The position numbers and the translations under genes were made by a program. A stretch of 64,000 nucleotides of DNA from an uncultured SAR116 cluster alpha proteobacterium (GTDB lineage: Bacteria; Pseudomonadota; Alphaproteobacteria; Puniceispirillales; Marisalimonadaceae), in the NCBI GenBank assembly GCA_902517815.1, contig CABYED010000001.1, positions 62,001-126,000 of the forward strand, given 5' to 3'. The notes below the pieces were generated by a model that searched no databases, was not told the DNA's origin, and saw only the letters and a list, made by a program, of their open reading frames with translations. Each line of letters starts with the position of its first letter. The first letter of the stretch is position 1. Positions 1 to 64,000 of the stretch are shown piece by piece.

Positions 1-189
1 CTTTTGATTAAAAGTAATTTGTTTTTTTATTGATTTATTATTTTCGATTTCTTCAAATGATTTACAAATTTTACCACGAAGCTCTTTGAACCATAAACTT
101 GCTAATTGTTTTTTGTTTTTTAATGTTTTTATATCATCTAAACATTCTTTTGCATTTAAAGTTTTAAGCATTTTAACTTTTACAGACAT
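1..189 (-). CDS. hemF: Oxygen-dependent coproporphyrinogen III oxidase, N-terminal fragment
   Basis: The first 63 codons of a minus-strand gene run off the left edge. The peptide contains LWFKELRGKICKSFEEIE at about residues 32-49, which matches the start of HemF, the enzyme that oxidatively decarboxylates coproporphyrinogen III in heme synthesis. The ATG at 189 lies 17 bp inside the end of the upstream cca gene; a second in-frame ATG at 171 would begin 1 nt after the cca stop and is an equally possible start. The call rests on a short N-terminal stretch, and the catalytic part is outside the window. No signal peptide is visible, in line with a cytoplasmic enzyme. Confidence 0.7.
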   Translation of the reverse strand, partial: MSVKVKMLKTLNAKECLDDIKTLKNKKQLASLWFKELRGKICKSFEEIENNKSIKKQITFNQK

Positions 190-1525
190 GTTGTTTATTT
201 TCTTTTATATTTCTTAAAAAATTTATAATTTCTTTAGGTGAACTCTTAAAATTGTTATTTACCCAAAAATTTTCAGCTTGGAAAAATAATTTTTCAACTT
301 CGTCGAAAGTAATTGTTTTTTTTAATTTTACTATTTCCTCTCTTTCTAATGGGAATATAGGCCACTTTAATTCCCAAAAATCAACGTCTTTTATTTTTTC
401 AAAGCACAAAATATGTAACAAACCTAATTTATACCAATTAAATGGTATCCGGTCCTTATCAAACAATCCTTGTTTTTTAGAATTTATAAAAAACCTAAGT
501 TTCCACATTAATTGAAGCAATTTGATTTTTTTTTCCTGAACTTCAAGCATTCCCAAAAAATTGTTTTTAATTTTTATTTTTGAATTTATTATTTGTCTGA
601 CAAAGTGCAAGAATTTAGCTTTTCTTTTATTTAAATCAAATCTATTGATAATCATTTCTATATTATTTTCTCCATATAGATGGATCATGGTTACGGAAAT
701 TAAATCTAATTTTTCATTTTGTATCAAAGTTGTTGCGTTAGATTTTATAAAATCAATTATTTTAAAGTCATTGATCATGAAACCAGCATGATTGCTGAAT
801 TTATGATTATTGTTTTTATTAATTAGAAGATATTGATCTACAGATAATTGATTGATCATCAAAAAACATTTATGACAATTCTTAACTAATAGTATTTTAT
901 CAATCTCGTCTCTAATTCTCTTGTTTGATAAATTAATTATATTTGGCACTCTTGAAATTATTTTTTTTTTTAAATTTTGAGACATTTTGTTATAAAAATT
1001 TCCAGAGAAACGGCAAAATCTTATAATTCTTAAATAATCTTCTTCGATTCTTTCTATTGGATCACCTATAAAGGCAAGATATCTTTTATTAATATCATGT
1101 TTCCCATTAAATTGGTCAATTAAATTTCCTAGTGAGTCTAAATATAAGCTGTTGATAGTAAAATCTCTTCTTTTTGCATCCTCATTTAAACTAAACGCGT
1201 TATCAACAAGTGCAGATCTTCCATAAGAAATTAAATCTTTCCTCAAGCTTGTTATGTGGTATTCTTTTTCTTTTATTATTAATGAAATAGTTTTATATTT
1301 AATATAAGTTTGGTTGACCTTTATATTATTTTGACAAATTATTTTTGCAAATTTTTTTATATCTTCATTTATTACAAAATCAATGTCAGTTACTTCTTGA
1401 TTAACAAGGTAATCCCTTAAAGCTCCACCAACAACCCAAATTTTGAAACCAAAATTTTCAGCGAGATTGAAAATAATTTTGATATTATTATCTATTTCAA
1501 AAAAATTTTTAAATTCATTTTTAAT
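173..1525 (-). CDS. cca: CCA tRNA nucleotidyltransferase / poly(A) polymerase family
   Basis: Class II nucleotidyltransferase that builds or repairs the CCA end of tRNA. Reading upstream of the first TTG (1246), the frame stays open and encodes the catalytic head: VVGGALRDYL, then DIDF (the metal-binding DxD), then RRDFTINSLY and EEDYLRIIRFCRF. The gene must therefore start near 1525, giving about 450 aa. No ATG, GTG or TTG exists in frame before GGALRD. An in-frame TGA lies at 1531, followed by ATA, ATT, AAA, AAT. An AAAGG Shine-Dalgarno-like element (1536-1540) lies 7 nt before the ATA and 10 nt before the ATT. An ATG at 1518 is out of frame and meets a stop after eight codons; one extra T in the T7 run (1499-1505) would join it to the gene. 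The family is certain, the start is not. The 3' end overlaps hemF. Confidence 0.85.
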   Translation of the reverse strand: MKNEFKNFFEIDNNIKIIFNLAENFGFKIWVVGGALRDYLVNQEVTDIDFVINEDIKKFAKIICQNNIKVNQTYIKYKTISLIIKEKEYHITSLRKDLISYGRSALVDNAFSLNEDAKRRDFTINSLYLDSLGNLIDQFNGKHDINKRYLAFIGDPIERIEEDYLRIIRFCRFSGNFYNKMSQNLKKKIISRVPNIINLSNKRIRDEIDKILLVKNCHKCFLMINQLSVDQYLLINKNNNHKFSNHAGFMINDFKIIDFIKSNATTLIQNEKLDLISVTMIHLYGENNIEMIINRFDLNKRKAKFLHFVRQIINSKIKIKNNFLGMLEVQEKKIKLLQLMWKLRFFINSKKQGLFDKDRIPFNWYKLGLLHILCFEKIKDVDFWELKWPIFPLEREEIVKLKKTITFDEVEKLFFQAENFWVNNNFKSSPKEIINFLRNIKENKQHVCKS

Positions 1526-1540
1526 TATTCAAATACCTTT

Positions 1541-1795
1541 TTATTTCGAAAAATTTCCATCTTTGACTTTACCATCAATTAATGTAGGTGGTTGATAGTA
1601 ATAACTAGGATCATAGGAATCTATTTCTAGGTATAAAAAAGCAAATAAAACAAAAACACAAAAACCAATAACACTTACTAATGTCGAATAAAAAATTTGA
1701 TTATTTTTTGTTAATTTATTCAAAATATATCTTGTTAAGAAAAAAAGACCTACAGAAAATACAACTGCTAAAAAAATAATTAAATATCGTCGCAT
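1541..1795 (-). CDS. DUF6111 family small membrane protein
   Basis: An 84-residue protein starting at the ATG at 1795, which overlaps the 3' end of the Nudix gene by 16 bp. It has two hydrophobic segments, at about residues 4-22 and 35-57, and ends in a tail with YYYQPPTLIDGKVKDGNF. That tail resembles the C-terminus of the alphaproteobacterial DUF6111 family, which usually sits between a Nudix hydrolase and the CCA-adding enzyme, as it does here. The function is unknown; the context suggests only co-transcription with cca. The longer reading frame from 1861 lies inside the Nudix gene and its first 22 codons are not convincing. Confidence 0.7.
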   Translation of the reverse strand: MRRYLIIFLAVVFSVGLFFLTRYILNKLTKNNQIFYSTLVSVIGFCVFVLFAFLYLEIDSYDPSYYYQPPTLIDGKVKDGNFSK

Positions 1796-2403
1796 GGTGG
1801 CAACTCCCTTAAACCTAAACCTGCAGATATAGTTACTAACACTCTTGCTGTTAACCCCCAAATATTTTTACCATCAAAATTTATTGTCCATGTCATCGAC
1901 ATACTTGAGTTAGTAGGTGGTTTTTGTCTCAAATGACAATCTGGTGATAATAGACATTCAATTGGAGGGAAAAAAATTTGTTCTACCTCACTTAAATTGG
2001 GTTTTAATAATTTTCGCCAATTTGAATTAGATTTTATAATACCAAGAAATGGTGTTACAACATAACCTGTACCTGTGAAAAATTTTGGTAAATTTCCTAC
2101 TATACTGAAATGATCTTTAATAATATTTATTTCTTCTTCAGTTTCTCTGATTGCAGTCTCTTCTAAATTAAAATCTTCTTTTTCTTTTCTTCCACCCGGG
2201 AAAGCAATTTGTCCAGCATGTTTTCTTAAATTATCTTTTCTTTTAATCATTAAAATCGAACTATTTTTTTTCATACCATCATTAATAAATAATACTAAAA
2301 CACTCGCTTCATTATATTTATCGTCTGGTCGTTCTTTATCACCGGCATTCTTAACCCTATGTATACATGTTTCAAGATCAGTTTTAGATATAATATTTAT
2401 CAT
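1780..2403 (-). CDS. Nudix hydrolase, CoA pyrophosphatase (NudL-like)
   Basis: A 207-aa hydrolase of the Nudix superfamily. The Nudix box appears as GGRKEKEDFNLEETAIRETEEEI (split here as GGRKEKEDF followed by NLEETAIRETEEEI), directly preceded by KHAGQIAFP. That HAGQIAFPGG signature is typical of the NudL/YeaB group, which cleaves coenzyme A and acyl-CoAs to phosphopantetheine and 3',5'-ADP. The family usually has about 190-210 residues, so the protein is full length. It heads a tight minus-strand unit Nudix-DUF6111-cca-hemF in which neighbouring genes overlap or nearly touch. Substrate preference is inferred from the motif and not shown. Confidence 0.85.
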   Translation of the reverse strand: MINIISKTDLETCIHRVKNAGDKERPDDKYNEASVLVLFINDGMKKNSSILMIKRKDNLRKHAGQIAFPGGRKEKEDFNLEETAIRETEEEINIIKDHFSIVGNLPKFFTGTGYVVTPFLGIIKSNSNWRKLLKPNLSEVEQIFFPPIECLLSPDCHLRQKPPTNSSMSMTWTINFDGKNIWGLTARVLVTISAGLGLRELPPCDDI

Positions 2404-2481
2404 AGACTTAAAGTTTAAATAATTATTTTTTATATATTAATAATGTATTATTATAGTTTAGGAAACAATGATGAAACTTTA

Positions 2482-3396
2482 ATGTATATTTATTTACCTA
2501 TAGCAGAACAACCAATTCACACATTAGCAATTTTAGGTGTTGGTGCATTTCTTGGTCTTATAATGGGATTGGTTGGTGTAGGTGGAGGCTTTCTTTTAAC
2601 CCCAATCATGATGTTTTTAGGTATACCACCACCTGTGGCAGTTGCCTCAGTGGCCAATCAATTAGTTGCTCCCTCAGTCTCAGGAGTTTTATCTCATTGG
2701 AAAAGAAGTAACGTTGATTTCAAAATGGGTACCGTTTTACTAGTAGGTGGTGTTGTAGGTTCTTCTATCGGTGTACTTTTGTTTAATTTTTTGGGTAAGA
2801 TTGGACAATTGGACTTTGTTATTAAATCTTCCTATGTGATTTTTTTAACCCTTATTGGCAGTCTAATGTTCGCAGAGTCACTTAGATTAATTTTAAGAAC
2901 AAGAAAAGGAAAAGTATCAAGAGGAAAACTTCATCAACATAATTGGCTACATGGATTACCTTTTAAAATTAGATTTAGGAAATCAAAATTATATATTTCA
3001 ATTTTATTACCTATTTTGATTGGTGTTATTGTTGGTATTCTTGCTGCTCTAATGGGCATTGGTGGTGGCTTTATTATAGTACCAGCAATGATATATCTTT
3101 TAGGCATGCCTACATCTTTAGTTGTTGGAACATCTTTGTTTCAAATCATTTTTGTTGCTGCAAACACTACTATTCTCCAAGCATCTCAAAACCAGACTGT
3201 TGATATAGTTCTAGCAACAATTCTATTATTGGGTTCTGTAATAGGAGTCCAGATAGGTTCAAGGTTTACAAACATTTTGAAAGGTGAATATTTAAGGTTA
3301 ATTTTGTCTTCCATTATTATTATAGTAAGTTTAAAACTTTTGGTTGATTTAATTACTGTTCCTTCTGATCTTTTTTCAGTGATAATAAGTAGGTAA
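2482..3396 (+). CDS. TSUP family transporter (TauE/SafE)
   Basis: An integral membrane protein of about 304 aa with some eight hydrophobic segments. It has the twin glycine-rich repeats of the TauE/SafE family: GLVGVGGGFLLTP near the N-terminus and ALMGIGGGFIIVPA in the second half. Members export sulfite, sulfoacetate or related organic anions. The start at MYIYLPIAEQP fits alphaproteobacterial relatives; the frame is open back to another ATG at 2443, but those 13 extra residues look unrelated. It is followed 6 bp later by a TIGR02186 gene and then a UspA gene, a recurrent alphaproteobacterial grouping. The exported substrate cannot be read from the sequence. Confidence 0.85.
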   Translation: MYIYLPIAEQPIHTLAILGVGAFLGLIMGLVGVGGGFLLTPIMMFLGIPPPVAVASVANQLVAPSVSGVLSHWKRSNVDFKMGTVLLVGGVVGSSIGVLLFNFLGKIGQLDFVIKSSYVIFLTLIGSLMFAESLRLILRTRKGKVSRGKLHQHNWLHGLPFKIRFRKSKLYISILLPILIGVIVGILAALMGIGGGFIIVPAMIYLLGMPTSLVVGTSLFQIIFVAANTTILQASQNQTVDIVLATILLLGSVIGVQIGSRFTNILKGEYLRLILSSIIIIVSLKLLVDLITVPSDLFSVIISR

Positions 3397-3402
3397 ATTA
3401 AG

Positions 3403-4152
3403 ATGAATTTTTTTTTTCATATTAATGTAATTTTTTTAGTATTATTTCTAACGTCAAACACTTATGCACAAAATCAAATAGTTGCAGATTTGTCACAGGA
3501 AAATGTAAAAATTTCAACAGATTTTCTTGGTGCTAAGATTCTTCTATTTGGTGCCTATGATGGGAAAAAGGGTGATGATATCATTGTAATTGTTACGGGC
3601 CCCAAAGGATTAGTTACTGTTCAAAAGAAAGAAAAAGTACTTGGCGTTTGGGTTAATACAAGAAAAGTCAATTATATAAACGCTCCTAAATATTTAAGTA
3701 TTTCATCTAATAGAAAAATTGAAGACATACTTAATCAAAAAACTCAAAAGATATCTGAAATTGGAGTAGATAATTTGAATATTAGGATGCAACCAGGTAT
3801 TAAAGTTGAAAATGAAAAACATTGGAGACAGGCGCTTACAAGAAATATGTTGAAATCAAATTTATGGAGTATAAATGAAAATTCTGTGATCTTGAATAAA
3901 GATGCACTTTTTAGATCATTTTTAGAATTACCATCAAATGTAATTACTGGTCAGTTTGAAGTTAAGATTCTACATTATCGTAATAGTAAACTTGTCTCAC
4001 AACAAATTAATTCAATCAATGTTTCAAAATCAGGTATTAGTGCAGAAATTTATAATATAGCTCAAAATTACTCTACATTATATGGTATTTTTGCAGTTTT
4101 TTTGGCAGTTTTAGTTGGTTGGGGATCTAATTTAATTTTTAGAAAAGTTTGA
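3403..4152 (+). CDS. TIGR02186 family protein, exported and C-terminally anchored
   Basis: A 249-aa protein with a hydrophobic leader (about residues 6-22, cleavage plausible after TYAQ) and a C-terminal transmembrane segment (about 223-244) ending in basic FRKV. The ectodomain would face the periplasm. It resembles the conserved alphaproteobacterial family TIGR02186, typically encoded just after a TauE/SafE transporter as here, and shows the family-like stretches DFLGAKILLFGAYDG and IVTGPKG. The function is unknown. The pairing suggests a periplasmic accessory of the exporter, but this rests only on gene order. Confidence 0.75.
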   Translation: MNFFFHINVIFLVLFLTSNTYAQNQIVADLSQENVKISTDFLGAKILLFGAYDGKKGDDIIVIVTGPKGLVTVQKKEKVLGVWVNTRKVNYINAPKYLSISSNRKIEDILNQKTQKISEIGVDNLNIRMQPGIKVENEKHWRQALTRNMLKSNLWSINENSVILNKDALFRSFLELPSNVITGQFEVKILHYRNSKLVSQQINSINVSKSGISAEIYNIAQNYSTLYGIFAVFLAVLVGWGSNLIFRKV

Positions 4153-4162
4153 TGAGGAATTA

Positions 4163-4669
4163 ATGACTAATAAAAACGTAAGTAAGAGATCACAAGTTTC
4201 ACAACCAAAAAATAGGTTATTCTTAGTTGTAGCAGATGATAGTAAGGAATTACATCAAGCCCTATATTATGCTGCAAGAAGAGCAGCAACAGCTGGCGGA
4301 GAAGTTGCATTATTTAGATGCATTGAACCTATAGAAGGACAACTTTGGGGAGGAGTTACTGAAATCATGGAAGCAGAAGCTGAACAAGCTAGTAAAAATT
4401 TACTTCTAGAACTTGGTGAATATTGTGAAAAGCTGGGGGCACCAAAACCTAGAACATTTGTTCGAAAAGGTATTCTTCATGAAGAACTTTTTAATTTAAT
4501 TGATAAAGAAAAAGCTATAAGAGTCTTAGTTTTAGGAGTTTCAACAGAACATGGAAATCCTGGCCCTTTGATTAACTATGTAATTAATAAGGGTAGCACT
4601 GAGTGTAGAGTACCCATCACTATAGTGCCTGGAAATCTTACAGATGAACAAATTGATGCACTTGTTTAA
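4163..4669 (+). CDS. Universal stress protein family (UspA)
   Basis: A 168-aa cytoplasmic protein with an alpha/beta Usp fold. The strand LFLVVADDSKELHQAL is followed by the helix with ALYYAARRAATAGGEVALF, and a C-terminal segment has VLVLGVSTEHGNPGP and VPITIVPGN. It lacks a clear G-2x-G-9x-G-S/T ATP-binding motif, so it may belong to the non-ATP-binding UspA group. It lies 10 bp behind the TIGR02186 gene and probably shares its transcript. Members help cells endure starvation or stress by unclear mechanisms; the specific role here is unknown. Confidence 0.8.
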   Translation: MTNKNVSKRSQVSQPKNRLFLVVADDSKELHQALYYAARRAATAGGEVALFRCIEPIEGQLWGGVTEIMEAEAEQASKNLLLELGEYCEKLGAPKPRTFVRKGILHEELFNLIDKEKAIRVLVLGVSTEHGNPGPLINYVINKGSTECRVPITIVPGNLTDEQIDALV

Positions 4670-4729
4670 AATAATAGTTGATTTTAAATAAACTAACTTT
4701 ATACGTATATAAAATTTAAAGAGTGATCT

Positions 4730-5260
4730 ATGTTTAAAAAATTATTAATCATTATATTAGGGATTATGTGTGCAACCATGGTTAAACCAGTAAAAAAAGC
4801 AACTGCAAGTTCAAGTAAATTCATAACGATTGAAACCTCCAAAGGTAAAGTCTTAATTGAAACTTTACCAAAAATTGCACCTAATCATGTTAAAAGAATT
4901 AAAGAATTAGTTAAGCAGAAATTTTACGACGGAATTATTTTCCATAGAGTTATAGAGGGCTTTATGGCTCAAACAGGTGACCCTGATGGTAACGGAACTG
5001 GTGGCTCAGGAAAGAATTTAAAAGCTGAATTCTCAGACTATGAATACAAGTATGGAACTGTTGGAATGGCAAGATCGATGAGCCCAGATAGCGGGGACAG
5101 CCAATTTTTCATATGTTTTGACGGTTGCAGTCATCTAACAGGTCAGTATACAGTATGGGGTCAGGTGGTTTCGGGCATGGAAGTTGTTGAAAATCTAGCA
5201 GTAGGCGAACCTCCAAGCAATCCAGATAAAATGATATCAGTTAGAATTGGTAAAAAATAA
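4730..5260 (+). CDS. Peptidyl-prolyl cis-trans isomerase, cyclophilin type, exported
   Basis: A 176-aa cyclophilin with a short N-terminal hydrophobic leader (about residues 3-17), which suggests periplasmic folding of exported proteins. The family core is complete: FYDGIIFHRVIEGFMAQTGDP (with the catalytic Arg in FHRV), GTGGSG, and SQFFICFDGCSHLTGQYTVWGQV. The usual histidine-containing motif is replaced by HLTGQYTVWG, common among bacterial cyclophilins. The gene is preceded by a 60-bp spacer and converges on pyruvate kinase, with only 2 bp between the two stop codons. Confidence 0.9.
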   Translation: MFKKLLIIILGIMCATMVKPVKKATASSSKFITIETSKGKVLIETLPKIAPNHVKRIKELVKQKFYDGIIFHRVIEGFMAQTGDPDGNGTGGSGKNLKAEFSDYEYKYGTVGMARSMSPDSGDSQFFICFDGCSHLTGQYTVWGQVVSGMEVVENLAVGEPPSNPDKMISVRIGKK

Positions 5261-5262
5261 AA

Positions 5263-6678
5263 TTAAATTTCAACAACTCTAATTGAATTTGTTGAACCAG
5301 ATATTCCAAAAGGCATGCCTGCTACAACCACTATAGTATCACCTTCTTTTGCAAAATTTTTAATTTTTATAATTTCTCTTGCCTCTTGTATTGCTGCTTC
5401 ATAACCTTGAACTTTACTAAAAAAAGGACACGCTCCCCATAATAGTGAAAGCTTTCTTTTTACATTAATATCAGGTGTCATAACTACTAACAATAAATTT
5501 GAACGTTCTCTGGACATTCTATAAGCCGTATTTCCAGATGCTGTAAAAGCAACTACAGCTTTTGCATTTACTGACTCAGCTAAGCTTACAGCAGAACGTG
5601 AAACTGCACTATAAATAAAGTTTTCTCTTCTTAAATTTTGTGGTCCGTCGCCTGGATTTATTTTAATATGGTTTTCAGCTGATGTTATTATTCTATCCAT
5701 AATGTTTACTGTCTCAAGAGGATAAGAACCAACAGCTGTTTCTGCAGATAGCATAACTGCATCTGCACCATCAAAAACAGCAGTAGCAACATCAGAGGCT
5801 TCTGCCCGTGTTGGCGACGGTGTTTCAATCATAGATTCAAGCATTTGTGTTGCAACAATAACTGGCTTACCTGCTTGTCTACATTTAAGGATAATTTCCT
5901 TTTGTATGCCTGGAACTTCTTCAGGTGCTAACTCAACCCCTAAATCACCTCTTGCGACCATTATACTATCGCAGGCTTCAATTATTTCATTTAATTCTTT
6001 TAAAGCAGATGGCTTTTCTATTTTTGCAATTACGCCTGCTTTATTACCGATATATTTTTTTACTTCTTCTACATCATTCAATTTCTGAACAAAAGAAAGG
6101 GCTATCCAATCAATTTCTTGATTTAATATAAATTTGAGATCCTCAATATCTTTGGAGGTTAAGGGACTTGTATTTAGCACAATATCTGGCAGGTTTAAAC
6201 CTTTATTACTTTTAATAGGTCCTCCTACTACAACTTCAGTTTTTATTTTATCTTTCGATATATCTTTGACTTTAAATTGTAACTTTCCATCATCCATAAG
6301 TATGTTCGAGCCAATTGACAAACTTTCAAAAATTTCATCGTGTGGTAAATTTACCCTCTTAAAATCTCCAATTTCTGGATCTTTATCAAAAATGTAATTA
6401 CTCCCCTTGATCACTTTTGTTTCATTTTTCACTGCTCCAATTCTAAATTTTGGTCCTTGGAGATCAGCAAGAATTGCAACATTAGAATTCATTTCTTTTT
6501 CCGCTGACCTGATATATGTAATTCTTTTTAAGTGGTCTCCATGATTACCATGACTAAAATTTAAACGAAAAACATTTACACCTGTTTTTATTAATTTTTT
6601 GACAATGTTTGGGTCATCTGTTGCTGTGCCAATTGTCGCAACTATTTTAGTAGATCGAGGAAACTTTGAGTTTGTCAT
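5263..6678 (-). CDS. pyk: Pyruvate kinase
   Basis: A full-length (471 aa) pyruvate kinase, converting phosphoenolpyruvate and ADP to pyruvate and ATP in glycolysis. Visible motifs are RSTKIVATIGT (residues 8-18), NVFRLNFSHG (35-44), the catalytic-lysine region IAKIEKPSAL, VARGDLGVE, and TRAEASDVATAVFDGADAVMLSAETA, which covers the substrate and K+ region. The C-terminal allosteric domain ends with GDTIVVVAGMPFG. The gene appears monocistronic on the minus strand, with its promoter in the 122-bp gap shared with a divergent small gene. Confidence 0.96.
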   Translation of the reverse strand: MTNSKFPRSTKIVATIGTATDDPNIVKKLIKTGVNVFRLNFSHGNHGDHLKRITYIRSAEKEMNSNVAILADLQGPKFRIGAVKNETKVIKGSNYIFDKDPEIGDFKRVNLPHDEIFESLSIGSNILMDDGKLQFKVKDISKDKIKTEVVVGGPIKSNKGLNLPDIVLNTSPLTSKDIEDLKFILNQEIDWIALSFVQKLNDVEEVKKYIGNKAGVIAKIEKPSALKELNEIIEACDSIMVARGDLGVELAPEEVPGIQKEIILKCRQAGKPVIVATQMLESMIETPSPTRAEASDVATAVFDGADAVMLSAETAVGSYPLETVNIMDRIITSAENHIKINPGDGPQNLRRENFIYSAVSRSAVSLAESVNAKAVVAFTASGNTAYRMSRERSNLLLVVMTPDINVKRKLSLLWGACPFFSKVQGYEAAIQEAREIIKIKNFAKEGDTIVVVAGMPFGISGSTNSIRVVEI

Positions 6679-6800
6679 TATCTGTCCTTTACTTTTTACC
6701 TTTATACATTAATTTTAAAAAAAATATTAAATTTATTTATTTAAAAATTAAAATCGGCAAGCTATTTGCAAACTCCTAACATACTACAGGAGAAATATAG

Positions 6801-7010
6801 ATGGCGCAGATTGTTCCCTTTCCACTTGATAAAGTTAGAAAGTCAAAAAATGAAAATATTTTTGAAGAAAAACATATTCTACATATGATAAAAAATATTA
6901 GACAAAACTATCCTCCATCACTTTGGAACACTGTTTATCAACTTACTAAACAAGGTCATATTGATAATGATGATATCTATAACTCTGTGGATACAAACCC
7001 CAAAAATTAA
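6801..7010 (+). CDS. Small hypothetical protein (69 aa)
   Basis: A short gene with a good ribosome-binding site (CAGGAG, 7 nt before the ATG). The product is basic and polar with no transmembrane segment or signal peptide. It starts MAQIVPFPLDKVRK and contains YPPSLWNTVYQL, which looks like an amphipathic helix. I do not recognise the family. It is divergent from pyk and is followed by a 76-bp gap before a GST gene. The Shine-Dalgarno sequence and codon use like the neighbours support a real gene. Confidence 0.55.
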   Translation: MAQIVPFPLDKVRKSKNENIFEEKHILHMIKNIRQNYPPSLWNTVYQLTKQGHIDNDDIYNSVDTNPKN

Positions 7011-7086
7011 GTTCTTTAAAATAAATTTTATTTCAAACAATATAAGGATTTAATAATATATAAAAGTAATTTAAAGTTACTACAAA

Positions 7087-7749
7087 ATGGAAATAAACTT
7101 TAAATATCCTATATTATACACTTTTAGAAGATGTCCTTATGCAATGAGGGCAAGATTTGCCATCAGGTCATCTAAGATAATTGTAGAAATAAGAGAGATT
7201 AAGTTACAAGAAAAGCCATTTGAATTTTTAAAATTATCTCCAAAAGGGACTGTTCCAGTTTTAATTACAAACTCAGGTGAAGTTTTAGAAGAAAGTTTGG
7301 ATATAATTTACTGGGCTTTAAATAAAAATGATCCACATAAATGGCTTGCTAAAGGAAAATTAGAAAATCAAGAAGTTATTAAACTTTTAGATGATCTGGA
7401 AAATAAATTTAAACCTAATTTAGATAAGTATAAATATCCAAGTAGATATTCTGGAGTTGATCAATTTTTTCATAGAGATAAAAATTTATGCTTTCTTAAA
7501 AAATTAAATTCCTGCCTAGAAAATAATAAATCACTCAATTGTGAACATCTTTCTTTATTAGATTACGCTATATTTCCATTTGTTAGACAATTTAGAAACG
7601 TTGATCAAGATTGGTTTGACAAATTAAATTTTATTTTTCTGAACAAGTGGATTAATCAAATCATTGATAGTAAAGATTTTTCATCTATAATGAAAAAATT
7701 CAAAAATTGGGAACCAAATGACGTTCCGATTTATACATATTTTGAATAA
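7087..7749 (+). CDS. Glutathione S-transferase family protein
   Basis: A 220-aa two-domain protein. The N-terminal thioredoxin-like half begins with PILYTFRRCPYAMRARFAI, where CPYA is a glutaredoxin-like redox site, followed by SPKGTVPVLI (the cis-proline glutathione-binding loop) and EESLDIIYW. The C-terminal half is helical. Related proteins conjugate or reduce substrates with glutathione. It is 23 bp upstream of a thiolase gene and may be cotranscribed with it. The physiological substrate is unknown. Confidence 0.82.
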   Translation: MEINFKYPILYTFRRCPYAMRARFAIRSSKIIVEIREIKLQEKPFEFLKLSPKGTVPVLITNSGEVLEESLDIIYWALNKNDPHKWLAKGKLENQEVIKLLDDLENKFKPNLDKYKYPSRYSGVDQFFHRDKNLCFLKKLNSCLENNKSLNCEHLSLLDYAIFPFVRQFRNVDQDWFDKLNFIFLNKWINQIIDSKDFSSIMKKFKNWEPNDVPIYTYFE

Positions 7750-7772
7750 TTTATTTACCTAGGAGAAATTTT

Positions 7773-8975
7773 ATGTCAGAAGCTTTTATTTGTGAGGGAA
7801 CAAGAACTCCAATTGGGAAATTTGGGGGAAGTTTATCTTCGGTAAGAACCGATGATCTTGCTGCTTTGCCTCTTATGTCACTGAAAAAAAAAATAAATAA
7901 AATTGACTGGGAAAACTTAGAAGAAGTCTTCTACGGCAATGCTAATCAAGCTGGTGAAGATAATCGCAACATCGCAAGAATGGCTCTTCTTTTAGCAGAT
8001 CTTCCACATTCCATTCCGGGTATCACACTCAACAGATTATGTGCATCAGGTATGGAAGCCATTTCATGTGCATCAAGAATGATAAAATCTAATGAAGCAG
8101 ATATGACTATCGCAGGAGGAGCAGAAAGTATGAGTCGCGCTCCTTTTGTTATGCCTAAAGCTAGTACAGCATTTTCTAGGAATGCTGAAATTTACGATAC
8201 AACTATAGGTTGGAGATTTGTAAACCCTAAAATGAAAGCTAATTACGGTATAGATTCGATGCCAGAAACTGCTGAAAACGTTGCAGAAAAATATCAAGTT
8301 AGCAGAGATGATCAAGACAAAATGGCTCTTTCCAGTCAAATAAAAGCTTCTGCAGCAATTAAAAATGGAAGATTGGCTAAAGAGATTACTCCCGTAGAAA
8401 TTCCTCAAAGAAAAGGTGAAATATTAATATTTGACAAAGACGAACATCCTAGAAGCACGTCAATCGAAAAACTTTCTTCACTTCCAACTCCATTTCGAAA
8501 TAATGGTACTGTTACTGCAGGAAATGCTAGTGGCGTTAACGATGGTGCGGCAGCAATGATAATTGCAAGTGAAGAAGGAGTTAAACGAAATAATTTAACA
8601 GCTAGAGCAAGAATAATTTCGGCAGCTAGTTCGGGGGTTGAGCCAGCGTTTATGGGTATTGGACCAGTTCCAGCTTCTTTAAAAGCCCTTAAAATAGCTG
8701 GGATTACAATTAAAGATATTGATGTTATTGAAATAAATGAAGCATTTGCTGCACAGGGTTTGGCTAGTTTAAGGTCTCTTGGTATTGAAGATGACGATGA
8801 AAGAGTAAATCCTAATGGTGGAGCAATAGCACTCGGTCATCCTCTTGGCATGTCTGGAACAAGATTAGTTCTTACAGCAACTCAAGAATTAATCGAAAAA
8901 AACTTAAAATACGCATTATGTACAATGTGTGTTGGTGTTGGTCAAGGCAGTGCTGTTATAATTGAAAGAGTCTAA
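7773..8975 (+). CDS. pcaF: Thiolase, 3-oxoadipyl-CoA / acetyl-CoA acyltransferase type
   Basis: A 400-aa thiolase with the catalytic triad in place: nucleophilic Cys90 in LNRLCASGMEA, His356 in GGAIALGHPLG, and Cys386 in the C-terminal MCVGVGQGSA. The stretch TTIGWRFVNPKM, followed by DSMPETAENVA, resembles 3-oxoadipyl-CoA thiolases (PcaF/PaaJ) of aromatic degradation. No other beta-ketoadipate genes are nearby, so a general acetyl-CoA C-acyltransferase role (for example, acting on acetoacetyl-CoA) is possible. An AGGAGA ribosome-binding site precedes the ATG. It converges on modC with a 5-bp gap. Confidence 0.75.
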   Translation: MSEAFICEGTRTPIGKFGGSLSSVRTDDLAALPLMSLKKKINKIDWENLEEVFYGNANQAGEDNRNIARMALLLADLPHSIPGITLNRLCASGMEAISCASRMIKSNEADMTIAGGAESMSRAPFVMPKASTAFSRNAEIYDTTIGWRFVNPKMKANYGIDSMPETAENVAEKYQVSRDDQDKMALSSQIKASAAIKNGRLAKEITPVEIPQRKGEILIFDKDEHPRSTSIEKLSSLPTPFRNNGTVTAGNASGVNDGAAAMIIASEEGVKRNNLTARARIISAASSGVEPAFMGIGPVPASLKALKIAGITIKDIDVIEINEAFAAQGLASLRSLGIEDDDERVNPNGGAIALGHPLGMSGTRLVLTATQELIEKNLKYALCTMCVGVGQGSAVIIERV

Positions 8976-8980
8976 ATAAC

Positions 8981-10102
8981 CTATTTGGATTGATACGCTT
9001 GTCGATCTATAGATACTGAGCTTACATAAATAAATACGGTATCATCTATTAATAATTTCTTATTTTTAAGATTATATGTCGTTATCCTTGCTCTAAGTTT
9101 TTGTTTTTTTTTATTATTTTTGAAATTTTTTAACACAATTACTAATTCAGAGAATGCTGAGTTTTTTTCAATTTCAATCGAAGATATTAAACCTTGCAAT
9201 TCGTTTTCAGTGATTTGTGTCTTTAAGCGTGAAGATGAAAGAAGTATATCTCTAGACCTAATCCTAACTCTTAGTATATCATTTAATTTACCTGGCAAAC
9301 CTGGAACAACAAGCTTTTGTCCATTTAAATCAAGAGTTGTAATATGTAAGTTCTTATCATGCCTAGAAACTATTCCCTCTAAAATGGAGCTTGACTCAAA
9401 TTTGCCTGTCAAATCTACAAATGAACTTCTATTAAGAATATTTGAAACACTTCCACTATCGATTTTCTTACCATCTTTAATTAATACAATTTGATCTCCA
9501 ATTTGTGATATTTCTTCAATTGAGTGGGTAATATATAAAATCGGTATTTTAAATTTTTTATTAAAATCTTTTAAAAAAACTAATAACTTAGCTTTATATT
9601 TTATATCTAAATCTGACATAGGCTCGTCAAGAAATAGATAATTCGGATGTTTTAAGATTGTTCTAGCAAGAACCACTCTTAATTTTTCACCTCCGGACAA
9701 ATTCTCAGGTGACCTTTTTAAAAGAGAATTCAATTCAAGTTGATTAATTAAATATTCTTTACTTATTAAACTTTTATTTTGAGTATTCAATTGATTCCTT
9801 TTTAAAACAAAATCAAGGTTTTCTTCTACAGTTAGGTGTTCAAATAATATTGGATTTTGAAACATTATTCCAAATGGTCTCTTATTAGGAGGATATTTAT
9901 CTATGTCGTGAATTTCACTTCCATTAAAAAGAATTCTAGTTTCTAAATTATTAATAAATCCACCTAATGCAGAAATAATTGTCGTTTTTCCCGATCCATT
10001 TGGACCATATAAGATAGTTATCCCGTCATTTTTAAAATGATGCTCAAAATTTAAAAATAAATTTCCAATTTTACCATTTAATGTAACTGACAAATTTGAC
10101 AT
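8981..10102 (-). CDS. modC: Molybdate ABC transporter, ATP-binding protein
   Basis: A 373-aa ABC ATPase that powers molybdate or tungstate import. It carries Walker A GPNGSGKTT (33-41), Q-loop Gln82, signature LSGGE (135-139), Walker B YLFLDE (155-160) and an H-loop in YITHS. The C-terminal third resembles the Mop/TOBE oxyanion-binding domain, with a GLISSIEIEKNSAFSELVIVLKN-like segment (split: GLISSIEIEK / NSAFSELVIVLK). Its ATG overlaps the last base of the modB stop, which suggests translational coupling. Only modB and modC are present; no binding-protein gene adjoins. Confidence 0.88.
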   Translation of the reverse strand: MSNLSVTLNGKIGNLFLNFEHHFKNDGITILYGPNGSGKTTIISALGGFINNLETRILFNGSEIHDIDKYPPNKRPFGIMFQNPILFEHLTVEENLDFVLKRNQLNTQNKSLISKEYLINQLELNSLLKRSPENLSGGEKLRVVLARTILKHPNYLFLDEPMSDLDIKYKAKLLVFLKDFNKKFKIPILYITHSIEEISQIGDQIVLIKDGKKIDSGSVSNILNRSSFVDLTGKFESSSILEGIVSRHDKNLHITTLDLNGQKLVVPGLPGKLNDILRVRIRSRDILLSSSRLKTQITENELQGLISSIEIEKNSAFSELVIVLKNFKNNKKKQKLRARITTYNLKNKKLLIDDTVFIYVSSVSIDRQAYQSK

Positions 10103-10794
10103 TACTTAACTCTTACAACTGTTTTTTTGTTAAAATAAAATAGAATTAATAATATAATAAATGATAAAATTAACATTCCACCTGCTAAAATATGTGCTTT
10201 ACCAAAGGATAATTGTTCTACATGATCATAAATTGAAATAGCAATTACTTTTGTTTTACCGTGAATACCGCCTCCAACCATTAGAACAATTCCAAATTCA
10301 CCTAAGGTGTGCGCAAAAGATATTATGAAAGAAGTAAAAAATCCTTTTTTACTTAAGGGAATTATCACATTAAAAAAAGTATCTAATGGATTAGCCCCTA
10401 AACTATAAGATGTCCTAATAGTATCTCTTCCTATTTTTTCAAATGAAGCTTGAAGAGGTTGAACCCAAAAAGGAAGAGAGTAAATTATAGAAGCCAAAAC
10501 TAAACCGTAAAACGAAAAAATTAATTGTTCTCCCGTTAGTATTATAAAAATTTTACCTAATGCGGTTTCAGGACTAAAAATAATAATTAGATAAAAGCCA
10601 ATAACGGTAGGTGGTAACACAAGTGGTAACGTTACAATTGTCTCAATAAATGGTTTGGTCTTTTTTGACTTAAATGTTAAAAAATACGCTAGAGGGGTGC
10701 CTATTAAAGCGAGGAAAAAACAAGTAACAATAGCTAACTTTAATGTAATTAAAATTGCAGTAAAATCTGAACTTAAATGGTAATAAATATCCAT
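10102..10794 (-). CDS. modB: Molybdate ABC transporter, permease
   Basis: A 230-aa inner-membrane permease with about five transmembrane helices. The EAA-type loop that contacts the ATPase is visible as YSLGANPLDTFFNVIIPLS, and FAHTLGEFGIVLMVGG matches the ModB/CysU family. It would form the channel with ModC. The usual modA gene is absent upstream, where a divergent alpha/beta hydrolase begins 73 bp away. The molybdate assignment follows from the family and from the partner ModC; sulfate or tungstate cannot be excluded. Confidence 0.88.
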   Translation of the reverse strand: MDIYYHLSSDFTAILITLKLAIVTCFFLALIGTPLAYFLTFKSKKTKPFIETIVTLPLVLPPTVIGFYLIIIFSPETALGKIFIILTGEQLIFSFYGLVLASIIYSLPFWVQPLQASFEKIGRDTIRTSYSLGANPLDTFFNVIIPLSKKGFFTSFIISFAHTLGEFGIVLMVGGGIHGKTKVIAISIYDHVEQLSFGKAHILAGGMLILSFIILLILFYFNKKTVVRVK

Positions 10795-10867
10795 ATTATA
10801 TGACCAACTAAATTTGGAATTGACTTTAAGTATTATATCCTAACTAGATTATAATGAGGAATTATAA

Positions 10868-11755
10868 ATGTCATTTATAAAAACTGATGATAATGTGAAA
10901 TTATTCTATGAGTCTACTGGTAAAGGTGAACCAATAATATTTGTTCACGAATTTGCTGGTGATTACAGGAGTTGGAAACCACAAATTAATTATTTGTCTA
11001 GATATTATCAATGTACATCATTTTGTGCTAGAGGGTACCCACCATCCGAAGTTCCAGAAAAAGAAAGCAGTTATAGCCAAGAAAGAGCATGGCGTGATAT
11101 TTTGAGTGTAATGGATAATCTACAAATAGAGAAAGCTCATATTGTTGGCTTATCCATGGGTGGATTTGCAACTCTTCATCTAGGGATAAATGCTCAAGAT
11201 AGAGTTTTAAGTCTAGTAATAGCTGGTTGTGGATATGGCTCCAGACCAATCGATAAAACTAATTTCAACAAAGAAGCAGACTTTTCTAATATTTCTTTAG
11301 ATAGTGCAAAAATTATTTTAAATGAGGGAATAGATAAATTTGGATCAGAATATGCCCTAGGACCTTCTAGAGTTCAATTTCAAAATAAAGATCCAAAAGG
11401 TTGGCAACTATTTAATGACCAACTAATTAAACATGATCCTGTCGGCTCCGCCAATACTTTATTGGGAGTTCAAAATAAAAGACCTAATTTATATTCTTTA
11501 GAAAAGGAAATAAGTGGCATAACTTGTCCAACACTAATTATAAATGGTGATGAAGATGATATGTGTCTTGAAGTTGGTTTGTATTTGAAAAGAACTATTA
11601 AGACAGCTGGTTTGTTAATAGTTCCTAAAACAGGGCACACAATCAACTTAGAAGAACCAGATTTATTTAATAATCATTTACTTAAATTTTTTACTGCAGT
11701 GAATTCATCTTCATGGGGAAGTAGAGATAAAAGAGCAAAAATAATAAAATTCTAG
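10868..11755 (+). CDS. Alpha/beta hydrolase
   Basis: A 295-aa alpha/beta hydrolase of the MhpC type. It shows FVHEFAGD (the oxyanion region, with HE in place of the commoner HG), the nucleophile elbow GLSMGG with Ser96, an acid residue in INGDEDDM, and the catalytic His in PKTGHTINLEEP. Substrates in this family are esters, lactones or C-C bonds of ring-cleavage products, and none can be chosen here. Its TAG stop shares the palindromic CTAG with the stop of convergent yajQ. Confidence 0.8.
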   Translation: MSFIKTDDNVKLFYESTGKGEPIIFVHEFAGDYRSWKPQINYLSRYYQCTSFCARGYPPSEVPEKESSYSQERAWRDILSVMDNLQIEKAHIVGLSMGGFATLHLGINAQDRVLSLVIAGCGYGSRPIDKTNFNKEADFSNISLDSAKIILNEGIDKFGSEYALGPSRVQFQNKDPKGWQLFNDQLIKHDPVGSANTLLGVQNKRPNLYSLEKEISGITCPTLIINGDEDDMCLEVGLYLKRTIKTAGLLIVPKTGHTINLEEPDLFNNHLLKFFTAVNSSSWGSRDKRAKIIKF

Positions 11756-12237
11756 TCTCTAAAATTTTCATACTGTAATGGGTGCTTAATATTTAATTCT
11801 TTTATTAATTTAATTGCAGCTTGAAGATCGTCTCTTTTTTTTCCAGAAACTCTTACTTCATCTCCTTGAATAGATGTTTGTACTTTACTTTTTGAGGATT
11901 TAATTGCCTTTACTATCTTTTGGGCTACTTCTCTATCAACACCTTGTTTGATCAATACAATTTGTCTGATTGAATTACCTGATGCAGCCTCTGGTTTTTC
12001 GAATTCTAAGGCGCCTGTGTCCACCTTTTTTCTAGTAAGGTGAGTGATAATAAGATCTTCAACTTGCTTTCTTTTTAAATCGTCATCAGCTCTAATTATA
12101 ATCTTATCTTCTTGTTGTTCTACTTCACACATACTTCCTTTAAAATCGTACCTAGTGCTAATTTCTTTTTTGACACCATCTAAACCATTTTTAACTGAAG
12201 GCATGTCTATTTTACTTACTATATCAAAGCTAGGCAT
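11752..12237 (-). CDS. yajQ: YajQ family nucleotide-binding protein (UPF0234)
   Basis: A 161-aa protein with the complete YajQ signature: starts MPSFDIVSKID, then KEISTRYDFKGS, then GALEFEKPEAASGNS and a KIVKAIKSSKSKVQTSIQGD-like segment (split: KIVKAIKSSK / SKVQTSIQGD). The two half-domains are ferredoxin-like folds. Members bind nucleotides or nucleic acid, and some bind cyclic-di-GMP; the cellular role is unsettled. It is transcribed alone from the gap shared with the divergent hydroxylase-like gene, with a CCCCC-rich leader immediately before the ATG. Confidence 0.9.
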   Translation of the reverse strand: MPSFDIVSKIDMPSVKNGLDGVKKEISTRYDFKGSMCEVEQQEDKIIIRADDDLKRKQVEDLIITHLTRKKVDTGALEFEKPEAASGNSIRQIVLIKQGVDREVAQKIVKAIKSSKSKVQTSIQGDEVRVSGKKRDDLQAAIKLIKELNIKHPLQYENFRD

Positions 12238-12366
12238 TTTTTGTCCCCCTTATAGTTTTATAATTACAATATTAAATTTTTATTTTTCAAACAATCTAAA
12301 TATAAGTTGATAGATATTTCTTAAAATTATAGGTTATGTATATATTAATTTTAGTTATAGTTTGTG

Positions 12367-13164
12367 ATGGATATCGTCTTTAAGTTAATTTTACTAATAC
12401 CTTTAATTCTAAGTACAATTTTCCTTTTTATAAATATTGGAATATGGGCAATATTTCCATTTTGGTTTTTATGTGGATTAATTGACATCTCTAGACACAA
12501 AACAATGGATCTAAAATTAATTAAAGAATATTTTATTGGTAAAGGTTTTTTAACCTTTTTACTATCGCCATTAAATCTTTTATCTGATCTATTGTCGCAC
12601 AGAAATCTTCATACTTATAAAATTGAGGATCTTCCCCAAGGTCATCAAAATGAAATAAATGATGTTATTTCACTATTTGACAAAAACTCTAAAGAAATTG
12701 CAAAGAGATTTAAAGAAAATCCAGATGATAATAGAACAATGCTATTTTACAAATGGTATGGTTATAAACTTGATGATTCAATTGAAGAGTTTAATAATGA
12801 ATATAAATATTTAAAAACTATTGGTGTTTCACTTTTTAGAGAAAAGACTTCAACATCTAGACATTTTGGTCCTTTAAGAATGACTTATCGAATTTTATAT
12901 AATTTTAATAAAGTTAAAAAAAAAGGATCCTTTATAGAAGCTGACGGTAGAATTCATAAGTGGAAGTCTGATCCATTATTTATTTTTGATGATACTTTGA
13001 TACATCAAAGCTTTAATGAAGAAGATGATTTAAGATTCTGTGCTTTTATTGATATTATTAGGCCTTCTCATTTTGATAATATAATCAAGCTGATTTTAAA
13101 AGCTGTTGGTTTTTTACTAAAAAATACTAGAAGTATTTTTTATAAAAATTGGAAAATGATATAA
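12367..13164 (+). CDS. Membrane-anchored aspartyl/asparaginyl beta-hydroxylase family protein
   Basis: A 265-aa protein. One or two hydrophobic N-terminal helices (about residues 7-40) anchor it; the rest resembles the Fe(II)/2-oxoglutarate Asp/Asn hydroxylase fold shared with LpxO. Family ligands are visible as His166 in SRHFGPLRMTYRI and His213 in FIFDDTLIHQSFN, followed by LRFCAFIDIIRP, which carries the Arg that binds 2-oxoglutarate. By analogy with LpxO it could hydroxylate a lipid A acyl chain or another envelope molecule, but that is inference. The ATG at 12367 is preferred over the GTG just before it. Divergent from yajQ and convergent with the dehydrogenase at 13168. Confidence 0.75.
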   Translation: MDIVFKLILLIPLILSTIFLFINIGIWAIFPFWFLCGLIDISRHKTMDLKLIKEYFIGKGFLTFLLSPLNLLSDLLSHRNLHTYKIEDLPQGHQNEINDVISLFDKNSKEIAKRFKENPDDNRTMLFYKWYGYKLDDSIEEFNNEYKYLKTIGVSLFREKTSTSRHFGPLRMTYRILYNFNKVKKKGSFIEADGRIHKWKSDPLFIFDDTLIHQSFNEEDDLRFCAFIDIIRPSHFDNIIKLILKAVGFLLKNTRSIFYKNWKMI

Positions 13165-13167
13165 AAG

Positions 13168-14307
13168 CTATGCATTTGGCATAAGTATCTGCCTAACTAC
13201 TTTACCTTTTGACAGTTTATCAAAACCTTCATTCAAGTTATCAAATGTAATTTTTCCATCTATTAATTTATCTACTGGTAAACGTCCTTGTTTATATAAA
13301 TTTAGAAATCTAGGTACATCTCTTACAGGAACACATGAACCCATATAGCTTCCTAAAATTGATTTTTCCTGTGCAACTAAATCACTATGATTAAAACTAA
13401 ACTGCGTATTAATAGGTGATAAACCAGCAGTGACCACAGACCCTCCATATCTTATAATTTGGTAGGCTGTATCCATAGCTTGTATTACCCCAGCTAGATC
13501 AATAGCATAGTCAACACCACCATTTGTTAGATCTCTAATTTCCTCAACCATATTGTTGTTTTTACTATCAAAACAATGTGTTGCCCCAAGTTCTTCTGCT
13601 CTACTAAATTTTGATGGATCGATATCAATTGCAATTATAGTTTCAGCTCCTGCTAGTTTTGAGCCAATTATACCATTTAGCCCTACACCTCCTAGTCCAA
13701 TAATGGCAACTGAATCACCTGGTCTTATTCTAGCGGTATTGATTACAGCTCCAACACCTGTCATAACAGCACATCCAAAAAGAGCTGCATCCTCTATATT
13801 AAAGGCTTTATCAATTACAACAACTGATCCTCTATCAACTACATTATATTGAGACATACATGAGATACCAGTATGGTGATTAAGTCTATTTCCATTCATA
13901 TCTGTCAATCTGCTTCCACCTGACATTAAATCACCTTTACCTTTTGTTGCAGCTGCAAGTTCACATACTTGAGGTCTTCCTTCAAGACACCTTCTACATC
14001 TTCCACATGAAGGAGAGAATTGAAAAGCAACGTGATCTCCAACTTTTATATCTTTTACCGCACTTCCCAACTCAACTACTTCACCCGAACCTTCATGACC
14101 AATTACTAATGGCAAAGGCATTATTCTGGATCCATTAATAACTGACAAATCAGAATGACATAGACCTGCACCCATAACCTTCACGAGAACTTCATTTTCT
14201 AGAGGAGGTGATATTTTGATATCCTCAATAGATAATGGCTTAGAGTCCCTATATGGCTCAGCTAATTTGTTATTTCTAATAACTGCAGCTTTACATGTAA
14301 TTGACAT
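13168..14307 (-). CDS. Zn-dependent alcohol dehydrogenase, class III-like
   Basis: A 379-aa medium-chain dehydrogenase, the last gene of the nitrile hydratase operon. Catalytic zinc ligands are Cys50 in AGLCHSD and His71-Glu72 in GHEGSG. The structural zinc site is Cys101, 104, 107 and 115 (CGRCRRC...QVC). The NAD-binding loop is GLGGVGLNG. The length and the HHTGISCMSQYNVV region fit the class III / benzyl-alcohol dehydrogenase branch. It starts 1 bp after the activator stop. The substrate is unknown; the operon suggests an alcohol or aldehyde formed in nitrile breakdown. Confidence 0.85.
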   Translation of the reverse strand: MSITCKAAVIRNNKLAEPYRDSKPLSIEDIKISPPLENEVLVKVMGAGLCHSDLSVINGSRIMPLPLVIGHEGSGEVVELGSAVKDIKVGDHVAFQFSPSCGRCRRCLEGRPQVCELAAATKGKGDLMSGGSRLTDMNGNRLNHHTGISCMSQYNVVDRGSVVVIDKAFNIEDAALFGCAVMTGVGAVINTARIRPGDSVAIIGLGGVGLNGIIGSKLAGAETIIAIDIDPSKFSRAEELGATHCFDSKNNNMVEEIRDLTNGGVDYAIDLAGVIQAMDTAYQIIRYGGSVVTAGLSPINTQFSFNHSDLVAQEKSILGSYMGSCVPVRDVPRFLNLYKQGRLPVDKLIDGKITFDNLNEGFDKLSKGKVVRQILMPNA

Positions 14308-14667
14308 TTAAACACTCCTACTTTTAATATGAACTGGTTTGCCATGAGGAGTGGACAAATAAGCTTGTATCCAATCTTCTTTTAATAGCACCAAAGTATC
14401 CTGATTACTTATTTTCTTCATAATGAGAATTTCTTCAAGTGCATTTAACCAACAAGAAAAATAATCATTACTACCATCTAAATTTTTTGAGAGTGATCTT
14501 TGTTTTTTGAGGGACTCTCCAAAAACTTCTACAAACTCTTTCCAGCTAAAATTTTCTTTCTCTGACAATTGAACTGTAATCGCAAACAATTGACTATGCC
14601 AAGGATTTTGGAAAACAATTTGTTCTTCGGATTTATTTATAAAAGGTAAACTATAATCAGATTTCAT
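14308..14667 (-). CDS. Nitrile hydratase accessory/activator protein
   Basis: A 119-aa protein resembling the small nitrile hydratase activator (P14K/NhlE type). It has the family features FQNPWHSQLFAITVQLSE, FSWKEFVEVFGE and the C-terminal TPHGKPVHIK. Activators of this type complex with the alpha subunit to insert cobalt and oxidise the metal-ligand cysteines. The gene order alpha-beta-activator is the usual one for cobalt nitrile hydratases. It lies 17 bp after the beta subunit. Confidence 0.82.
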   Translation of the reverse strand: MKSDYSLPFINKSEEQIVFQNPWHSQLFAITVQLSEKENFSWKEFVEVFGESLKKQRSLSKNLDGSNDYFSCWLNALEEILIMKKISNQDTLVLLKEDWIQAYLSTPHGKPVHIKSRSV

Positions 14668-14684
14668 TTTTATCTTTTTTTAAA

Positions 14685-15425
14685 TTAATTTGGAAATAAT
14701 TTTAAGTATGGTTCCCACAAGTCTAAAAGGATACTGTCATTTTGACTCTCGGCTAATTCTCCCCATAGCTCTGAAGATTTAAACTCTACAGTATATAGTG
14801 GTAAAGGATTCTCTCCTAAACCATGAGCATTTTTATCAGGAAAAACATGATTATTCTTATAAGAATTAATTACACCCACTCTACCCATAGCATATTTTGG
14901 TAAACGTGTGTGTCCCCCACTAATATCTTTATTTGGATTATAATTTTGTGTAATAACTTTATCCCCTACATTAAAAACAGGACTTACATTTGTATCTCTA
15001 ATAGAAGGGCCTCCCCAACCTAGTGTTTTCTGAACATCTTTTGCTAACCAGGTTCTTTGATCAAGTTTAACATCCTTATCAGAAAATTTTCTTAAAGTTC
15101 CCTTTTCAGCGGCAAAAACATATTCTTTTAATTCATTTAACGAAATAAGTTCCTTATCTATTAAAAGATTAGTAAGGGCTGCTAGCCATTTTTCGTAATA
15201 AGAAAAATTTATATAATCTTTTGGCGGTAAACATTCTCTATAATGACGACTAATATCTAGATTCCATTCTCCTAAAGCTCCAGCAGCAAGAGTAATCGCC
15301 CATGCCTTTGCATGCCATTTATACTTAAAAGTTGGTTCAAAGTTAGTTACTTCATTTTCGGCATCTCTTGGAAGAGGAATTAATCCATCACCAAAACGAC
15401 CACCCATGTCGTGCAATCTACTCAT
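14685..15425 (-). CDS. nthB: Nitrile hydratase, beta subunit
   Basis: A 246-aa beta subunit of nitrile hydratase, which hydrates R-CN to the amide. Recognisable segments are the start [14 protein letters not shown], the helix with [13 protein letters not shown], and the SH3-like C-terminal domain: [30 protein letters not shown] and [15 protein letters not shown]. Arginines that hydrogen-bond to the metal-centre sulfenate/sulfinate groups would lie in these regions. Its ATG overlaps the alpha-subunit stop by 4 bp (ATGA), a coupling expected for a 1:1 complex. Confidence 0.93.
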
Positions 15426-16063
15426 TTTATTTCCTTTGGTAATCCAGTACCTATCATTGAATTTCTAGTAACCAATTCTGCAAGTTCATTTTCATTCATA
15501 TTTTCAGTACCTTTTGGTCTCATTGGTAATACCAAATATCTTATTTCAGCGGTTGAGTCCCATACCTTTATTTGAACTTTTGGATCTAAAGGCAGACCAA
15601 ATTCTAAAAGAACTTTTCTAGGTTCTCTTACTGTTCTAGATCTATATTCATCACTTTTATACCAAGTTGGGGGAATGCCAAGGACTGGCCATGGATAACA
15701 ACTACATAATGTGCAAACTATCACATTGTGAGTTTCAGGTGTGTTTTCAACAACAACCATATTTTCACCCTGTCTACCTTGGTAACTCAATTCTCTAATT
15801 GCTGACGTAGCATCATTCAAAAGTCTTTTTTTATATTCTGGATCTACCCAGGCTTTAGCTACTACTTTTGCACCATTTTTAGGGCCTATTCGATTCTCAT
15901 AAGTGTCAATCAATTCATCTAAAGTTTTAGAGTCAATTAAACCTTTGTTTAAAAGCAAAGTCTCAACAGCTTTTACTCTCAATTCAGGATCTGATGGTAA
16001 ATGTGAATGCGCGTGATCATGTTGATGATGATGGTCATCAGTAATATTTTTCTTTTCACTCAT
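15422..16063 (-). CDS. nthA: Nitrile hydratase, alpha subunit, cobalt type
   Basis: A 213-aa catalytic subunit. The metal site is VCTLCSC with Cys117, Cys120 and Cys122. Threonine at position 118 (CTLCSC) marks the cobalt type, as opposed to iron-type CSLCSC. Flanking [20 protein letters not shown] and [11 protein letters not shown] are standard for the family. The N-terminus has seven histidines within residues 11-21 ([11 protein letters not shown]), which is not part of the core fold. The start has an 'AGAGAT'-like weak ribosome-binding site. Beta and activator follow directly; an alcohol dehydrogenase gene precedes by 32 bp. Confidence 0.95.
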
Positions 16064-16095
16064 AATCTAATCTCTTTTTTTTATAATTTTATATT

Positions 16096-17142
16096 TTAAT
16101 TTGGTATTAAAACTATTCTTCCATTAACTTTACCCGATCGAAGATCAGACATTGCTTGATTTGCTGTTTCTAATCCTTGTTTTTTAACTGGTATTAATTT
16201 TATTTTGCCTGATTTAATAATATTAACTAGTTCTTTTAATTCTTTTAGTTCACCTACATAAGAACCTCTAAGTGTCATAGATTTCATTGGAACTAGCGGC
16301 AAGGATAGTTTAAGTGATCCTCCGTATAAACCTACTACAATTACCATACCTCCTTTTTTTACAAGTGACAGACCTAAGTCAGTCGTTTCAGGTCTGCCAA
16401 CAAAATCTATAGCTGCAGAGGCTCCAATTCCAATTTTATTCCTTATTTCAGTTTCATCATCTGGTGAAAAAGCCTCGTAAGCACCGGCTTCAATAGCTTT
16501 TCCCCTCTTATCTGGATCATTATCTATTACTAGAATTTTTGCTTTGTGTGTTGCAGGAGACAATAAAATACCATTTATGCCAACCCCACCTGCTCCAATA
16601 ATTATAATCCAATCATCTTTTGAAGTTAAAGGAATTTTTTTCAAAGCGCTAAATGCTGTTAGTCCTGAACATGCATATGGTGCTGCTTGTGCAGGGTCCA
16701 TATCACCATAAGAAACTATATATTTACTATGAGGTACAATAATATGATCTGAATAACCTCCATTAAGACGAGCACCTAAATATTTAGGCATCTCACACAA
16801 TGTTTCATTATCATCCAAACATGCTTCACACTTTCCACACCCAATCCAAGGAAATACTATTCCAGAATCACCTATTTTAATGTCTTTTACATTCTCACCA
16901 ATAGCGACTACAGTTCCTGTTATCTCATGACCTGGTGTAAATGGTAATTTTGTACCTCTATCAGCTAAAGTTATTTTTTTTCCATCACCAAGATCAAAAT
17001 AACCATCAGCTAGGTGAAGATCACTATGACATACTCCGCAAGCGGTAATCTTTACAAGAACTTCTTCTCCTCTAGGTTGAGGATTTTCATATTCTCTTAA
17101 TTCTAAAGGTTCTCCAAACTTAACAACCTGATAACTCTTCAT
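16096..17142 (-). CDS. Zn-dependent alcohol dehydrogenase
   Basis: A 348-aa medium-chain alcohol dehydrogenase. Catalytic zinc ligands are Cys38 (CGVCHSD) and His72-Glu73 (PGHE). The structural zinc cysteines are 102, 105, 108 and 116 (CGKCEAC...LC). The NAD(P) loop is GAGGVGING. It belongs to the AdhP-like branch and is clearly different in sequence from the other dehydrogenase of the operon, so the two probably act on different steps. It lies between an ICL-superfamily lyase and the nitrile hydratase alpha gene on the same strand. The substrate is unknown. Confidence 0.86.
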   Translation of the reverse strand: MKSYQVVKFGEPLELREYENPQPRGEEVLVKITACGVCHSDLHLADGYFDLGDGKKITLADRGTKLPFTPGHEITGTVVAIGENVKDIKIGDSGIVFPWIGCGKCEACLDDNETLCEMPKYLGARLNGGYSDHIIVPHSKYIVSYGDMDPAQAAPYACSGLTAFSALKKIPLTSKDDWIIIIGAGGVGINGILLSPATHKAKILVIDNDPDKRGKAIEAGAYEAFSPDDETEIRNKIGIGASAAIDFVGRPETTDLGLSLVKKGGMVIVVGLYGGSLKLSLPLVPMKSMTLRGSYVGELKELKELVNIIKSGKIKLIPVKKQGLETANQAMSDLRSGKVNGRIVLIPN

Positions 17143-17167
17143 TAGACAATCCCCTATTTAAATCTTA

Positions 17168-18067
17168 TCAACTTCTTTTTGAAGTCTCGTACTTGCTTGA
17201 CATTTTATAATAATCGTTAAATCCAATTTTTTGCCTTAAATCACTGAAATCTAATAATAACTCAGATCTATCTTTATCTTTCTTGAGCAAATTAAGTGAC
17301 GTTGTCATTGCCTTCATTGCTGAACTCATAACAGTTAGAGGATAAACAGCGAGTTTGTAACCAATTTCTGTTAATTCTTTCATGGATAAATTTGGCGTAA
17401 TACCTCCTTCAACAATATTAGCTATTTTAACACCAGGAACTTCTTTACAGATCGTTTTCATTTCTTCTTTATTTTTTGGAGCTTCAATAAACATGATATC
17501 TGCCCCAAGCTCATAAAATTTTTGTGATCTTGAAATTGCTTCACTCAGACCATGAGTATGATTGGCGTCAGTTCTTGCCATAATTAAAATATCATATCCT
17601 TCATTTCTCATATCACTAGCAGCTCTTATACGATCGAACGCTTCTTCTCGATTTACCACGTCTTTTCCTGGTGTGTGACCACAACGTTTGGGAGCTAATT
17701 GATCTTCTATTAATATGCCAGCACAACCTGCCTTTGAACATTCTTTTAATGTTCTTCGAACATTCATAGCATTTCCGTACCCTGTATCTCCATCTACAAT
17801 CATCGGTATATTAATCGCATTGCAGATGTTATTTGCCTGATCAAAAACCTCTGAGAAAGTCATAAGTCCAAGATCTGGAGCCCCTATCCTAGAAGCGGAC
17901 GCAGCAAAACCTGACATAAAAGTCACATCAAAATTAGCTTGTTCGATTAATTTAGCAGACAAGGCGTCAAAACATGACGGTATAGGAATAAAGTTTTTTT
18001 CTTTTAAAATTTTTCTTAAATTATCAGGTTGACTTATTTTATTAATTAAAGATGTTTTATTTTTCAT
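17168..18067 (-). CDS. Isocitrate lyase / PEP mutase superfamily enzyme
   Basis: A 299-aa TIM-barrel enzyme of the ICL/PEPM superfamily. Mg-binding aspartates are in VDGDTGYGN (91-99). KRCGH (127-131) carries the catalytic cysteine typical of lyases that break a C-C bond next to a hydroxylated carbon, such as 2-methylisocitrate lyase or dimethylmalate lyase. The canonical DADTGYG is DGDTGYG here. Products would be pyruvate, glyoxylate or a related oxoacid plus a carboxylate. It is encoded between the TRAP permease and an alcohol dehydrogenase, which points to catabolism of the imported compound. Confidence 0.82.
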   Translation of the reverse strand: MKNKTSLINKISQPDNLRKILKEKNFIPIPSCFDALSAKLIEQANFDVTFMSGFAASASRIGAPDLGLMTFSEVFDQANNICNAINIPMIVDGDTGYGNAMNVRRTLKECSKAGCAGILIEDQLAPKRCGHTPGKDVVNREEAFDRIRAASDMRNEGYDILIMARTDANHTHGLSEAISRSQKFYELGADIMFIEAPKNKEEMKTICKEVPGVKIANIVEGGITPNLSMKELTEIGYKLAVYPLTVMSSAMKAMTTSLNLLKKDKDRSELLLDFSDLRQKIGFNDYYKMSSKYETSKRS

Positions 18068-18101
18068 TTCAAAATCCTCTAAATAACTATTTCATAAAAA
18101 T

Positions 18102-19376
18102 TTATAATTTAAAAGGAATATAGAGTGCTAAATCAGGCCAAATATACATTACAAAAACTGTGAAAATCATCATCACTATAAAAGGGAACACTCCTTTGGC
18201 GACCTCTCCTAATTGAGTTTTTGCTACAGACTGTATTACATAAAGATTCAATCCCACAGGCGGTGTAATCAAAGCACATTCAACCATTATGACCATAAAA
18301 ATACCAAACCAAATAGGATCAACTCCTATTGCCATTGCTGCTGGCAAAAGAACTGGCACCATTATTATAACCATCGACAAAGTTTCAAAAACCAAGCCCA
18401 TAGCAACTAATATTATACATACAACAATCATGAAAAGAGCTTTTGTATCTATAGTAGAACTAATGAAATAAGATATATCCTGAGGAATTCTATATAGTGC
18501 AATTGCCTTTCCAAATGTCTTTGCACATGCAACTATAATCAAAATAGCAGCTGTGGTTACCATTGACTCGAATACAGCTTCTTTAAAATCATTCCAAGTT
18601 AAAGTTTTTAAAATAAGTACAGTTATAATTAAAGACAGAGAAAAACCTATTGCGGCAGCCTCAGTTGGAGTGAATACACCAGTATAAATTCCACCAAGTA
18701 TTAATACGGCTAAAATAATTGTAGGAATTACTTTTTTGGAAGTATTTTTTTTAACCTGCCAACTGCTTGGTTCTAATTTTTTAAAACCACCAAAAAATTG
18801 GGAAAATACTATAGAGTAAATAATAAACAAAGATATTAAGAAAATTCCTGGCCCAATACCCGCAAGAAATAAAGCAATCACAGACTCCTCTGTAATGAAA
18901 CCATATACAATCATTGGCAAACTTGGAGGTATTAATATTCCTAATGTTCCACCAGCCGCCAAAAGACCATAAACAAAATTTTTATTATATCCCCTTTTGA
19001 TCATTTCTGGTATGGCAACAACACCAATGGTGGCTGCAGTTGCAACAGATACTCCAGAAATAGCAGCAAAAATACCACACGAAATAATTGTTGCTACGGC
19101 TAAACCACCAGGCCAGTGTCCAACCCAGGCCTGTACAGCATTGAATAAATCTTTTCCACATCCACCTTTTAAAAGGACATTACTCATAAGTAGGAAAAGT
19201 GGTACAGCTAGTAAAATAAAACCATCAAGGGTAGATAAGATTGCCTGAGGTGCCATCAAAGGTGAAAAACCACCAAAAATCAACATTAATAGACCAAGAA
19301 AACCAAGAGAGAAAGATACTGGTAACCCAGATAATAATAAAACAAACATTAAAGTTAAAACTAAAAGTATAGTCAT
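18102..19376 (-). CDS. dctM: TRAP transporter large permease (DctM)
   Basis: A 424-aa, roughly 12-helix membrane protein of the TRAP-T large subunit family, which drives Na+-coupled uptake. Characteristic segments include ISGVSVATAATIGVVAIPEM, AAGGTLGILIPPSLPMIVYG and VFTPTEAAAIG, plus ALITPPVGLNLYVI near the C-terminus. It starts 2 bp after the small permease gene, so the two form a pair. The imported substrate is unknown; position inside the nitrile hydratase operon suggests a nitrile, amide or organic acid. Confidence 0.92.
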   Translation of the reverse strand: MTILLVLTLMFVLLLSGLPVSFSLGFLGLLMLIFGGFSPLMAPQAILSTLDGFILLAVPLFLLMSNVLLKGGCGKDLFNAVQAWVGHWPGGLAVATIISCGIFAAISGVSVATAATIGVVAIPEMIKRGYNKNFVYGLLAAGGTLGILIPPSLPMIVYGFITEESVIALFLAGIGPGIFLISLFIIYSIVFSQFFGGFKKLEPSSWQVKKNTSKKVIPTIILAVLILGGIYTGVFTPTEAAAIGFSLSLIITVLILKTLTWNDFKEAVFESMVTTAAILIIVACAKTFGKAIALYRIPQDISYFISSTIDTKALFMIVVCIILVAMGLVFETLSMVIIMVPVLLPAAMAIGVDPIWFGIFMVIMVECALITPPVGLNLYVIQSVAKTQLGEVAKGVFPFIVMMIFTVFVMYIWPDLALYIPFKL

Positions 19377-19378
19377 AA

Positions 19379-19870
19379 TTAATGATCACTCTCGGGTGGT
19401 TCTATATTTTTTAATAATTTTATAATTTCAAAAATTGACTGTATCAAAAGTAAAAAAAAGCATAATGGAACAGATAACTCAGCAATCCATGACGGAAGAT
19501 TTAACAAACTCCCAGTTGTCCTACCTCTAAAAAAAGAATCGTAAAAAATTTCAAAACCAAAAATCAAAACATATGATGAAAAAATAATTAAGATTATCAT
19601 TATTAAGATATTTATTATTTTTTTATGAGTCTTTGATAATCTATTAATTACTAAATTTATTTGAATATGTTTTCTTGATTTTAATGCCCAAGGCATAGCT
19701 AGTAAGGTACCATATATTAATGAAAGTTGACTAAGTTCAGCTGCCCATGATGTAGGTGCTAAAAAAAAGTATCTAGCAATTACTTCATATGAGAGCATAA
19801 AACCAGCTATGCAGAATAACCATGCTGATAACCAAGCAAGTAGATCTATAATTTTTTCAAAATGAATCAT
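19379..19870 (-). CDS. dctQ: TRAP transporter small permease (DctQ)
   Basis: A 163-aa protein with four hydrophobic segments, the usual topology of the TRAP small subunit. The family-typical TSWAAELSQLSLIYGTLLAMPWAL, which places a conserved Trp-Ala-Glu-Glu-like motif in helix 2, is readable (shown split: TSWAAELSQL / SLIYGTLLAMPWAL), followed by SRKHIQINLV. It partners with the adjacent DctM. A hairpin separates it from dctP upstream. Confidence 0.85.
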   Translation of the reverse strand: MIHFEKIIDLLAWLSAWLFCIAGFMLSYEVIARYFFLAPTSWAAELSQLSLIYGTLLAMPWALKSRKHIQINLVINRLSKTHKKIINILIMIILIIFSSYVLIFGFEIFYDSFFRGRTTGSLLNLPSWIAELSVPLCFFLLLIQSIFEIIKLLKNIEPPESDH

Positions 19871-19879
19871 AATAGAAAT

Positions 19880-19902
19880 AGAGAGAGTTTAAAACTCTCT
19901 CT
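19880..19902 (-). other. Hairpin between dctP and dctQ
   Basis: A perfect 11-bp inverted repeat (arms 19880-19890 and 19892-19902, AGAGAGAGTTT and its complement) sits in the 41-bp gap between dctP and dctQ. In the minus-strand transcript it is not followed by a strong U-tract, so it is more likely an RNA-stabilising or partial attenuation element at the dctP 3' end than a full terminator. A second TRAP operon in this window has a hairpin at the same place. Confidence 0.6.
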
Positions 19903-19911
19903 TTTTAAAAT

Positions 19912-20907
19912 TTATAATTTAGAAGCTGCATCTAAAAGCTGAGCACCAAGTGATCCAGCATTTTTCTTGTAATCTTCATAAACTGGTTTAGATGCAGACT
20001 TAAAAGCATCAATATCAGCTTTACTTGGAGTTACAATTTTCATACCTTTCGACTTAGCTAAATCATATGCTTCCTGCTCAATCTTAGCAACGTTGTCACG
20101 CACATCTTTTTCAGCAATTTCTGCAGATTTAATAATGATGTCCTTTTGTTTTGTAGATAGACTATTAAACCATTTTGTATTAGCAACAACAATAAACTCA
20201 ATTACGCCATGATTAGTTTTTGTAATAGTATCCATAACTTCAAATAGTTTTCTTGACTTCACACCAGATACGCCTGTCATCCCAACATCAACTGTACCTC
20301 TTTGATAAGCTAAATATTGTTCGGAACCAGAGATCAATGTGGGTGCTCCTCCTGCTGCTTTCACAAAAGTACCTAAGGTCTTTCCAAAAACTCTAACTTT
20401 TTTTCCTTTCATATCAGAAGGATTTTTAATAGCCTGACCTTTTGAAAGCATTATTGCGTTACCATAGGCTTGCCACCATAATACAGTTGAACCAGTATTC
20501 TTAATTGCGTTGTCTATCGGTCCTCTGATTGAAGAACCTTTGGAAACAGCTTTTCTTACTTTTTCGTCAGTATTTAACAAGAATGGTTGGTAGAATAAAT
20601 CAACTGCTGGAATATCACCAACATATCTTGTTAATGATGCCACTCCTGATTCAATCGATCCAGAACCAACTGCTGCAGGTACTTCTTTGTCTTTATAAAG
20701 CTGCGCTGAGTCGTAAATTTCGACCTTAATTTCTCCATTTGATCTGCTTTCAACTTCTTTTTTAAAGAGTAATAAATTTTGACCTAAGTGACTTTTCATA
20801 GGCAACTGCAATGATATCCTCATCGTTACATCTGCCGCGAAAGCATTAGCAGTAAAGAATAAGCTCGTAAAACTTATCATTAGTATTTTAATTAATTTAT
20901 TCATCAT
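19912..20907 (-). CDS. dctP: TRAP transporter substrate-binding protein (DctP)
   Basis: A 331-aa periplasmic binding protein with a clear signal peptide (hydrophobic core about residues 8-20, cleavage after ANAFA). Family features include RISLQLPMKSHLGQNLLLFK, GSGSIESGVASLTRY and the selectivity-region KGKKVRVFGKTLG, whose Arg normally salt-bridges the substrate carboxylate. This implies an organic acid, or at least an anionic group, on the ligand. An AGGAG lies close upstream; the second ATG (20904) has the better spacing. First TRAP gene of the operon, 31 bp after the E1-like gene. Confidence 0.9.
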   Translation of the reverse strand: MMNKLIKILMISFTSLFFTANAFAADVTMRISLQLPMKSHLGQNLLLFKKEVESRSNGEIKVEIYDSAQLYKDKEVPAAVGSGSIESGVASLTRYVGDIPAVDLFYQPFLLNTDEKVRKAVSKGSSIRGPIDNAIKNTGSTVLWWQAYGNAIMLSKGQAIKNPSDMKGKKVRVFGKTLGTFVKAAGGAPTLISGSEQYLAYQRGTVDVGMTGVSGVKSRKLFEVMDTITKTNHGVIEFIVVANTKWFNSLSTKQKDIIIKSAEIAEKDVRDNVAKIEQEAYDLAKSKGMKIVTPSKADIDAFKSASKPVYEDYKKNAGSLGAQLLDAASKL

Positions 20908-20938
20908 AACTCCTATCCGTTATTATTATTAAAATTAC

Positions 20939-23236
20939 TTAGGCAAATTTAAACCCTAAGTTACTTATATTACCAGAGTCAATTGCAAACTCTGTCAAAA
21001 GTTCTTTTATATTTCCAGTTTGTCCAAAGCGATCAACTCCAAGAGGTATTACTTTATGACCAAGTACAGAGCCTAACCAAGATAATGTTAATTGATGACC
21101 ATCAATTACTGTCAAAATCTTCGTGTCTCTTGGAACATCCTTTAATAAATTTTCAACATGAGATTCGGTTTTATTTTGATTTGGAGATAAATGTTTATCT
21201 TTCCAGTTACTTAATAATATATCTGAACTCGTAATAGCTAATACCCCAATATCTCTAAACTTTTCTCCTAAATTAGCAGTTGCTTCAATAACTTCTGCTG
21301 CTATAACACCTTGATAAGCTAATATGATTTCTGGATTTGAACCAGGTTGCTTTAACCAATATCCTCCCTTTAAAATTTGATCTTGTAAATCTTTAGTTAA
21401 TTCTCTAGATGGTTGATCAATAGATCGAGTGCTTAATCTGATATATACTGAACCCCCATTTTCATCTTGCAAATAATTGAAACTGTAGTTCATTATAATT
21501 GATAGTTCATCTGCAAAAGCAGGTTCAAAACTTAATAGGCCTGGCTGACTTATACCAGTTAAGGGAGTCCCTATAGATTGATGTGCACCGCCCTCTGGTG
21601 CTAGGGAGACACCAGAGGGAGTTCCTACAATTATAAATCTTGCATCTTGATAACAGGCATAGTTAAGAGCATCTAAACCTCGTGCTATAAACGGATCATA
21701 AACTGTGCCTATAGGGAACAATCTTTCATTAAATAACTCATGAGAAAGACCAGCAGATCCAAGCATTATAAATAAATTCATTTCAGCTATACCAAGTTCT
21801 ATATGCTGTCCATCTGGAGAAAAAATCCATTTTTGAGCTGAGGGTATTTTCCTATCCTTAAAAATATCAGAATTATCTTTTCTACTGAACAATCCTCTCC
21901 TATTAATCCATGATCCAAGGTTAGTCGAGACTGATACATCGGGTGATGTGGTTACAATTCTTTGGGTAAATTCAGTATCGTTTTTTGCATAAGAGTCTAG
22001 AATTTTTCCAAACGCACTTTGAGTAGATATTTTATTATCATTAATCAAAACAGGTTCATCAATTACTAATTTATTTCCAATAAATTTTCTATGACCAGCT
22101 TTTTGAAAAGGTAAGTTTTTTATATATTCATCTATATTTAAATGTTTTTTGTCATCAGAAAAATTATTCCATTCCTCACCATCATTAATTTCTAATTTAG
22201 ATTTAAAATCGTTCATTTGAGCTTTAGTCATAAGACCAGAATGATTGTCTTTATGGCCCGCTAATGGAGTGCCCCACCCTTTAATTGTATATGCAATGAA
22301 AGCAGTTGGTTTATCATCTTTAATTTTATTAAAGGACTCACATAGAGTAGAAATACAGTGACCACCTAAATTTGACATTAATTCTAAAAACTCAGAATCA
22401 GATCTTTTATTAATTAGATTTGAAATCTCGGATTGATCACCAATATCATCTAAAACTCTTTTCTTAAAAGCTTCGCCACCTTCAAATATTAGGGCTGAAT
22501 ATAATTGATTAGGACAATCATCAATCCATTTTCTTAATTTAGTTCCACCAGGTTCTTTAAATGCTTCTTCTTGTAATTTACCATATTTTAATACTACAAG
22601 GTTCCAATCAAATGCCGAAAAAACAGAACTTAGCCTTTCAGATAGTCCTTCATGGACAACTCCATCAAGTGACTGACGGTTATAATCAATTATCCACCAA
22701 ACATTCCTTAAATCATGTTTCCATCCTTCTTGAAGACACTCATAAACATTACCCTCATCTAACTCTGCATCACCTACTAGAGCTATCATTCTTCCTAATT
22801 GTCTATTATTATAAAATTTTTTTCTTGCAATATAATCCTGAATTAAAGAAATAAAACTTGTCATTGCGACACCCAAGCCTACTGATCCAGTTGAAATGTC
22901 AACATCGTCTATGTCTTTTGTTCTAGACGGGTATGACTGTGCTCCACCAAAGCCTCTAAAATTTTCAATTTTTTCTTTAGTTTGTAATCCGGATAAATAC
23001 TGAATAGCATGAAATACTGGACTAGCATGAGGTTTTACTGCAACTCTATCCTCTGGCCTTAAAATATTAAAATATAAAGCTGTCATTATTGAGACAATTG
23101 ATGCAGAACTTGCTTGATGACCACCAACTTTAAGGCCATCTTGATTTTCTCTTATGTGATTTGCATTATGGATCATCCAACAAGCAAGCCACAACACTTT
23201 CTTTTCAATTTTTTTTAAAATATCAACATCATTCAT
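20939..23236 (-). CDS. Transketolase-fold, homodimeric pyruvate dehydrogenase E1-like (AceE-like) enzyme
   Basis: A 765-aa thiamine diphosphate enzyme. The ThDP/Mg motif runs GDAELDEGN (155-163, with Asp156) to Asn186 in WWIIDYNRQSLDG. HASPVFHAIQYLSG and GFGGAQSYPSR are typical of homodimeric E1 components, and the middle domain has SPDGQHIELGIAEMNLF, with the cofactor-activating glutamate. E. coli AceE has about 890 residues, so this is a shorter relative. Such proteins decarboxylate 2-oxoacids; no E2 or E3 gene is nearby. It is the first gene of the nitrile hydratase/TRAP operon, divergent from an Lrp regulator. Confidence 0.75.
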   Translation of the reverse strand: MNDVDILKKIEKKVLWLACWMIHNANHIRENQDGLKVGGHQASSASIVSIMTALYFNILRPEDRVAVKPHASPVFHAIQYLSGLQTKEKIENFRGFGGAQSYPSRTKDIDDVDISTGSVGLGVAMTSFISLIQDYIARKKFYNNRQLGRMIALVGDAELDEGNVYECLQEGWKHDLRNVWWIIDYNRQSLDGVVHEGLSERLSSVFSAFDWNLVVLKYGKLQEEAFKEPGGTKLRKWIDDCPNQLYSALIFEGGEAFKKRVLDDIGDQSEISNLINKRSDSEFLELMSNLGGHCISTLCESFNKIKDDKPTAFIAYTIKGWGTPLAGHKDNHSGLMTKAQMNDFKSKLEINDGEEWNNFSDDKKHLNIDEYIKNLPFQKAGHRKFIGNKLVIDEPVLINDNKISTQSAFGKILDSYAKNDTEFTQRIVTTSPDVSVSTNLGSWINRRGLFSRKDNSDIFKDRKIPSAQKWIFSPDGQHIELGIAEMNLFIMLGSAGLSHELFNERLFPIGTVYDPFIARGLDALNYACYQDARFIIVGTPSGVSLAPEGGAHQSIGTPLTGISQPGLLSFEPAFADELSIIMNYSFNYLQDENGGSVYIRLSTRSIDQPSRELTKDLQDQILKGGYWLKQPGSNPEIILAYQGVIAAEVIEATANLGEKFRDIGVLAITSSDILLSNWKDKHLSPNQNKTESHVENLLKDVPRDTKILTVIDGHQLTLSWLGSVLGHKVIPLGVDRFGQTGNIKELLTEFAIDSGNISNLGFKFA

Positions 23237-23300
23237 TTTTTTACTGTAGCATCTTTCAAATAGAATGAATGGCTAAATATTATAAAAATACTTCTAATTT

Positions 23301-23340
23301 TAATATTTTATGCTAATATAAATCTATTTATAAAATATTA
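23301..23340. promoter_or_regulatory. Inverted repeat, candidate Lrp-family operator
   Basis: TAATATTTTAT (23301-23311) and its exact reverse complement ATAAAATATTA (23330-23340) are separated by 18 nt. Arm centres are 29 bp apart, close to three helical turns. The element lies in the 122-bp gap between the divergent Lrp regulator and the E1-like/TRAP/nitrile hydratase operon, 18 bp before the regulator's start codon. Lrp/AsnC proteins commonly bind AT-rich dyads in such gaps, so it is a good candidate operator for both directions. AT-richness raises the odds of chance, but 11 perfect pairs are notable. Confidence 0.5.
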
Positions 23341-23358
23341 TGTTAAAATAGGTTTTTT

Positions 23359-23826
23359 TTGAGCAATATTGATAAAACAGATCAAAAAATTATTTTTTTT
23401 CTTCAGCAAAATGGAAAATTAACTAATTTTGAATTAGCTGAAAAAGTTGGTTTATCACCTTCTCCTTGCTTAAGAAGAGTAAAAACCTTAGAGCAAAAAG
23501 GTTTAATAGTTGGTTACACAGCTATTATTGATGAAATTACTTATGGTTATCCAGTAACTGCTTTTGTATCTGTGAGATTAGAGAATCAAACTGATCAAAT
23601 TTTAAAGTCATTTGAAAAAGAAATAATATCTTTAGATGCTGTTATGGATTGTTGGTTAGTAACTGGAAATAGAGATTATTTATTAAGAGTTGTTGCAACT
23701 GACTTAAAAAACTATGAAATCTTTATGAGAGAAGAACTAACAAAGGTTAAAGGTATTGCATCAATAGAAACAAATTTTGCTCTGGGAAGAGTTAAGACAA
23801 TAAATACCTTACCTATAAATTATTAA
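23359..23826 (+). CDS. Lrp/AsnC family transcriptional regulator
   Basis: A 155-aa regulator. The N-terminal helix-turn-helix reads TNFELAEKVGLSPSPCLRRVKTL, shown as TNFELAEKVGLSPSP / CLRRVKTLEQKGLI, and the C-terminal RAM domain (about residues 65-150) contains VMDCWLVTGNRDYLLRVV. Lrp-type proteins form octamers and respond to amino acids or small metabolites. The start is TTG at 23359, preceded by ATAGG. It is divergent from the E1-like/TRAP/nitrile hydratase operon and likely controls it, and is followed 20 bp later by an alpha/beta hydrolase gene. Confidence 0.88.
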   Translation: MSNIDKTDQKIIFFLQQNGKLTNFELAEKVGLSPSPCLRRVKTLEQKGLIVGYTAIIDEITYGYPVTAFVSVRLENQTDQILKSFEKEIISLDAVMDCWLVTGNRDYLLRVVATDLKNYEIFMREELTKVKGIASIETNFALGRVKTINTLPINY

Positions 23827-23846
23827 TAATTTATGTTGTTTGAAAA

Positions 23847-24752
23847 TTGATAAAGAATTTAAAAAATATAAATGCTGGAGATTTAAATGTAAGCTACTTT
23901 GAGGCGGGTTCAAGAAAAGGTTTACCCGTAATACTTCTGCATGGTTTCCCATACGATATTCACGCTTACAAAGAAGTGGTGCCGTTATTGATATCTAGCT
24001 GCAGAATAATCATTCCTTACTTAAGAGGATATGGAAACACAATTTTTTTACAAGATGACACCTTGCGTTCAGGTCAACAAGCAGCACTTGGATTTGACTT
24101 GTTGAAACTTATGGACGCACTTAAAATAGATAAAGCAATTTTAGGGGGATATGATTGGGGCGGTAGGGCAGCTTGCATAGTTGCTGCCCTATATCCTAAT
24201 AGGTGTTTAGGTTTAGTTTCCTGCAACGGTTACAATATTCAAGACATAGAAAAATCTTCAATACCAGTTAAACCTGAAATTGAACAAAAATTATGGTATC
24301 AATATTTTTTCCATAGTGAAAGGGGACGAAATGGTCTTTTAAATCAACGTCATGATTTTATAAAATATATATGGAAAACGTGGTCACCAACTTGGAATAT
24401 TGATAATAATTTATATAATTTAAGTGCTAATGCTTTTGAGAATCCTGATTTTGTAGAAGTAGTCATTCATAGTTACCGGCATCGATTTGGGCTAGTATGT
24501 GGTGACAAAAGGTTTGAAAAAATAGAAAAGAAATTATCTAACCAACCTGTTATATCTGCGCCCGCCATAACAATTGATGGTGATAATGACGGCGTGACCG
24601 GATTATCTGATATTGCAAAAATTAAACAAAAATTTTCAAGTCATCTTAAACATGAAATTCTTCCAAATATTGGCCATAATGTGCCTCAGGAGGACCCTAA
24701 AAATTTTTCCGAAGCCATTTTACATATAATGAAGACTCACAAAAATTTATAA
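23847..24752 (+). CDS. Alpha/beta hydrolase, haloalkane dehalogenase/epoxide hydrolase-like
   Basis: A 301-aa alpha/beta hydrolase. The oxyanion motif is HGFP (32-35), and the nucleophile elbow GGYDWGGRAA places an aspartate (Asp103) rather than serine at the catalytic position, as in epoxide hydrolases and dehalogenases. The acid and base appear in IDGDNDGV and NIGHNVPQEDP. The start is an in-frame TTG with no strong Shine-Dalgarno sequence; a nearby ATG is out of frame. It follows the Lrp gene in the same direction. Its 3' end overlaps the convergent aminotransferase by 6 bp. Confidence 0.8.
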   Translation: MIKNLKNINAGDLNVSYFEAGSRKGLPVILLHGFPYDIHAYKEVVPLLISSCRIIIPYLRGYGNTIFLQDDTLRSGQQAALGFDLLKLMDALKIDKAILGGYDWGGRAACIVAALYPNRCLGLVSCNGYNIQDIEKSSIPVKPEIEQKLWYQYFFHSERGRNGLLNQRHDFIKYIWKTWSPTWNIDNNLYNLSANAFENPDFVEVVIHSYRHRFGLVCGDKRFEKIEKKLSNQPVISAPAITIDGDNDGVTGLSDIAKIKQKFSSHLKHEILPNIGHNVPQEDPKNFSEAILHIMKTHKNL

Positions 24753-25955
24753 ATTCGCAATCTTTGTGGGTATTCCAAATTCTTTTCTACATATTATAGC
24801 CAAACGTTTAATGCCCTCATCAATTTCTTTAATTGAAGGATTACCAAAGCAAAGTCTCATTTTATGTCTACCACTTTTGTTAATTGACCATTCATTTCCT
24901 GGATTTATAGCCACACCGTCTTTTAATGCCAACTCGTAAAGACGAGATGTGTCTACTTTTTTGTGCATATCAACCCATACAAAAATTCCACCATCAGGTT
25001 TTTTATATTCAGCTGAAGATCCAAAATATTTGTCCAAAGCATTGCAAATAGCTTCTGATTTTTTTTGCAATTTAATTTTTAGTGTTTTGATATGTGAGTT
25101 AAAATATTCCTTACAAAACTCTGCCAGTGCCATTTGTTCTAATGATCCGCTACCTGCATCAGTTTTATAAGGTAATATTCTTGATAAAACTTCCCAATTG
25201 GCAATTAAATAACCAACTCTAAGTGCAGGTGCAATTGATTTAGAAAAAGATCCACAGTAAGTTACATATCCCTCTTTATCAAATGACTTTATCGCAGGGG
25301 GTCTTTCTTTTTCAAAAAGAAGATCTGCGTAACAATCATCTTCAAAAATAGGTATTTGATATTTTTTTGATAATTTTATTAGTTGTTTCCTTTTAGCAAC
25401 AGACATTACTGTTCCAGTTGGGTTTTGAATTGTTGGGATCGTGTAAATATATCTTGGGATTATTTCTTTTTTCAGAAGATCATTCAACTCTTGCTCTAGG
25501 ATTTTTAGATTCATTCCATCTTTTTCTAAGGGTATTCCAACCATATTTACACCAAGTCTTTTCAGCCTTGAAATAGTTCCTCCATAATTTTCCTCTTCAA
25601 TTATTACTGTATCTCCTTTTCTAAGAAATGTCTGATTTACAAGATCTAAAGCTTGCAATGAACCAGAAAGAACTAATATCTCTCTTTCGGAGCAATTAAT
25701 TTTTGCACTAATTTTTAACTGATTTGATATAAATTTTCTTAATGGTAAAAAGCCCTGAGGACCACTTTCTAGTCCATATTTACCTAAAGTTTTTCCCTCT
25801 TTTAATATTATTTTATTGAGAGAGTCCTTTATAGATTGCACTGGGATACTCTCAGCATCAATATGCCCTCCTACAAAATTATATTTTGGAAAACCTTTCC
25901 ATTCCACTGCTGGTTTTAGAGCATCTAAATGTAAAAAATTATTAATGTTAAACAT
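24747..25955 (-). CDS. PLP-dependent aminotransferase, class I/II (MocR/LysN-like)
   Basis: A 402-aa fold-type I aminotransferase. The pyridoxal phosphate lysine is in YCGSFSKSIAPALRVGY, and the phosphate and ring contacts are in SGSLQALDLV, PTIQNPTGTVMS and FEDDCYADLLF. The sequence is closest in style to the aminotransferase half of MocR regulators and to 2-aminoadipate or valine-type transaminases, but it lacks an N-terminal DNA-binding domain. It is monocistronic, divergent from a small SCP2-like gene. Substrate specificity is undetermined. Confidence 0.85.
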   Translation of the reverse strand: MFNINNFLHLDALKPAVEWKGFPKYNFVGGHIDAESIPVQSIKDSLNKIILKEGKTLGKYGLESGPQGFLPLRKFISNQLKISAKINCSEREILVLSGSLQALDLVNQTFLRKGDTVIIEEENYGGTISRLKRLGVNMVGIPLEKDGMNLKILEQELNDLLKKEIIPRYIYTIPTIQNPTGTVMSVAKRKQLIKLSKKYQIPIFEDDCYADLLFEKERPPAIKSFDKEGYVTYCGSFSKSIAPALRVGYLIANWEVLSRILPYKTDAGSGSLEQMALAEFCKEYFNSHIKTLKIKLQKKSEAICNALDKYFGSSAEYKKPDGGIFVWVDMHKKVDTSRLYELALKDGVAINPGNEWSINKSGRHKMRLCFGNPSIKEIDEGIKRLAIICRKEFGIPTKIANL

Positions 25956-26047
25956 TTCACCCCCTATATTATAAACTTATATCAAAGATTCCTTTTGTAA
26001 AATATTTATAAAGATTTATATTTTTACATAATGGAAAGAATATAGTT

Positions 26048-26416
26048 ATGCTATCAATCGAAAATTGGATAAACAACATAAATTCCAATAAAAGATTAAT
26101 TGAAAATGGTCGTTGGTTAAATATCACTTTCACATTTGGTATTGGAGACAAAGATTATTTATTTGAGATCCTGAGTGGAAATGTATTGTCTATAAATGAA
26201 AGAAAAATTTTAACACAAAGTGGAACTTTTAAAATTTATGGACAAAGGGATAGTTGGAATAAACATTGGTTAAAAATACCTCCTAGAGATTATCATGATA
26301 TCTTTGCTATGCTTGCAAGAAAAATTATATATATAGATGGAGATCTAACCCCATTTATGCAAAACCTTCAATATTTCAAAGATCTAATAGCTTCTAATAG
26401 GGATATGTATGACTGA
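26048..26416 (+). CDS. Small protein, possibly SCP2-like
   Basis: A 122-aa soluble protein without a signal peptide. I do not recognise it with certainty. Its layout of short beta-strands (RWLNITFTFGIG, YLFEILSGNVLSI, TFKIYGQRDSW) followed by AMLARKIIYIDGD and a C-terminal helix recalls the sterol-carrier-protein-2 fold that binds lipids or acyl-CoAs. This is a structural guess. The gene overlaps the following alpha/beta hydrolase by 8 bp, so the two are translationally coupled and probably work together. Confidence 0.6.
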   Translation: MLSIENWINNINSNKRLIENGRWLNITFTFGIGDKDYLFEILSGNVLSINERKILTQSGTFKIYGQRDSWNKHWLKIPPRDYHDIFAMLARKIIYIDGDLTPFMQNLQYFKDLIASNRDMYD

Positions 26417-27257
26417 TTTAAACTTTGAGGATATTATTGGTAGATATTTTAATTTAAATTTAAAAAAGGACAATTATAGAATTTATGTTGAAGAGGCCGG
26501 ACAGGGGGCACCTCTACTATGTCTGCATACAGCTGGGTCTGATGGAAGACAATTTCGACATATTTTAAATGATAAAAGAATTACAAATAATTATAGAGTA
26601 ATTGTTTTTGATTTGCCTTGGCATGGGAAATCCAACCCACCAGAAGGTTATGAATTGAAAGACTACAAACTAACTACAAATCTTTATAAAGAAATAATAA
26701 TGTCTTTTTGTAAGCAATATAAATTAATTGATCCAGTTATAATGGGTTGCTCCATGGGTGGAAGAGTAGTCTTACATCTTGCCCTAGAACATTGTGATTA
26801 CTTTAAAGCTGTGATTGCACTTGAAGGTTCTGACAAACTCGAACCTTATTATGATCTAGATTGGCTGCACAGACCAGATGTTCATGGTGGTTTAGTTCAA
26901 GCGGCATTTGTTTCCTCACAAATAGCACCTCAAAGTCCAAATAATTTTAAACATGAAACTTTATGGCATTATATGCAAGGAGGGCCCGGCGTTTTCAAAG
27001 GAGATCTTTATTTTTATTGGCATGACGGAGACTTTGACGACCGTTCAAATTTAATAGATACTTCAAAATGTCCAGTATATCTTTTATCAGGTGAATATGA
27101 CTGTTCTTGCACACCTGAACGGACAATGGAAACAGCAAAAAGAATTAAGGGATCTAAGGCAACTATAATACCAGGAATAGGTCATTTTCCTATGTCAGAA
27201 AACCCAGAATTATTTAAATCTTATATTTATCCAATATTAGATGAGATATTAAAATAA
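26409..27257 (+). CDS. Alpha/beta hydrolase
   Basis: A 282-aa serine hydrolase: LCLHTAGSDGRQFRH around the oxyanion hole, the nucleophile elbow MGCSMGGRVV with the catalytic serine, LLSGEYDCSC for the acid, and PGIGHFPMSENP for the histidine. Members act on esters, amides or C-C bonds. It overlaps the small SCP2-like gene upstream by 8 bp and converges on an SDR gene with a 2-bp gap. Given the nitrile hydratase nearby without an amidase, an amide substrate is thinkable but unsupported. Confidence 0.8.
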   Translation: MTDLNFEDIIGRYFNLNLKKDNYRIYVEEAGQGAPLLCLHTAGSDGRQFRHILNDKRITNNYRVIVFDLPWHGKSNPPEGYELKDYKLTTNLYKEIIMSFCKQYKLIDPVIMGCSMGGRVVLHLALEHCDYFKAVIALEGSDKLEPYYDLDWLHRPDVHGGLVQAAFVSSQIAPQSPNNFKHETLWHYMQGGPGVFKGDLYFYWHDGDFDDRSNLIDTSKCPVYLLSGEYDCSCTPERTMETAKRIKGSKATIIPGIGHFPMSENPELFKSYIYPILDEILK

Positions 27258-27259
27258 TT

Positions 27260-28036
27260 TTAACCAGTTTTTTCTATATTCCCACATACACTGACTGCTT
27301 GACCAGAAATATTTCTTCCAAGAGGGCTGCATAAAAAATGTGCTTGCTCTGCTAAATCGTCATGCGTCACAAATCTATTTAATGATGCGCCGGATAAAAT
27401 TTCGTCTTTCATTACTTCGAATGATAGTTTTTTAACTTTAGCCTTTGCTTCAATAACTCTATTTTGTCTCTCGCCTTCAACAATACCTGGCAAAAGTGCG
27501 TTTGCTCTTATACCCCGAGGACCTAGTTCAATTGCTAAACTCTTAATCATGCCTATAACCGCCCATTTTGTAGCTGCGTAAGGTATCCTATAAGCAAAGC
27601 CAACTCTGCCAGCAACAGAAGATACTGAAAGAATTGATCCATCGTTATTCATACGTGGAACAACTAGTCTCATTGTTTCAAAATGACTAGTAATATTAAC
27701 TTGTAAACACTCTTGCCAACCTCCTAGCGTTTGCTCACCAACACCAGCAGTCTCTCCTGCAATCCCAGCATTATTTACTATAATGTCAATTTCTTTTAGG
27801 TAATCAAACCCGGCTTCAACCATAGATGAGATCAATTGGGTTTGTCTAAGGTCACATACAACTGCTTTAATATTATCGTCAACATCATTGACTTTTTTCA
27901 CAGATCCAGCATTGATGTCACATACAAAGACTTTGGCTCCTGCTTTGTCAAATCTTTTAGCTATTGCATACCCAATCCCATCAGCTCCAGCTGTTATAAG
28001 AGCTTTTTTACCTTCAAGAAGTCTTTCGTAGTTCAT
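27260..28036 (-). CDS. SDR family oxidoreductase
   Basis: A 258-aa classical short-chain dehydrogenase. The cofactor loop is TAGADGIGYAIAKRF, with NNAGIAGE after strand 4, SVSSVAGR for the catalytic serine, and YAATK for the Tyr/Lys pair. FVCDIN at the end of strand 2 carries an acidic residue, which favours NAD over NADP. It is the last gene of a three-gene unit (dehydrogenase-BKACE-SDR), 10 bp behind the BKACE gene, and probably oxidises or reduces an intermediate of the same pathway. Confidence 0.88.
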   Translation of the reverse strand: MNYERLLEGKKALITAGADGIGYAIAKRFDKAGAKVFVCDINAGSVKKVNDVDDNIKAVVCDLRQTQLISSMVEAGFDYLKEIDIIVNNAGIAGETAGVGEQTLGGWQECLQVNITSHFETMRLVVPRMNNDGSILSVSSVAGRVGFAYRIPYAATKWAVIGMIKSLAIELGPRGIRANALLPGIVEGERQNRVIEAKAKVKKLSFEVMKDEILSGASLNRFVTHDDLAEQAHFLCSPLGRNISGQAVSVCGNIEKTG

Positions 28037-28046
28037 TTTTAACTTT

Positions 28047-28979
28047 CTAATTTATGTTAGTATTACTTTTTCCTTTTAGCCCTAACATTTGTCTTGCTTC
28101 ATCAGGTGTAGCAATCTCAAGTGAAAGCCCTTCTAAGATTTCTCTTACCCTTTTTACTTGATCAGCATTTGTCTTTGCTAAATTACCAGGACCATCCCAT
28201 AAAGAATCTTCAAGACCTACACGCACATGAGAACCTAAAGAAGCACCAGTTGCATTCATCCTCATTTGTATTGCTCCAGCGCCCACAACCGACCATTCAT
28301 AACCTACTTCACCAAATAATTTATCAGCTGTTTTTTTCATATGTAATAAATTATCAGCATCTGCTCCTATACCACCCATTATTCCCATAACAAATTGAAT
28401 AAAGTAAGGACCTTTTAACATACCTTCTCTATGAAAATAATGGAGATTATATAAATGGCCAACATCATAACATTCAAACTCAAACTTAGTTCCATTTTCA
28501 TACCCAAATGTCATTATGTTTTCAATATCTTCAAAAGTATTTTTAAAAAGAGAATACTTACTTTTTTCAAGCATCTCTTTTTCCCATGGATATTTTAACT
28601 GATTATGTCTTTTGAGCATTGGGAAAAGTCCAAAGTTCATTGAACCCATATTCAAAGACGCAAGTTCTGGTTTAAAATGCATTGCAGGTTTCATTCTCTC
28701 TTCCACAGTCATTTGTGGACCACCTCCAGTTGTAATATTTATGACTGCATCACAAGATTTGTGAATAGTTGGTAGAAATTTTTGAAATTCTTCTGGATCT
28801 TGTGTAGGGTGTCCATCAACCTCGTCTCGTGCGTGCAAATGCAGAACAGCTGCACCAGCTTCATGTGCTGCTAATGAATGTTCTATAACCTCTTCTGCTG
28901 TTACAGGCAAAAACTCTGACATTGAAGGTGTATGTATCGCTCCTGTAACAGCGCAACTGATAATTACTTTTTTAGCCAT
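28047..28979 (-). CDS. 3-keto-5-aminohexanoate cleavage family protein (BKACE, DUF849)
   Basis: A 310-aa TIM-barrel enzyme of the beta-keto acid cleavage family, which uses acetyl-CoA to split a beta-keto acid into acetoacetate and a new acyl-CoA. The zinc-binding HLHAR (His47, His49), the N-terminal VTGAIHTPSMS and the segment NITTGGG are characteristic. PDEARQMLGLKG at the end is also typical. The start codon follows the upstream dehydrogenase stop directly. The dehydrogenase would supply its beta-keto substrate. The precise substrate (dehydrocarnitine, 3-ketohexuronate-derived acid or other) is unresolved. Confidence 0.9.
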   Translation of the reverse strand: MAKKVIISCAVTGAIHTPSMSEFLPVTAEEVIEHSLAAHEAGAAVLHLHARDEVDGHPTQDPEEFQKFLPTIHKSCDAVINITTGGGPQMTVEERMKPAMHFKPELASLNMGSMNFGLFPMLKRHNQLKYPWEKEMLEKSKYSLFKNTFEDIENIMTFGYENGTKFEFECYDVGHLYNLHYFHREGMLKGPYFIQFVMGIMGGIGADADNLLHMKKTADKLFGEVGYEWSVVGAGAIQMRMNATGASLGSHVRVGLEDSLWDGPGNLAKTNADQVKRVREILEGLSLEIATPDEARQMLGLKGKSNTNIN

Positions 28980-29915
28980 TTAAATATCCTCTCCTAATTC
29001 ACATTTAAGCTTTCTAATTAATGCAATCATTTTATTTCTTTTTTCTACTCTATTATCCCTTTGATCATAAGATAATCTATTTCTTTGATCCATTTCTAAT
29101 TTATTTAAATATTGTTCAGAATATTCAGGGACACTATTTTGCTCCTTAGCTAAATTTTTTATACCCTTTTTGTATCGAGTAAAAGAATCTTTAATACCCT
29201 CTGGTGCATTTAAATCCATAATCTCAAAGGGACCCATGAATGCCCATCTTATACCTAATGCGTGTTTTAAAGCTATATCGATATCTTCCATTGAAGCAAA
29301 ACCTCCTTCGTGGAGTCTTACTGCTTCGTTAAGAAGAGCACCCTGCAATCTATTTAAAACAAAACCCTCTGCCTCTTTATTTACAGTAATAGCTGCATAT
29401 TTAGCTTTTTTGTATATTGATACAGCTTGTTTAATAATTTTTGGGTCAGTATTTACTCCACCAGCAACTTCAACAAATGGAACAATATGGGGTGGCAAAG
29501 CGGGATGGGCATTGATACATCTAAACTTATGTTTAACAAGCTCGGAAATTTTAGAAATCAGAAGATAAGATGAAGATGATGCAATAATTGTATTTTCTGG
29601 CGATAATTTATCTAATTGTTCAAACACTGATTTTTTTAGCTCTAAATCCTCTAACACACTTTCTTGAACTAAGATTGAATCATTGCAAGTTTCTTCAATA
29701 GTACAGTTCAACTTTATGTTAGAATTTATCTTCTCTTCATCTATTTCAGGGTTAATGATACGTAAATCTTGGATTAATTTATTCGCTAAACTTTTAAATT
29801 TTGTAGAACTATCGTCACTTTTATCATAAACAAAACATTTAAAACCAGCATTCGCAAAACCTATTGCCCAGCTTGCTCCAATTAGACCAACACCACAGAT
29901 ACCAATTTTATCCAT
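28980..29915 (-). CDS. 3-hydroxyacyl-CoA dehydrogenase family, CRYL1/carnitine-dehydrogenase-like
   Basis: A 311-aa NAD-dependent beta-hydroxyacid dehydrogenase. It has the Rossmann GVGLIGASWA, then ASSSSYLL, the catalytic His in CINAHPALPPHIVPFVEV, and a C-terminal domain with LNRLQGALLNEAVRL and GPFEIMDLNAPEG. The latter resembles lambda-crystallin (L-gulonate 3-dehydrogenase) and L-carnitine dehydrogenase more than fatty-acid enzymes. Its product would be a beta-keto acid, the natural substrate of the BKACE encoded next. ATG at 29915 is chosen over TTG at 29921 because AGGAT lies at a sensible distance. Confidence 0.82.
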   Translation of the reverse strand: MDKIGICGVGLIGASWAIGFANAGFKCFVYDKSDDSSTKFKSLANKLIQDLRIINPEIDEEKINSNIKLNCTIEETCNDSILVQESVLEDLELKKSVFEQLDKLSPENTIIASSSSYLLISKISELVKHKFRCINAHPALPPHIVPFVEVAGGVNTDPKIIKQAVSIYKKAKYAAITVNKEAEGFVLNRLQGALLNEAVRLHEGGFASMEDIDIALKHALGIRWAFMGPFEIMDLNAPEGIKDSFTRYKKGIKNLAKEQNSVPEYSEQYLNKLEMDQRNRLSYDQRDNRVEKRNKMIALIRKLKCELGEDI

Positions 29916-29926
29916 TATCAAATCCT

Positions 29927-29958
29927 AAAAAAAAACCGCATCTTTCTGATGCGGTTTT
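29927..29958 (-). terminator. Rho-independent terminator of the second TRAP operon
   Basis: On the minus strand an 11-bp stem (GATGCGGTTTT pairing with AAAACCGCATC, arms 29948-29958 and 29932-29942, loop of 5) is followed by nine consecutive U residues (29927-29935 in reverse). It lies 10 bp beyond the large-permease stop and 12 bp before the start of the dehydrogenase gene, so it separates the TRAP operon from the dehydrogenase-BKACE-SDR unit or allows only partial read-through. Confidence 0.85.
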
Positions 29959-29968
29959 CATTAAGTTG

Positions 29969-31360
29969 CTAAATTAGCCGCGGAAGCCATAATGCCATTT
30001 CTGGTTGATAAATAACAAATCCGAGACCAATCAATTGTATAATAACAAAAGGTACAACCCCTCTATATATGCTTAAAGTAGCAACTTCTGGGGGAGCTAC
30101 TCCTTTTAAATAAAACAAGGCGAAACCGAATGGTGGTGTAAGAAATGAAGTTTGGAGATTTATAGCCATTAAAACTAAAAACCAAACCAATGTTTCCTTA
30201 CGTCCATCAAGACCAGTTAATTGCGATACATGATCTCCAAAATCTAATAGAACAACCAATGGAGCAAAAATTGGTAAAATGATAAGAGTAATTTCAACCC
30301 AATCTAAAAAGAATCCGAGTAAAAATGTCATTCCCATTAATAAAAATAATAAACCCCAAGACCCTAGACCTGCTTTTTCTATTAATTCTTCAACAATATA
30401 ATCGCCACCAAGTGATCTGAAAACATAGGCAAAACATGTTGCACTTAATATGATCATAAATACCATTGCAATAGTAAGACCAGAAGAATGTAAAACACTT
30501 CTCAACATTGGAAGTGTAAACTTATTACCTATTATAGCTAGAAAAGTTGCACCAAATGCACCTACAGCTCCTGCTTCACTAGGTGTAGCCCAACCAAGTA
30601 AAATTGAACCTTTTATGAGTGTAATCAAAGCAACAGGTGGTAAAAATGCTTTTAAAACCATTTGTGGCAATCTACCTTTTTCATATTGAAGCTCATTTTC
30701 ATTTACTGCAGGGGCAACATTTCTATCAATAGAACACCACACAAAAATAAATATTAAATACATTAAGGCTAATGTTAATCCTGGAATAACTGCACCCATA
30801 AACAGATTTCCAACAGAAACTTGCATAATATCAGCCATAATAATCAACATAATACTTGGAGGAATTAAAATACCTAATGTTCCAGAGGCAGCAATTACTC
30901 CTGTTGAAAGCGCATGACTATATTTATTTCTTAACATTGTTGGTAATGCTAATGCTGTCATCATTGTTACTGACGCTCCAATGATACCTGTCATAGCAGC
31001 TAACACAGTACCCATTACAGTCACTGACATCGCAAGACCACCAGGAACTTTTCTTAGTAAAATTTGGGTTGTTCTTAATAAATCATTAGCTATACCACTT
31101 CTTTCCATCATAGTACCCATAAATACAAAGCTAGGTATGGCAACTAATATTAAGTTTTCAGCAGAAAATCCCCACATTCTAGGAACAAAATTAAAAAATT
31201 CTGCAATTTTAAACACTCCAAATAGATAACCAATAAATCCATAAGTTATTGCTACCCCACCAAGTATAAAACCAACAGGATATCCTATAAATAATAGTAC
31301 CCCCATCGTCAAAAACATAAAAATTGGCAGATATTCTATGATAATATCAACAAAATCCAT
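29969..31360 (-). CDS. TRAP transporter large permease (DctM), TakM-like
   Basis: A 463-aa membrane protein of the TRAP large-subunit family with about 12 helices. Typical segments are MTGIIGASVTMMTALALPTML, AASGTLGILIPPSIMLIIMAD, WATPSEAGAVGAFGA and LTPPFGFALFYLKG. The extra length relative to the first DctM (424 aa) and the binding protein type put it in the TakPQM (2-oxo-acid) group. It lies 8 bp after a third membrane-protein gene and ends at the terminator described beside it. Confidence 0.92.
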   Translation of the reverse strand: MDFVDIIIEYLPIFMFLTMGVLLFIGYPVGFILGGVAITYGFIGYLFGVFKIAEFFNFVPRMWGFSAENLILVAIPSFVFMGTMMERSGIANDLLRTTQILLRKVPGGLAMSVTVMGTVLAAMTGIIGASVTMMTALALPTMLRNKYSHALSTGVIAASGTLGILIPPSIMLIIMADIMQVSVGNLFMGAVIPGLTLALMYLIFIFVWCSIDRNVAPAVNENELQYEKGRLPQMVLKAFLPPVALITLIKGSILLGWATPSEAGAVGAFGATFLAIIGNKFTLPMLRSVLHSSGLTIAMVFMIILSATCFAYVFRSLGGDYIVEELIEKAGLGSWGLLFLLMGMTFLLGFFLDWVEITLIILPIFAPLVVLLDFGDHVSQLTGLDGRKETLVWFLVLMAINLQTSFLTPPFGFALFYLKGVAPPEVATLSIYRGVVPFVIIQLIGLGFVIYQPEMALWLPRLI

Positions 31361-31368
31361 AACTACAC

Positions 31369-31845
31369 CTATGCTTTCTCATTTTTAATATTATAATTTT
31401 CAAATTCTCCAGTATATCTCTGCCAAGCAACTATCCTTGAAATTCTCCATCCATATTTAAGTGAGAGGAGGAATAAACAAACAAAAATAGTAATTGTTAA
31501 TAAAGAAGAATTTTTTGTAAGCGCATCGTAGAAACATAACCCTACTATTACTGATGGAGCCAAAGAAATTATGTAAGATGAAAATAATTCATATTTACGT
31601 ATAACGCTAAATATCGAATATATTACTGAAACTGAAGCAAATACCCAAAAATAGTAAATCAAATTATTACTTTCTAAAATTGATAGAATAGCAGCCAGTC
31701 CAATTATTCCGTAAATCGTTCCAACAAAGACACCATAAGCAGCTAATTCATATTGTGATTGGGCTAAGGTTAGGTCTTTAGCCTCAGTTAAATAAGGTGT
31801 TTTTTGTTTATCAAATATATAGCCTGGAATTTTTGAAAACCACAT
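31369..31845 (-). CDS. Hypothetical four-helix membrane protein in TRAP operon
   Basis: A 158-aa protein with four hydrophobic segments (about residues 34-56, 62-81, 89-107, 112-130) flanked by a hydrophilic N-terminus (MWFSKIPGYIFDKQKT) and C-terminus. I do not recognise the family. It is encoded between the small and large permease genes in the same direction with short gaps, so it is very probably made with the transporter. It could be an accessory or regulatory subunit; it does not resemble DctQ, which is encoded separately upstream. Confidence 0.75.
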   Translation of the reverse strand: MWFSKIPGYIFDKQKTPYLTEAKDLTLAQSQYELAAYGVFVGTIYGIIGLAAILSILESNNLIYYFWVFASVSVIYSIFSVIRKYELFSSYIISLAPSVIVGLCFYDALTKNSSLLTITIFVCLFLLSLKYGWRISRIVAWQRYTGEFENYNIKNEKA

Positions 31846-31884
31846 TGTTTATCTCATAGAGTTTTAACAGAGTAATTTTTAGTC

Positions 31885-32496
31885 TTATTTAATTTCATCA
31901 TAATCAAGTACCATAAGATCAAGTTTCTTTTTATTATCGCCCCATATGACAGCAATTAATTGTATCATAACTGACAAACCACCAAGAAAAAGGAAGAAAT
32001 AACCAATCGGCAGAAATGTTTTAATGATCCATCTGTTACTTAAACCAACTAGTGAGGCGGACACCTCATTAATCACATAAGAATCCACCATGTAAATCCA
32101 AGAAAAATAAACACAAATTAGTGTGAATGGGAGCATGAACAAAATATTGCCATAAAATTCAACTTTTGCCTTAGATCGAAAGTTAAAATTTTCTCTAAGA
32201 AAATCAACTCTTACATGCCTGTTATGGGTGTATCCATAACCTAAAACTAAACAAAAAACTACTGTGTGAAGGTGCCATTCCATTTCTTGCATTAATGTTG
32301 ATTCAAAAAATGAACCAAAGTTTTGGACCATAAATATTTGTATCCAAACCAATTTTCTAGCAACAACATCCCACATTGTTATTATGACTAGGGGTACCAA
32401 AAGCCAAGTACTGGCTCTACCAACTCTATTTACAATTTCTCTTAGCCTTTCGCTGAGTGAAATTAGACCTTCCATATTTTGTTGTGTAAGTGCCAT
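31885..32496 (-). CDS. TRAP transporter small permease (DctQ)
   Basis: A 203-aa protein with four transmembrane segments and the TRAP small-subunit signature around MQEMEWHLHTVVFCLVLGYG, followed by NRHVRVDFLRE. The stretch EWHLH in place of the common SEEL motif is typical of the TakQ-like subgroup. The ATG at 32496 has GGGGA upstream and is preferred over TTG at 32508. It lies beyond the hairpin that follows the binding-protein gene. Confidence 0.88.
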   Translation of the reverse strand: MALTQQNMEGLISLSERLREIVNRVGRASTWLLVPLVIITMWDVVARKLVWIQIFMVQNFGSFFESTLMQEMEWHLHTVVFCLVLGYGYTHNRHVRVDFLRENFNFRSKAKVEFYGNILFMLPFTLICVYFSWIYMVDSYVINEVSASLVGLSNRWIIKTFLPIGYFFLFLGGLSVMIQLIAVIWGDNKKKLDLMVLDYDEIK

Positions 32497-32567
32497 TATT
32501 TTCCCCAAAAATATAAAACTATTAAAATTTAATTAACTTATTAAGTTTAATATTTCAATTTATTTAT

Positions 32568-32607
32568 AAAAAAAAAGTACACTTGTTTTTAAAAAACAAG
32601 TGTACTT
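32568..32607 (-). terminator. Intra-operon terminator/attenuator after the TRAP binding protein
   Basis: In the gap between the binding-protein gene and the small permease, AAGTACACTTGTTTTT (32575-32590) is matched by its exact complement at 32592-32607. On the minus strand the stem is followed by a run of nine U (32568-32576 in reverse). This is a strong intrinsic terminator inside the operon. Partial read-through would make more binding protein than permease, as TRAP systems need. Confidence 0.8.
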
Positions 32608-32620
32608 CAAAGATTTAGTA

Positions 32621-33679
32621 TTAGTACTTTTTAGCCTTTAAATAAGCTCTTGAAGACCAAATACTATAATCTTCTCTGAACTTGTTGTAGCTTGCAGTAA
32701 TTTCTTTGAAAAGAGGGTCAGAAGCTGATTTCTCCTCAACAACAGCATCCCAAGCTTTCTTAAACTTAGAAATTTCTGAGTCAGGCCATGTTACAAATGT
32801 AACACCTTTTTTCTCAAGCTCTGCCATAGCAGGTACCTGCTTAGCATCAGATCTAACTAATGCCCACCACATTGTGTCACGACATGCTGTATTAATAACA
32901 GCTTGTTGTGTCTTAGTAAGACCACCCCAACCTTTGGTGCTCATTAAAAGTTCACCAATCGATGTTTGCTGGTGCCAACCTGGGAAATAGTTAAATTTTG
33001 CTAACTGATAGAAACCATAACTTAAGTCGTGTGTAGGCATAGAAAATTCTGTTGCATCAATAACACCCTTTTCTAAAGCTGGATAAATATCTCCACCTGC
33101 AAGTAACTGTGTTGACACGCCTAATTTACTCATAACCATAGCACCAAGACCAAAGAAACGCATTTTCATACCTTTCAACTCTTCAACATTATTGATTTTC
33201 TTTCTAAACCAACCTGATGTCTCAGGAGCATGAGTTAAACAGTTAAGAGCTTTAAGGCCATACTCACCATAAATTCTGTCTTTTAACTGCTGACCTCCGC
33301 CATACTCCATCCAACCATGGTACTCACTAGCACCTGGACCAAAAGGAACAGCTGTGAAGTAAGAAACTGCAGGGATTTTACCAGCATGGTATCCAGGTGT
33401 TGTATAACCTGCATCTACTGATCCATTTTTAACAGCATCCCAAACTTCTAATGAAGGTACAAGAGCGTTTGGCTCGTGAAATCTCAATTGAACATCGCCA
33501 CCTGAGATTGACTTAACTTTGTTAGAAAAATAAACAGCAGCTTCACCGTTGATGGCAACTTGGCTACCCCAAGTACTTTGCATTTTCCAACGCAGCTTAT
33601 CAGCATTTGCTGAAACAGCTACTAAACTAGTTGCAGCTATAGCTACAGCGCCTACGAATAGGCTAGATTTGAATTTCAT
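32621..33679 (-). CDS. TRAP transporter substrate-binding protein, TakP-like
   Basis: A 352-aa periplasmic binding protein with signal peptide (hydrophobic core about residues 6-22, cleavage near SANA-DK). Features of the TakP group are WKMQSTWGSQ, VPFGPGASEYHGWMEYGGG, ELKGMKMRFFGLGAMVM and GGDIYPALEKGVIDATEF, then FPGWHQQTSIGELLM. TakP binds 2-oxo monocarboxylates with a cation. The pocket-lining segment after DATEF differs from the usual WVGPYDD, so the ligand may differ. The ATG at 33679 has a very strong AGGGAGGAA ribosome-binding site; an upstream in-frame start at 33718 is not needed. Confidence 0.92.
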   Translation of the reverse strand: MKFKSSLFVGAVAIAATSLVAVSANADKLRWKMQSTWGSQVAINGEAAVYFSNKVKSISGGDVQLRFHEPNALVPSLEVWDAVKNGSVDAGYTTPGYHAGKIPAVSYFTAVPFGPGASEYHGWMEYGGGQQLKDRIYGEYGLKALNCLTHAPETSGWFRKKINNVEELKGMKMRFFGLGAMVMSKLGVSTQLLAGGDIYPALEKGVIDATEFSMPTHDLSYGFYQLAKFNYFPGWHQQTSIGELLMSTKGWGGLTKTQQAVINTACRDTMWWALVRSDAKQVPAMAELEKKGVTFVTWPDSEISKFKKAWDAVVEEKSASDPLFKEITASYNKFREDYSIWSSRAYLKAKKY

Positions 33680-34043
33680 GAAATTCCTCCCTAGTATCAT
33701 AAAAAAGGCTATTACCAAAAAGTTTGATATTAATTAGATAATTGCCCAATTAAAAGAAACTTATGTTTCTCAACTGATTCGTATCTTTCTTAATAATTTC
33801 AATAAAGGCAAGTAAAATCTTATAAAATTTCAATTATTTTTTTTTTCTTGACACGCATTTTTTTTATTTTGCCTAATTTATATTCTATGTTTTTAAATTT
33901 ATTAACTTTGATCAATTATTGAACAAATTTATTTTCTTAAAAACTGTAAAAGCAATTTAAACATATTTTAAGGCAAACAACTCTCAATACATTGATAAAT
34001 GGAGGGAATTTTCTTCATTTACTTTAAATGTAAAAAAATTATT
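33680..34043. other. Gene-free 364-bp leader of the second TRAP operon
   Basis: The only gap above 300 bp. It lies between the uronate dehydrogenase stop and the TRAP binding-protein start, both on the minus strand. It is very AT-rich with runs of T and A, and must hold the TRAP promoter and probably a leader. I see the strong Shine-Dalgarno sequence at its edge and one small palindrome (33755-33770), but no convincing sigma70 promoter pair on the minus strand, no ORF and no riboswitch I can name. Confidence 0.6.
33755..33770. promoter_or_regulatory. Short palindrome, candidate operator upstream of TRAP genes
   Basis: AGAAAC-TTAT-GTTTCT is a perfect 6-bp dyad with a 4-bp centre, 76 bp before the binding-protein start codon. 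Its size fits a dimeric repressor site, such as a GntR- or LacI-type operator. No regulator gene adjoins. Given the base composition, chance occurrence is quite possible. Confidence 0.25.
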
Positions 34044-34862
34044 TTAATTTTTTTGATCATCAAAATGACCTGATGATGCAAAATAACCACCGTGCGTTGT
34101 TACTAAAGGATCAGTAGAATCAATGAGTCCGTCTTTTTTTTCAATTAAACCTCTAAATTCTTCTCCGTTATCTTTTGGCTTATAACCAATATGTTTGGCA
34201 TATTTATTATCGATTAACACCGAATCGTTATTTGACACTCCAAAAATTATAGAATGTTGTACATTAGGACTATTTATACACGCAATAATCAGACTCCTCA
34301 AATCATCATAACTGAGCCATGTTGAGAGCATTCTGTGATCTTTAGGCTCAGGAACACATGAATAAATTCTTACTGACACAGTTTCTAGTTTATATTTGTC
34401 CCAATAATACTGAGCTAAGGACTCTCCAAAAACCTTTGACAAACCATAATTGCTATCTGGTCTAGGCATTGCTTTACTATCTATAACTTCAGATCTTGGA
34501 TAAAAACCAACTGTATGAACTGAACTAGCCCAAATAACTCTTTTAATTTTATTTTTTCTGCATGCCTCATATAGATTATACATGCCTATAATGTTTGAAT
34601 TTAAAACATTATCCCAAGAACCTTCTATACTTTGAGCACCCATATGAACTATGCAGTCTATATCTTTTGTTAATTTTAATATTGATTCTATTGAAGCAAG
34701 ATCAGCAATTTCAACTTCCTCATTATGAAATTTTTTTTCTAAATTTACCATGTCAGAAATTCTAAGCAAATCACATTCTTTAGATAATGTTTCCCTTAGT
34801 TGATTGCCTAAGGCTCCAGCTGCACCAGTTAAAAGAATATTTTTATATTTATATTTAGACAA
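34044..34862 (-). CDS. Uronate dehydrogenase-like NAD-dependent epimerase/dehydratase family protein
   Basis: A 272-aa extended SDR. The NAD loop is GAAGALG (13-19), and the catalytic pair is Tyr139-Lys143 in YGLSK. The segments CVPEPKDHRMLSTWLSYDD and IIFGVSNNDSVLIDNKYA-HIGYKPKD match the uronate dehydrogenase family, which oxidises galacturonate or glucuronate to the aldaro-lactone. It is the last gene of a minus-strand group with a DMT transporter, another epimerase and an esterase. Family assignment is good; the exact sugar acid is inferred. Confidence 0.78.
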   Translation of the reverse strand: MSKYKYKNILLTGAAGALGNQLRETLSKECDLLRISDMVNLEKKFHNEEVEIADLASIESILKLTKDIDCIVHMGAQSIEGSWDNVLNSNIIGMYNLYEACRKNKIKRVIWASSVHTVGFYPRSEVIDSKAMPRPDSNYGLSKVFGESLAQYYWDKYKLETVSVRIYSCVPEPKDHRMLSTWLSYDDLRSLIIACINSPNVQHSIIFGVSNNDSVLIDNKYAKHIGYKPKDNGEEFRGLIEKKDGLIDSTDPLVTTHGGYFASSGHFDDQKN

Positions 34863-35756
34863 TTAATTAATCCCCTCATTAATTTGGTTTTTTATATATT
34901 CTCTCCAAAAAGTGAATAGCCCTGCTGAAATTACAATTAATGATCCTATGACTATTTCACTCTCCAGTTTCTCATTAAACATTAATACACCAATTATAGA
35001 AACAAAAACTAACTGTAGATATGTAAATGGCTGTAATATCGAAGCCTCACTATGTTTAAAAGCATTTATCATCAAAAAATGCCCTCCAGCTCCAAGTATG
35101 CAAACTAATAGCATCCATATCCAATGCGAGTTATCAACCGGTGTGTAAAAGAAAGGCCCTACAGAACTTAAAATTACAAAACCAGTAATGCCAGTATAAA
35201 AAAGACTAGTGTCAGGACTATCTTCACTAGAAACATATCTTGTTAAAATTTGATAGATAGCGAATGCAATTGCGCACCCCAATGCTATTAAAGATAAGGG
35301 ATCAAAGACTTTGTTACCTGGCCGAAGGATAATTAAGATACCTATGAAGCCAATCAATATTGCACTCCACCTTCTCCAACCTACTTTTTCTCTTAAAAAA
35401 ATTACTGATAATGCCGCAACTATTAAAGGACAACTCGCAAAAATAGCGTGTGTCTCTATGAGACCAATTTTTAAAAAAAGATAGTGAGCAAAACACATCT
35501 CTACAGCAAGAATGGCACCTCTTAAAATTTGGATGAGTTTAAACTTACTTTTTGAAACAAGAATAATACTTTTGTTGTATGTACAGTTAATTGATATTAC
35601 AAATAGAAATAAGAAGAAATATCGAAACATATTAATTGCTATTACATTGTAATAATCTGTTAGGTATCTTGTAACCCCATCCATTACAGACAAACATGAT
35701 ACAGCAGCAATTATAAATAATATGCCCTTTGCATTTGAAGAAATATTTAGAGGCAT
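34863..35756 (-). CDS. DMT/EamA family transporter
   Basis: A 297-aa protein with ten hydrophobic helices arranged as two EamA repeats, typical of drug/metabolite transporters. Readable parts are MFRYFFLFLFV, ILRGAILAVEMCFAHYLFL, GFIGILIILRPG in the first half and FTYLQLVFVSIIGVLMFNE in the second. It adjoins the uronate dehydrogenase gene without a gap. Such proteins export or import small metabolites; direction and substrate are unknown. Confidence 0.88.
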   Translation of the reverse strand: MPLNISSNAKGILFIIAAVSCLSVMDGVTRYLTDYYNVIAINMFRYFFLFLFVISINCTYNKSIILVSKSKFKLIQILRGAILAVEMCFAHYLFLKIGLIETHAIFASCPLIVAALSVIFLREKVGWRRWSAILIGFIGILIILRPGNKVFDPLSLIALGCAIAFAIYQILTRYVSSEDSPDTSLFYTGITGFVILSSVGPFFYTPVDNSHWIWMLLVCILGAGGHFLMINAFKHSEASILQPFTYLQLVFVSIIGVLMFNEKLESEIVIGSLIVISAGLFTFWREYIKNQINEGIN

Positions 35757-35779
35757 AATTTATTTTTTCTTTCTAGGTT

Positions 35780-36664
35780 TCAATAAAAATCGATTGTCCT
35801 TTTAATCCCATCTTCAAGAGAAGTATACTTAAATTTTTTAAATATATTAGAAGGCTCATTTCCTCGTATTTCATCTACTACACTCAATGGATTGCCTTTG
35901 ATTCCTATATTCGCCAGCGGTAAGTTTTTTTTAATTAAATTTATGCAATCACCAACATCACCTGTTATTCCGTTTATATTAAAAGTTAATGCGCCTGAAG
36001 GAATTTGGGATATTGACATTTCAACTAAATCCGCAACATCTTCAACATAAACAAAACCTGCCTTGCCTGAAAAGTTTACAGTATAACTATTTCCTTGTTT
36101 TGCAGCCTTACAGGCTAAAGTTACCCCAGCAGTTCCACCAACTTCTCTTCCTGGTCCATAAATTACATATGGCCTAATTCCAACACTTGAAATACCAGAT
36201 TCATTAAAATAAGCTCTTGCCACGCCCTCAATCGCTAACTTATATGCACCGTAATGAGTTTCTGGAAATGGGTAATAATGATCTTTTTGCCCAAAAACAC
36301 CTGCACTGCTTGCATAAACTATAAACTTAATATTATTTTTCTTCAAAGCTTCAAAAACATTAATTGAGCCGAGGAGATTTACTTTGGCGCCTAAAATAGG
36401 ATTTAAACTACAGTCTGGGGTCATTAACCCAGCCAAATTTATAACATGGTCCATATTATTTGTTGCTTCTTCAACCTGATCATAATTTGTTATGTCACCA
36501 TTAATAAATTTAATTTTATTAATATCCTCACCAATAATATCGCTGAGCAATTTTTTTTGTATTTTTAAGTCAAAAATTGAAACGCTATAACCCTTTTTTA
36601 AAAAGGCTCTTATTATCCAGCTTCCTAAAAAACCACACCCTCCAAAAATTATAGTTTTTTTCAT
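35780..36664 (-). CDS. NAD-dependent epimerase/dehydratase family protein
   Basis: A 294-aa extended SDR: Rossmann GGCGFLG (8-14), VINLAGLMTPD, the serine of YASSAGVFG, and the Tyr/Lys pair in HYGAYKLAIEG, followed by RPYVIYGPGRE. Members act on nucleotide sugars or free sugar derivatives. Its start overlaps the esterase stop by 4 bp (ATGA), so both are translationally coupled. Nearness to a uronate dehydrogenase suggests carbohydrate-acid metabolism; the reaction is not determinable. Confidence 0.85.
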   Translation of the reverse strand: MKKTIIFGGCGFLGSWIIRAFLKKGYSVSIFDLKIQKKLLSDIIGEDINKIKFINGDITNYDQVEEATNNMDHVINLAGLMTPDCSLNPILGAKVNLLGSINVFEALKKNNIKFIVYASSAGVFGQKDHYYPFPETHYGAYKLAIEGVARAYFNESGISSVGIRPYVIYGPGREVGGTAGVTLACKAAKQGNSYTVNFSGKAGFVYVEDVADLVEMSISQIPSGALTFNINGITGDVGDCINLIKKNLPLANIGIKGNPLSVVDEIRGNEPSNIFKKFKYTSLEDGIKRTIDFY

Positions 36665-37620
36665 TTAAATCTCTTTTTCAATACCATTGAGTTAGCAGCT
36701 TTCCCAATTTCATATATACATTCAGCTGCTTTAGGAAAATGTAAAGAATTCGACAAAAAACCATGTATCTGACCGGGATATAATTTATAAGTCACTTTAT
36801 TACCAAAGCTTTTTAATCTATTTGTATAAGCTATTCCTTCATCCAGCAAAGGATCTAAACCAGCCGCAAATATAAATGTTTCAGGGAGATTATATAGATC
36901 CTTTGCAAAGAGCGGTGATGCTTCCCAGTTAACTGCATCATTACTTGAATTAAGATAATGTTTAACAAAATAGTCCATAGTATCAAAAGTTAAAGTCATG
37001 CCTTCTAGAAAAATATCCATAGATCTCATTGTTAACGTTAGATCTACACAAGGATATACCAATATCTGGCCTCTTATCGGAATTACCTTTTTATCCCTTG
37101 AGTTAATAGCCAAAACAGTTGCTAAATTACCACCAGCGCTATCTCCACATACAAAAATATTTTCAAAATCAATAAAAAAATCTTTTTCAAAATTCACAAG
37201 GCTATTTAGAACATCCTTAACCTCTTCTACTGCATAGGGAAACTTATGTTCAGGGGACAAACTATAATCCACAGCCACAACAATCATTTGAGACTCTAAG
37301 CAAATTGATCTGCAGGTAAAGTCATGAGTATCCAAATCCCCCATGACGAAACCACCACCATGAAAAAATACTATAATTGGAATTTTAGTTTTTTTATTAA
37401 AATTATTTGGAAAATAAAATCTTAATTTAACATCTTTGTTAAATCGATTTTTTATTTTTAAATTTTCTAAATTATAAATTTTTGGAGGTGTTAAATTATC
37501 TTGCCTTAACTGTTTCAAACGTTCAGTTCTTAATTCTACAGGATCTAATAAATGATGTAATTTTGAATAATTTTTAATACGATTTTTTAAAAAAATATCA
37601 GTTTCTTTATCAATTATCAT
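36661..37620 (-). CDS. Alpha/beta hydrolase, hormone-sensitive lipase family
   Basis: A 319-aa carboxylesterase of family IV. The oxyanion motif HGGGFVMGDL (87-96), nucleophile elbow GDSAGG with Ser161, acid in GLDPLLDEG and histidine in GQIHGFLS are all present. No signal peptide, so it is cytoplasmic. It is the first gene of the minus-strand group esterase-epimerase-DMT-uronate dehydrogenase and is divergent from a DapA-family gene. A lactone or acylated sugar acid would suit the setting, but this is a guess. Confidence 0.87.
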   Translation of the reverse strand: MIIDKETDIFLKNRIKNYSKLHHLLDPVELRTERLKQLRQDNLTPPKIYNLENLKIKNRFNKDVKLRFYFPNNFNKKTKIPIIVFFHGGGFVMGDLDTHDFTCRSICLESQMIVVAVDYSLSPEHKFPYAVEEVKDVLNSLVNFEKDFFIDFENIFVCGDSAGGNLATVLAINSRDKKVIPIRGQILVYPCVDLTLTMRSMDIFLEGMTLTFDTMDYFVKHYLNSSNDAVNWEASPLFAKDLYNLPETFIFAAGLDPLLDEGIAYTNRLKSFGNKVTYKLYPGQIHGFLSNSLHFPKAAECIYEIGKAANSMVLKKRFK

Positions 37621-37725
37621 TGATCTATATATCCCCAGCTGATTTATTGTGTTCTTTTAGCTTTATATTTTTAATAAAGTTTATTTATAATAAAAAATCT
37701 AGTGAATTTTTTTAAGGAGAAACCC

Positions 37726-38610
37726 ATGACTGCATTAAAAGGTATTATTGCACCTTTTACAACTCCATTTAAGGCTAATGGAGAAATTGATCTTACTTTG
37801 ATAAAGCCACAAGTAGATTGGCTAATTGAGAATGGTGTTCATGGTTTAGCTGCTGGAGGCAGCACAGGTGAAGGTCATGCTTTGAGTAGAGATGAGTATT
37901 TATCCCTAATGACAGAAACGGCTTCATCTTTAAATAGCAGGGTCCCATTGGTTGCTGGTATTATTGCTAATTCGACATCTGAAGTAATTGAAAGAGGTAA
38001 GTCAGTAAAGTCTCTTAACGTTGCAGCCCTTCAAATAACACCACCAAGTTATTTATTTAGGCCTGATGATGATACAATGGTAAGACATTTTAAAGAAATA
38101 CATGATGAATGCCAGATACCAATATTAATTTATAATGTTGTACCTTGGTGCTATTTATCGCCTGACTTACTATTAAGAATTATGGATGAAGTCCCAGGAG
38201 TTTTAGGGGTAAAACAAAGCGCCGGCGATATGAAACTTTTTGCTGACCTAATTAGAAGAGCAAAACCTAAAAATATGATTTTTAGTGCTGTTGATGCATT
38301 GCTTTACTTATCATACAAATTGGGAGCACCGGGATCAATTGCAGCGATTTTGACTGCTGCACCGGGTCCTTCTGTTAAATTATGGGATGCTGTTATTGAA
38401 CAAGATTGGGAAACTGCAAAGGATCTTCATGAAAAACTAATGCCTTTATGGGATGCAATTGGCTTAGATAATATGCCATCTCTATGTAAATATGCTCAAA
38501 GTTTACAAGGTCTTGAAAGTGGTTTTGCCAGAAGACCAACCTCTCCTGCCACCGATAATCAGAAAGAAAAAGTAAGCGAAGCCCTAATTAATCTAAACCT
38601 TATAAAATAA
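37726..38610 (+). CDS. Dihydrodipicolinate synthase (DapA) family aldolase
   Basis: A 294-aa TIM-barrel aldolase. The family motif GGSTGEGHALSRDE (44-57), the YNVVP tyrosine (136) and the Schiff-base Lys163 in GVKQSAGD are in place. Besides DapA itself, this family holds N-acetylneuraminate lyase, KDG aldolase and 5-dehydro-4-deoxyglucarate dehydratase; the last would fit the uronate dehydrogenase nearby. True lysine-pathway DapA usually lies elsewhere. AAGGAGA (37714-37720) sits 5 nt before the ATG at 37726, so the longer reading from 37702 is rejected. Followed 16 bp later by a PhyH gene. Confidence 0.85.
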   Translation: MTALKGIIAPFTTPFKANGEIDLTLIKPQVDWLIENGVHGLAAGGSTGEGHALSRDEYLSLMTETASSLNSRVPLVAGIIANSTSEVIERGKSVKSLNVAALQITPPSYLFRPDDDTMVRHFKEIHDECQIPILIYNVVPWCYLSPDLLLRIMDEVPGVLGVKQSAGDMKLFADLIRRAKPKNMIFSAVDALLYLSYKLGAPGSIAAILTAAPGPSVKLWDAVIEQDWETAKDLHEKLMPLWDAIGLDNMPSLCKYAQSLQGLESGFARRPTSPATDNQKEKVSEALINLNLIK

Positions 38611-38626
38611 GATTAAGAGGATCAAA

Positions 38627-39586
38627 ATGAACCTTAATTATCCAAAGCCAACAAAATCAATAGAAGTTGCAAAAAATGACTTAAAAAAATGGGGGTATTG
38701 TTTACTTAAAAACGCTATTCCACCAGATCTAAATAAAAGTGCTATGGAAAGATTAATTGAACAGGCAGATGCAGAAAAAGAATTAAATCTTGCATATGAG
38801 GATGGCAGTGAAAAAAAGAAATGGGGTGAATTCCATAAAAATAATGATGCCCCGGGGGTAAACCAACGAGTATGGATGTTGCCTAATAAAGGCAAAGTAT
38901 TTTTAGATATTTTAGCAAAACACAACTATGTAGATTGCGTAAAAGAAATCGTTGGAGATGAATTCCTAGTTTCAAGCTTTGGAGCAAATATTGCAAAGCC
39001 AGGAGGCGTTGCAATGGACCTTCATACTGATCAATGGTGGTTTCCAGACCCAGTTAATAGAAATAATGATTTTTTGCCTCCGGGGTCTATTAAAAGAAAT
39101 AAATTTAATATCAAAATCAATGCAAATATTAATAACAATAACGAACTTATTTCAAGGCCAGCAGTGTCTAATGTTTTAATAATGCTTAATGGAATGAGTA
39201 AAGAAAATGGGGGTACGCGTCTTGTCCCAGGATCTCATTTATTTGGACGTCATCCAGATAAAGTTTTAGATAAAGATATAGAAGTTATTTTTGCTGAAGG
39301 CCCCCCTGGTTGTGCTATTATTACGGATGGTAGGGTATGGCACGGAACAGGTGCAAATATTACAAATGAAAATAGGCTTGCATTATTAATAACTTTTTGT
39401 GGCCCACAATTTAGACCTCAAGAAAATTTTACCTTAGGTATAAAAAAAGATGTTTTTTCAAATTTAAATGACTATCAAAAAGAACTATTAGGGTTTAAAG
39501 TTTGGAATGGATATGGAAGAATTGGAAATCCTACTGATACATTTCTTGATATAGAAAATCGTGAAATTGGTGAATTAAAAATTTAA
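38627..39586 (+). CDS. Phytanoyl-CoA dioxygenase (PhyH) family protein
   Basis: A 319-aa Fe(II)/2-oxoglutarate oxygenase. The metal triad is partly visible as His133 and Asp135 in DLHTDQWW and the distal His in DGRVWHGTGANITNE, followed by the 2-oxoglutarate-binding Arg in NRLALL. GGTRLVPGSHLFGRHP is a family signature. Marine alphaproteobacteria carry many such hydroxylases. It lies 16 bp after the DapA-family gene in the same direction, so it may hydroxylate the compound that the aldolase later cleaves. Substrate unknown. Confidence 0.88.
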   Translation: MNLNYPKPTKSIEVAKNDLKKWGYCLLKNAIPPDLNKSAMERLIEQADAEKELNLAYEDGSEKKKWGEFHKNNDAPGVNQRVWMLPNKGKVFLDILAKHNYVDCVKEIVGDEFLVSSFGANIAKPGGVAMDLHTDQWWFPDPVNRNNDFLPPGSIKRNKFNIKINANINNNNELISRPAVSNVLIMLNGMSKENGGTRLVPGSHLFGRHPDKVLDKDIEVIFAEGPPGCAIITDGRVWHGTGANITNENRLALLITFCGPQFRPQENFTLGIKKDVFSNLNDYQKELLGFKVWNGYGRIGNPTDTFLDIENREIGELKI

Positions 39587-39623
39587 ACTATTGCCTAAAC
39601 ATTATTTAAGTATCATAAAATCC

Positions 39624-39638
39624 ATCTAATAATTAGAT
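39624..39638. promoter_or_regulatory. 15-bp palindrome before the MFS gene
   Basis: ATCTAAT-A-ATTAGAT is a perfect dyad located 9 bp before the ATG of the MFS gene, in the 61-bp gap after the PhyH gene. It is not followed by a U-tract, so a terminator is unlikely; it could be an operator or an RNA hairpin near the ribosome-binding site. The function is unproven. Confidence 0.3.
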
Positions 39639-39647
39639 TGGTAGCTT

Positions 39648-40877
39648 ATGAATTTTATAATTGAAAATGCTAGATGGTTGTTAGCAACCGCTCTTTTGTA
39701 TTTTAGTTCCTGTTTTGGACAAACTTTTTTTATTTCATTATTTGCTGGCGAAATTAGACAAGAATTTGATTTATCTCATGGCGATTGGGGCGCCATCTAC
39801 TCTGGGGGAACATTAGTTTCTGCTATGGCTATGTTAGTTTTTGGGGGGTACGTTGATAAATATAAAATTACATCAAACATAAAAATTGTAATCATTTGCT
39901 TAAGCCTCCTTTGCTTAAGCATGACTTTTATTGAGATTGTTTGGGTTCTTCCATTAATAATTTTTGGTCTCAGGTTTTTTGGTCAAGGAATGCTAATACA
40001 TATACCTGCTGTAGCTATAGGTAAATGGTATGGGAAAAACAAAGGTAAAGCTCTTTCTTTATCGATAATGGGATTTTCAATTGGGGAGGCAATTTTCCCA
40101 GTAATATTTGTAAGTTTGTTTACAGTTATAGGTTGGAGAAATAGTTGGGTTGTTGGAATGATTATATTGTTATTCTTATTACCTGTAATATTGAAGTTAT
40201 TATCCAATGAAAGGATTCCTAACAGTAAACAAGAAAATATTTCTAATCAATTAGGAATGCAGAATAAGCATTGGACCAGAAAAGAGGCTCTTAATCATTG
40301 GGTGTTTTGGGCTGTGATAGTACCTTTTTTAATACCTCCAATTTTTTCTACTGCCTTCTTTTTTAATATGGTTCACTTAACAGAAATTAAAGATTGGTCT
40401 TTAATTTCTTTTACTGCCCTATTCCCATTCTATACATCAATGTCCATTTTCACTACCTTATGCTCTGGTTGGATACTTGACAAATTTGGTGTTGAAAAAA
40501 TTTTACCATTCTACTTACTACCAATGTCATTAGGATTGTTAATAATTTCTTTCGGTAACACATATCTTTATGCAATGATTGGACTTGCCTTTCTAGGAAT
40601 GACCCAAGGATTAGCAATGACAATCGGGGGAACTTTTTGGCCAAATTACTACGGAACAAAAAATTTGGGATCTGTTAGATCTTTATCAACATCAACAATG
40701 GTGTTTGGGACTTCATTAGGTCCAGCAATAGTAGGTATGCTATTAGATTTTGGACATAATTATAATTCTATTTTATTAGGAATGTGTATATTAGCTATGT
40801 TTGCAAGCATTTCTCTAGCTATTACCATGAAGCATGCACCAAAACTATTATCTAACAATATCAACAAGGGAGCTTAA
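39648..40877 (+). CDS. Major facilitator superfamily transporter
   Basis: A 409-aa protein with 12 hydrophobic segments in two halves. The loop between helices 2 and 3 has FGGYVDKYKI, close to the classic GxxxDRxGRR, and GWILDKFGVEK repeats it in the second half. The style (SHGDWGAIYSGGTLV, GFGHNYN-like ending) suggests the monocarboxylate or oxalate/formate antiporter-like group. It follows the DapA/PhyH pair and is followed by ytoQ with a 1-bp gap. Substrate unknown. Confidence 0.88.
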   Translation: MNFIIENARWLLATALLYFSSCFGQTFFISLFAGEIRQEFDLSHGDWGAIYSGGTLVSAMAMLVFGGYVDKYKITSNIKIVIICLSLLCLSMTFIEIVWVLPLIIFGLRFFGQGMLIHIPAVAIGKWYGKNKGKALSLSIMGFSIGEAIFPVIFVSLFTVIGWRNSWVVGMIILLFLLPVILKLLSNERIPNSKQENISNQLGMQNKHWTRKEALNHWVFWAVIVPFLIPPIFSTAFFFNMVHLTEIKDWSLISFTALFPFYTSMSIFTTLCSGWILDKFGVEKILPFYLLPMSLGLLIISFGNTYLYAMIGLAFLGMTQGLAMTIGGTFWPNYYGTKNLGSVRSLSTSTMVFGTSLGPAIVGMLLDFGHNYNSILLGMCILAMFASISLAITMKHAPKLLSNNINKGA

Positions 40878-40878
40878 T

Positions 40879-41328
40879 ATGTTGAACATTTATCTTTCAG
40901 GAGAAATTCACACTGATTGGCGTGAAGAAATAATCAATTTATGCAAAAATGAAAATTTAAATATTTCTTTTTCCTCTCCAATAACCAATCATGAAGCGTC
41001 TGATAATTGTGGAGTCGAAATATTAGGACAAGAAGAAAAAAATTTCTGGAAAGACAGTAAAGGTGCTAATATTAACTCTATAAAAACAAGAAAAGCAATT
41101 AAAGATGCTGATATTGTTATTGTTAAATTTGGAGAAAAATATAAACAATGGAATGCAGCGTTTGATGCAGGTTTTGCCGCAGCTTTAAACAAATCTATAA
41201 TTGTAATCCATAATGATGAACATCAACATGCATTGAAAGAAGTAGATGCAGCAGCATCTGCTGTTGCAAAAGATCAATATCAAGTTGTAAGAATCCTAAA
41301 ATATATTCTAGAAGGGTCTCTAAATTAA
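40879..41328 (+). CDS. YtoQ family protein
   Basis: A 149-aa protein with the YtoQ family pattern: MLNIYLSGEIHTDWREEI at the start, SSPITNHEASDNCG, then FGEKYKQWNAAFDAGFAAAL, with the Rossmann-like layout of nucleoside 2-deoxyribosyltransferase relatives. The catalytic activity is not established for the family. The ATG at 40879 has AGGGAG at good spacing just inside the end of the MFS gene, so the two genes are coupled and the longer frame from 40834 is not used. Confidence 0.85.
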   Translation: MLNIYLSGEIHTDWREEIINLCKNENLNISFSSPITNHEASDNCGVEILGQEEKNFWKDSKGANINSIKTRKAIKDADIVIVKFGEKYKQWNAAFDAGFAAALNKSIIVIHNDEHQHALKEVDAAASAVAKDQYQVVRILKYILEGSLN

Positions 41329-41347
41329 ACTAAGTTAGAAAATTTTA

Positions 41348-41812
41348 ATGTTTCATATAATTTTATATAATCCTGAAATCCCGCCTAATACAGGTAATAT
41401 TATGAGGTTAGCAGCTAATACTGGCACTCAATTACATTTAATTAGACCATTAGGTTTTAATCTAAGTAATAATTCACTGAAAAGAGCCGGCCTAGATTAT
41501 AAAAAAGATGCAGATTTTTTTTTACATGATAGTTTTGATTTATGTTTAAATTCAATAAAGTTTAATGAAATTTATGCATTTACCAAATTTGCTAAAAAAA
41601 CTTTTACTAAAATAAAATTTAAAAGAAATGATTGCTTCTTATTTGGAAGTGAAACCAGTGGATTACCTCATGAAATCTTAGATAAAACAAAAGTTACAAA
41701 TAGACTTAGGATACCCATGATTATAAATAGTAGAAGTCTTAATTTAAGTAACTCGGTGGCAATAACAGTTTATGAAGGACTAAGACAAAATAAGTTTGAA
41801 AATTTAGTTTAA
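41348..41812 (+). CDS. trmL: tRNA (cytidine(34)-2'-O)-methyltransferase
   Basis: A 154-aa SPOUT-fold methyltransferase that methylates the wobble base of leucine tRNAs with S-adenosylmethionine. It shows NPEIPPNTGNIMRLAANTG (8-26), the knot residues LFGSETSGLPHE, LRIPMI and RSLNLSNSVAI. The length is standard for TrmL. It lies 19 bp after ytoQ and is followed by a LysE-family gene on the same strand. Confidence 0.92.
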   Translation: MFHIILYNPEIPPNTGNIMRLAANTGTQLHLIRPLGFNLSNNSLKRAGLDYKKDADFFLHDSFDLCLNSIKFNEIYAFTKFAKKTFTKIKFKRNDCFLFGSETSGLPHEILDKTKVTNRLRIPMIINSRSLNLSNSVAITVYEGLRQNKFENLV

Positions 41813-41839
41813 ATTTTAGTTTAAGGTTTAAGTTTAAAT

Positions 41840-42472
41840 ATGGGTATTTATGAATGGCTGTCTATAGCACTTATTTGTGTAGCAGGCGCAACAACACCTG
41901 GACCAAGTATTTTAGTAATAATTTACATAAATAATACTAGAGACTTTTTATCAGGAATCAATGCCTCATTAGCGCATGGGCTTGGTATATTTATTTATGC
42001 CCTAATCTCTATTTACACAATAAGTTTAATTGATAAAAATTTACCCTCAATAATACCATTGATTCAATTAATGGGTGCAATATTTCTTATATTTTTTGGT
42101 TATAAAATGATGTTTTTTAAAGCAAATGAAAAAAACATTAACAAAAATTATATAATATCAAAAAAAGTTACAGATAGTTTTTTTTTGGGACTTACAACAT
42201 CTCTAATAAACCCTAAAATTCTAATTTTTTTTACATCTGTTTTTAGTCAGTTTATAAATAATGACTTAAATAACTATAACAAACTTGGGATTGGATTATT
42301 AGCAGGAATAATTGACACAGTCTGGTATATTTTAGTTTCCTACTCAGTTAACCTACCAAAATTAAAAAACTACATTATCCTTAATCAAAAAATAATTTTT
42401 TTATTTTTTGGGTTTATTTTAATTATTTTTTCTATTTATTTAGTTAGTATGTCAATTGAGTATTTTATTTGA
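41840..42472 (+). CDS. LysE/RhtB family amino-acid exporter
   Basis: A 210-aa inner-membrane protein with six hydrophobic helices. The N-terminal TPGPSILVII and the segment SLINPKILIFF are hallmarks of the LysE/RhtB superfamily, which exports amino acids and derivatives. Its last 21 bp overlap the 3' end of the convergent hemY gene, an unusually long tail-to-tail overlap. Substrate unknown. Confidence 0.87.
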   Translation: MGIYEWLSIALICVAGATTPGPSILVIIYINNTRDFLSGINASLAHGLGIFIYALISIYTISLIDKNLPSIIPLIQLMGAIFLIFFGYKMMFFKANEKNINKNYIISKKVTDSFFLGLTTSLINPKILIFFTSVFSQFINNDLNNYNKLGIGLLAGIIDTVWYILVSYSVNLPKLKNYIILNQKIIFLFFGFILIIFSIYLVSMSIEYFI

Positions 42473-43846
42473 TAATCTATTAGGTCCATTATCTGAAGAT
42501 ATTTTTAAAACATCATAATTTTGATTATTTTCTATTTTCATCCAATCAATAGTACTTAATTGATCACATTTTGGGCAATATAATTCCCAATTATGATTTT
42601 TATTACCACAGGAATAACAAAAATAATTATATCCTTCTTTAGCGCTTGCAGCTTTTTCAAGATAATTCTTAACTACTTCAGGATTATTTTGAGATCCAGC
42701 TATATCAGCCAACGCTTGATATGCTTTATTTGTGAGTTTATCCTCGGGAATATCTTTTAATAGTTTTTCAGCCTCTCCCCAAATTTCCTCTGAAATAGCA
42801 TAACATGCCACTTCTATTTTAAGATCATTTTTAATTTCTTGGGAAGATTTTTTATTCAAAAGATTAATCGCTTTTGAAACACGAGATCCTGATGTTTTTA
42901 AATTCCATTTTTTTGATAGTTCTTCTAAAATATCTGGGTTAGCAGTTAATAAAAAAGTTTTTTCTAATTGCTCGATTGACTTTGTCTTCGAACCAATACC
43001 CTTAAGCAGGCCTGACAACTTTACAGAAGCTCCAATATGACTTGGTTTTTGTTTAAAGGCTTCTTTTAAATGATTGGTAGCTAGATAATTTTTTTCATTT
43101 TCTAAGTAATCTATTGCCTTTAAGTAATTTAAATCCGCAGATATATTTTTGTATATATTATCTTCCATATAATTCAGTTTTTTTAATTTATTGAGGTATA
43201 CAAGAGAATTTGAAATATCTTTCAGCTTTGCATATGAAAATAATAAAACTTCTAAAATTTGTTTTGACTTCGGTTCAAATTTAAGAGCTTTTAGAGCTTC
43301 ATTAATAATTTCATTTAAATCTTTTTTATCAAATATTGCTTGTCTCATAAGTGCTAAATGACCAACAAATGCTGTAGATGGTTCATCAGTAAGCTGTTTA
43401 AAATAATTTTTTGATAATTCTTCATTTTCATTAGAGTTTTTATTTATTTTGTTAAAGACATTAATGTGTGTGTTTAATAATTTACCCAAATTTTTATCCT
43501 TAGTATTCCTTGATACTAAAGCAGCTTCTTTTGCTGCAGTTTCTAATTCTCCATGACTTGCTAATAAAAATGCCTTTACTAATTTTTGTTCCACTTTTTT
43601 ATTATTGTTAGCTTCAAATCGCCTTAATGTCGCTTTTGGCAAATTCAAAAAAGCTAGCCAAATTCTGTCAATAAAGATTAAAATTACAGAAAATAAAATA
43701 ATAATTAGAATAAACCTGTCTGTAGGTATTTGAATTCCCCACTCCATCCAATTTATTGATGTTACTCCTGGACGCTCAGAAAAGAACTCTGATAAATACC
43801 ATATTGTGGAAATAAATATAATTATTTTTAAGATTTTAAAAATCAC
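42452..43846 (-). CDS. hemY: HemY-like membrane TPR protein with zinc ribbon
   Basis: A 464-aa protein with two N-terminal transmembrane helices (about residues 3-22 and 44-66), then TPR-like helical repeats, and a C-terminal zinc ribbon (CYSCGNKNHNWELYCPKC) resembling the rubredoxin-like domain of LapB. It belongs to the HemY N-terminal domain family, found in proteobacterial heme clusters, although a direct enzymatic role in heme synthesis is not established. The start is GTG at 43846. It is the last gene of hemC-hemD-mitofilin-hemY. Confidence 0.82.
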   Translation of the reverse strand: MIFKILKIIIFISTIWYLSEFFSERPGVTSINWMEWGIQIPTDRFILIIILFSVILIFIDRIWLAFLNLPKATLRRFEANNNKKVEQKLVKAFLLASHGELETAAKEAALVSRNTKDKNLGKLLNTHINVFNKINKNSNENEELSKNYFKQLTDEPSTAFVGHLALMRQAIFDKKDLNEIINEALKALKFEPKSKQILEVLLFSYAKLKDISNSLVYLNKLKKLNYMEDNIYKNISADLNYLKAIDYLENEKNYLATNHLKEAFKQKPSHIGASVKLSGLLKGIGSKTKSIEQLEKTFLLTANPDILEELSKKWNLKTSGSRVSKAINLLNKKSSQEIKNDLKIEVACYAISEEIWGEAEKLLKDIPEDKLTNKAYQALADIAGSQNNPEVVKNYLEKAASAKEGYNYFCYSCGNKNHNWELYCPKCDQLSTIDWMKIENNQNYDVLKISSDNGPNRLSNKILN

Positions 43847-43860
43847 TTATTCACTCTTTT

Positions 43861-44712
43861 TTAATTTTGATTTAATGCTCTTTCAAACCTATTAATTGAG
43901 TCTTTTATAGTTTCTTTCCAATTCTCAGGAAGTGTCTTTATGATAAATAAAAAATTATTAAAATTTTTGTTTTCAAGTTCTTTTTCAGCCATTGTAATTA
44001 ATCCTCTAGGGGTGTTGTTATCTGAAAACTTTCTAAGTTTAAAAAAACCTGCAAAATAATTTTTCAATCTATTCAAATAGGTTTGTTCACTTAGAACTTC
44101 ATCGTAATTGGAAGATGAACCAAAGTCTTTTTTTGAGAGAAGTTTTTCTATTATTATTTCACCTTCTTTTATAAGTTCTTTTTGAGATTTCTCTATGTTT
44201 CGTGAAAACTTTCTCGGTTCGTAAGAGTTTTTAACTTGAACAGCATTATTATTTTGTTCTATTTCTTTATTAGGTGTTTCAGCTATGTTTTCTAAAATTT
44301 TAATTTTATTTGAGATTTTATCTAGCTCTTCTTTTATTAATAACAAGGAATTACCTTGATTTTTAATTTCGAGATTTATTGTTTCGCTAGTATTAAAATC
44401 AAAAGTATTAAGCTTGTTTTTAAGTAATTTAATTTCTGTATTAATTTCATTAATTTTTATATTTTCTTTATCTTTTAAAGCCTCAATCTCGTTGTTTAGT
44501 TGAGTGATTTTATTTGACTGTTCTTCAATATGATTTGGCAAATAATATACTGTCAACCAAATTAAAATTATAATAAACGAAAAGACGGTTATAAATGGTA
44601 TTAAAAAAATAGGGTTTTTTAAAATAATTGTTTTTTGTGTTTCATTTGCCGGCTTCATATCGATGATTGTTTCTTTATCACTCTTAGCTTTATGAGTTTT
44701 GGCTTTTATCAT
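43861..44712 (-). CDS. Mitofilin/Mic60-like inner membrane protein (COG4223)
   Basis: A 283-aa protein with a cytoplasmic N-terminus, one transmembrane helix (about residues 33-54), a long coiled coil (about 60-160, rich in heptads such as EIEALKDKENIKINEINTEI) and a C-terminal helical domain ending in LPENWKETIKDSINRFERAL. This layout and its place between hemD and hemY match the alphaproteobacterial homologues of mitochondrial Mic60, which shapes inner-membrane folds. The assignment rests on architecture and synteny more than on sequence identity. Confidence 0.72.
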   Translation of the reverse strand: MIKAKTHKAKSDKETIIDMKPANETQKTIILKNPIFLIPFITVFSFIIILIWLTVYYLPNHIEEQSNKITQLNNEIEALKDKENIKINEINTEIKLLKNKLNTFDFNTSETINLEIKNQGNSLLLIKEELDKISNKIKILENIAETPNKEIEQNNNAVQVKNSYEPRKFSRNIEKSQKELIKEGEIIIEKLLSKKDFGSSSNYDEVLSEQTYLNRLKNYFAGFFKLRKFSDNNTPRGLITMAEKELENKNFNNFLFIIKTLPENWKETIKDSINRFERALNQN

Positions 44713-44729
44713 CGTTATGTCCCTGTTTA

Positions 44730-45479
44730 CTAAGGTAATTTCATTATAATATCTAAAAATTCTTTAGTAAAATTTTTCTTAATAATTTTTATATTTCTCC
44801 AACCTAAACTCTCTGCTTTTTTAGCAACATTTTCGCTATTAACATATAAAGTTGCTTTATTTTTAACAATGTTGAATAAATTGTAATTTTCTAAAATTTG
44901 TTTTGCAATTAACACATTTCTTGACGAAAATATGACTAAATTTAAGAAATCATATTCAATTAAATCCGTTTGCAAAGGCTTTGGTAATTCTAAAATTGGA
45001 TGGGTGCTATAACCTTCGATAATTTCTATTTTTCTATTGTTATTTAATAAATTTTTTTCAAGTTCAACACTTCTATTTTTAGCTGCAATCCATAACCCAT
45101 AATCTTCTTTTTTAGTGTTAATTACAATTAAGTTATGTAAAGATTGAGAACTATTATTTGCTTGTAAAATATTAGTATAAGATAATTTTTTCAATTGATA
45201 TGTAGTTTCAAATCCTACAGAAAAAATTTTTATATCTTTAGTGAAATTCCCTATTGTGTCTAAAATTATCTTTTCAAGAATGTTTAATGCTTTAGGACTT
45301 GTTATTATAATATAATTAAAATCATTTTTAGAAATATTTAAGCTTTTAAAGTTTTCATATTTTAATGTTGTTATAGGAAACGGTTTTGAAAAAAACCCAT
45401 TATCATTTAGATATTGTGAATTCCTTTCAGCGTCTTTTTTCTCTCGAAGGATAAAAGTTATTGTTTTTAATTTTTTAAT
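44730..45479 (-). CDS. hemD: Uroporphyrinogen-III synthase
   Basis: A 249-aa protein if read from ATT at 45479; the first conventional start (TTG, 45194) would remove the whole first domain. The upstream frame encodes TFILREKKDAERNSQYL, YIIITSPKAL and IFSVGFETT, and the second half has LNLVIFSSRNVL and LYVNSENVAKKAESLGW. These are the paired HemD half-domains, which close and rearrange hydroxymethylbilane to uroporphyrinogen III. AAGGAG lies exactly 7 nt before the ATT, and an in-frame TGA lies just upstream. A nearby ATG is out of frame and meets a stop after two codons. It sits between hemC and the mitofilin gene. Confidence 0.82.
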   Translation of the reverse strand: MKKLKTITFILREKKDAERNSQYLNDNGFFSKPFPITTLKYENFKSLNISKNDFNYIIITSPKALNILEKIILDTIGNFTKDIKIFSVGFETTYQLKKLSYTNILQANNSSQSLHNLIVINTKKEDYGLWIAAKNRSVELEKNLLNNNRKIEIIEGYSTHPILELPKPLQTDLIEYDFLNLVIFSSRNVLIAKQILENYNLFNIVKNKATLYVNSENVAKKAESLGWRNIKIIKKNFTKEFLDIIMKLP

Positions 45480-45486
45480 CCATCAA

Positions 45487-45492
45487 CTCCTT
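45487..45492 (-). promoter_or_regulatory. Shine-Dalgarno that selects the ATT start of hemD
   Basis: AAGGAG on the minus strand, followed by the 7-nt spacer TTGATGG and then ATT AAA AAA. The spacing is ideal for ATT and too short (3 nt) for the out-of-frame ATG inside the spacer. It is the strongest single piece of support for non-canonical initiation of hemD. Confidence 0.65.
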
Positions 45493-45503
45493 GTTTAATG
45501 AAG

Positions 45504-46418
45504 TTATTTAAATAAAAATTCACCGTTAGTTTGAGCTTTAATTTTATTTCCTAACTCTTGACCTAACTTAATTGCGTCTTTAATCGATCCTTTAATTTTA
45601 GATTTAATTACTTTCGTACCATCTAAATTTGCAATTGCTCCATACAATATCAATTCTTTACTTTTAGTAAAATGTGCGCTTGCTGAAATTGGAGATCTAC
45701 AAGAACCATCTAAAGTTTTTAATAGACTTCTTTCAGCTAAAGTTTCAAAAAAAGCCTTTTCATCGTTAATTTTATTTAAGAGCAACTTTAATTGTTTTTG
45801 ATATTCATTATTACCATTTGTAGTAGATTGAATTGCAATAACTCCTTGAGAAGATGCTGGAGGAATAATTTCATTTGGAATTATGTTACCAACGTTAATA
45901 CTTAACCTATCCAAACCTGCTTTGGCTAATATAATTGCATCATATAATCCAGAGTTTAGCTTTTCAATTCGAGTTCCAATATTACCTCTCAGAAACTTTA
46001 TGTTTAAATCAGGCCTATAAAATTTAGCAAAAGCAGCTCTTCTTACAGAACTTGTTCCCACAATTGCTTTATTTGGCAAATTATCGAATGAATCATAATT
46101 TCCTAACAAGACATCTCTTCTATCACCTCTTGGAAGAACAGCTGAGATTTCAGTATTTTTTGCAATATCTGTTTCCATATCTTTCATTGAGTGAACAGCA
46201 ATGTCTGCAAAACCGTTTAAAATAAAATACTCTAATTCCTTAATAAAAAGACCTTTGCCTCCAATGTCAGATAAAGATTTATTTAAAATTTTGTCCCCTG
46301 AAGAAGTAACTTTAATAGTTTCAGTTTCAACATCTTCTCCAAAATTACTTTTAACAATATCTACTTGTCGTAAAGCGAGTTCTGATTTTCGAGTGGCAAT
46401 TCTTATTTTAAGTGTCAT
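45504..46418 (-). CDS. hemC: Hydroxymethylbilane synthase (porphobilinogen deaminase)
   Basis: A 304-aa enzyme that polymerises four porphobilinogens into hydroxymethylbilane. The dipyrromethane-cofactor cysteine is in LDGSCRSPISASA. Other motifs are RIATRKSELALRQ at the N-terminus, GGKGLFIKELE, HSMKDME, VLPRGDRRDVLLG and GTSSVRRAAF. It is full length. It is divergent from tsaD across a 158-bp promoter gap and heads the heme/mitofilin operon. Confidence 0.96.
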   Translation of the reverse strand: MTLKIRIATRKSELALRQVDIVKSNFGEDVETETIKVTSSGDKILNKSLSDIGGKGLFIKELEYFILNGFADIAVHSMKDMETDIAKNTEISAVLPRGDRRDVLLGNYDSFDNLPNKAIVGTSSVRRAAFAKFYRPDLNIKFLRGNIGTRIEKLNSGLYDAIILAKAGLDRLSINVGNIIPNEIIPPASSQGVIAIQSTTNGNNEYQKQLKLLLNKINDEKAFFETLAERSLLKTLDGSCRSPISASAHFTKSKELILYGAIANLDGTKVIKSKIKGSIKDAIKLGQELGNKIKAQTNGEFLFK

Positions 46419-46576
46419 TTCAATTTATTAATCTATTATATTATCAAGTTATTTATTAATTCTTGAATATTTCTATACACTTATAGTAAATCGTAAAACA
46501 TACAATATTAATTTATATTGCATTACTTAGTTTTAAATTTAATTTATAGTAAAATTTTAATTTACTTAGGAATTTT

Positions 46577-47671
46577 ATGCGTGGTTCTAATAACATAAAG
46601 ATACTTGGTATTGAAACAAGTTGTGATGATACCGCAATTGGCGTTGTTACTTCAAAAAAAGATATTTTGTCTAACGTTGTAATTAATCAAAACTCAAATT
46701 TAAATAATTATGGTGGCGTTGTGCCTGAAATAGCAGCTAGAGATCATCTATCTAACTTAGATCACGCAATTAATAGAGCATTAGAAGAATCAAAGCTAAA
46801 TTTAAAAGAAATTGACTTAATTGCAGCTACGGGAGGACCAGGATTAATTGGTGGCGTAATTGTAGGTACTGTATTTGCTAAGTCTTTAGCTATGTCTCTT
46901 GAAAAACCTTACGTTGCTGTAAATCATTTAGAAGGACATGCATTAACAGCCCGTTTAACAGATAATATTGAATATCCTTATCTTCTGCTTTTAGTTTCTG
47001 GAGGACATACTCAAATAATAGCTGTAATAGAATATGGGAAATATACCAGAATAAGTTCAACCTTAGACGATGCTGCTGGAGAAACTTTTGATAAAGCTGC
47101 AAAAATACTTGGCATAGGTTTTCCAGGTGGACCCATGATAGAAAAAATGTCTAAAGATGGTGATCCAACGAGTTTTTATTTGCCAAGACCAATGCATAAA
47201 TCTAAAAATCCAAATTTTTCTTTTTCAGGTCTCAAAACAGCTTTTAATCAGATAGCAATGAAAAACAAATTAAACAAAAAAATAATAAGTGATTTATCAG
47301 CAAGCATTCAAAAATCTATAACTGATTGTTTAATTGATAGAACTAGATTAGGAATTACAAAATTTAAGGAAATTCTTGGTAACATGTCTAATATTCAACT
47401 TGTAGTCTCAGGTGGAGTTGCTGCAAATTTACATATAAGAGAAGAACTAAAAAAACTATGTTTAGAAACAGATAGCACTCTTTTTGCGCCTCCATTAAAT
47501 TTATGCACAGATAATGGTGCAATGATAGCATGGGCAGGCTACGAAAAATATATTAATGAAGGTGAAAGTAATTTAAATTTTAAGCCAAGACCAAGGTGGC
47601 CATTAGATCCCAATGCACATTTAATAAACCCTATACATCAAAATATTGGGAGAAGTGGAGCAAAAGCATAA
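46577..47671 (+). CDS. tsaD: tRNA N6-adenosine threonylcarbamoyltransferase
   Basis: A 364-aa ASKHA-fold enzyme that transfers the threonylcarbamoyl group to A37 of ANN-reading tRNAs. Motifs: GIETSCDDTAIGV at the N-terminus, metal-binding histidines in NHLEGHALTA, LLLVSGGHTQI, DAAGETFDKAAK, FSFSGLKTA, and VVSGGVAANLH with the third ligand region LCTDNGAMIAWAG. AGGA precedes the ATG. The gpsA gene begins immediately after its stop, the common alphaproteobacterial arrangement opposite hemC. Confidence 0.97.
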   Translation: MRGSNNIKILGIETSCDDTAIGVVTSKKDILSNVVINQNSNLNNYGGVVPEIAARDHLSNLDHAINRALEESKLNLKEIDLIAATGGPGLIGGVIVGTVFAKSLAMSLEKPYVAVNHLEGHALTARLTDNIEYPYLLLLVSGGHTQIIAVIEYGKYTRISSTLDDAAGETFDKAAKILGIGFPGGPMIEKMSKDGDPTSFYLPRPMHKSKNPNFSFSGLKTAFNQIAMKNKLNKKIISDLSASIQKSITDCLIDRTRLGITKFKEILGNMSNIQLVVSGGVAANLHIREELKKLCLETDSTLFAPPLNLCTDNGAMIAWAGYEKYINEGESNLNFKPRPRWPLDPNAHLINPIHQNIGRSGAKA

Positions 47672-48655
47672 ATGTCAATTTATTCAAATATATGTTTTTA
47701 TGGAGGGGGTGCATGGGGGCAAGCATTAGCAATTACACTTTCCACGTTAAATCAAAACTCTACTATATTAGTATCCGATAAGACACGAGAAACACAAATA
47801 AATAATAGTAAATCAGAAAGGTTCCCTAATTTAAAATTAAGTCCTTTGATACAAGCAACCACAAATAAAGAAAAAGCCATAAAAGGTAGTGATTTAATTT
47901 TTATTACCACAGAAAGCAAAAGAGTTTTAATGGCTATCGAAGAAATCTCCTCTTTTTCTAAAAACAAAATAAATGTAATTATTACTTCAAAAGGTTTTGC
48001 AACAAAAACAGGTGAAACTTTTAATAAAATTGTAGAAAATAGATTTCATAACATATCACTTTCAATACTAACCGGACCCACTTTTGCTGATGAAATTGCT
48101 AAAAACAAGCCAGCAGCTGCGATAGTGGCTAATAAAGAGATTGATGTAGCCACTTCTATTTGCGAATTATTTCACAATTCCAATTTAAGACTTTATCCTA
48201 GTAATGATCCAAGTGGGGCATCTATTGCAGGTGCAATAAAAAATATAATTGCTATTGGTGCTGGTATTGTTGAAGGTTTGGAATTAGGTGATAATGCTAA
48301 AGCTGCGCTTATAACTAGAGGTATTTCGGAAACATGCGAATTAATTAAAAAATCAGGTGGTGATCACGCAACCGCCTTTGGTCTTGCTGGAATTGGAGAT
48401 ATGAGTCTAACATGTAGTGGACCGCATTCTAGAAATATGGCATATGGGATTGATATAATAAAAAATAATTTTCAACGTCCTACTCGTCTAGTTGAAGGTT
48501 TAAACGCTCTAGATGCTGCCATTTCTTTATCCAAAGAACTTAATGTAGAGCTGCCAATCGTGGACGCAATTTATAAAATAATAAACAAAAAATCAGATAT
48601 CAAAGACATTATAAAAAACTTACTTGCCAGACCAATTAAAAATGAATTCCCATAA
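47672..48655 (+). CDS. gpsA: Glycerol-3-phosphate dehydrogenase [NAD(P)+]
   Basis: A 327-aa enzyme that reduces dihydroxyacetone phosphate to sn-glycerol-3-phosphate for phospholipid synthesis. It shows the NAD loop GGGAWGQALAITLS, TSKGFATKTGE, LTGPTFADEIA, the catalytic lysine in GAIKNIIAIGAGI, and GDNAKAALITRG, then AGIGDMSLTCSG. The start adjoins the tsaD stop without a gap, so the pair is coupled. Confidence 0.96.
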   Translation: MSIYSNICFYGGGAWGQALAITLSTLNQNSTILVSDKTRETQINNSKSERFPNLKLSPLIQATTNKEKAIKGSDLIFITTESKRVLMAIEEISSFSKNKINVIITSKGFATKTGETFNKIVENRFHNISLSILTGPTFADEIAKNKPAAAIVANKEIDVATSICELFHNSNLRLYPSNDPSGASIAGAIKNIIAIGAGIVEGLELGDNAKAALITRGISETCELIKKSGGDHATAFGLAGIGDMSLTCSGPHSRNMAYGIDIIKNNFQRPTRLVEGLNALDAAISLSKELNVELPIVDAIYKIINKKSDIKDIIKNLLARPIKNEFP

Positions 48656-48689
48656 ATCTAGTCTCAAGATTAATATACTAAAAAGTTCT

Positions 48690-49070
48690 TCAAGAATTAT
48701 TTCCTAGTTTTTTTTCTCTATATATAAAATATAAATTCCTAGCGTATATAAATACACCAACCGACTGTCCAGCAATTATAACTGGATCTTGTCTCCAAAT
48801 TGCATAAGTTAATAAAACCAGTCCACCTGAAATTGAAAAATACCAGAAAGCTATGGGTATGACTGACTTACCTGCATTTTCACTGCTTATCCATTGTATG
48901 ATAAAACGTGTTGCAAATAATGCCTGCCCTCCAAAACCTATAGTAATCATAATTGCTTCTGGATGATCTAATAAATAAGGCTCCATAAATGGTAGAATAA
49001 CAATTATTAACTCATTTAAAAAAATTGCACCTTTTTCTATCTGGGTTGATAAGAATGATATAAAATTCAT
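48690..49070 (-). CDS. Lipid-A-disaccharide synthase N-terminal domain (LAB_N) membrane protein
   Basis: A 126-aa protein with about three hydrophobic helices. The signature FGGQALFATRFIIQWISSE followed by FWYFSISGGLVLLTYAIWR identifies the LAB_N family, small membrane proteins often encoded next to DPM1-like and ArnT-like glycosyltransferases. That is its setting here. It may take part in lipid-linked sugar transfer to lipid A, but the molecular role is unproven. It is the last of a three-gene minus-strand unit. Confidence 0.85.
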   Translation of the reverse strand: MNFISFLSTQIEKGAIFLNELIIVILPFMEPYLLDHPEAIMITIGFGGQALFATRFIIQWISSENAGKSVIPIAFWYFSISGGLVLLTYAIWRQDPVIIAGQSVGVFIYARNLYFIYREKKLGNNS

Positions 49071-49083
49071 TACAAATTCCTAA

Positions 49084-49815
49084 TTATTTTAAAATCTCTT
49101 TAAAGGAAGTATTTTTTGGCATTCTATTTCTAAGCCAGATTACACCTAGCACATCAAAAAGGCCAACTAGGAATCTTCCTAAATTAGTATAATTTGAAGT
49201 CCCTACTACTCTTTCTCTATGTTTAACATTAAATTTTAAAACCTTGGCTCCTTCACGTAAGGCTAATGCTGATAAAAATCTATGCATATGGTCAAAATAA
49301 GGAAGCCTTAAAAATAACTCTTTATGAAATACTTTTATTCCACAACCTGAATCAGGGTGAGTGTCCTTAAGCAAAATAAATCTACAATATTTTGCAAAAG
49401 ATGATGCCCATAACCTAGTAATACTATCCTTACGATTTACTCTAACTCCGCCAATTAATACTAACTCATCTTTACAGCTCTTGAGTGTGTCAATCATTTT
49501 AGGAAGATCTGATGGATCATTTTGACCGTCTCCATCCAAAGTTGCTATTAGTGTTGAATTTGAAGATTTAATACCTGTCCTTAAAGCTGCAGATTGACCT
49601 TGACTGTTTTCATGACTAATAACCCTTAACTTTTTGTTATTTTTCATATTATTTTTCAATTCTAATTCAGTATTATCTTCTGATCCGTCATTTACGTATA
49701 TTATTTCATAACTAAACTTTTTTAATGACTGATGAATTTCACTTACTAGGGTATCAATATTTCCTGCTTCATTTTTAACAGGAATGACTACAGATATTTC
49801 GGTTGTTTTGGACAT
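49084..49815 (-). CDS. Glycosyltransferase family 2 (DPM1-like)
   Basis: A 243-aa cytoplasmic-face GT-A transferase. It starts MSKTTEISVVIPVKNEAGNID, with YVNDGSEDNT for the nucleotide, the metal-binding TLDGDGQNDP, and the acceptor-side PDSGCGIKVFHKE. Dolichol-phosphate mannose synthase-like enzymes load a sugar onto a polyprenyl phosphate, the donor used by the GT39 protein encoded just upstream. The ATG at 49815 is preferred over the TTG at 49851 because the family begins at this point. Confidence 0.88.
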   Translation of the reverse strand: MSKTTEISVVIPVKNEAGNIDTLVSEIHQSLKKFSYEIIYVNDGSEDNTELELKNNMKNNKKLRVISHENSQGQSAALRTGIKSSNSTLIATLDGDGQNDPSDLPKMIDTLKSCKDELVLIGGVRVNRKDSITRLWASSFAKYCRFILLKDTHPDSGCGIKVFHKELFLRLPYFDHMHRFLSALALREGAKVLKFNVKHRERVVGTSNYTNLGRFLVGLFDVLGVIWLRNRMPKNTSFKEILK

Positions 49816-49859
49816 GTTTAGTGTTGCAATAATTGAATATATAGAAACCAATAGCTATT

Positions 49860-51587
49860 TTAATTAGTCAGGTCAAACAATTGATTTTGAAAAATGTATA
49901 TTTCTACATGTCTACCTTTAGCTATATTGAAACCTTTTACTATAAATACTTCATTTATTTTCAAATTAAGATCATTTGTTGTTTCTAAGAATAGTTTTAG
50001 ATCATTTTTTTCTATTAATGCTACGTTGTTTTTACCCTCTGCCATAAAAATAGCAGCTTCGTGAGGATTAGATAATAAAACATTACCATTTAATAAAAAA
50101 ACAAGACTTGGTTCATGATAGCCTGAAGACGTAACCGCATCAGCCTTAACTTTTTTTAATTTCTTTATGATAGCCTTACTTGGATGTAAATAATCTAGTT
50201 CAGGTAAAACAAAATTGTAGTTAATAATATTAAAAATTGATCCAAGAGCAATGATTGCTAATAAAATATTGTAAAAACTTTTACTAAAATCTAGGTATAA
50301 AGTTTTGAAATTAAAAATCAAAGTATGTGACAAAATAAAAATAACAATCGCAATTAAGACAAGCAACATTGTAAAAAATGTTAAAATATAATCGTTTTCA
50401 ATATTAAACTTTGAAGAAATATAAAAAATTCCTCCACTTAAAATAATTCCTCCAAAGCTAAATAAAATAGAAGAGATATAGGTAATTTTTCGAAGTAATA
50501 CACTTTTAATTTTTTTGATATTAGATTTAAACTGCAACAGCCCACCTATTGCTAGAATTGCAATTGCTGGCAGAACTGGAAGTGGATAATGAAGAAGTTT
50601 TGTTGGAATGAATTCGATAATACCCCAAAATGGTAAAATCCAACACATTAAAAATTTTATAATTATATTAGTCTTATTTTGTAAAAAAAATAAAATCAAG
50701 CAAGGTAAAAAAGTGGCAATAGGCCATATTGAAATTGATAATGTTAATAAATGAGTTCCTGGCATTGCACCATGTCCCTCTTGACCACTCTCCAATTTAC
50801 TAAAAAAATCTTCTTGAAAAGCTTTTTGTAAAAACATACCGTTTGTTGCTTCATCAATCGCCAAAAACCATGGCAGAATAACTAAAGTACATATTAAAAA
50901 ACCTAACATAGGTCTTAAAGATTTTATCAGACTTATAGATTTCTGAATTATGGAAAAGGCAATAACTGTAGGAAATAGTATAGCTATTGAAACAGGACCT
51001 TTTACCAAAACTCCAAAAGAAAAAGCTAGCCATACTAATATTGGGTAAAGGTATTTTACTTTGAAAGTATTATCTTGATGCAAAATTATTTTGAGTAAAA
51101 AATATTGCTGAACACAGATTAAACACAAAAGAGTAGCATCAGTTTTGGCAAGGTGAGCTTCTCCCATAAATACAATTGATGATGCAAATAATAATGTTAC
51201 GATAAGAGTCTGATAAAGAGGAAAAATCAACCTAGTTATTAAACCAACAAAAACTAGTGTTATAATTGAGCTTAATAAAGATGGTATTCTATACGCACCA
51301 ATATCTTCCTGACCAAAAATTTTTGCTGAAAACGCTTGAAGCCAATGAATGCCAATTGGTTTCTTGGCTCTAATTTCGTCTTGAAATTTAATATTTACAT
51401 AATCACCAGTCTGAATCATTTGACTGCTAGCTTGAGCAAAACGGGCTTCATCCCGGTCTACAGGAGGTATTGAGTATTGCCCAGAGAAAAGAGCTAGAAT
51501 TATTAAAATAATCAAGGAACCAAAAATTAAATAATTCAATTTTTTTAATTTTTTAAAAAATTCTGAAAATTCTAAAATACTATTCAT
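49860..51587 (-). CDS. GT39/ArnT-like membrane glycosyltransferase
   Basis: A 575-aa protein with about a dozen hydrophobic helices. The first periplasmic loop has PPVDRDEARFAQASSQMIQTGD, split here as PPVDRDEARFAQ / ASSQMIQTGD, with the acidic pair that is catalytic in GT-C enzymes such as ArnT. Such enzymes move a sugar from a polyprenyl-phosphate carrier to lipid A or another acceptor. It heads the unit GT39-GT2-LAB_N, so these three likely make and transfer one lipid-linked sugar. The transferred sugar is unknown. Confidence 0.87.
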   Translation of the reverse strand: MNSILEFSEFFKKLKKLNYLIFGSLIILIILALFSGQYSIPPVDRDEARFAQASSQMIQTGDYVNIKFQDEIRAKKPIGIHWLQAFSAKIFGQEDIGAYRIPSLLSSIITLVFVGLITRLIFPLYQTLIVTLLFASSIVFMGEAHLAKTDATLLCLICVQQYFLLKIILHQDNTFKVKYLYPILVWLAFSFGVLVKGPVSIAILFPTVIAFSIIQKSISLIKSLRPMLGFLICTLVILPWFLAIDEATNGMFLQKAFQEDFFSKLESGQEGHGAMPGTHLLTLSISIWPIATFLPCLILFFLQNKTNIIIKFLMCWILPFWGIIEFIPTKLLHYPLPVLPAIAILAIGGLLQFKSNIKKIKSVLLRKITYISSILFSFGGIILSGGIFYISSKFNIENDYILTFFTMLLVLIAIVIFILSHTLIFNFKTLYLDFSKSFYNILLAIIALGSIFNIINYNFVLPELDYLHPSKAIIKKLKKVKADAVTSSGYHEPSLVFLLNGNVLLSNPHEAAIFMAEGKNNVALIEKNDLKLFLETTNDLNLKINEVFIVKGFNIAKGRHVEIYIFQNQLFDLTN

Positions 51588-51672
51588 TTCTTTAACTTTT
51601 TTATTAATTTAGAAATACCATATTTTGAGAGTAATGTTATAATTTTAAATTTTAATACGAGGTAATTAAATA

Positions 51673-53130
51673 ATGGTATATAATTTCAATGAGATTCTAA
51701 ATGGATTTTGCGAAAATAGAAAAATCAAATCAATTCCTCTCTATCTTTTTAACGATATAAAAAGTTTAAATTCAAGTAAGTTAATATCCGAAAAACAAAA
51801 AAAATTTTTAAATACAAGTTTTGCACTTGAAACGCAGCATTTTGGATTTTTCCCAGATGAGGAATTTGCTCTTGGTGGAGCAATTGCTATAATTAAAAAA
51901 TCCCATGAACCGAAAAAAAGCTTAATTGACCAAGCAGCTAAATTATCACAAAAACTTCCAAAGAAAAAATGGAGTGTTCAATTTGTTGATGAATTTGAAA
52001 ACTTTGACAAGTTAAACTTTATTTTAGGATGGGGGTTGGCATTCTATAATTTTTCCATAAAAAAAATAAACAAAAGTTCTCATGAAAAGCAGTCCTTATG
52101 CTTGTCTCAATGTAAAAAAGAAATTTCAAAAAATTCATTAGAAAAGTGCTTTTCAGAAATACGAGGTATTTTTCTAACAAGAGATTTGATTAATTTGCCA
52201 CCAAATATCCTAACACCATTAAACTACGAAAAAATAATTAAAAAATTATTTAAAAAATTTTCTCCTACAATCTTATCATATAAAGACAAAAAACTAGAAA
52301 AGAATTTTCCCTTAGTAAATTTTGTTGGCAGATCTTCCGAAAACAAACCCGTGCTTATTGATCTTAAATGGAATAAAAATAAAAAAAACAATTATCCTAA
52401 CATTGTTTTGGTTGGAAAGGGAGTTACTTTTGATAGTGGTGGTTTGGATATAAAACCTTCCAATAGTATGTTATTAATGAAAAAAGATATGGGTGGTAGT
52501 GCAGTAGTTCTCGGAATAGCATATGCATTAATGTCAATAAATTGTCCTATTAATTTAAGAGTGATTTTACCACTTGCTGAGAATGCTGTCTCTGAAAGAT
52601 CAATGAGACCATTAGATGTTGTTTATTCAAGAAACCAAACACCAGTTGAAATTGGTAATACAGACGCAGAAGGCAGATTATTACTTGCAGACTCACTCAC
52701 TTATTGTCAGGAAAGCAAAATAAAAAATGATTTTATTATAGATTTCGCTACTTTAACGGGAGCTGCAAGAGTAGCTTTAGGTACAGAATTACCTGCATTA
52801 TTTACAAACAATGATACTTTGGGGGAAGATATTATGAATGAGGGCATAAAACAAATTGACCCAATATGGAGATTGCCTTTATTTAAACCTTATAATAAAC
52901 AACTTGATAAAAATAATAATGCAATAAGCAGTACAGGATCATCAGGAACAGGTGGTGCAATAACTGCAGCATTATTCCTAAATAGATTTATAGATAAAAA
53001 TACAAATTGGGCACATGTTGATCTTATGGCTTGGAATACTTCATCACGGCCAGGGTTTCCTATAGGTGGAGAAGCCATGGGATTAAGAAGCATAGTAAAT
53101 ATGATTATTAAGTATTGTTCAAAAAGTTAA
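51673..53130 (+). CDS. Leucyl aminopeptidase family (M17)
   Basis: A 485-aa dimetal aminopeptidase. The active-site motifs are GKGVTFDSGGLDIKPS (first metal and catalytic Lys region), MKKDMGGSAVVLG, and the M17 signature NTDAEGRLLLADSL. The N-terminal domain is divergent, as is common. Related proteins (PepA/PepB) remove N-terminal residues from peptides in the cytoplasm. The gene is monocistronic on the plus strand, divergent from the GT39 gene and convergent with the phosphatase at 53138. Confidence 0.92.
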   Translation: MVYNFNEILNGFCENRKIKSIPLYLFNDIKSLNSSKLISEKQKKFLNTSFALETQHFGFFPDEEFALGGAIAIIKKSHEPKKSLIDQAAKLSQKLPKKKWSVQFVDEFENFDKLNFILGWGLAFYNFSIKKINKSSHEKQSLCLSQCKKEISKNSLEKCFSEIRGIFLTRDLINLPPNILTPLNYEKIIKKLFKKFSPTILSYKDKKLEKNFPLVNFVGRSSENKPVLIDLKWNKNKKNNYPNIVLVGKGVTFDSGGLDIKPSNSMLLMKKDMGGSAVVLGIAYALMSINCPINLRVILPLAENAVSERSMRPLDVVYSRNQTPVEIGNTDAEGRLLLADSLTYCQESKIKNDFIIDFATLTGAARVALGTELPALFTNNDTLGEDIMNEGIKQIDPIWRLPLFKPYNKQLDKNNNAISSTGSSGTGGAITAALFLNRFIDKNTNWAHVDLMAWNTSSRPGFPIGGEAMGLRSIVNMIIKYCSKS

Positions 53131-53137
53131 TTTTAAA

Positions 53138-53929
53138 TTAATTCATATAATTAATTGCTGTGTCATAAATATTCTTATCTCTTGCAACAATTACAGAGTA
53201 CTTGCTGAATAAATCATTCTTAAGATTAATTTTTTTAGATTTCCAATCGGTTACAATAATATCTTTTGATTTTAGTATAGGTATCAATGGCAAGATATCA
53301 TATGAAAAAAGACCTTCTTCTACTACTAAATCTAAGCCTCCTTTGATTACCAAACAATAATTATGACAATCTCCTGACCAAACATGATACTTGGATTTTT
53401 TTATCAAAATTTCATATTTTTGTTTACCAATCTCAGAAAATAAATGTGGTCCTGTAGAGCCAACTGTTGCTTCAGATATACTTGTGATGGATTTATAATT
53501 TTTTTTAAAAGGTGCGTTGTTAAGTAGACATTTATTTTTATAACCAATCCATCTTTCATCTAGAGCAGGAAAATCAGCCATGCCAATGATTGGTTCACCT
53601 TTAAATGCAAGTGATATTAATGTACCCCATAAAGGCCTTCCAATAACATAGCTACGAGTACCGTCTATTGGATCTATAATCCAGGTATAATCAGAGTTAT
53701 TTGATGTAAATCCCATCTCTTCCGCAAATATGTTATGATTTGGAAATTTGGCTGATATAATCTCTCGTAATATTTTTTCAGAATTTATATCATAGTCTGT
53801 TACAGGGCTTCCATCATCTTTAACTTGTAATGTTATTTTTGAGTTAAAACCTTCTAAAGTTATAACTTTTGAACGATCAGCCAATAAATTCATAAAATCT
53901 GAAATTTCAATAAATTCAGCTTCATTCAT
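53138..53929 (-). CDS. Inositol monophosphatase family, histidinol-phosphatase-like
   Basis: A 263-aa Mg-dependent phosphatase. The metal-binding motifs are AEEMGF (Glu), WIIDPIDGTRSYVIG (the DPIDGT signature) and VWSGDCHNY near the C-terminus. The GRPLWGTLISLAFKGEPIIGMADFP stretch (split: GRPLWGTLISLAF / KGEPIIGMADFP) resembles the HisN type that dephosphorylates histidinol phosphate, in alphaproteobacteria as in actinobacteria. Alternative substrates are inositol phosphates or 3'-phosphoadenosine 5'-phosphate. Confidence 0.8.
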   Translation of the reverse strand: MNEAEFIEISDFMNLLADRSKVITLEGFNSKITLQVKDDGSPVTDYDINSEKILREIISAKFPNHNIFAEEMGFTSNNSDYTWIIDPIDGTRSYVIGRPLWGTLISLAFKGEPIIGMADFPALDERWIGYKNKCLLNNAPFKKNYKSITSISEATVGSTGPHLFSEIGKQKYEILIKKSKYHVWSGDCHNYCLVIKGGLDLVVEEGLFSYDILPLIPILKSKDIIVTDWKSKKINLKNDLFSKYSVIVARDKNIYDTAINYMN

Positions 53930-53974
53930 AAAAAGGACCTTTTCAAAAGGGATTTTTGTTCATTTGTATTTTGT

Positions 53975-54508
53975 CTATGGCAAGGCTACAGGACTATCGC
54001 TCTTTGTTCTTAACCAAGCAATTAGATCAGCTCTATCTTTTGTTTTTGATAAACCTGCATAATTCATTTTAGTGCCTTTATAAAATAGTTTTGGTTTATA
54101 CAAAAATTTATTCAGCTCTTCGTAAGTCCATTTACCAGATAATGATGCGAGTGTTTTAGAATATGCATAGTCAGCTTTACCTTGTTCTTTGTTAACGATA
54201 TTATAAAGATTAGGCCCAACTTTGTTTGCACCTCCAGCCTCAAATCCGTGACAAGCAACGCATTTCTTAGAAATTTTTTGACCACTATCTATATCTGCAT
54301 TAGCTAAAAGAGCAAGAATAGGTTCAACCACTATTTCTTTAGTTTCTTTTATTTTTGTTTCAATTTTTTCTGGAACTTCGATTGGGTACGCATTTGAAAC
54401 TTCCCTATTTGGATTAACAAGTAAATTACCAATTTTTCCAAAAACCATTATCAACAAAACGCCTGATAATAAGGCTGCTGCTATCTTGTTAAATTTCAAC
54501 GCATCCAT
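53975..54508 (-). CDS. Membrane-anchored cytochrome c (CycM-like)
   Basis: A 177-aa class I cytochrome c. One uncleaved N-terminal transmembrane helix (about residues 8-28) anchors it, followed by a linker rich in Glu, Lys and Pro, and a heme domain with CVACH. The distal methionine is in GTKMNYAGLS. GANKVGPNLYNI is typical of cytochrome c2/CycM. It would carry electrons between the bc1 complex and cytochrome c oxidase on the periplasmic face. Single gene, divergent from kdsB. Confidence 0.92.
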   Translation of the reverse strand: MDALKFNKIAAALLSGVLLIMVFGKIGNLLVNPNREVSNAYPIEVPEKIETKIKETKEIVVEPILALLANADIDSGQKISKKCVACHGFEAGGANKVGPNLYNIVNKEQGKADYAYSKTLASLSGKWTYEELNKFLYKPKLFYKGTKMNYAGLSKTKDRADLIAWLRTKSDSPVALP

Positions 54509-54649
54509 AAATTAATCCACAAAAAAATTTTCAATAAATAATTATTTACATGCAAGAAATGCTTTCTTCAAGTATAAAAGTCAAAAAGGGTAATAAATTA
54601 TTTACAAGAAACTTTAAATATTATTATAGATGATTCATGGAGCCTAAAA

Positions 54650-55408
54650 TTGGAATATAATGATACCATAATTATGATACCTGCTAGGTTAGGTTCATCA
54701 AGATTACCCAATAAACCACTACTTAAGATAAATGGTATCCCATTAATAATTCATGCATACAATTGTGCAAAAAATGCAAAATTAAATGCTCCTGTAGTTG
54801 TTGCAACTGATGATAAGTTGATTTTTAAAACTGTTAGTAAATATGGTGGAACTGCATTAATGACTTCTCATCAACATGAAAGTGGATCAGATAGGATATT
54901 AGAAGCTCTTGAAAACTTTGATCATGAAAAAAAATATAAAAATATTATTCATCTACAAGGCGACCTACCAAATATTTCAGGAAATTTAATTAAAAAATTA
55001 GCTCAGGTAGCTAAAGATCCATTAAAGGAAATTACTACAGTAATTGTTAAAGCTTCTCCAGATGAGTTTGAAGACCCATCAGTTGTAAAAGTAGCAACAA
55101 CTTTCACAAACAATAATCCCAAAGTGGACGATGTTGGAAGAGCATTATATTTTAGTAGAGCATGTATTCCAACTGGAAGTGAAAATATTTGGCATCATAT
55201 TGGGATTTATGCATGGCGAAGAGATATTTTAGAAAAATTTGTAAAACTAAAACCTTCCCCACTAGAAAAATCAGAGAAACTTGAACAACTTCGAGCACTA
55301 GAATCTGGAATGCAAATACACACAATTATTACATCTGAACACCCAATTGGAGTGGATACTAAATCAGATTTAAAGAAAGCAGAAAATTATTTTAAAGACT
55401 TAATTTAG
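54650..55408 (+). CDS. kdsB: 3-deoxy-manno-octulosonate cytidylyltransferase
   Basis: A 252-aa enzyme that activates KDO with CTP for lipopolysaccharide core synthesis. Motifs: MIPARLGSSRLPNKPLL near the N-terminus, VVVATDD, HESGSDRILEAL, LQGDLPNI, and HIGIYAWRRDILEKF. The start is TTG at 54650 with GGAG 7 nt upstream; an earlier ATG is out of frame. It shows that the host makes KDO, so an LPS-bearing outer membrane is expected. It is followed 43 bp later by pheA. Confidence 0.93.
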   Translation: MEYNDTIIMIPARLGSSRLPNKPLLKINGIPLIIHAYNCAKNAKLNAPVVVATDDKLIFKTVSKYGGTALMTSHQHESGSDRILEALENFDHEKKYKNIIHLQGDLPNISGNLIKKLAQVAKDPLKEITTVIVKASPDEFEDPSVVKVATTFTNNNPKVDDVGRALYFSRACIPTGSENIWHHIGIYAWRRDILEKFVKLKPSPLEKSEKLEQLRALESGMQIHTIITSEHPIGVDTKSDLKKAENYFKDLI

Positions 55409-55451
55409 TTATTCATATAATAAATTAAGTAAATCATAATAGAGATAAAAA

Positions 55452-56300
55452 ATGAATGATAAAAGTAAACTTATAATTGCTTTTCAAGGTATGGCTGGCG
55501 CATATTCAAACATGGCATGTGAAGCTTATTTTCCTAATTCTAAAACTCTAGCATGTGCTTCATTTGAAGATATGCTTAACTCTACCAAAAATGGTAGATC
55601 AGATTACGCAATGGTCCCTGTTGAGAATTCTTTGGCTGGTAGAGTCGCAGATATTCATCATTTAATACCAGAAAGTGGTTTATTTATTGTTGGCGAACAT
55701 TTTCAAAGAGTGAATCATCAATTACTTGGGCTTAAAACTTCTAAACTAGAAGAATTGAAATATGTTAAAAGTCATGCACAAGGACTTGCTCAATGTAGAA
55801 AATTTATAAAAAAATATAACCTAATACCAATACAACATATAGATACTGCTGGAGCAGCGGAAGAAGTTTCAAGGTCAGAAGATCCTAAAATTGCTGCAAT
55901 CGCATCAAATATGGCAGCAAAAATCTATGACTTACAAATATTGAAAAATAATATTGAAGATGCAGAACATAATACAACTAGATTTTTGATAATGGCTAGA
56001 GATCCTCATACACCATCTGTAGACATACCAATTCCAGTGACTACTATAATTTTTGAGGTTAGATCTGTTCCTGCTGCATTATATAAAGTATTAGGTGGAT
56101 TTGCTACTAACGGAATAAATCTTACTAAACTTGAAAGCTATATTGGCGGTAAGGAGATGAACGCAGCAAGATTTTACGTTGATGCAGAAGGTCATCCAGA
56201 TACAAAACCTATGCAAAACGCTCTAGAAGAGATGTATTTCTATAGCGAACCTAATTCAGTTAAAATTATTGGAACTTACTCTAGAGCGAAGAAAAACTAA
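55452..56300 (+). CDS. pheA: Prephenate dehydratase
   Basis: A 282-aa enzyme for phenylalanine synthesis. The catalytic domain starts AFQGMAGAYSNMACEAYFP, includes VPVENSLAGRV and the catalytic NTTRFLIMAR, and is followed by a regulatory ACT domain (about residues 195-275) with VRSVPAALYKVLGGFATNGINLTKLES (in pieces: RSVPAALYKVLGGFA / NGINLTKLES), which binds phenylalanine for feedback inhibition. No chorismate mutase domain is present. The SRP RNA gene follows. Confidence 0.94.
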   Translation: MNDKSKLIIAFQGMAGAYSNMACEAYFPNSKTLACASFEDMLNSTKNGRSDYAMVPVENSLAGRVADIHHLIPESGLFIVGEHFQRVNHQLLGLKTSKLEELKYVKSHAQGLAQCRKFIKKYNLIPIQHIDTAGAAEEVSRSEDPKIAAIASNMAAKIYDLQILKNNIEDAEHNTTRFLIMARDPHTPSVDIPIPVTTIIFEVRSVPAALYKVLGGFATNGINLTKLESYIGGKEMNAARFYVDAEGHPDTKPMQNALEEMYFYSEPNSVKIIGTYSRAKKN

Positions 56301-56354
56301 TTCAAAAGCACAGAAATTCTTGCATATTATAACTATTTATAACATATATATTTG

Positions 56355-56445
56355 TGAAGGGTCACACGGACGTAATTCTTGCCAATCCGGTCAGGTCCGA
56401 AAGGAAGCAGCCGTAACAATGATAGCGGGTTGTGAGGCCCTTCGT
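56355..56445 (+). ncRNA. ffs: Signal recognition particle RNA, small bacterial (4.5S) type
   Basis: The conserved apical domain reads GGTCAGGTCCGAAAGGAAGC (56389-56408) continuing AGCC, with the GNRA-like tetraloop and the Ffh-binding symmetric loop. The outer ends pair: GAAGGG (56356-56361) with CCCTTC (56438-56443), and a short T-run follows. The RNA forms the SRP with Ffh and targets membrane proteins. Its position between pheA and dnaX is usual in alphaproteobacteria. Ends are estimated from the pairing. Confidence 0.93.
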
Positions 56446-56480
56446 TTTACTGATTATAAACGAGATATCAAATAAATAAT

Positions 56481-58181
56481 ATTAATGAACAAAACAATTA
56501 TAGAGTTTTAGCTCGTAAATATAGACCAAATGATTTTAGTGAATTAATTGGACAAGACACACTAGTCAAAACTTTTAATAACGCTCTTAACAAAGGTAGA
56601 TTAGCTCACGCATTTCTCTTAACTGGGATAAGAGGTGTTGGGAAAACTACTACAGCAAGAATAATAGCTAAAGCCTTAAATTGTATCGGCGATGGCAGTA
56701 AAGAAGATCCCTCTTTTGAAATTTGTAATAATTGCTCACCGTGCAAATCCATAAATAATGGAAATTTTCTTGATGTCATTGAGGTTGATGCCGCTAGTAG
56801 AACTGGCGTTGATGGCATAAGAGAAATAATTGACTCTGTTATATATTCACCAAATAATGCAAGATACAAAGTTTACATTATAGATGAAGTTCATATGTTG
56901 TCTAACGCAGCATTTAATGCTCTTTTAAAGACCTTAGAAGAACCTCCACAAAATGTTAAATTCATTTTTGCAACAACTGAAATAAAAAAAATACCAGCAA
57001 CAATAATTTCAAGATGTCAAAAATTTGATCTTCAAAGAGTTGATTTAAAAACATTATCAAATCATTTAAAAAACATTTGTCAAAATGAAAGCATCTCTTA
57101 TGAGAATGATTCTATCTCACATATTTGTAAAGCAAGTGAAGGATCTGTAAGAGATGCTTTATCGTTACTAGATCAAGCAGCATCTCTATGTGGCGACAAT
57201 ATTAAGGAACAAAGAGTCTTAAATATGCTTGGATTAAATGGTTATGAAAAAAACATTGAATTGTTTGAACTATGTTTATCAAATCAATGTAGCGAAGCTT
57301 TAAAAGTTTATGATGATATTTTACAAAATGGTGTACAACCACTTCAAATTATCTCAAATCTTTTGGAAATAAGTCATTTAGCATCAAAAATTAATATTAT
57401 TAAATCAGACACTAATATGACTGAGTCGATCCAAAAAAAAATTTCTGAAATTTCTACAAATGGCTTACCAAAACTTGTTAGATTATGGCAAATTTTAATT
57501 AAAAGTTTTGAAGAATTAAAATATGCTCCTAATGAGGAACAAGCTGGTTCAATGGCAATAATAAAATTATGTTATGGATCATCACTTCCAGATCCAAGTC
57601 AATTTTTAGAAAAAATATCAGAGCAAACAAATACTCAATCAGAGAATAAACAAACTAAAGTTTCTGAGACTACAAAATCTAAAGAAAATACAACTAATTA
57701 TAAAGAAGAGAAATCAGAAAATGATCAAACCAAAGTTTCTGAGGCATCATATTCTCAAGAGAAGTTAAACAAAGAAGTTATAGTTAATAATGAAGAAAAA
57801 TCAGAAAATTTCAAAAATCCTGAATCTTTTGAAGATATGCTAGATTTACTTTTAAAAAACAAAGAGTCTCTGCTCCATGCTCAATTGATCAATAATGTTC
57901 ATTTAATATCTTTTGAAGAAAGTAGTATAAAGCTAAGGTTAAAATTCAAATCTGATACAGAAATTCTAAGAAACCTATCTTCAACTTTAGAAAAAATAAC
58001 AAAAAAAAAATGGAATGTTACCCATTCTGAGGAAGATGGAGAAAAAACTATAGTTGAAAAACAAAATATTAAATTGAATGAGCAGAAAGAACAAATAAAA
58101 GCTAATCCTCATTTTGCAGAGATATTTAAACATTTTCCTCAGGCTGAGATAACTTCAATTGAAGATAAAAAATCAAATTAA
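56481..58181 (+). CDS. dnaX: DNA polymerase III subunits gamma/tau
   Basis: A 566-aa clamp-loader ATPase. The first ATG in frame (56895) lies after the P-loop; upstream in the same frame are NNYRVLARKYRPNDFSELIG, LLTGIRGVGKTTTARIIAKA (Walker A), the zinc-binding CNNCSPCKS, and the start of Walker B IIDEVHML. The expected N-terminus is reached at ATT 56481 (I/M-NEQNNYRVLARKYRP), preceded by a TAA nine codons back and no ATG/GTG/TTG. The ATG at 56485 is out of frame. No clear Shine-Dalgarno is seen. After domain III comes a polar linker with repeats, an A10 run (58001-58010) and a short conserved tail. Confidence 0.93.
   Translation: MNEQNNYRVLARKYRPNDFSELIGQDTLVKTFNNALNKGRLAHAFLLTGIRGVGKTTTARIIAKALNCIGDGSKEDPSFEICNNCSPCKSINNGNFLDVIEVDAASRTGVDGIREIIDSVIYSPNNARYKVYIIDEVHMLSNAAFNALLKTLEEPPQNVKFIFATTEIKKIPATIISRCQKFDLQRVDLKTLSNHLKNICQNESISYENDSISHICKASEGSVRDALSLLDQAASLCGDNIKEQRVLNMLGLNGYEKNIELFELCLSNQCSEALKVYDDILQNGVQPLQIISNLLEISHLASKINIIKSDTNMTESIQKKISEISTNGLPKLVRLWQILIKSFEELKYAPNEEQAGSMAIIKLCYGSSLPDPSQFLEKISEQTNTQSENKQTKVSETTKSKENTTNYKEEKSENDQTKVSEASYSQEKLNKEVIVNNEEKSENFKNPESFEDMLDLLLKNKESLLHAQLINNVHLISFEESSIKLRLKFKSDTEILRNLSSTLEKITKKKWNVTHSEEDGEKTIVEKQNIKLNEQKEQIKANPHFAEIFKHFPQAEITSIEDKKSN
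57640..57800 (+). repeat. Degenerate repeat in the dnaX linker
   Basis: Two related units encode SEN-KQTKVSETTKSKEN and SEN-DQTKVSEASYSQEK, each followed by a charged stretch with EEKSEN. At DNA level CAAACTAAAGTTTCTGAG and CAAACCAAAGTTTCTGAG differ by one base. It looks like an in-frame duplication of about 66 bp that has since diverged in the flexible tau linker. Confidence 0.6.
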
Positions 58182-58201
58182 ATTACATTTGGAAAATTAA
58201 A

Positions 58202-58795
58202 ATGTCTGAACAATATTTAGAAAAACTAATAAAAAAAGTTTCAAAACTACCTGGTTTGGGTCCAAGATCATCCAGAAGGGTTGTTTTACACTTATTAAAA
58301 GATAAAGAAAAATTACTATTACCACTTATTGAAGATTTGACCACAGTAGCTAATAACATAAGAAGTTGTATAGAATGTGGTAATTTAGATGAAAATGAAA
58401 TCTGTCAAATTTGTAAAGATTCTTCTAGAAATCAAAACTTGTTATGCGTGGTTGAAACTGTTGCAGATTTATGGGCCTTAGAAAGATCAAATGTTTATAA
58501 TGGGAAATATCATATATTAGGTGGTGTTTTGTCAGCAATAGATGGTGTCAATCCAGAGCAACTTAATATTGCTTCTTTAGAAAAAAGATTAGAAAACAAA
58601 TCTATTACAGAAATAATTATTGCAATCTCAGCCACACTTGACGGACAAACAACCGCACATTATTTGGCAGAAATATTGAGTAAATTTAATATTAACATGA
58701 CAAGATTAGCCCATGGATTACCAGTTGGTGGAGAATTAGATTTTTTGGACGATGGAACAATTGCGCAAGCTTTAAAAGCTAGAAACAAATTATAA
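58202..58795 (+). CDS. recR: Recombination mediator RecR
   Basis: A 197-aa protein that, with RecO and RecF, loads RecA onto gapped DNA. It shows the helix-hairpin-helix LPGLGPRSSRR, the Cys4 zinc finger CIECGNLDENEICQIC, and the Toprim domain beginning LLCVVETVADLWALE with GGVLSAIDGVNPE. The usual ybaB gene that sits between dnaX and recR is missing here; only 20 bp separate them. It converges on rmuC with a 1-bp gap. Confidence 0.95.
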   Translation: MSEQYLEKLIKKVSKLPGLGPRSSRRVVLHLLKDKEKLLLPLIEDLTTVANNIRSCIECGNLDENEICQICKDSSRNQNLLCVVETVADLWALERSNVYNGKYHILGGVLSAIDGVNPEQLNIASLEKRLENKSITEIIIAISATLDGQTTAHYLAEILSKFNINMTRLAHGLPVGGELDFLDDGTIAQALKARNKL

Positions 58796-58796
58796 T

Positions 58797-59837
58797 TTAT
58801 TCAGTCAATTTTTTTTTGTCACTTACATCAATAGAAGTTATCACATTACCTCTATTTTCAATTTTCCTATGAGAAATTTTGATTTCATCTAAGTCTTTTC
58901 TTGCCAAGTCAAAATGTTTATCGAGTTTTAAGATTCTGTCAGCTAATAAATTTAAATCATTAGTTAACTTATCTACTTCAATTTGTATTTTTCCTGCTGT
59001 TTGACTCATCGTGGCATCTCTTAATATAGCCCTAACAGTATGCAAAAGAAGCATTAAATTATCAGGACCTGCCATGTAAACTTTCTTATTTCTACTTTCA
59101 TTGACTAGTCTTGGAAACCTAATATTAATTTCTGAATAAATTGATTCACTAGGAAGAAACATTATAGCTGAGTCTGCTGTTTCACCTGGTGAAATATATT
59201 TATCAGCGATATCTTTAATATGCTTTTGAACTGCATTATGAAATGATTTTAAGTTATCTTTTTTTTCTTGTTCATTTGAAGAATTTGCAAATTTTTTATA
59301 ATCTTCTAATGGAAATTTTGAATCTATACAAATTGAACCAGGTGGTTGTGGCATTTTTACAATGCAGTCAACTCGAGTATTAGATATTAGTGTATATTGA
59401 AATTGGTATGCATTCTGAGGAAGTGCATCTTTAACTATATTTTCGAGTTGAACCTCGCCAAAAGCTCCTCTGAGTTGTTTGTTTGACAAAATATTTTGTA
59501 GGTCATTTACCTGAGTTGATAAGGAATGGATATTCTCTTGCGCTCTGTCAATAATTGCTAATCTCTCATGCATCTCCATAAGAGATTTTTGTGTATTTTG
59601 AGTTTGTTGTGTAAGACTATTACCAATAGATGTCCCAAAGTTACCCAATCTCTCTTCAATGCTACTGCTTAATTGAGACACTGCTCCTTTTAATTCAGTG
59701 ATTTGGTTTAATTCATGATTTAAAGGTGTGTTAAGATTTTTATTTTTATTTTCAAAATATAATTTACATATTAAAAAAATTATGATTGAGAGTATAAATA
59801 AAGAAATGATAAATATAATTAAATATTTTAAATCCAT
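58797..59837 (-). CDS. rmuC: DNA recombination protein RmuC
   Basis: A 346-aa protein with an N-terminal transmembrane helix (about residues 4-25), a coiled-coil region (about 35-115), and the RmuC nuclease-like domain: LRGAFGEVQLENIVKDALP, VDCIVKMPQPPGSICIDSKFPLEDY in pieces (IDSKFPLEDY), MFLPSESIYSEI and YMAGPDNLMLLLHTVRAI-type residues. E. coli RmuC limits inversions at short repeats. The gene is convergent with recR and divergent from def. Confidence 0.9.
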   Translation of the reverse strand: MDLKYLIIFIISLFILSIIIFLICKLYFENKNKNLNTPLNHELNQITELKGAVSQLSSSIEERLGNFGTSIGNSLTQQTQNTQKSLMEMHERLAIIDRAQENIHSLSTQVNDLQNILSNKQLRGAFGEVQLENIVKDALPQNAYQFQYTLISNTRVDCIVKMPQPPGSICIDSKFPLEDYKKFANSSNEQEKKDNLKSFHNAVQKHIKDIADKYISPGETADSAIMFLPSESIYSEINIRFPRLVNESRNKKVYMAGPDNLMLLLHTVRAILRDATMSQTAGKIQIEVDKLTNDLNLLADRILKLDKHFDLARKDLDEIKISHRKIENRGNVITSIDVSDKKKLTE

Positions 59838-59917
59838 TTTGTCTCCATATTAAGATAATATAATATTACAAATTGTTTTTAAATTAACTAGCATAAAATA
59901 CATAAGGATTTTGCTAA

Positions 59918-60484
59918 ATGAGCCTAAGAGAAATTATTAAAGTACCTAATCCTTTTTTGAAAGTTACCGCTCAACCTGTAACAGTTATTGATGAAGATAT
60001 TTTGACCATTCTTGATGACATGATGGAAACTATGTATCATGCAAATGGTATTGGTTTAGCCGCTACACAAATTGCAATTGATAAGAGATTAATTGTAATG
60101 GATTGTGGAAAAACAAAGTTTGAAACTCAAAATATATCAGAAGAAGAATATAATGAAAAAATAAAGGATGAACAATTTGAACCTTTTCCAATTAAAATGA
60201 TTAACCCAGAAATAATAAGTTTAAGTAAAAATCTTGAAGAAAGAGAAGAGGGTTGCTTGTCTATACCTGGATACAATGCAAAAATCAAAAGACCATCATC
60301 CTTAAAAGTAAAGTATACTGACGAAAATAAAAAAGATAATATCATTGATGCTGAGGGATTGTTAGCAACTTGCATTCAACATGAAATAGATCATTTAAAT
60401 GGTATTCTTTTTATTGATCATCTATCAAAATTAAAAAGAGAAATAATTCTAAAAAAAGCTATCAAAGAATACTCTAAAAATTAA
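59918..60484 (+). CDS. def: Peptide deformylase
   Basis: A 188-aa metallohydrolase that removes the formyl group from nascent proteins. The three signature motifs are present: GIGLAATQI, EEGCLSIPG with the metal cysteine, and QHEIDHLNG with both metal histidines and the catalytic glutamate. A short insertion (about residues 68-90, rich in Glu and Lys) enlarges the first half. It is followed 23 bp later by fmt, the enzyme that adds the formyl group, and the two are likely cotranscribed. Confidence 0.95.
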   Translation: MSLREIIKVPNPFLKVTAQPVTVIDEDILTILDDMMETMYHANGIGLAATQIAIDKRLIVMDCGKTKFETQNISEEEYNEKIKDEQFEPFPIKMINPEIISLSKNLEEREEGCLSIPGYNAKIKRPSSLKVKYTDENKKDNIIDAEGLLATCIQHEIDHLNGILFIDHLSKLKREIILKKAIKEYSKN

Positions 60485-60507
60485 AAAGTTACGAAAACGA
60501 GGGTTAG

Positions 60508-61437
60508 TTGAATATAATATTTATGGGAACTCCTGATTTTGCTGTCCCCAGCCTAAGGTTTATGGAGAAAAATTATAATATAGTTGCTGTTTATTCACAA
60601 CCTGCTCGCCCTAGTGGAAGAGGTATGAAAACAAAACTTTCTCCTGTTGAAAAAAATGCAAAAGAATTAAATTTAAAAACAATTACTCCTTCAACTTTAA
60701 AACAGGAAGATGTGTTTCTCCAATTTAAAAAACTTAAGCCAGATTTAGTTGTAGTTGTTGCATATGGTTTGCTTCTACCTGAAAAGTTCTTGTTAGCACC
60801 CAAATTTGGTTGCATTAACGGTCATGCTAGCCTTTTACCAAGGTGGCGCGGCGCTGCTCCAATACAAAGAGCTATAGAAGCAGGTGATCGTAAAACTGGT
60901 TCATGTATAATGTTAATGGAAAAGGGTATGGATACTGGACCAATACTATCTTCAAAGTCAATAAATATTCATACTAGTGATACTTCTAAAACTATACATG
61001 ATCAACTATCTAATTTGACAGCTGAAATGCTTCTGAAGACTATTAAAGAATATATTGATGGAAAAATTGTACCAATTAAGCAAAGGGAGAAGGGTGTTAA
61101 ATATGCAGAGAAAATTGTTAAAGATGAGGCTGTTATTAATTGGAATTTGCCATCGATTAATATTTTTAATAAAATAAGAGCTTTTAATCCTTTTCCAAGC
61201 ACTTATACATTTTTATCTGGTGTTAAAATCAAAATTGTTGAAACCAAACTTTGTAAAGATAATCATGAATTTGAACCAGGTACAATAATTGAATGTAACA
61301 ACAAAATAATTGTAGCATGTGGAAATAAATCATCGTTAGAGATTAAATACCTTCAAAAATCTGGTAAAAACATCATGTCTGTCAAAGATTTTCTCAATGG
61401 AACTAAAATAAGTATTGGTGAAAAATTTGGAAGTTAA
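60508..61437 (+). CDS. fmt: Methionyl-tRNA formyltransferase
   Basis: A 309-aa enzyme that formylates initiator Met-tRNA with 10-formyl-tetrahydrofolate. It shows IIFMGTPDFAVPSL at the N-terminus, SQPARPSGRG, the active-site segment GCINGHASLLPRWRGAAPIQ with the Asn-His pair, and MEKGMDTGPIL. The start is TTG at 60508, with GAGGG 4 nt upstream; the ATG five codons later would cut the first strand. The truA frame begins inside its 3' end. Confidence 0.95.
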   Translation: MNIIFMGTPDFAVPSLRFMEKNYNIVAVYSQPARPSGRGMKTKLSPVEKNAKELNLKTITPSTLKQEDVFLQFKKLKPDLVVVVAYGLLLPEKFLLAPKFGCINGHASLLPRWRGAAPIQRAIEAGDRKTGSCIMLMEKGMDTGPILSSKSINIHTSDTSKTIHDQLSNLTAEMLLKTIKEYIDGKIVPIKQREKGVKYAEKIVKDEAVINWNLPSINIFNKIRAFNPFPSTYTFLSGVKIKIVETKLCKDNHEFEPGTIIECNNKIIVACGNKSSLEIKYLQKSGKNIMSVKDFLNGTKISIGEKFGS

Positions 61438-62251
61438 TAAGACTGTTAAATTTGCTTTACTAATTGAGTATGATGGTAATAACTTAGTTGGCTGGCAAAA
61501 GCAAAACGAAGGAATTTCTGTCCAAGGCAGTTTAGAAGAAGCTGCTAAAAATATTTTTAATCAAGAATTTGAAATTCAAGGTTCTGGTAGAACTGATGCT
61601 GGAGTTCATGCCCTAGGACAAGTGGCTCATATAAATCTTCCAAAAAATCATAAATTAACAACTAAACATCCATTTTATATGATCTCTGCTTTCAACTCAC
61701 ATTTAAGGAAATCTAATATTAGGGTAGTTTCTTCTAAACAAGTTGAGCCAGAGTTTAACGCCAGGTTCAGTGCTATAAAACGTCATTATAAGTATAGAAT
61801 TTTATGTCGTGCCGCACCACCTGGTATTGAAAAGGGCAAAGTTTGGCATTCAAGAAAAAAATTAAATATTCGATTAATGGAAGAAGGAGCCAAACACTTA
61901 GTTGGGAAGCATGATTTTACAAGTTTTAGAACTATAAACTGTCAAGCCAAATCTCCTATAAGAACATTAAATAAAATATCACTATCATGTGTAGGTGATG
62001 AAATTATTATAAATATATCAGCAAAAAGTTTTTTACATAGTCAAGTAAGAATTATTGTAGGAACAATTTACAAAGTAGGTGACGAAACATTAGAACCTAA
62101 CGATATAAAAAAAATTCTTGAAGGGAAAGATAGAAAACTTTCAGGGCCCACTGCTCCAGCAGAAGGTCTTTATCTTAAGAAAGTAGAATATCCAAATGAT
62201 TTACTTGATGATAATTGGCCAATTATTTATGACAGTAATCAGTATAATTAA
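61415..62251 (+). CDS. truA: tRNA pseudouridine(38-40) synthase
   Basis: A 278-aa enzyme converting U38-U40 of the anticodon arm to pseudouridine. It shows LIEYDGNNLVGWQKQ, the catalytic aspartate in GSGRTDAGVHALGQVAH, and FNARFSAIKRHYKYRI. The frame overlaps the end of fmt. Several starts are possible: TTG 61415, GTG 61418 and TTG 61427; the last has GGTG 6 nt upstream. No ATG is in frame near the expected N-terminus, which typically begins close to the VKFALLIEYDG segment. Confidence 0.93.
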   Translation: MVKNLEVNKTVKFALLIEYDGNNLVGWQKQNEGISVQGSLEEAAKNIFNQEFEIQGSGRTDAGVHALGQVAHINLPKNHKLTTKHPFYMISAFNSHLRKSNIRVVSSKQVEPEFNARFSAIKRHYKYRILCRAAPPGIEKGKVWHSRKKLNIRLMEEGAKHLVGKHDFTSFRTINCQAKSPIRTLNKISLSCVGDEIIINISAKSFLHSQVRIIVGTIYKVGDETLEPNDIKKILEGKDRKLSGPTAPAEGLYLKKVEYPNDLLDDNWPIIYDSNQYN

Positions 62252-62252
62252 A

Positions 62253-62834
62253 TCAAATTGTCATTGATAATGAGCGTGAAAACATTCCTAAACTTGCTTC
62301 TATAATAACTGATAAGAAAATCATGCCCGTGGCTCCCCAACCAGTCAAACCAACCTCTTCTTTTCCAATGCGCCATAAAGAAAAGGTAACCCAAATTACT
62401 ACCATAATACCAAAAAATACAAAAATTGATGGAGGTAAAATCAAACCTAAAACAGCAAAACTTAACATTAAAATAGCCTGAAAAGACTGTATCCAATTAA
62501 ATGGTATTATAAATCTAAAGAATTTATCACTCTTCCCAATTTTTTCAAAAATTGTGTTGACTAAGATTGAGAATAAACAAATATCTATAATTGTAATTAG
62601 AAGTAATCTAGGTAGTATTCCACTTTGAATATCACCATCAATATTCGCTTTAATTCCATATGAAGCTAAAGTTGATACAACTGCATTTACAAAAAAGACT
62701 ATCCAACAGCTATCCCAAAAACCATTTAAATTTAAGTTGAATAATTGAGAAGAATTACCTTTTTTCGACATGAATTGAAAAGCAGAAAAAAACCCATCTT
62801 TTATTACAAAAGGGTTTGGAGGAAATTTAATCAT
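62253..62834 (-). CDS. Hypothetical membrane protein, Yip1-like
   Basis: A 193-aa protein with about five hydrophobic helices and a short cytoplasmic N-terminus (MIKFPPNPFVIKDGFF). The general layout, with a PNPF motif and a WIVFFVNAVVSTLASYG first helix, resembles the Yip1-like proteins often found between truA and dapE in alphaproteobacteria. The function is unknown. The ATG at 62834 overlaps the dapE stop region by 8 bp, so it is coupled to dapE. It converges on truA with a 1-bp gap. Confidence 0.7.
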   Translation of the reverse strand: MIKFPPNPFVIKDGFFSAFQFMSKKGNSSQLFNLNLNGFWDSCWIVFFVNAVVSTLASYGIKANIDGDIQSGILPRLLLITIIDICLFSILVNTIFEKIGKSDKFFRFIIPFNWIQSFQAILMLSFAVLGLILPPSIFVFFGIMVVIWVTFSLWRIGKEEVGLTGWGATGMIFLSVIIEASLGMFSRSLSMTI

Positions 62835-63993
62835 TTTTTTCAACTCTGAAATAATTTTGGAGGAATTTATTATAAATACTTGTTAACTTCATAATATCAT
62901 CAACTTCAACATTTTCATCTATCTTATGCATTGTTTTTCCTACCAAACCAAACTCTATTACAGGACAAATTTTTGTTATGAATCTTGCATCTGAAGTACC
63001 GCCTGTTGTAGATTTTTCTGGATTAATATTTACAACTTTTTTGATTGCATTTTGAAGAGTTGATTTGAGCACTTCATCATTTGTAAGGAAAGGTTCAGCA
63101 TTACAAAAATAATCAAACTCATAGTTTTTAGTAATAGCATCAAACTGGTTTTTTAGCATGGATTCTAGCGAAGCAACAGAATGTAAGGTATTAAATCTTA
63201 TGTTAAATTTTGCCTTTACCTCCCCAGGAACAACATTACTTGCATCATTATTCACATCAATTGTAGTAATCATTACAGAACTAGGTTGGAATTCACTAGT
63301 TCCTTTATCTAAATATATTTTTGTAAAAGGCTCTAGCATTTTTAAAAGTGAGTTTATTGGATTTTCTGCTAAATCAGGATAACCAACATGACCTTGAATA
63401 CCTTTCACAATCAAAGAGCCAGTAAAACTTCCTCTTCTACCAATTTTAATTGTATCACCCATTTGGTTTACATTAGTTGGTTCACCAACAAGACAACCAG
63501 AAATTTTTTCTGACTTGTTTATAAGCCATTCAACTACCTTTTTTGTACCGTTTATGGCCTTTCCTTCTTCATCACTTGTAATTATAAAGGATATACTTCC
63601 ATAATCTTTTAGGTTCTTGTTTGTTTTCAAAAACTCTGACACAGCCGCTATAAAGGCGGCTATCCCAGATTTCATATCTGCAGCACCTCTTCCCCATATT
63701 TTTCCTTTTTTAATTTCCCCACCAAAAGGATCTATGGACCAACTTTGTTCATCACCAGTAGGAACAACATCTACATGACCTGCAAAGCAAATATTTGGAT
63801 CTAAGGAACCAAATCTTGCATATAAGTTTTCAACCTTTTCATCACCCTGTCCAAAATCGATTTTTGTGCAAGTAAATCCCATAGGTTCTAAATATGAAAT
63901 AATTAAGTCAATAGAACCTGCAGATGTTGGAGTTATACTTCTACACTTAATTAAAGCTGAAGTTAACTCTACTGGGTTTAAAACATTAGACAT
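62827..63993 (-). CDS. dapE: Succinyl-diaminopimelate desuccinylase
   Basis: A 388-aa M20 metallohydrolase of lysine and peptidoglycan precursor synthesis. Metal ligands are visible in FAGHVDVVPTGD (His, Asp), WGRGAADMKSG, the catalytic SDEEGKA (Glu-Glu) and the C-terminal TSDARFITK with the DapE-type TGGTSDARF signature. Length is normal. The gene is complete, with its ATG 7 bp from the right edge of the window, so its own promoter region is not visible. Confidence 0.95.
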   Translation of the reverse strand: MSNVLNPVELTSALIKCRSITPTSAGSIDLIISYLEPMGFTCTKIDFGQGDEKVENLYARFGSLDPNICFAGHVDVVPTGDEQSWSIDPFGGEIKKGKIWGRGAADMKSGIAAFIAAVSEFLKTNKNLKDYGSISFIITSDEEGKAINGTKKVVEWLINKSEKISGCLVGEPTNVNQMGDTIKIGRRGSFTGSLIVKGIQGHVGYPDLAENPINSLLKMLEPFTKIYLDKGTSEFQPSSVMITTIDVNNDASNVVPGEVKAKFNIRFNTLHSVASLESMLKNQFDAITKNYEFDYFCNAEPFLTNDEVLKSTLQNAIKKVVNINPEKSTTGGTSDARFITKICPVIEFGLVGKTMHKIDENVEVDDIMKLTSIYNKFLQNYFRVEKND

Positions 63994-64000
63994 AAAAGGC

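Follow-up and report, generated by a model that had tools for sequence, protein, structure and literature searches.

A nitrile hydratase operon of SAR116 bacteria with a conserved E1-alcohol dehydrogenase-nitrile hydratase core and an optional TRAP-lyase cassette

The analyzed stretch of 64,000 nucleotides (hereafter the window) from an uncultured SAR116 cluster alphaproteobacterium carries ten open reading frames (ORFs) at positions 13168-23236, all on the minus strand (Table 1). The ORF check of the window confirmed their order and ends; Pfam profiles back all ten gene names and NCBIfam profiles nine of them, dctQ having no NCBIfam match. The ten-gene order and the single strand described in the first-pass annotation of this DNA are thus upheld. 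Intergenic gaps range from 0 to 41 bp, and nhA and nhB overlap by 4 bp; judging from spacing alone, the ten genes would form one transcript. The promoter and terminator scan of the window gave only background (66 found versus 68.6 expected, and 6 versus 5.8). A neighboring Lrp/AsnC-family gene, which the annotation had overlooked, is divergent from the E1 gene.

Table 1. Genes of the nitrile hydratase locus and the adjoining regulator gene (positions in the window)
Feature	Position	Strand	Evidence
Lrp/AsnC-family regulator, divergent from E1	23359..23826	+	Pfam HTH_24, AsnC_trans_reg
E1, short AceE-type ThDP enzyme, 765 aa	20939..23236	-	NCBIfam aceE 171 bits, cut-off 859.9
dctP, TRAP solute-binding protein (optional module)	19912..20907	-	PF03480
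dctQ, TRAP small permease (optional module)	19379..19870	-	PF04290
dctM, TRAP large permease (optional module)	18102..19376	-	PF06808; TIGR00786 above cut-off
ICL/PEPM-superfamily C-C lyase, KRCGH motif (optional module)	17168..18067	-	PF13714, PF00463
ADH1, Zn alcohol dehydrogenase	16096..17142	-	PF08240, PF00107
nhA, Co-type nitrile hydratase alpha, motif CTLCSC	15422..16063	-	TIGR01323 312.9 bits, cut-off 249.85
nhB, nitrile hydratase beta	14685..15425	-	TIGR03888 207.1 bits, cut-off 152.2
Nitrile hydratase accessory protein (activator)	14308..14667	-	TIGR03889 76.8 bits, cut-off 46
ADH2, Zn alcohol dehydrogenase, class I/III-like	13168..14307	-	PF08240, PF00107

The nitrile hydratase (NHase) looks like a canonical Co-type enzyme: the best solved matches of nhA are the Co-type NHases 4ob1 and 3qxe, nhB aligns over its length to the Co-type 3qxe_B, and a beta subunit and a dedicated activator are encoded alongside nhA. 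Its alpha motif includes CTLC, which we take to mark Co-type NHases, and its predicted activity is the hydration of nitriles to amides. The closest solved structures are the NAD-dependent ADH 2eer for ADH1, animal class I/III ADHs for ADH2 and the petal death protein 1zlp for the lyase, which scores 259 bits versus an NCBIfam PrpB cut-off of 354.4. Since the E1 and the lyase score under the AceE and PrpB cut-offs, respectively, both are off-type members of their groups. The TRAP transporter is complete according to Pfam (DctP, DctQ and DctM). DctP has Arg172, presumably a carboxylate-binding residue, in the stretch that aligns to other TRAP binding proteins; its predicted structure (from a 16-row alignment) has a mean pLDDT of 36.2 and is unusable.

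The closest relatives with named records are mostly SAR116 cluster genomes. Over 42 loci of the SAR116 family, the stable core consists of the divergent Lrp gene and of E1-ADH1-nhA-nhB-activator-ADH2. The genes from E1 through the activator are found in 41 of these loci, the remaining contig stopping within ADH1, and they are kept together across four genera while the TRAP and lyase genes between them vary. This recurrence is far above chance, and ADH2 itself is present at an identity of at least 78% in 43 genomes of the family. TRAP and lyase are both present in 14 loci, the lyase alone in 14 and neither in 13, one locus being unscorable. The lyase therefore lies within the operon in 28 of the 41 scorable loci and the TRAP in only 14 (missing in 27), and the complete ten-gene set is limited to 14 of the 42 loci. 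As for the conservation of gene order raised by the first-pass annotation, it holds for E1-ADH1-NHase-ADH2 but not for TRAP and lyase. Common ancestry inside this family, instead of a joint pathway, could also account for the E1-ADH-NHase block being kept in 41 of 42 loci.

The genes dctPQM-icl are a separable cassette. In seven g4 genomes (five of seven loci fetched), this cassette and E1 or NHase are on different contigs, and two of the seven have no E1 or NHase match at all; in four g10 genomes, it adjoins Lrp/E1 without NHase. In the single-contig genome G082 (2,592,803 bp), the NHase is located at 251,335 and dctP at 1,672,722, more than 1.1 Mb apart. Furthermore, the window subclade and g4 fall together in the dct tree (split support of 1.000), whereas they are kept apart in the trees of E1+lrp (0.998), of ADH-NHase (1.000) and of icl (1.000). 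Because TRAP and lyase are optional, the cassette is separable and the dct tree is at odds with those of the core genes, a role of the TRAP as nitrile importer is poorly supported; the TRAP is probably not such an importer, and the claim that the NHase operon has its own uptake system is not supported. However, 14 loci do have the TRAP within the operon, 26-44 bp past E1, and where present it may share the physiology of the operon. The NHase of Sulfitobacter pontiacus likewise adjoins a TRAP-like system, whose dctM is 34% identical.

The E1 aligns, from its residue 9, to residues 80-846 of the E. coli pyruvate dehydrogenase (PDH) E1 (886 aa); since this alignment begins at E. coli residue 80, the N-terminal stretch is missing. 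According to the available part of PMC6270654, residues 1-55 of E. coli E1p bind E2. The SAR116 E1 could recruit the cellular E2 through other contacts. Among the best 80 of 408 E1 relatives, with loci counted by tblastn, none of the 50 fetched loci outside the SAR116 family has an NHase nearby, i.e., within a fetched stretch of at most 10 kb per side, some flanks being short (5.7 kb in L205, 5.0 kb in L218). Lrp and E1 are a widespread alphaproteobacterial pair, a Lrp relative being present in 32 of 40 E1 loci outside the SAR116 family and in all 10 loci from another SAR116 family. The methionine gamma-lyase gene mdeA (68-71% identity) adjoins E1 in three of the 50 loci outside the family and in Sulfitobacter indolifex; the mdeA-like matches near E1 number eight, of which five are only 33-42% identical. 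The Lrp is 52-55% identical to the one adjoining mdeA-E1 in three Maritalea loci, and the E1 is 60-61% identical to the mdeA-adjacent E1 of Sulfitobacter and Maritalea. The lrp-E1 intergenic region (122 bp) is AT-rich and, judged by eye, displays no clear conserved Lrp operator motif.

Neither Pfam nor NCBIfam revealed an amidase or an aldoxime dehydratase among the ten genes, in agreement with the first-pass annotation as regards the amidase. The search that it suggested elsewhere in the genome did find amidase-signature genes, seven in total (gatA and six others). Aldoxime dehydratase gave no match in this genome (89% complete), nor did it in the control genomes. Two nearby alpha/beta hydrolases had been proposed as substitute amidases. 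The one at 23847 is a weak candidate, as amidase or as part of the core: it is missing in nine of the 34 relatives' loci where both flanking genes are seen, it matches alpha/beta-hydrolase families but no amidase family, and it passes no NCBIfam cut-off. The one at 26409 is conserved, yet matches no amidase family either. NHase loci without an adjacent amidase are common: as annotated, six of 12 plasmid NHase loci lack one, these loci being hand-picked rather than random, from 40 listed of 179 records, with incomplete PLSDB annotation. An amidase adjoins the NHase in sister SAR116 lineages (L090 and L099 by Pfam, L097 with 64% identity).

NHase was found in 82 of the 136 genomes of this order. 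The NHase alpha tree, which includes 32 of the 37 intended rows (the ORF of plasmid rows L127, L272, L274, L276 and L277 being missed or cut), places family f1 in one clade (support of 0.993) but gives deep supports of only 0.06-0.5 at some of the nodes that would place this clade relative to plasmid and other SAR116 NHases; the family's NHase may thus be of vertical or of acquired origin. A search of viral contigs for NHase alpha gave six pattern matches and no relative. Although NHases are thus frequent in this order, whose members abound in the ocean, our literature search found no paper naming both nitrile hydratase and SAR116, in line with the earlier remark that no described pathway with this gene set is known; the term "nitrile" is absent from the available main text of the 2025 SAR116 pangenome paper (PMC12262181). 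The fixed E1-ADH-NHase-ADH block provides a concrete handle.

We tentatively favor, with somewhat less than even confidence, a Lrp-associated catabolic operon made of three separable modules: (i) the Lrp regulator and the E1, which would have a 2-oxo acid as its substrate, (ii) the relocating dctPQM-icl cassette, present in some strains, which would import a carboxylate and cleave a C-C bond to yield a 2-oxo acid, and (iii) ADH1-NHase-activator-ADH2, whose junction with E1 is specific to this SAR116 family. The Lrp would respond to an amino acid and the E1 would decarboxylate the related 2-oxo acid, the putative product being an aldehyde because this E1 lacks the stretch by which its E. coli counterpart is held to E2. 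The ADHs would interconvert aldehyde and alcohol. The Co-type NHase would convert a nitrile, whether formed intracellularly or entering by diffusion, to an amide that may be hydrolysed by an unlinked amidase or released.

It is rather unlikely, albeit worth serious consideration, that a common promoter drives NHase, ADHs and E1 although they do not act in one pathway; the NHase would then carry out ordinary hydration of nitriles to amides with an unlinked amidase, and E1 and the cassette would serve amino-acid or organic-acid use. The modules do occur alone: none of the 50 fetched E1 loci outside the family and none of the 17 fetched loci with ADH2 relatives (57-71% identical among the matches listed) includes an NHase, the 12 annotated plasmid NHase loci are all devoid of E1, ADH1 and ADH2 relatives, and the amidases beside NHase in sister lineages point the same way; however, the joining of E1-ADH1-NHase-activator throughout four genera, despite variable TRAP and lyase, argues against it. 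Keto-acid cyanohydrins in Pseudomonas offer a chemical precedent for another possibility, which we consider improbable: the aldehyde or 2-oxo acid of E1/ADH would trap cyanide as a cyanohydrin, which the NHase would hydrate to a 2-hydroxyamide, the cell thereby detoxifying cyanide or gaining nitrogen. This would fit the fixed E1-ADH-NHase trio without TRAP and would explain an in-cell hydroxynitrile without importer or aldoxime dehydratase, but the annotated part of the neighborhood contains no cyanide-related gene and the substrate range of the NHase is not readable from sequence. Likewise improbable is the idea that E1-ADH1-NHase-ADH2 form a single pathway not yet described, which an amino acid would switch through Lrp and in which the NHase acts on an in-cell hydroxynitrile (e.g., a cyanohydrin) derived from the E1/ADH aldehyde or 2-oxo acid; if true, SAR116 would have a means of connecting amino-acid carbon with cyanide and amides. 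Lastly, the stepwise degradation of a TRAP-imported anionic nitrile by NHase, ADHs, lyase and E1, i.e., the order of import, hydration, oxidation, cleavage and decarboxylation initially proposed, fits the adjacency of the ten genes in 14 of 42 loci and Arg172 of DctP but is very improbable given the many loci without TRAP, the cassettes without NHase in other SAR116 genera and the discordant dct tree. Caution is therefore needed, since reading the ten-gene operon as one pathway would tie the TRAP importer to the nitrile, against which the relatives argue.

The three-module operon that we favor can be compared with several known systems. Its E1 resembles the AceE of the PDH complex, with homology over E. 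coli residues 80-846, but lacks the N-terminal region (residues 1-55) to which the available part of the source cited above assigns E2 binding, and the ten genes include no E2 or E3 gene. The lyase is similar to methylisocitrate lyase, petal death protein and 2,3-dimethylmalate lyase by its superfamily match and its KRCGH motif, but is below the curated NCBIfam cut-offs of PrpB and of the other named enzymes to which it was compared. The mde operon of Pseudomonas putida encodes the Lrp-type MdeR, the methionine gamma-lyase MdeA and the E1-like MdeB. The SAR116 operon resembles it in that an AceE-like E1 is associated with a divergently oriented regulator of the Lrp type (compared via the Sulfitobacter and Maritalea counterparts); the available part of PMC8707732 indicates that MdeR responds to L-methionine. 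In contrast to the mde operon, it does not include mdeA, the best PF01053 protein of the genome being 37% identical to Sulfitobacter MdeA. Co-type NHase operons have the order nthA-nthB-accessory gene, and many of them also include genes for an amidase, an aldoxime dehydratase or CbtAB. The SAR116 NHase genes follow this usual alpha, beta, activator order, have the CTLCSC motif and all exceed their NCBIfam cut-offs, but they are adjoined by E1 and two Zn-ADHs instead of amidase, aldoxime dehydratase or CbtAB. Overall, the locus associates known enzymes in a new genomic context.

The ten open reading frames that a first-pass annotation had grouped as a nitrile hydratase (NHase) operon were all borne out in order (E1, dctP, dctQ, dctM, icl, ADH1, nhA, nhB, activator, ADH2), strand and ends, in a source genome of 2.04 Mb (62 contigs, 89% complete) whose contig C1 supplied the window (positions 62,001-126,000). 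Pfam backs the names of all ten genes and NCBIfam those of nine. The genes are separated by 0-41 bp, with one 4-bp overlap, and since a scan for promoters and terminators gave no signal above background, it is from spacing alone that we infer a probable single transcript. The aminotransferase beyond the Lrp/AsnC regulator adjoins the Lrp side in all 34 relatives' loci scored for it; its best match is the aminotransferase domain of MocR-like regulators (PdxR, 234.7 bits, cut-off 320), beginning at model position 93, and the DNA-binding part is absent. In a second catabolic group of the window, the beta-keto acid cleavage enzyme scores 509.6 against an NCBIfam cut-off of 430 for 3,5-dioxohexanoate:acetyl-CoA acetone transferase, and the dehydrogenase is a 3-hydroxyacyl-CoA dehydrogenase relative, carnitine-dehydrogenase matches being weaker.

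Positions of the features discussed, in the window and in related SAR116 sequences
Feature	Sequence	Position	Strand	Remarks
Stem-loop	window	19880-19902	minus	ten pairs, between dctP and dctQ; scan overall at background
Lrp/AsnC regulator	window	23359-23826		upstream of the operon and divergent from it; absent from the first-pass list
Aminotransferase	window	24747-25955
Second catabolic group	window	27260-31360	minus	SDR, beta-keto acid cleavage enzyme, dehydrogenase relative, TRAP large permease
NHase-alpha relative	L107	9746-13197		similar in L109, L112, L113
Two proteins of ~330 aa	L110	8693-12443
NHase alpha match	G088, contig C35 (L115)	36078-36620		two internal stop codons
Lyase, dctP, E1	G082	1,669,933-1,677,846
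NHase	G082	251,335

Within SAR116, which forms the order Puniceispirillales (PMC12262181), NHase alpha was found in 82 of 136 genomes. We compared the stretches around each NHase in all 42 NHase-bearing genomes of the window's family, f1, with genera g1-g4 (the window and 41 others), many of these relatives being partial single-cell or metagenome genomes. Conservation of the ten-gene order held only for part of the operon: E1, ADH1, nhA, nhB and the activator are found as a set in 41 of 42 loci (the contig of the remaining one, L050, stops inside ADH1), but TRAP and lyase genes are both present in only 14, the lyase without TRAP in 14 and neither in 13, one locus being unscorable. Whichever gene follows E1, it starts at most 214 bp away, so the module enters and exits cleanly. 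ADH2 is intact in 41 of 42 loci and Lrp is present in every stretch long enough to include its place; the identity levels and this constant Lrp agree with one inherited block. In L076, the truncated ADH2 has behind it genes that the other loci lack at this place, a TRAP large-permease copy among them, which reflects either a rearrangement or an assembly fault.

The dctPQM genes and icl form a separable cassette. With E 1e-70 as the upper limit, dctP was found in 30 of the 136 genomes of the order, whose placements were sorted manually: within the E1 operon in 16 (two of them, G018 and G024, without NHase on the same contig stretch), beside Lrp and E1 in four genomes of another SAR116 genus (g10), on a contig other than that of E1 or NHase in seven genomes, all of genus g4, and on short contigs in two (G078, G094); that of G069 is a 46%-identical relative. 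At five fetched places of the seven in g4, dctP, dctQ, dctM and icl lie together in surroundings that look housekeeping by eye, and two g4 genomes, G052 (84% complete) and G057 (81%), carry the cassette and gave no E1 or NHase match. In the single-contig genome G082 (2,592,803 bp), NHase and the cassette are 1.42 Mb apart on the linear contig; on a circular molecule the distance would be 1.17 Mb or more. Furthermore, the dctPQM tree joins the window's subclade with g4 (support 1.000), whereas the two are separate in the trees of E1+lrp (0.998), ADH1-nhA-nhB-ADH2 (1.000) and icl (1.000). This discordance indicates that the transporter moved among lineages independently of NHase.

The E1-ADH-NHase-ADH block itself is confined, within the sampled genomes, to the window's family. 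Among 385 genomes sampled from the class, 58 have relatives of ADH2 (E 1e-100 or better), with at most 71% identity outside the order, and none of 17 fetched places has NHase or E1. Likewise, no relatives of E1, ADH1 or ADH2 were found at 12 plasmid NHase loci, and our search among open-licence papers found none naming both nitrile hydratase and SAR116. In SAR116, the NHase-alpha relative of L107 (45% identical to the window's) falls under both NHase and thiocyanate-hydrolase cut-offs; its beta subunit is divided between two small ORFs, 97 and 157 aa long, and a molybdopterin oxidoreductase of 704 aa is also present. In L110, the tested protein of the pair is a beta N-terminal domain fused to NHase alpha; the beta C-terminal part comes next as an ORF of its own, and an amidase separates the two proteins. 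The match in G088, a 99% complete relative, is apparently a decayed gene.

The first-pass annotation had described an operon without amidase. The genome-wide search that it proposed found seven amidase-signature proteins (one being GatA) and three of the nitrilase superfamily, none encoded in the operon. NHase does have an adjoining amidase in other SAR116 genera, namely in L090, L099 and L110 (Pfam) and L097 (64% identity), and candidate amidases, ORFs of equal size at the same position, occur in L091, L092, L096, L104 and L106. No amidase of the window's genome exceeds 35% identity with these NHase-adjacent ones, those of L090, L097 and L099 being mutually 57-64% identical. Among the plasmid loci, chosen non-randomly from incompletely annotated records, an amidase is annotated in six of 12 neighbourhoods and none in the other six; therefore, the lack of a neighbouring amidase is not remarkable. 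The hydrolase at 23847, put forward as a substitute, fares poorly, being absent from nine of 34 relatives' loci with visible flanks. Aldoxime dehydratase gave no match in this 89%-complete genome, nor in the control genomes.

By sequence, the NHase is an orthodox Co-type enzyme: alpha, beta and accessory protein all exceed curated cut-offs, and alpha carries CTLCSC and has Co-type enzymes as best solved relatives. At 171 bits against NCBIfam AceE (cut-off 859.9), the operon E1 is not a standard PDH E1. Its alignment with E. coli E1p begins only at residue 80, and residues 1-55 are described as the E2-binding region (PMC6270654); it thus probably acts without this N-terminal attachment and may contact E2 in other ways. 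The lyase, of the ICL/PEPM superfamily, has a KRCGH motif, petal death protein as nearest solved protein and a score under the PrpB cut-off. For ADH1 the resemblance is to NAD-dependent ADHs of archaea, for ADH2 to class I/III ADHs of animals. Arg172 of DctP, invariant across 16 aligned sequences, presumably has a carboxylate role.

From the conservation of the block, E1, the ADHs and NHase seem to matter jointly in this family, whereas the TRAP-lyase cassette goes with Lrp-E1. In the likely flow, an amino acid or imported carboxylate would supply a 2-oxo acid, E1 would decarboxylate it, the ADHs would exchange aldehyde and alcohol, and NHase would hydrate a putative nitrile, separately or linked to the E1/ADH steps. 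A bolder reading is that the putative substrate is a hydroxynitrile made in the cell from cyanide and that aldehyde or 2-oxo acid.

Outside the family, with E1 relatives limited to the best 80 of 408, 32 of the 40 loci in other bacteria have an Lrp relative near E1, as do all 10 in another SAR116 family; NHase was near E1 in none of either set. In Mesorhizobium, E1 has methylmalonyl-CoA mutase and carboxylase genes nearby, two finds in no more than loose accord with a 2-oxo-acid/propionyl theme. Three Maritalea loci have a methionine gamma-lyase (68-71% identity) between Lrp and E1, and Sulfitobacter indolifex an annotated one likewise. This Lrp-methionine gamma-lyase-E1 arrangement of Maritalea and Sulfitobacter matches the P. 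putida mde operon, whose MdeR is described as responding to L-methionine (PMC8707732). The window's genome has no close MdeA, its best candidate being 37% identical to that of Sulfitobacter.
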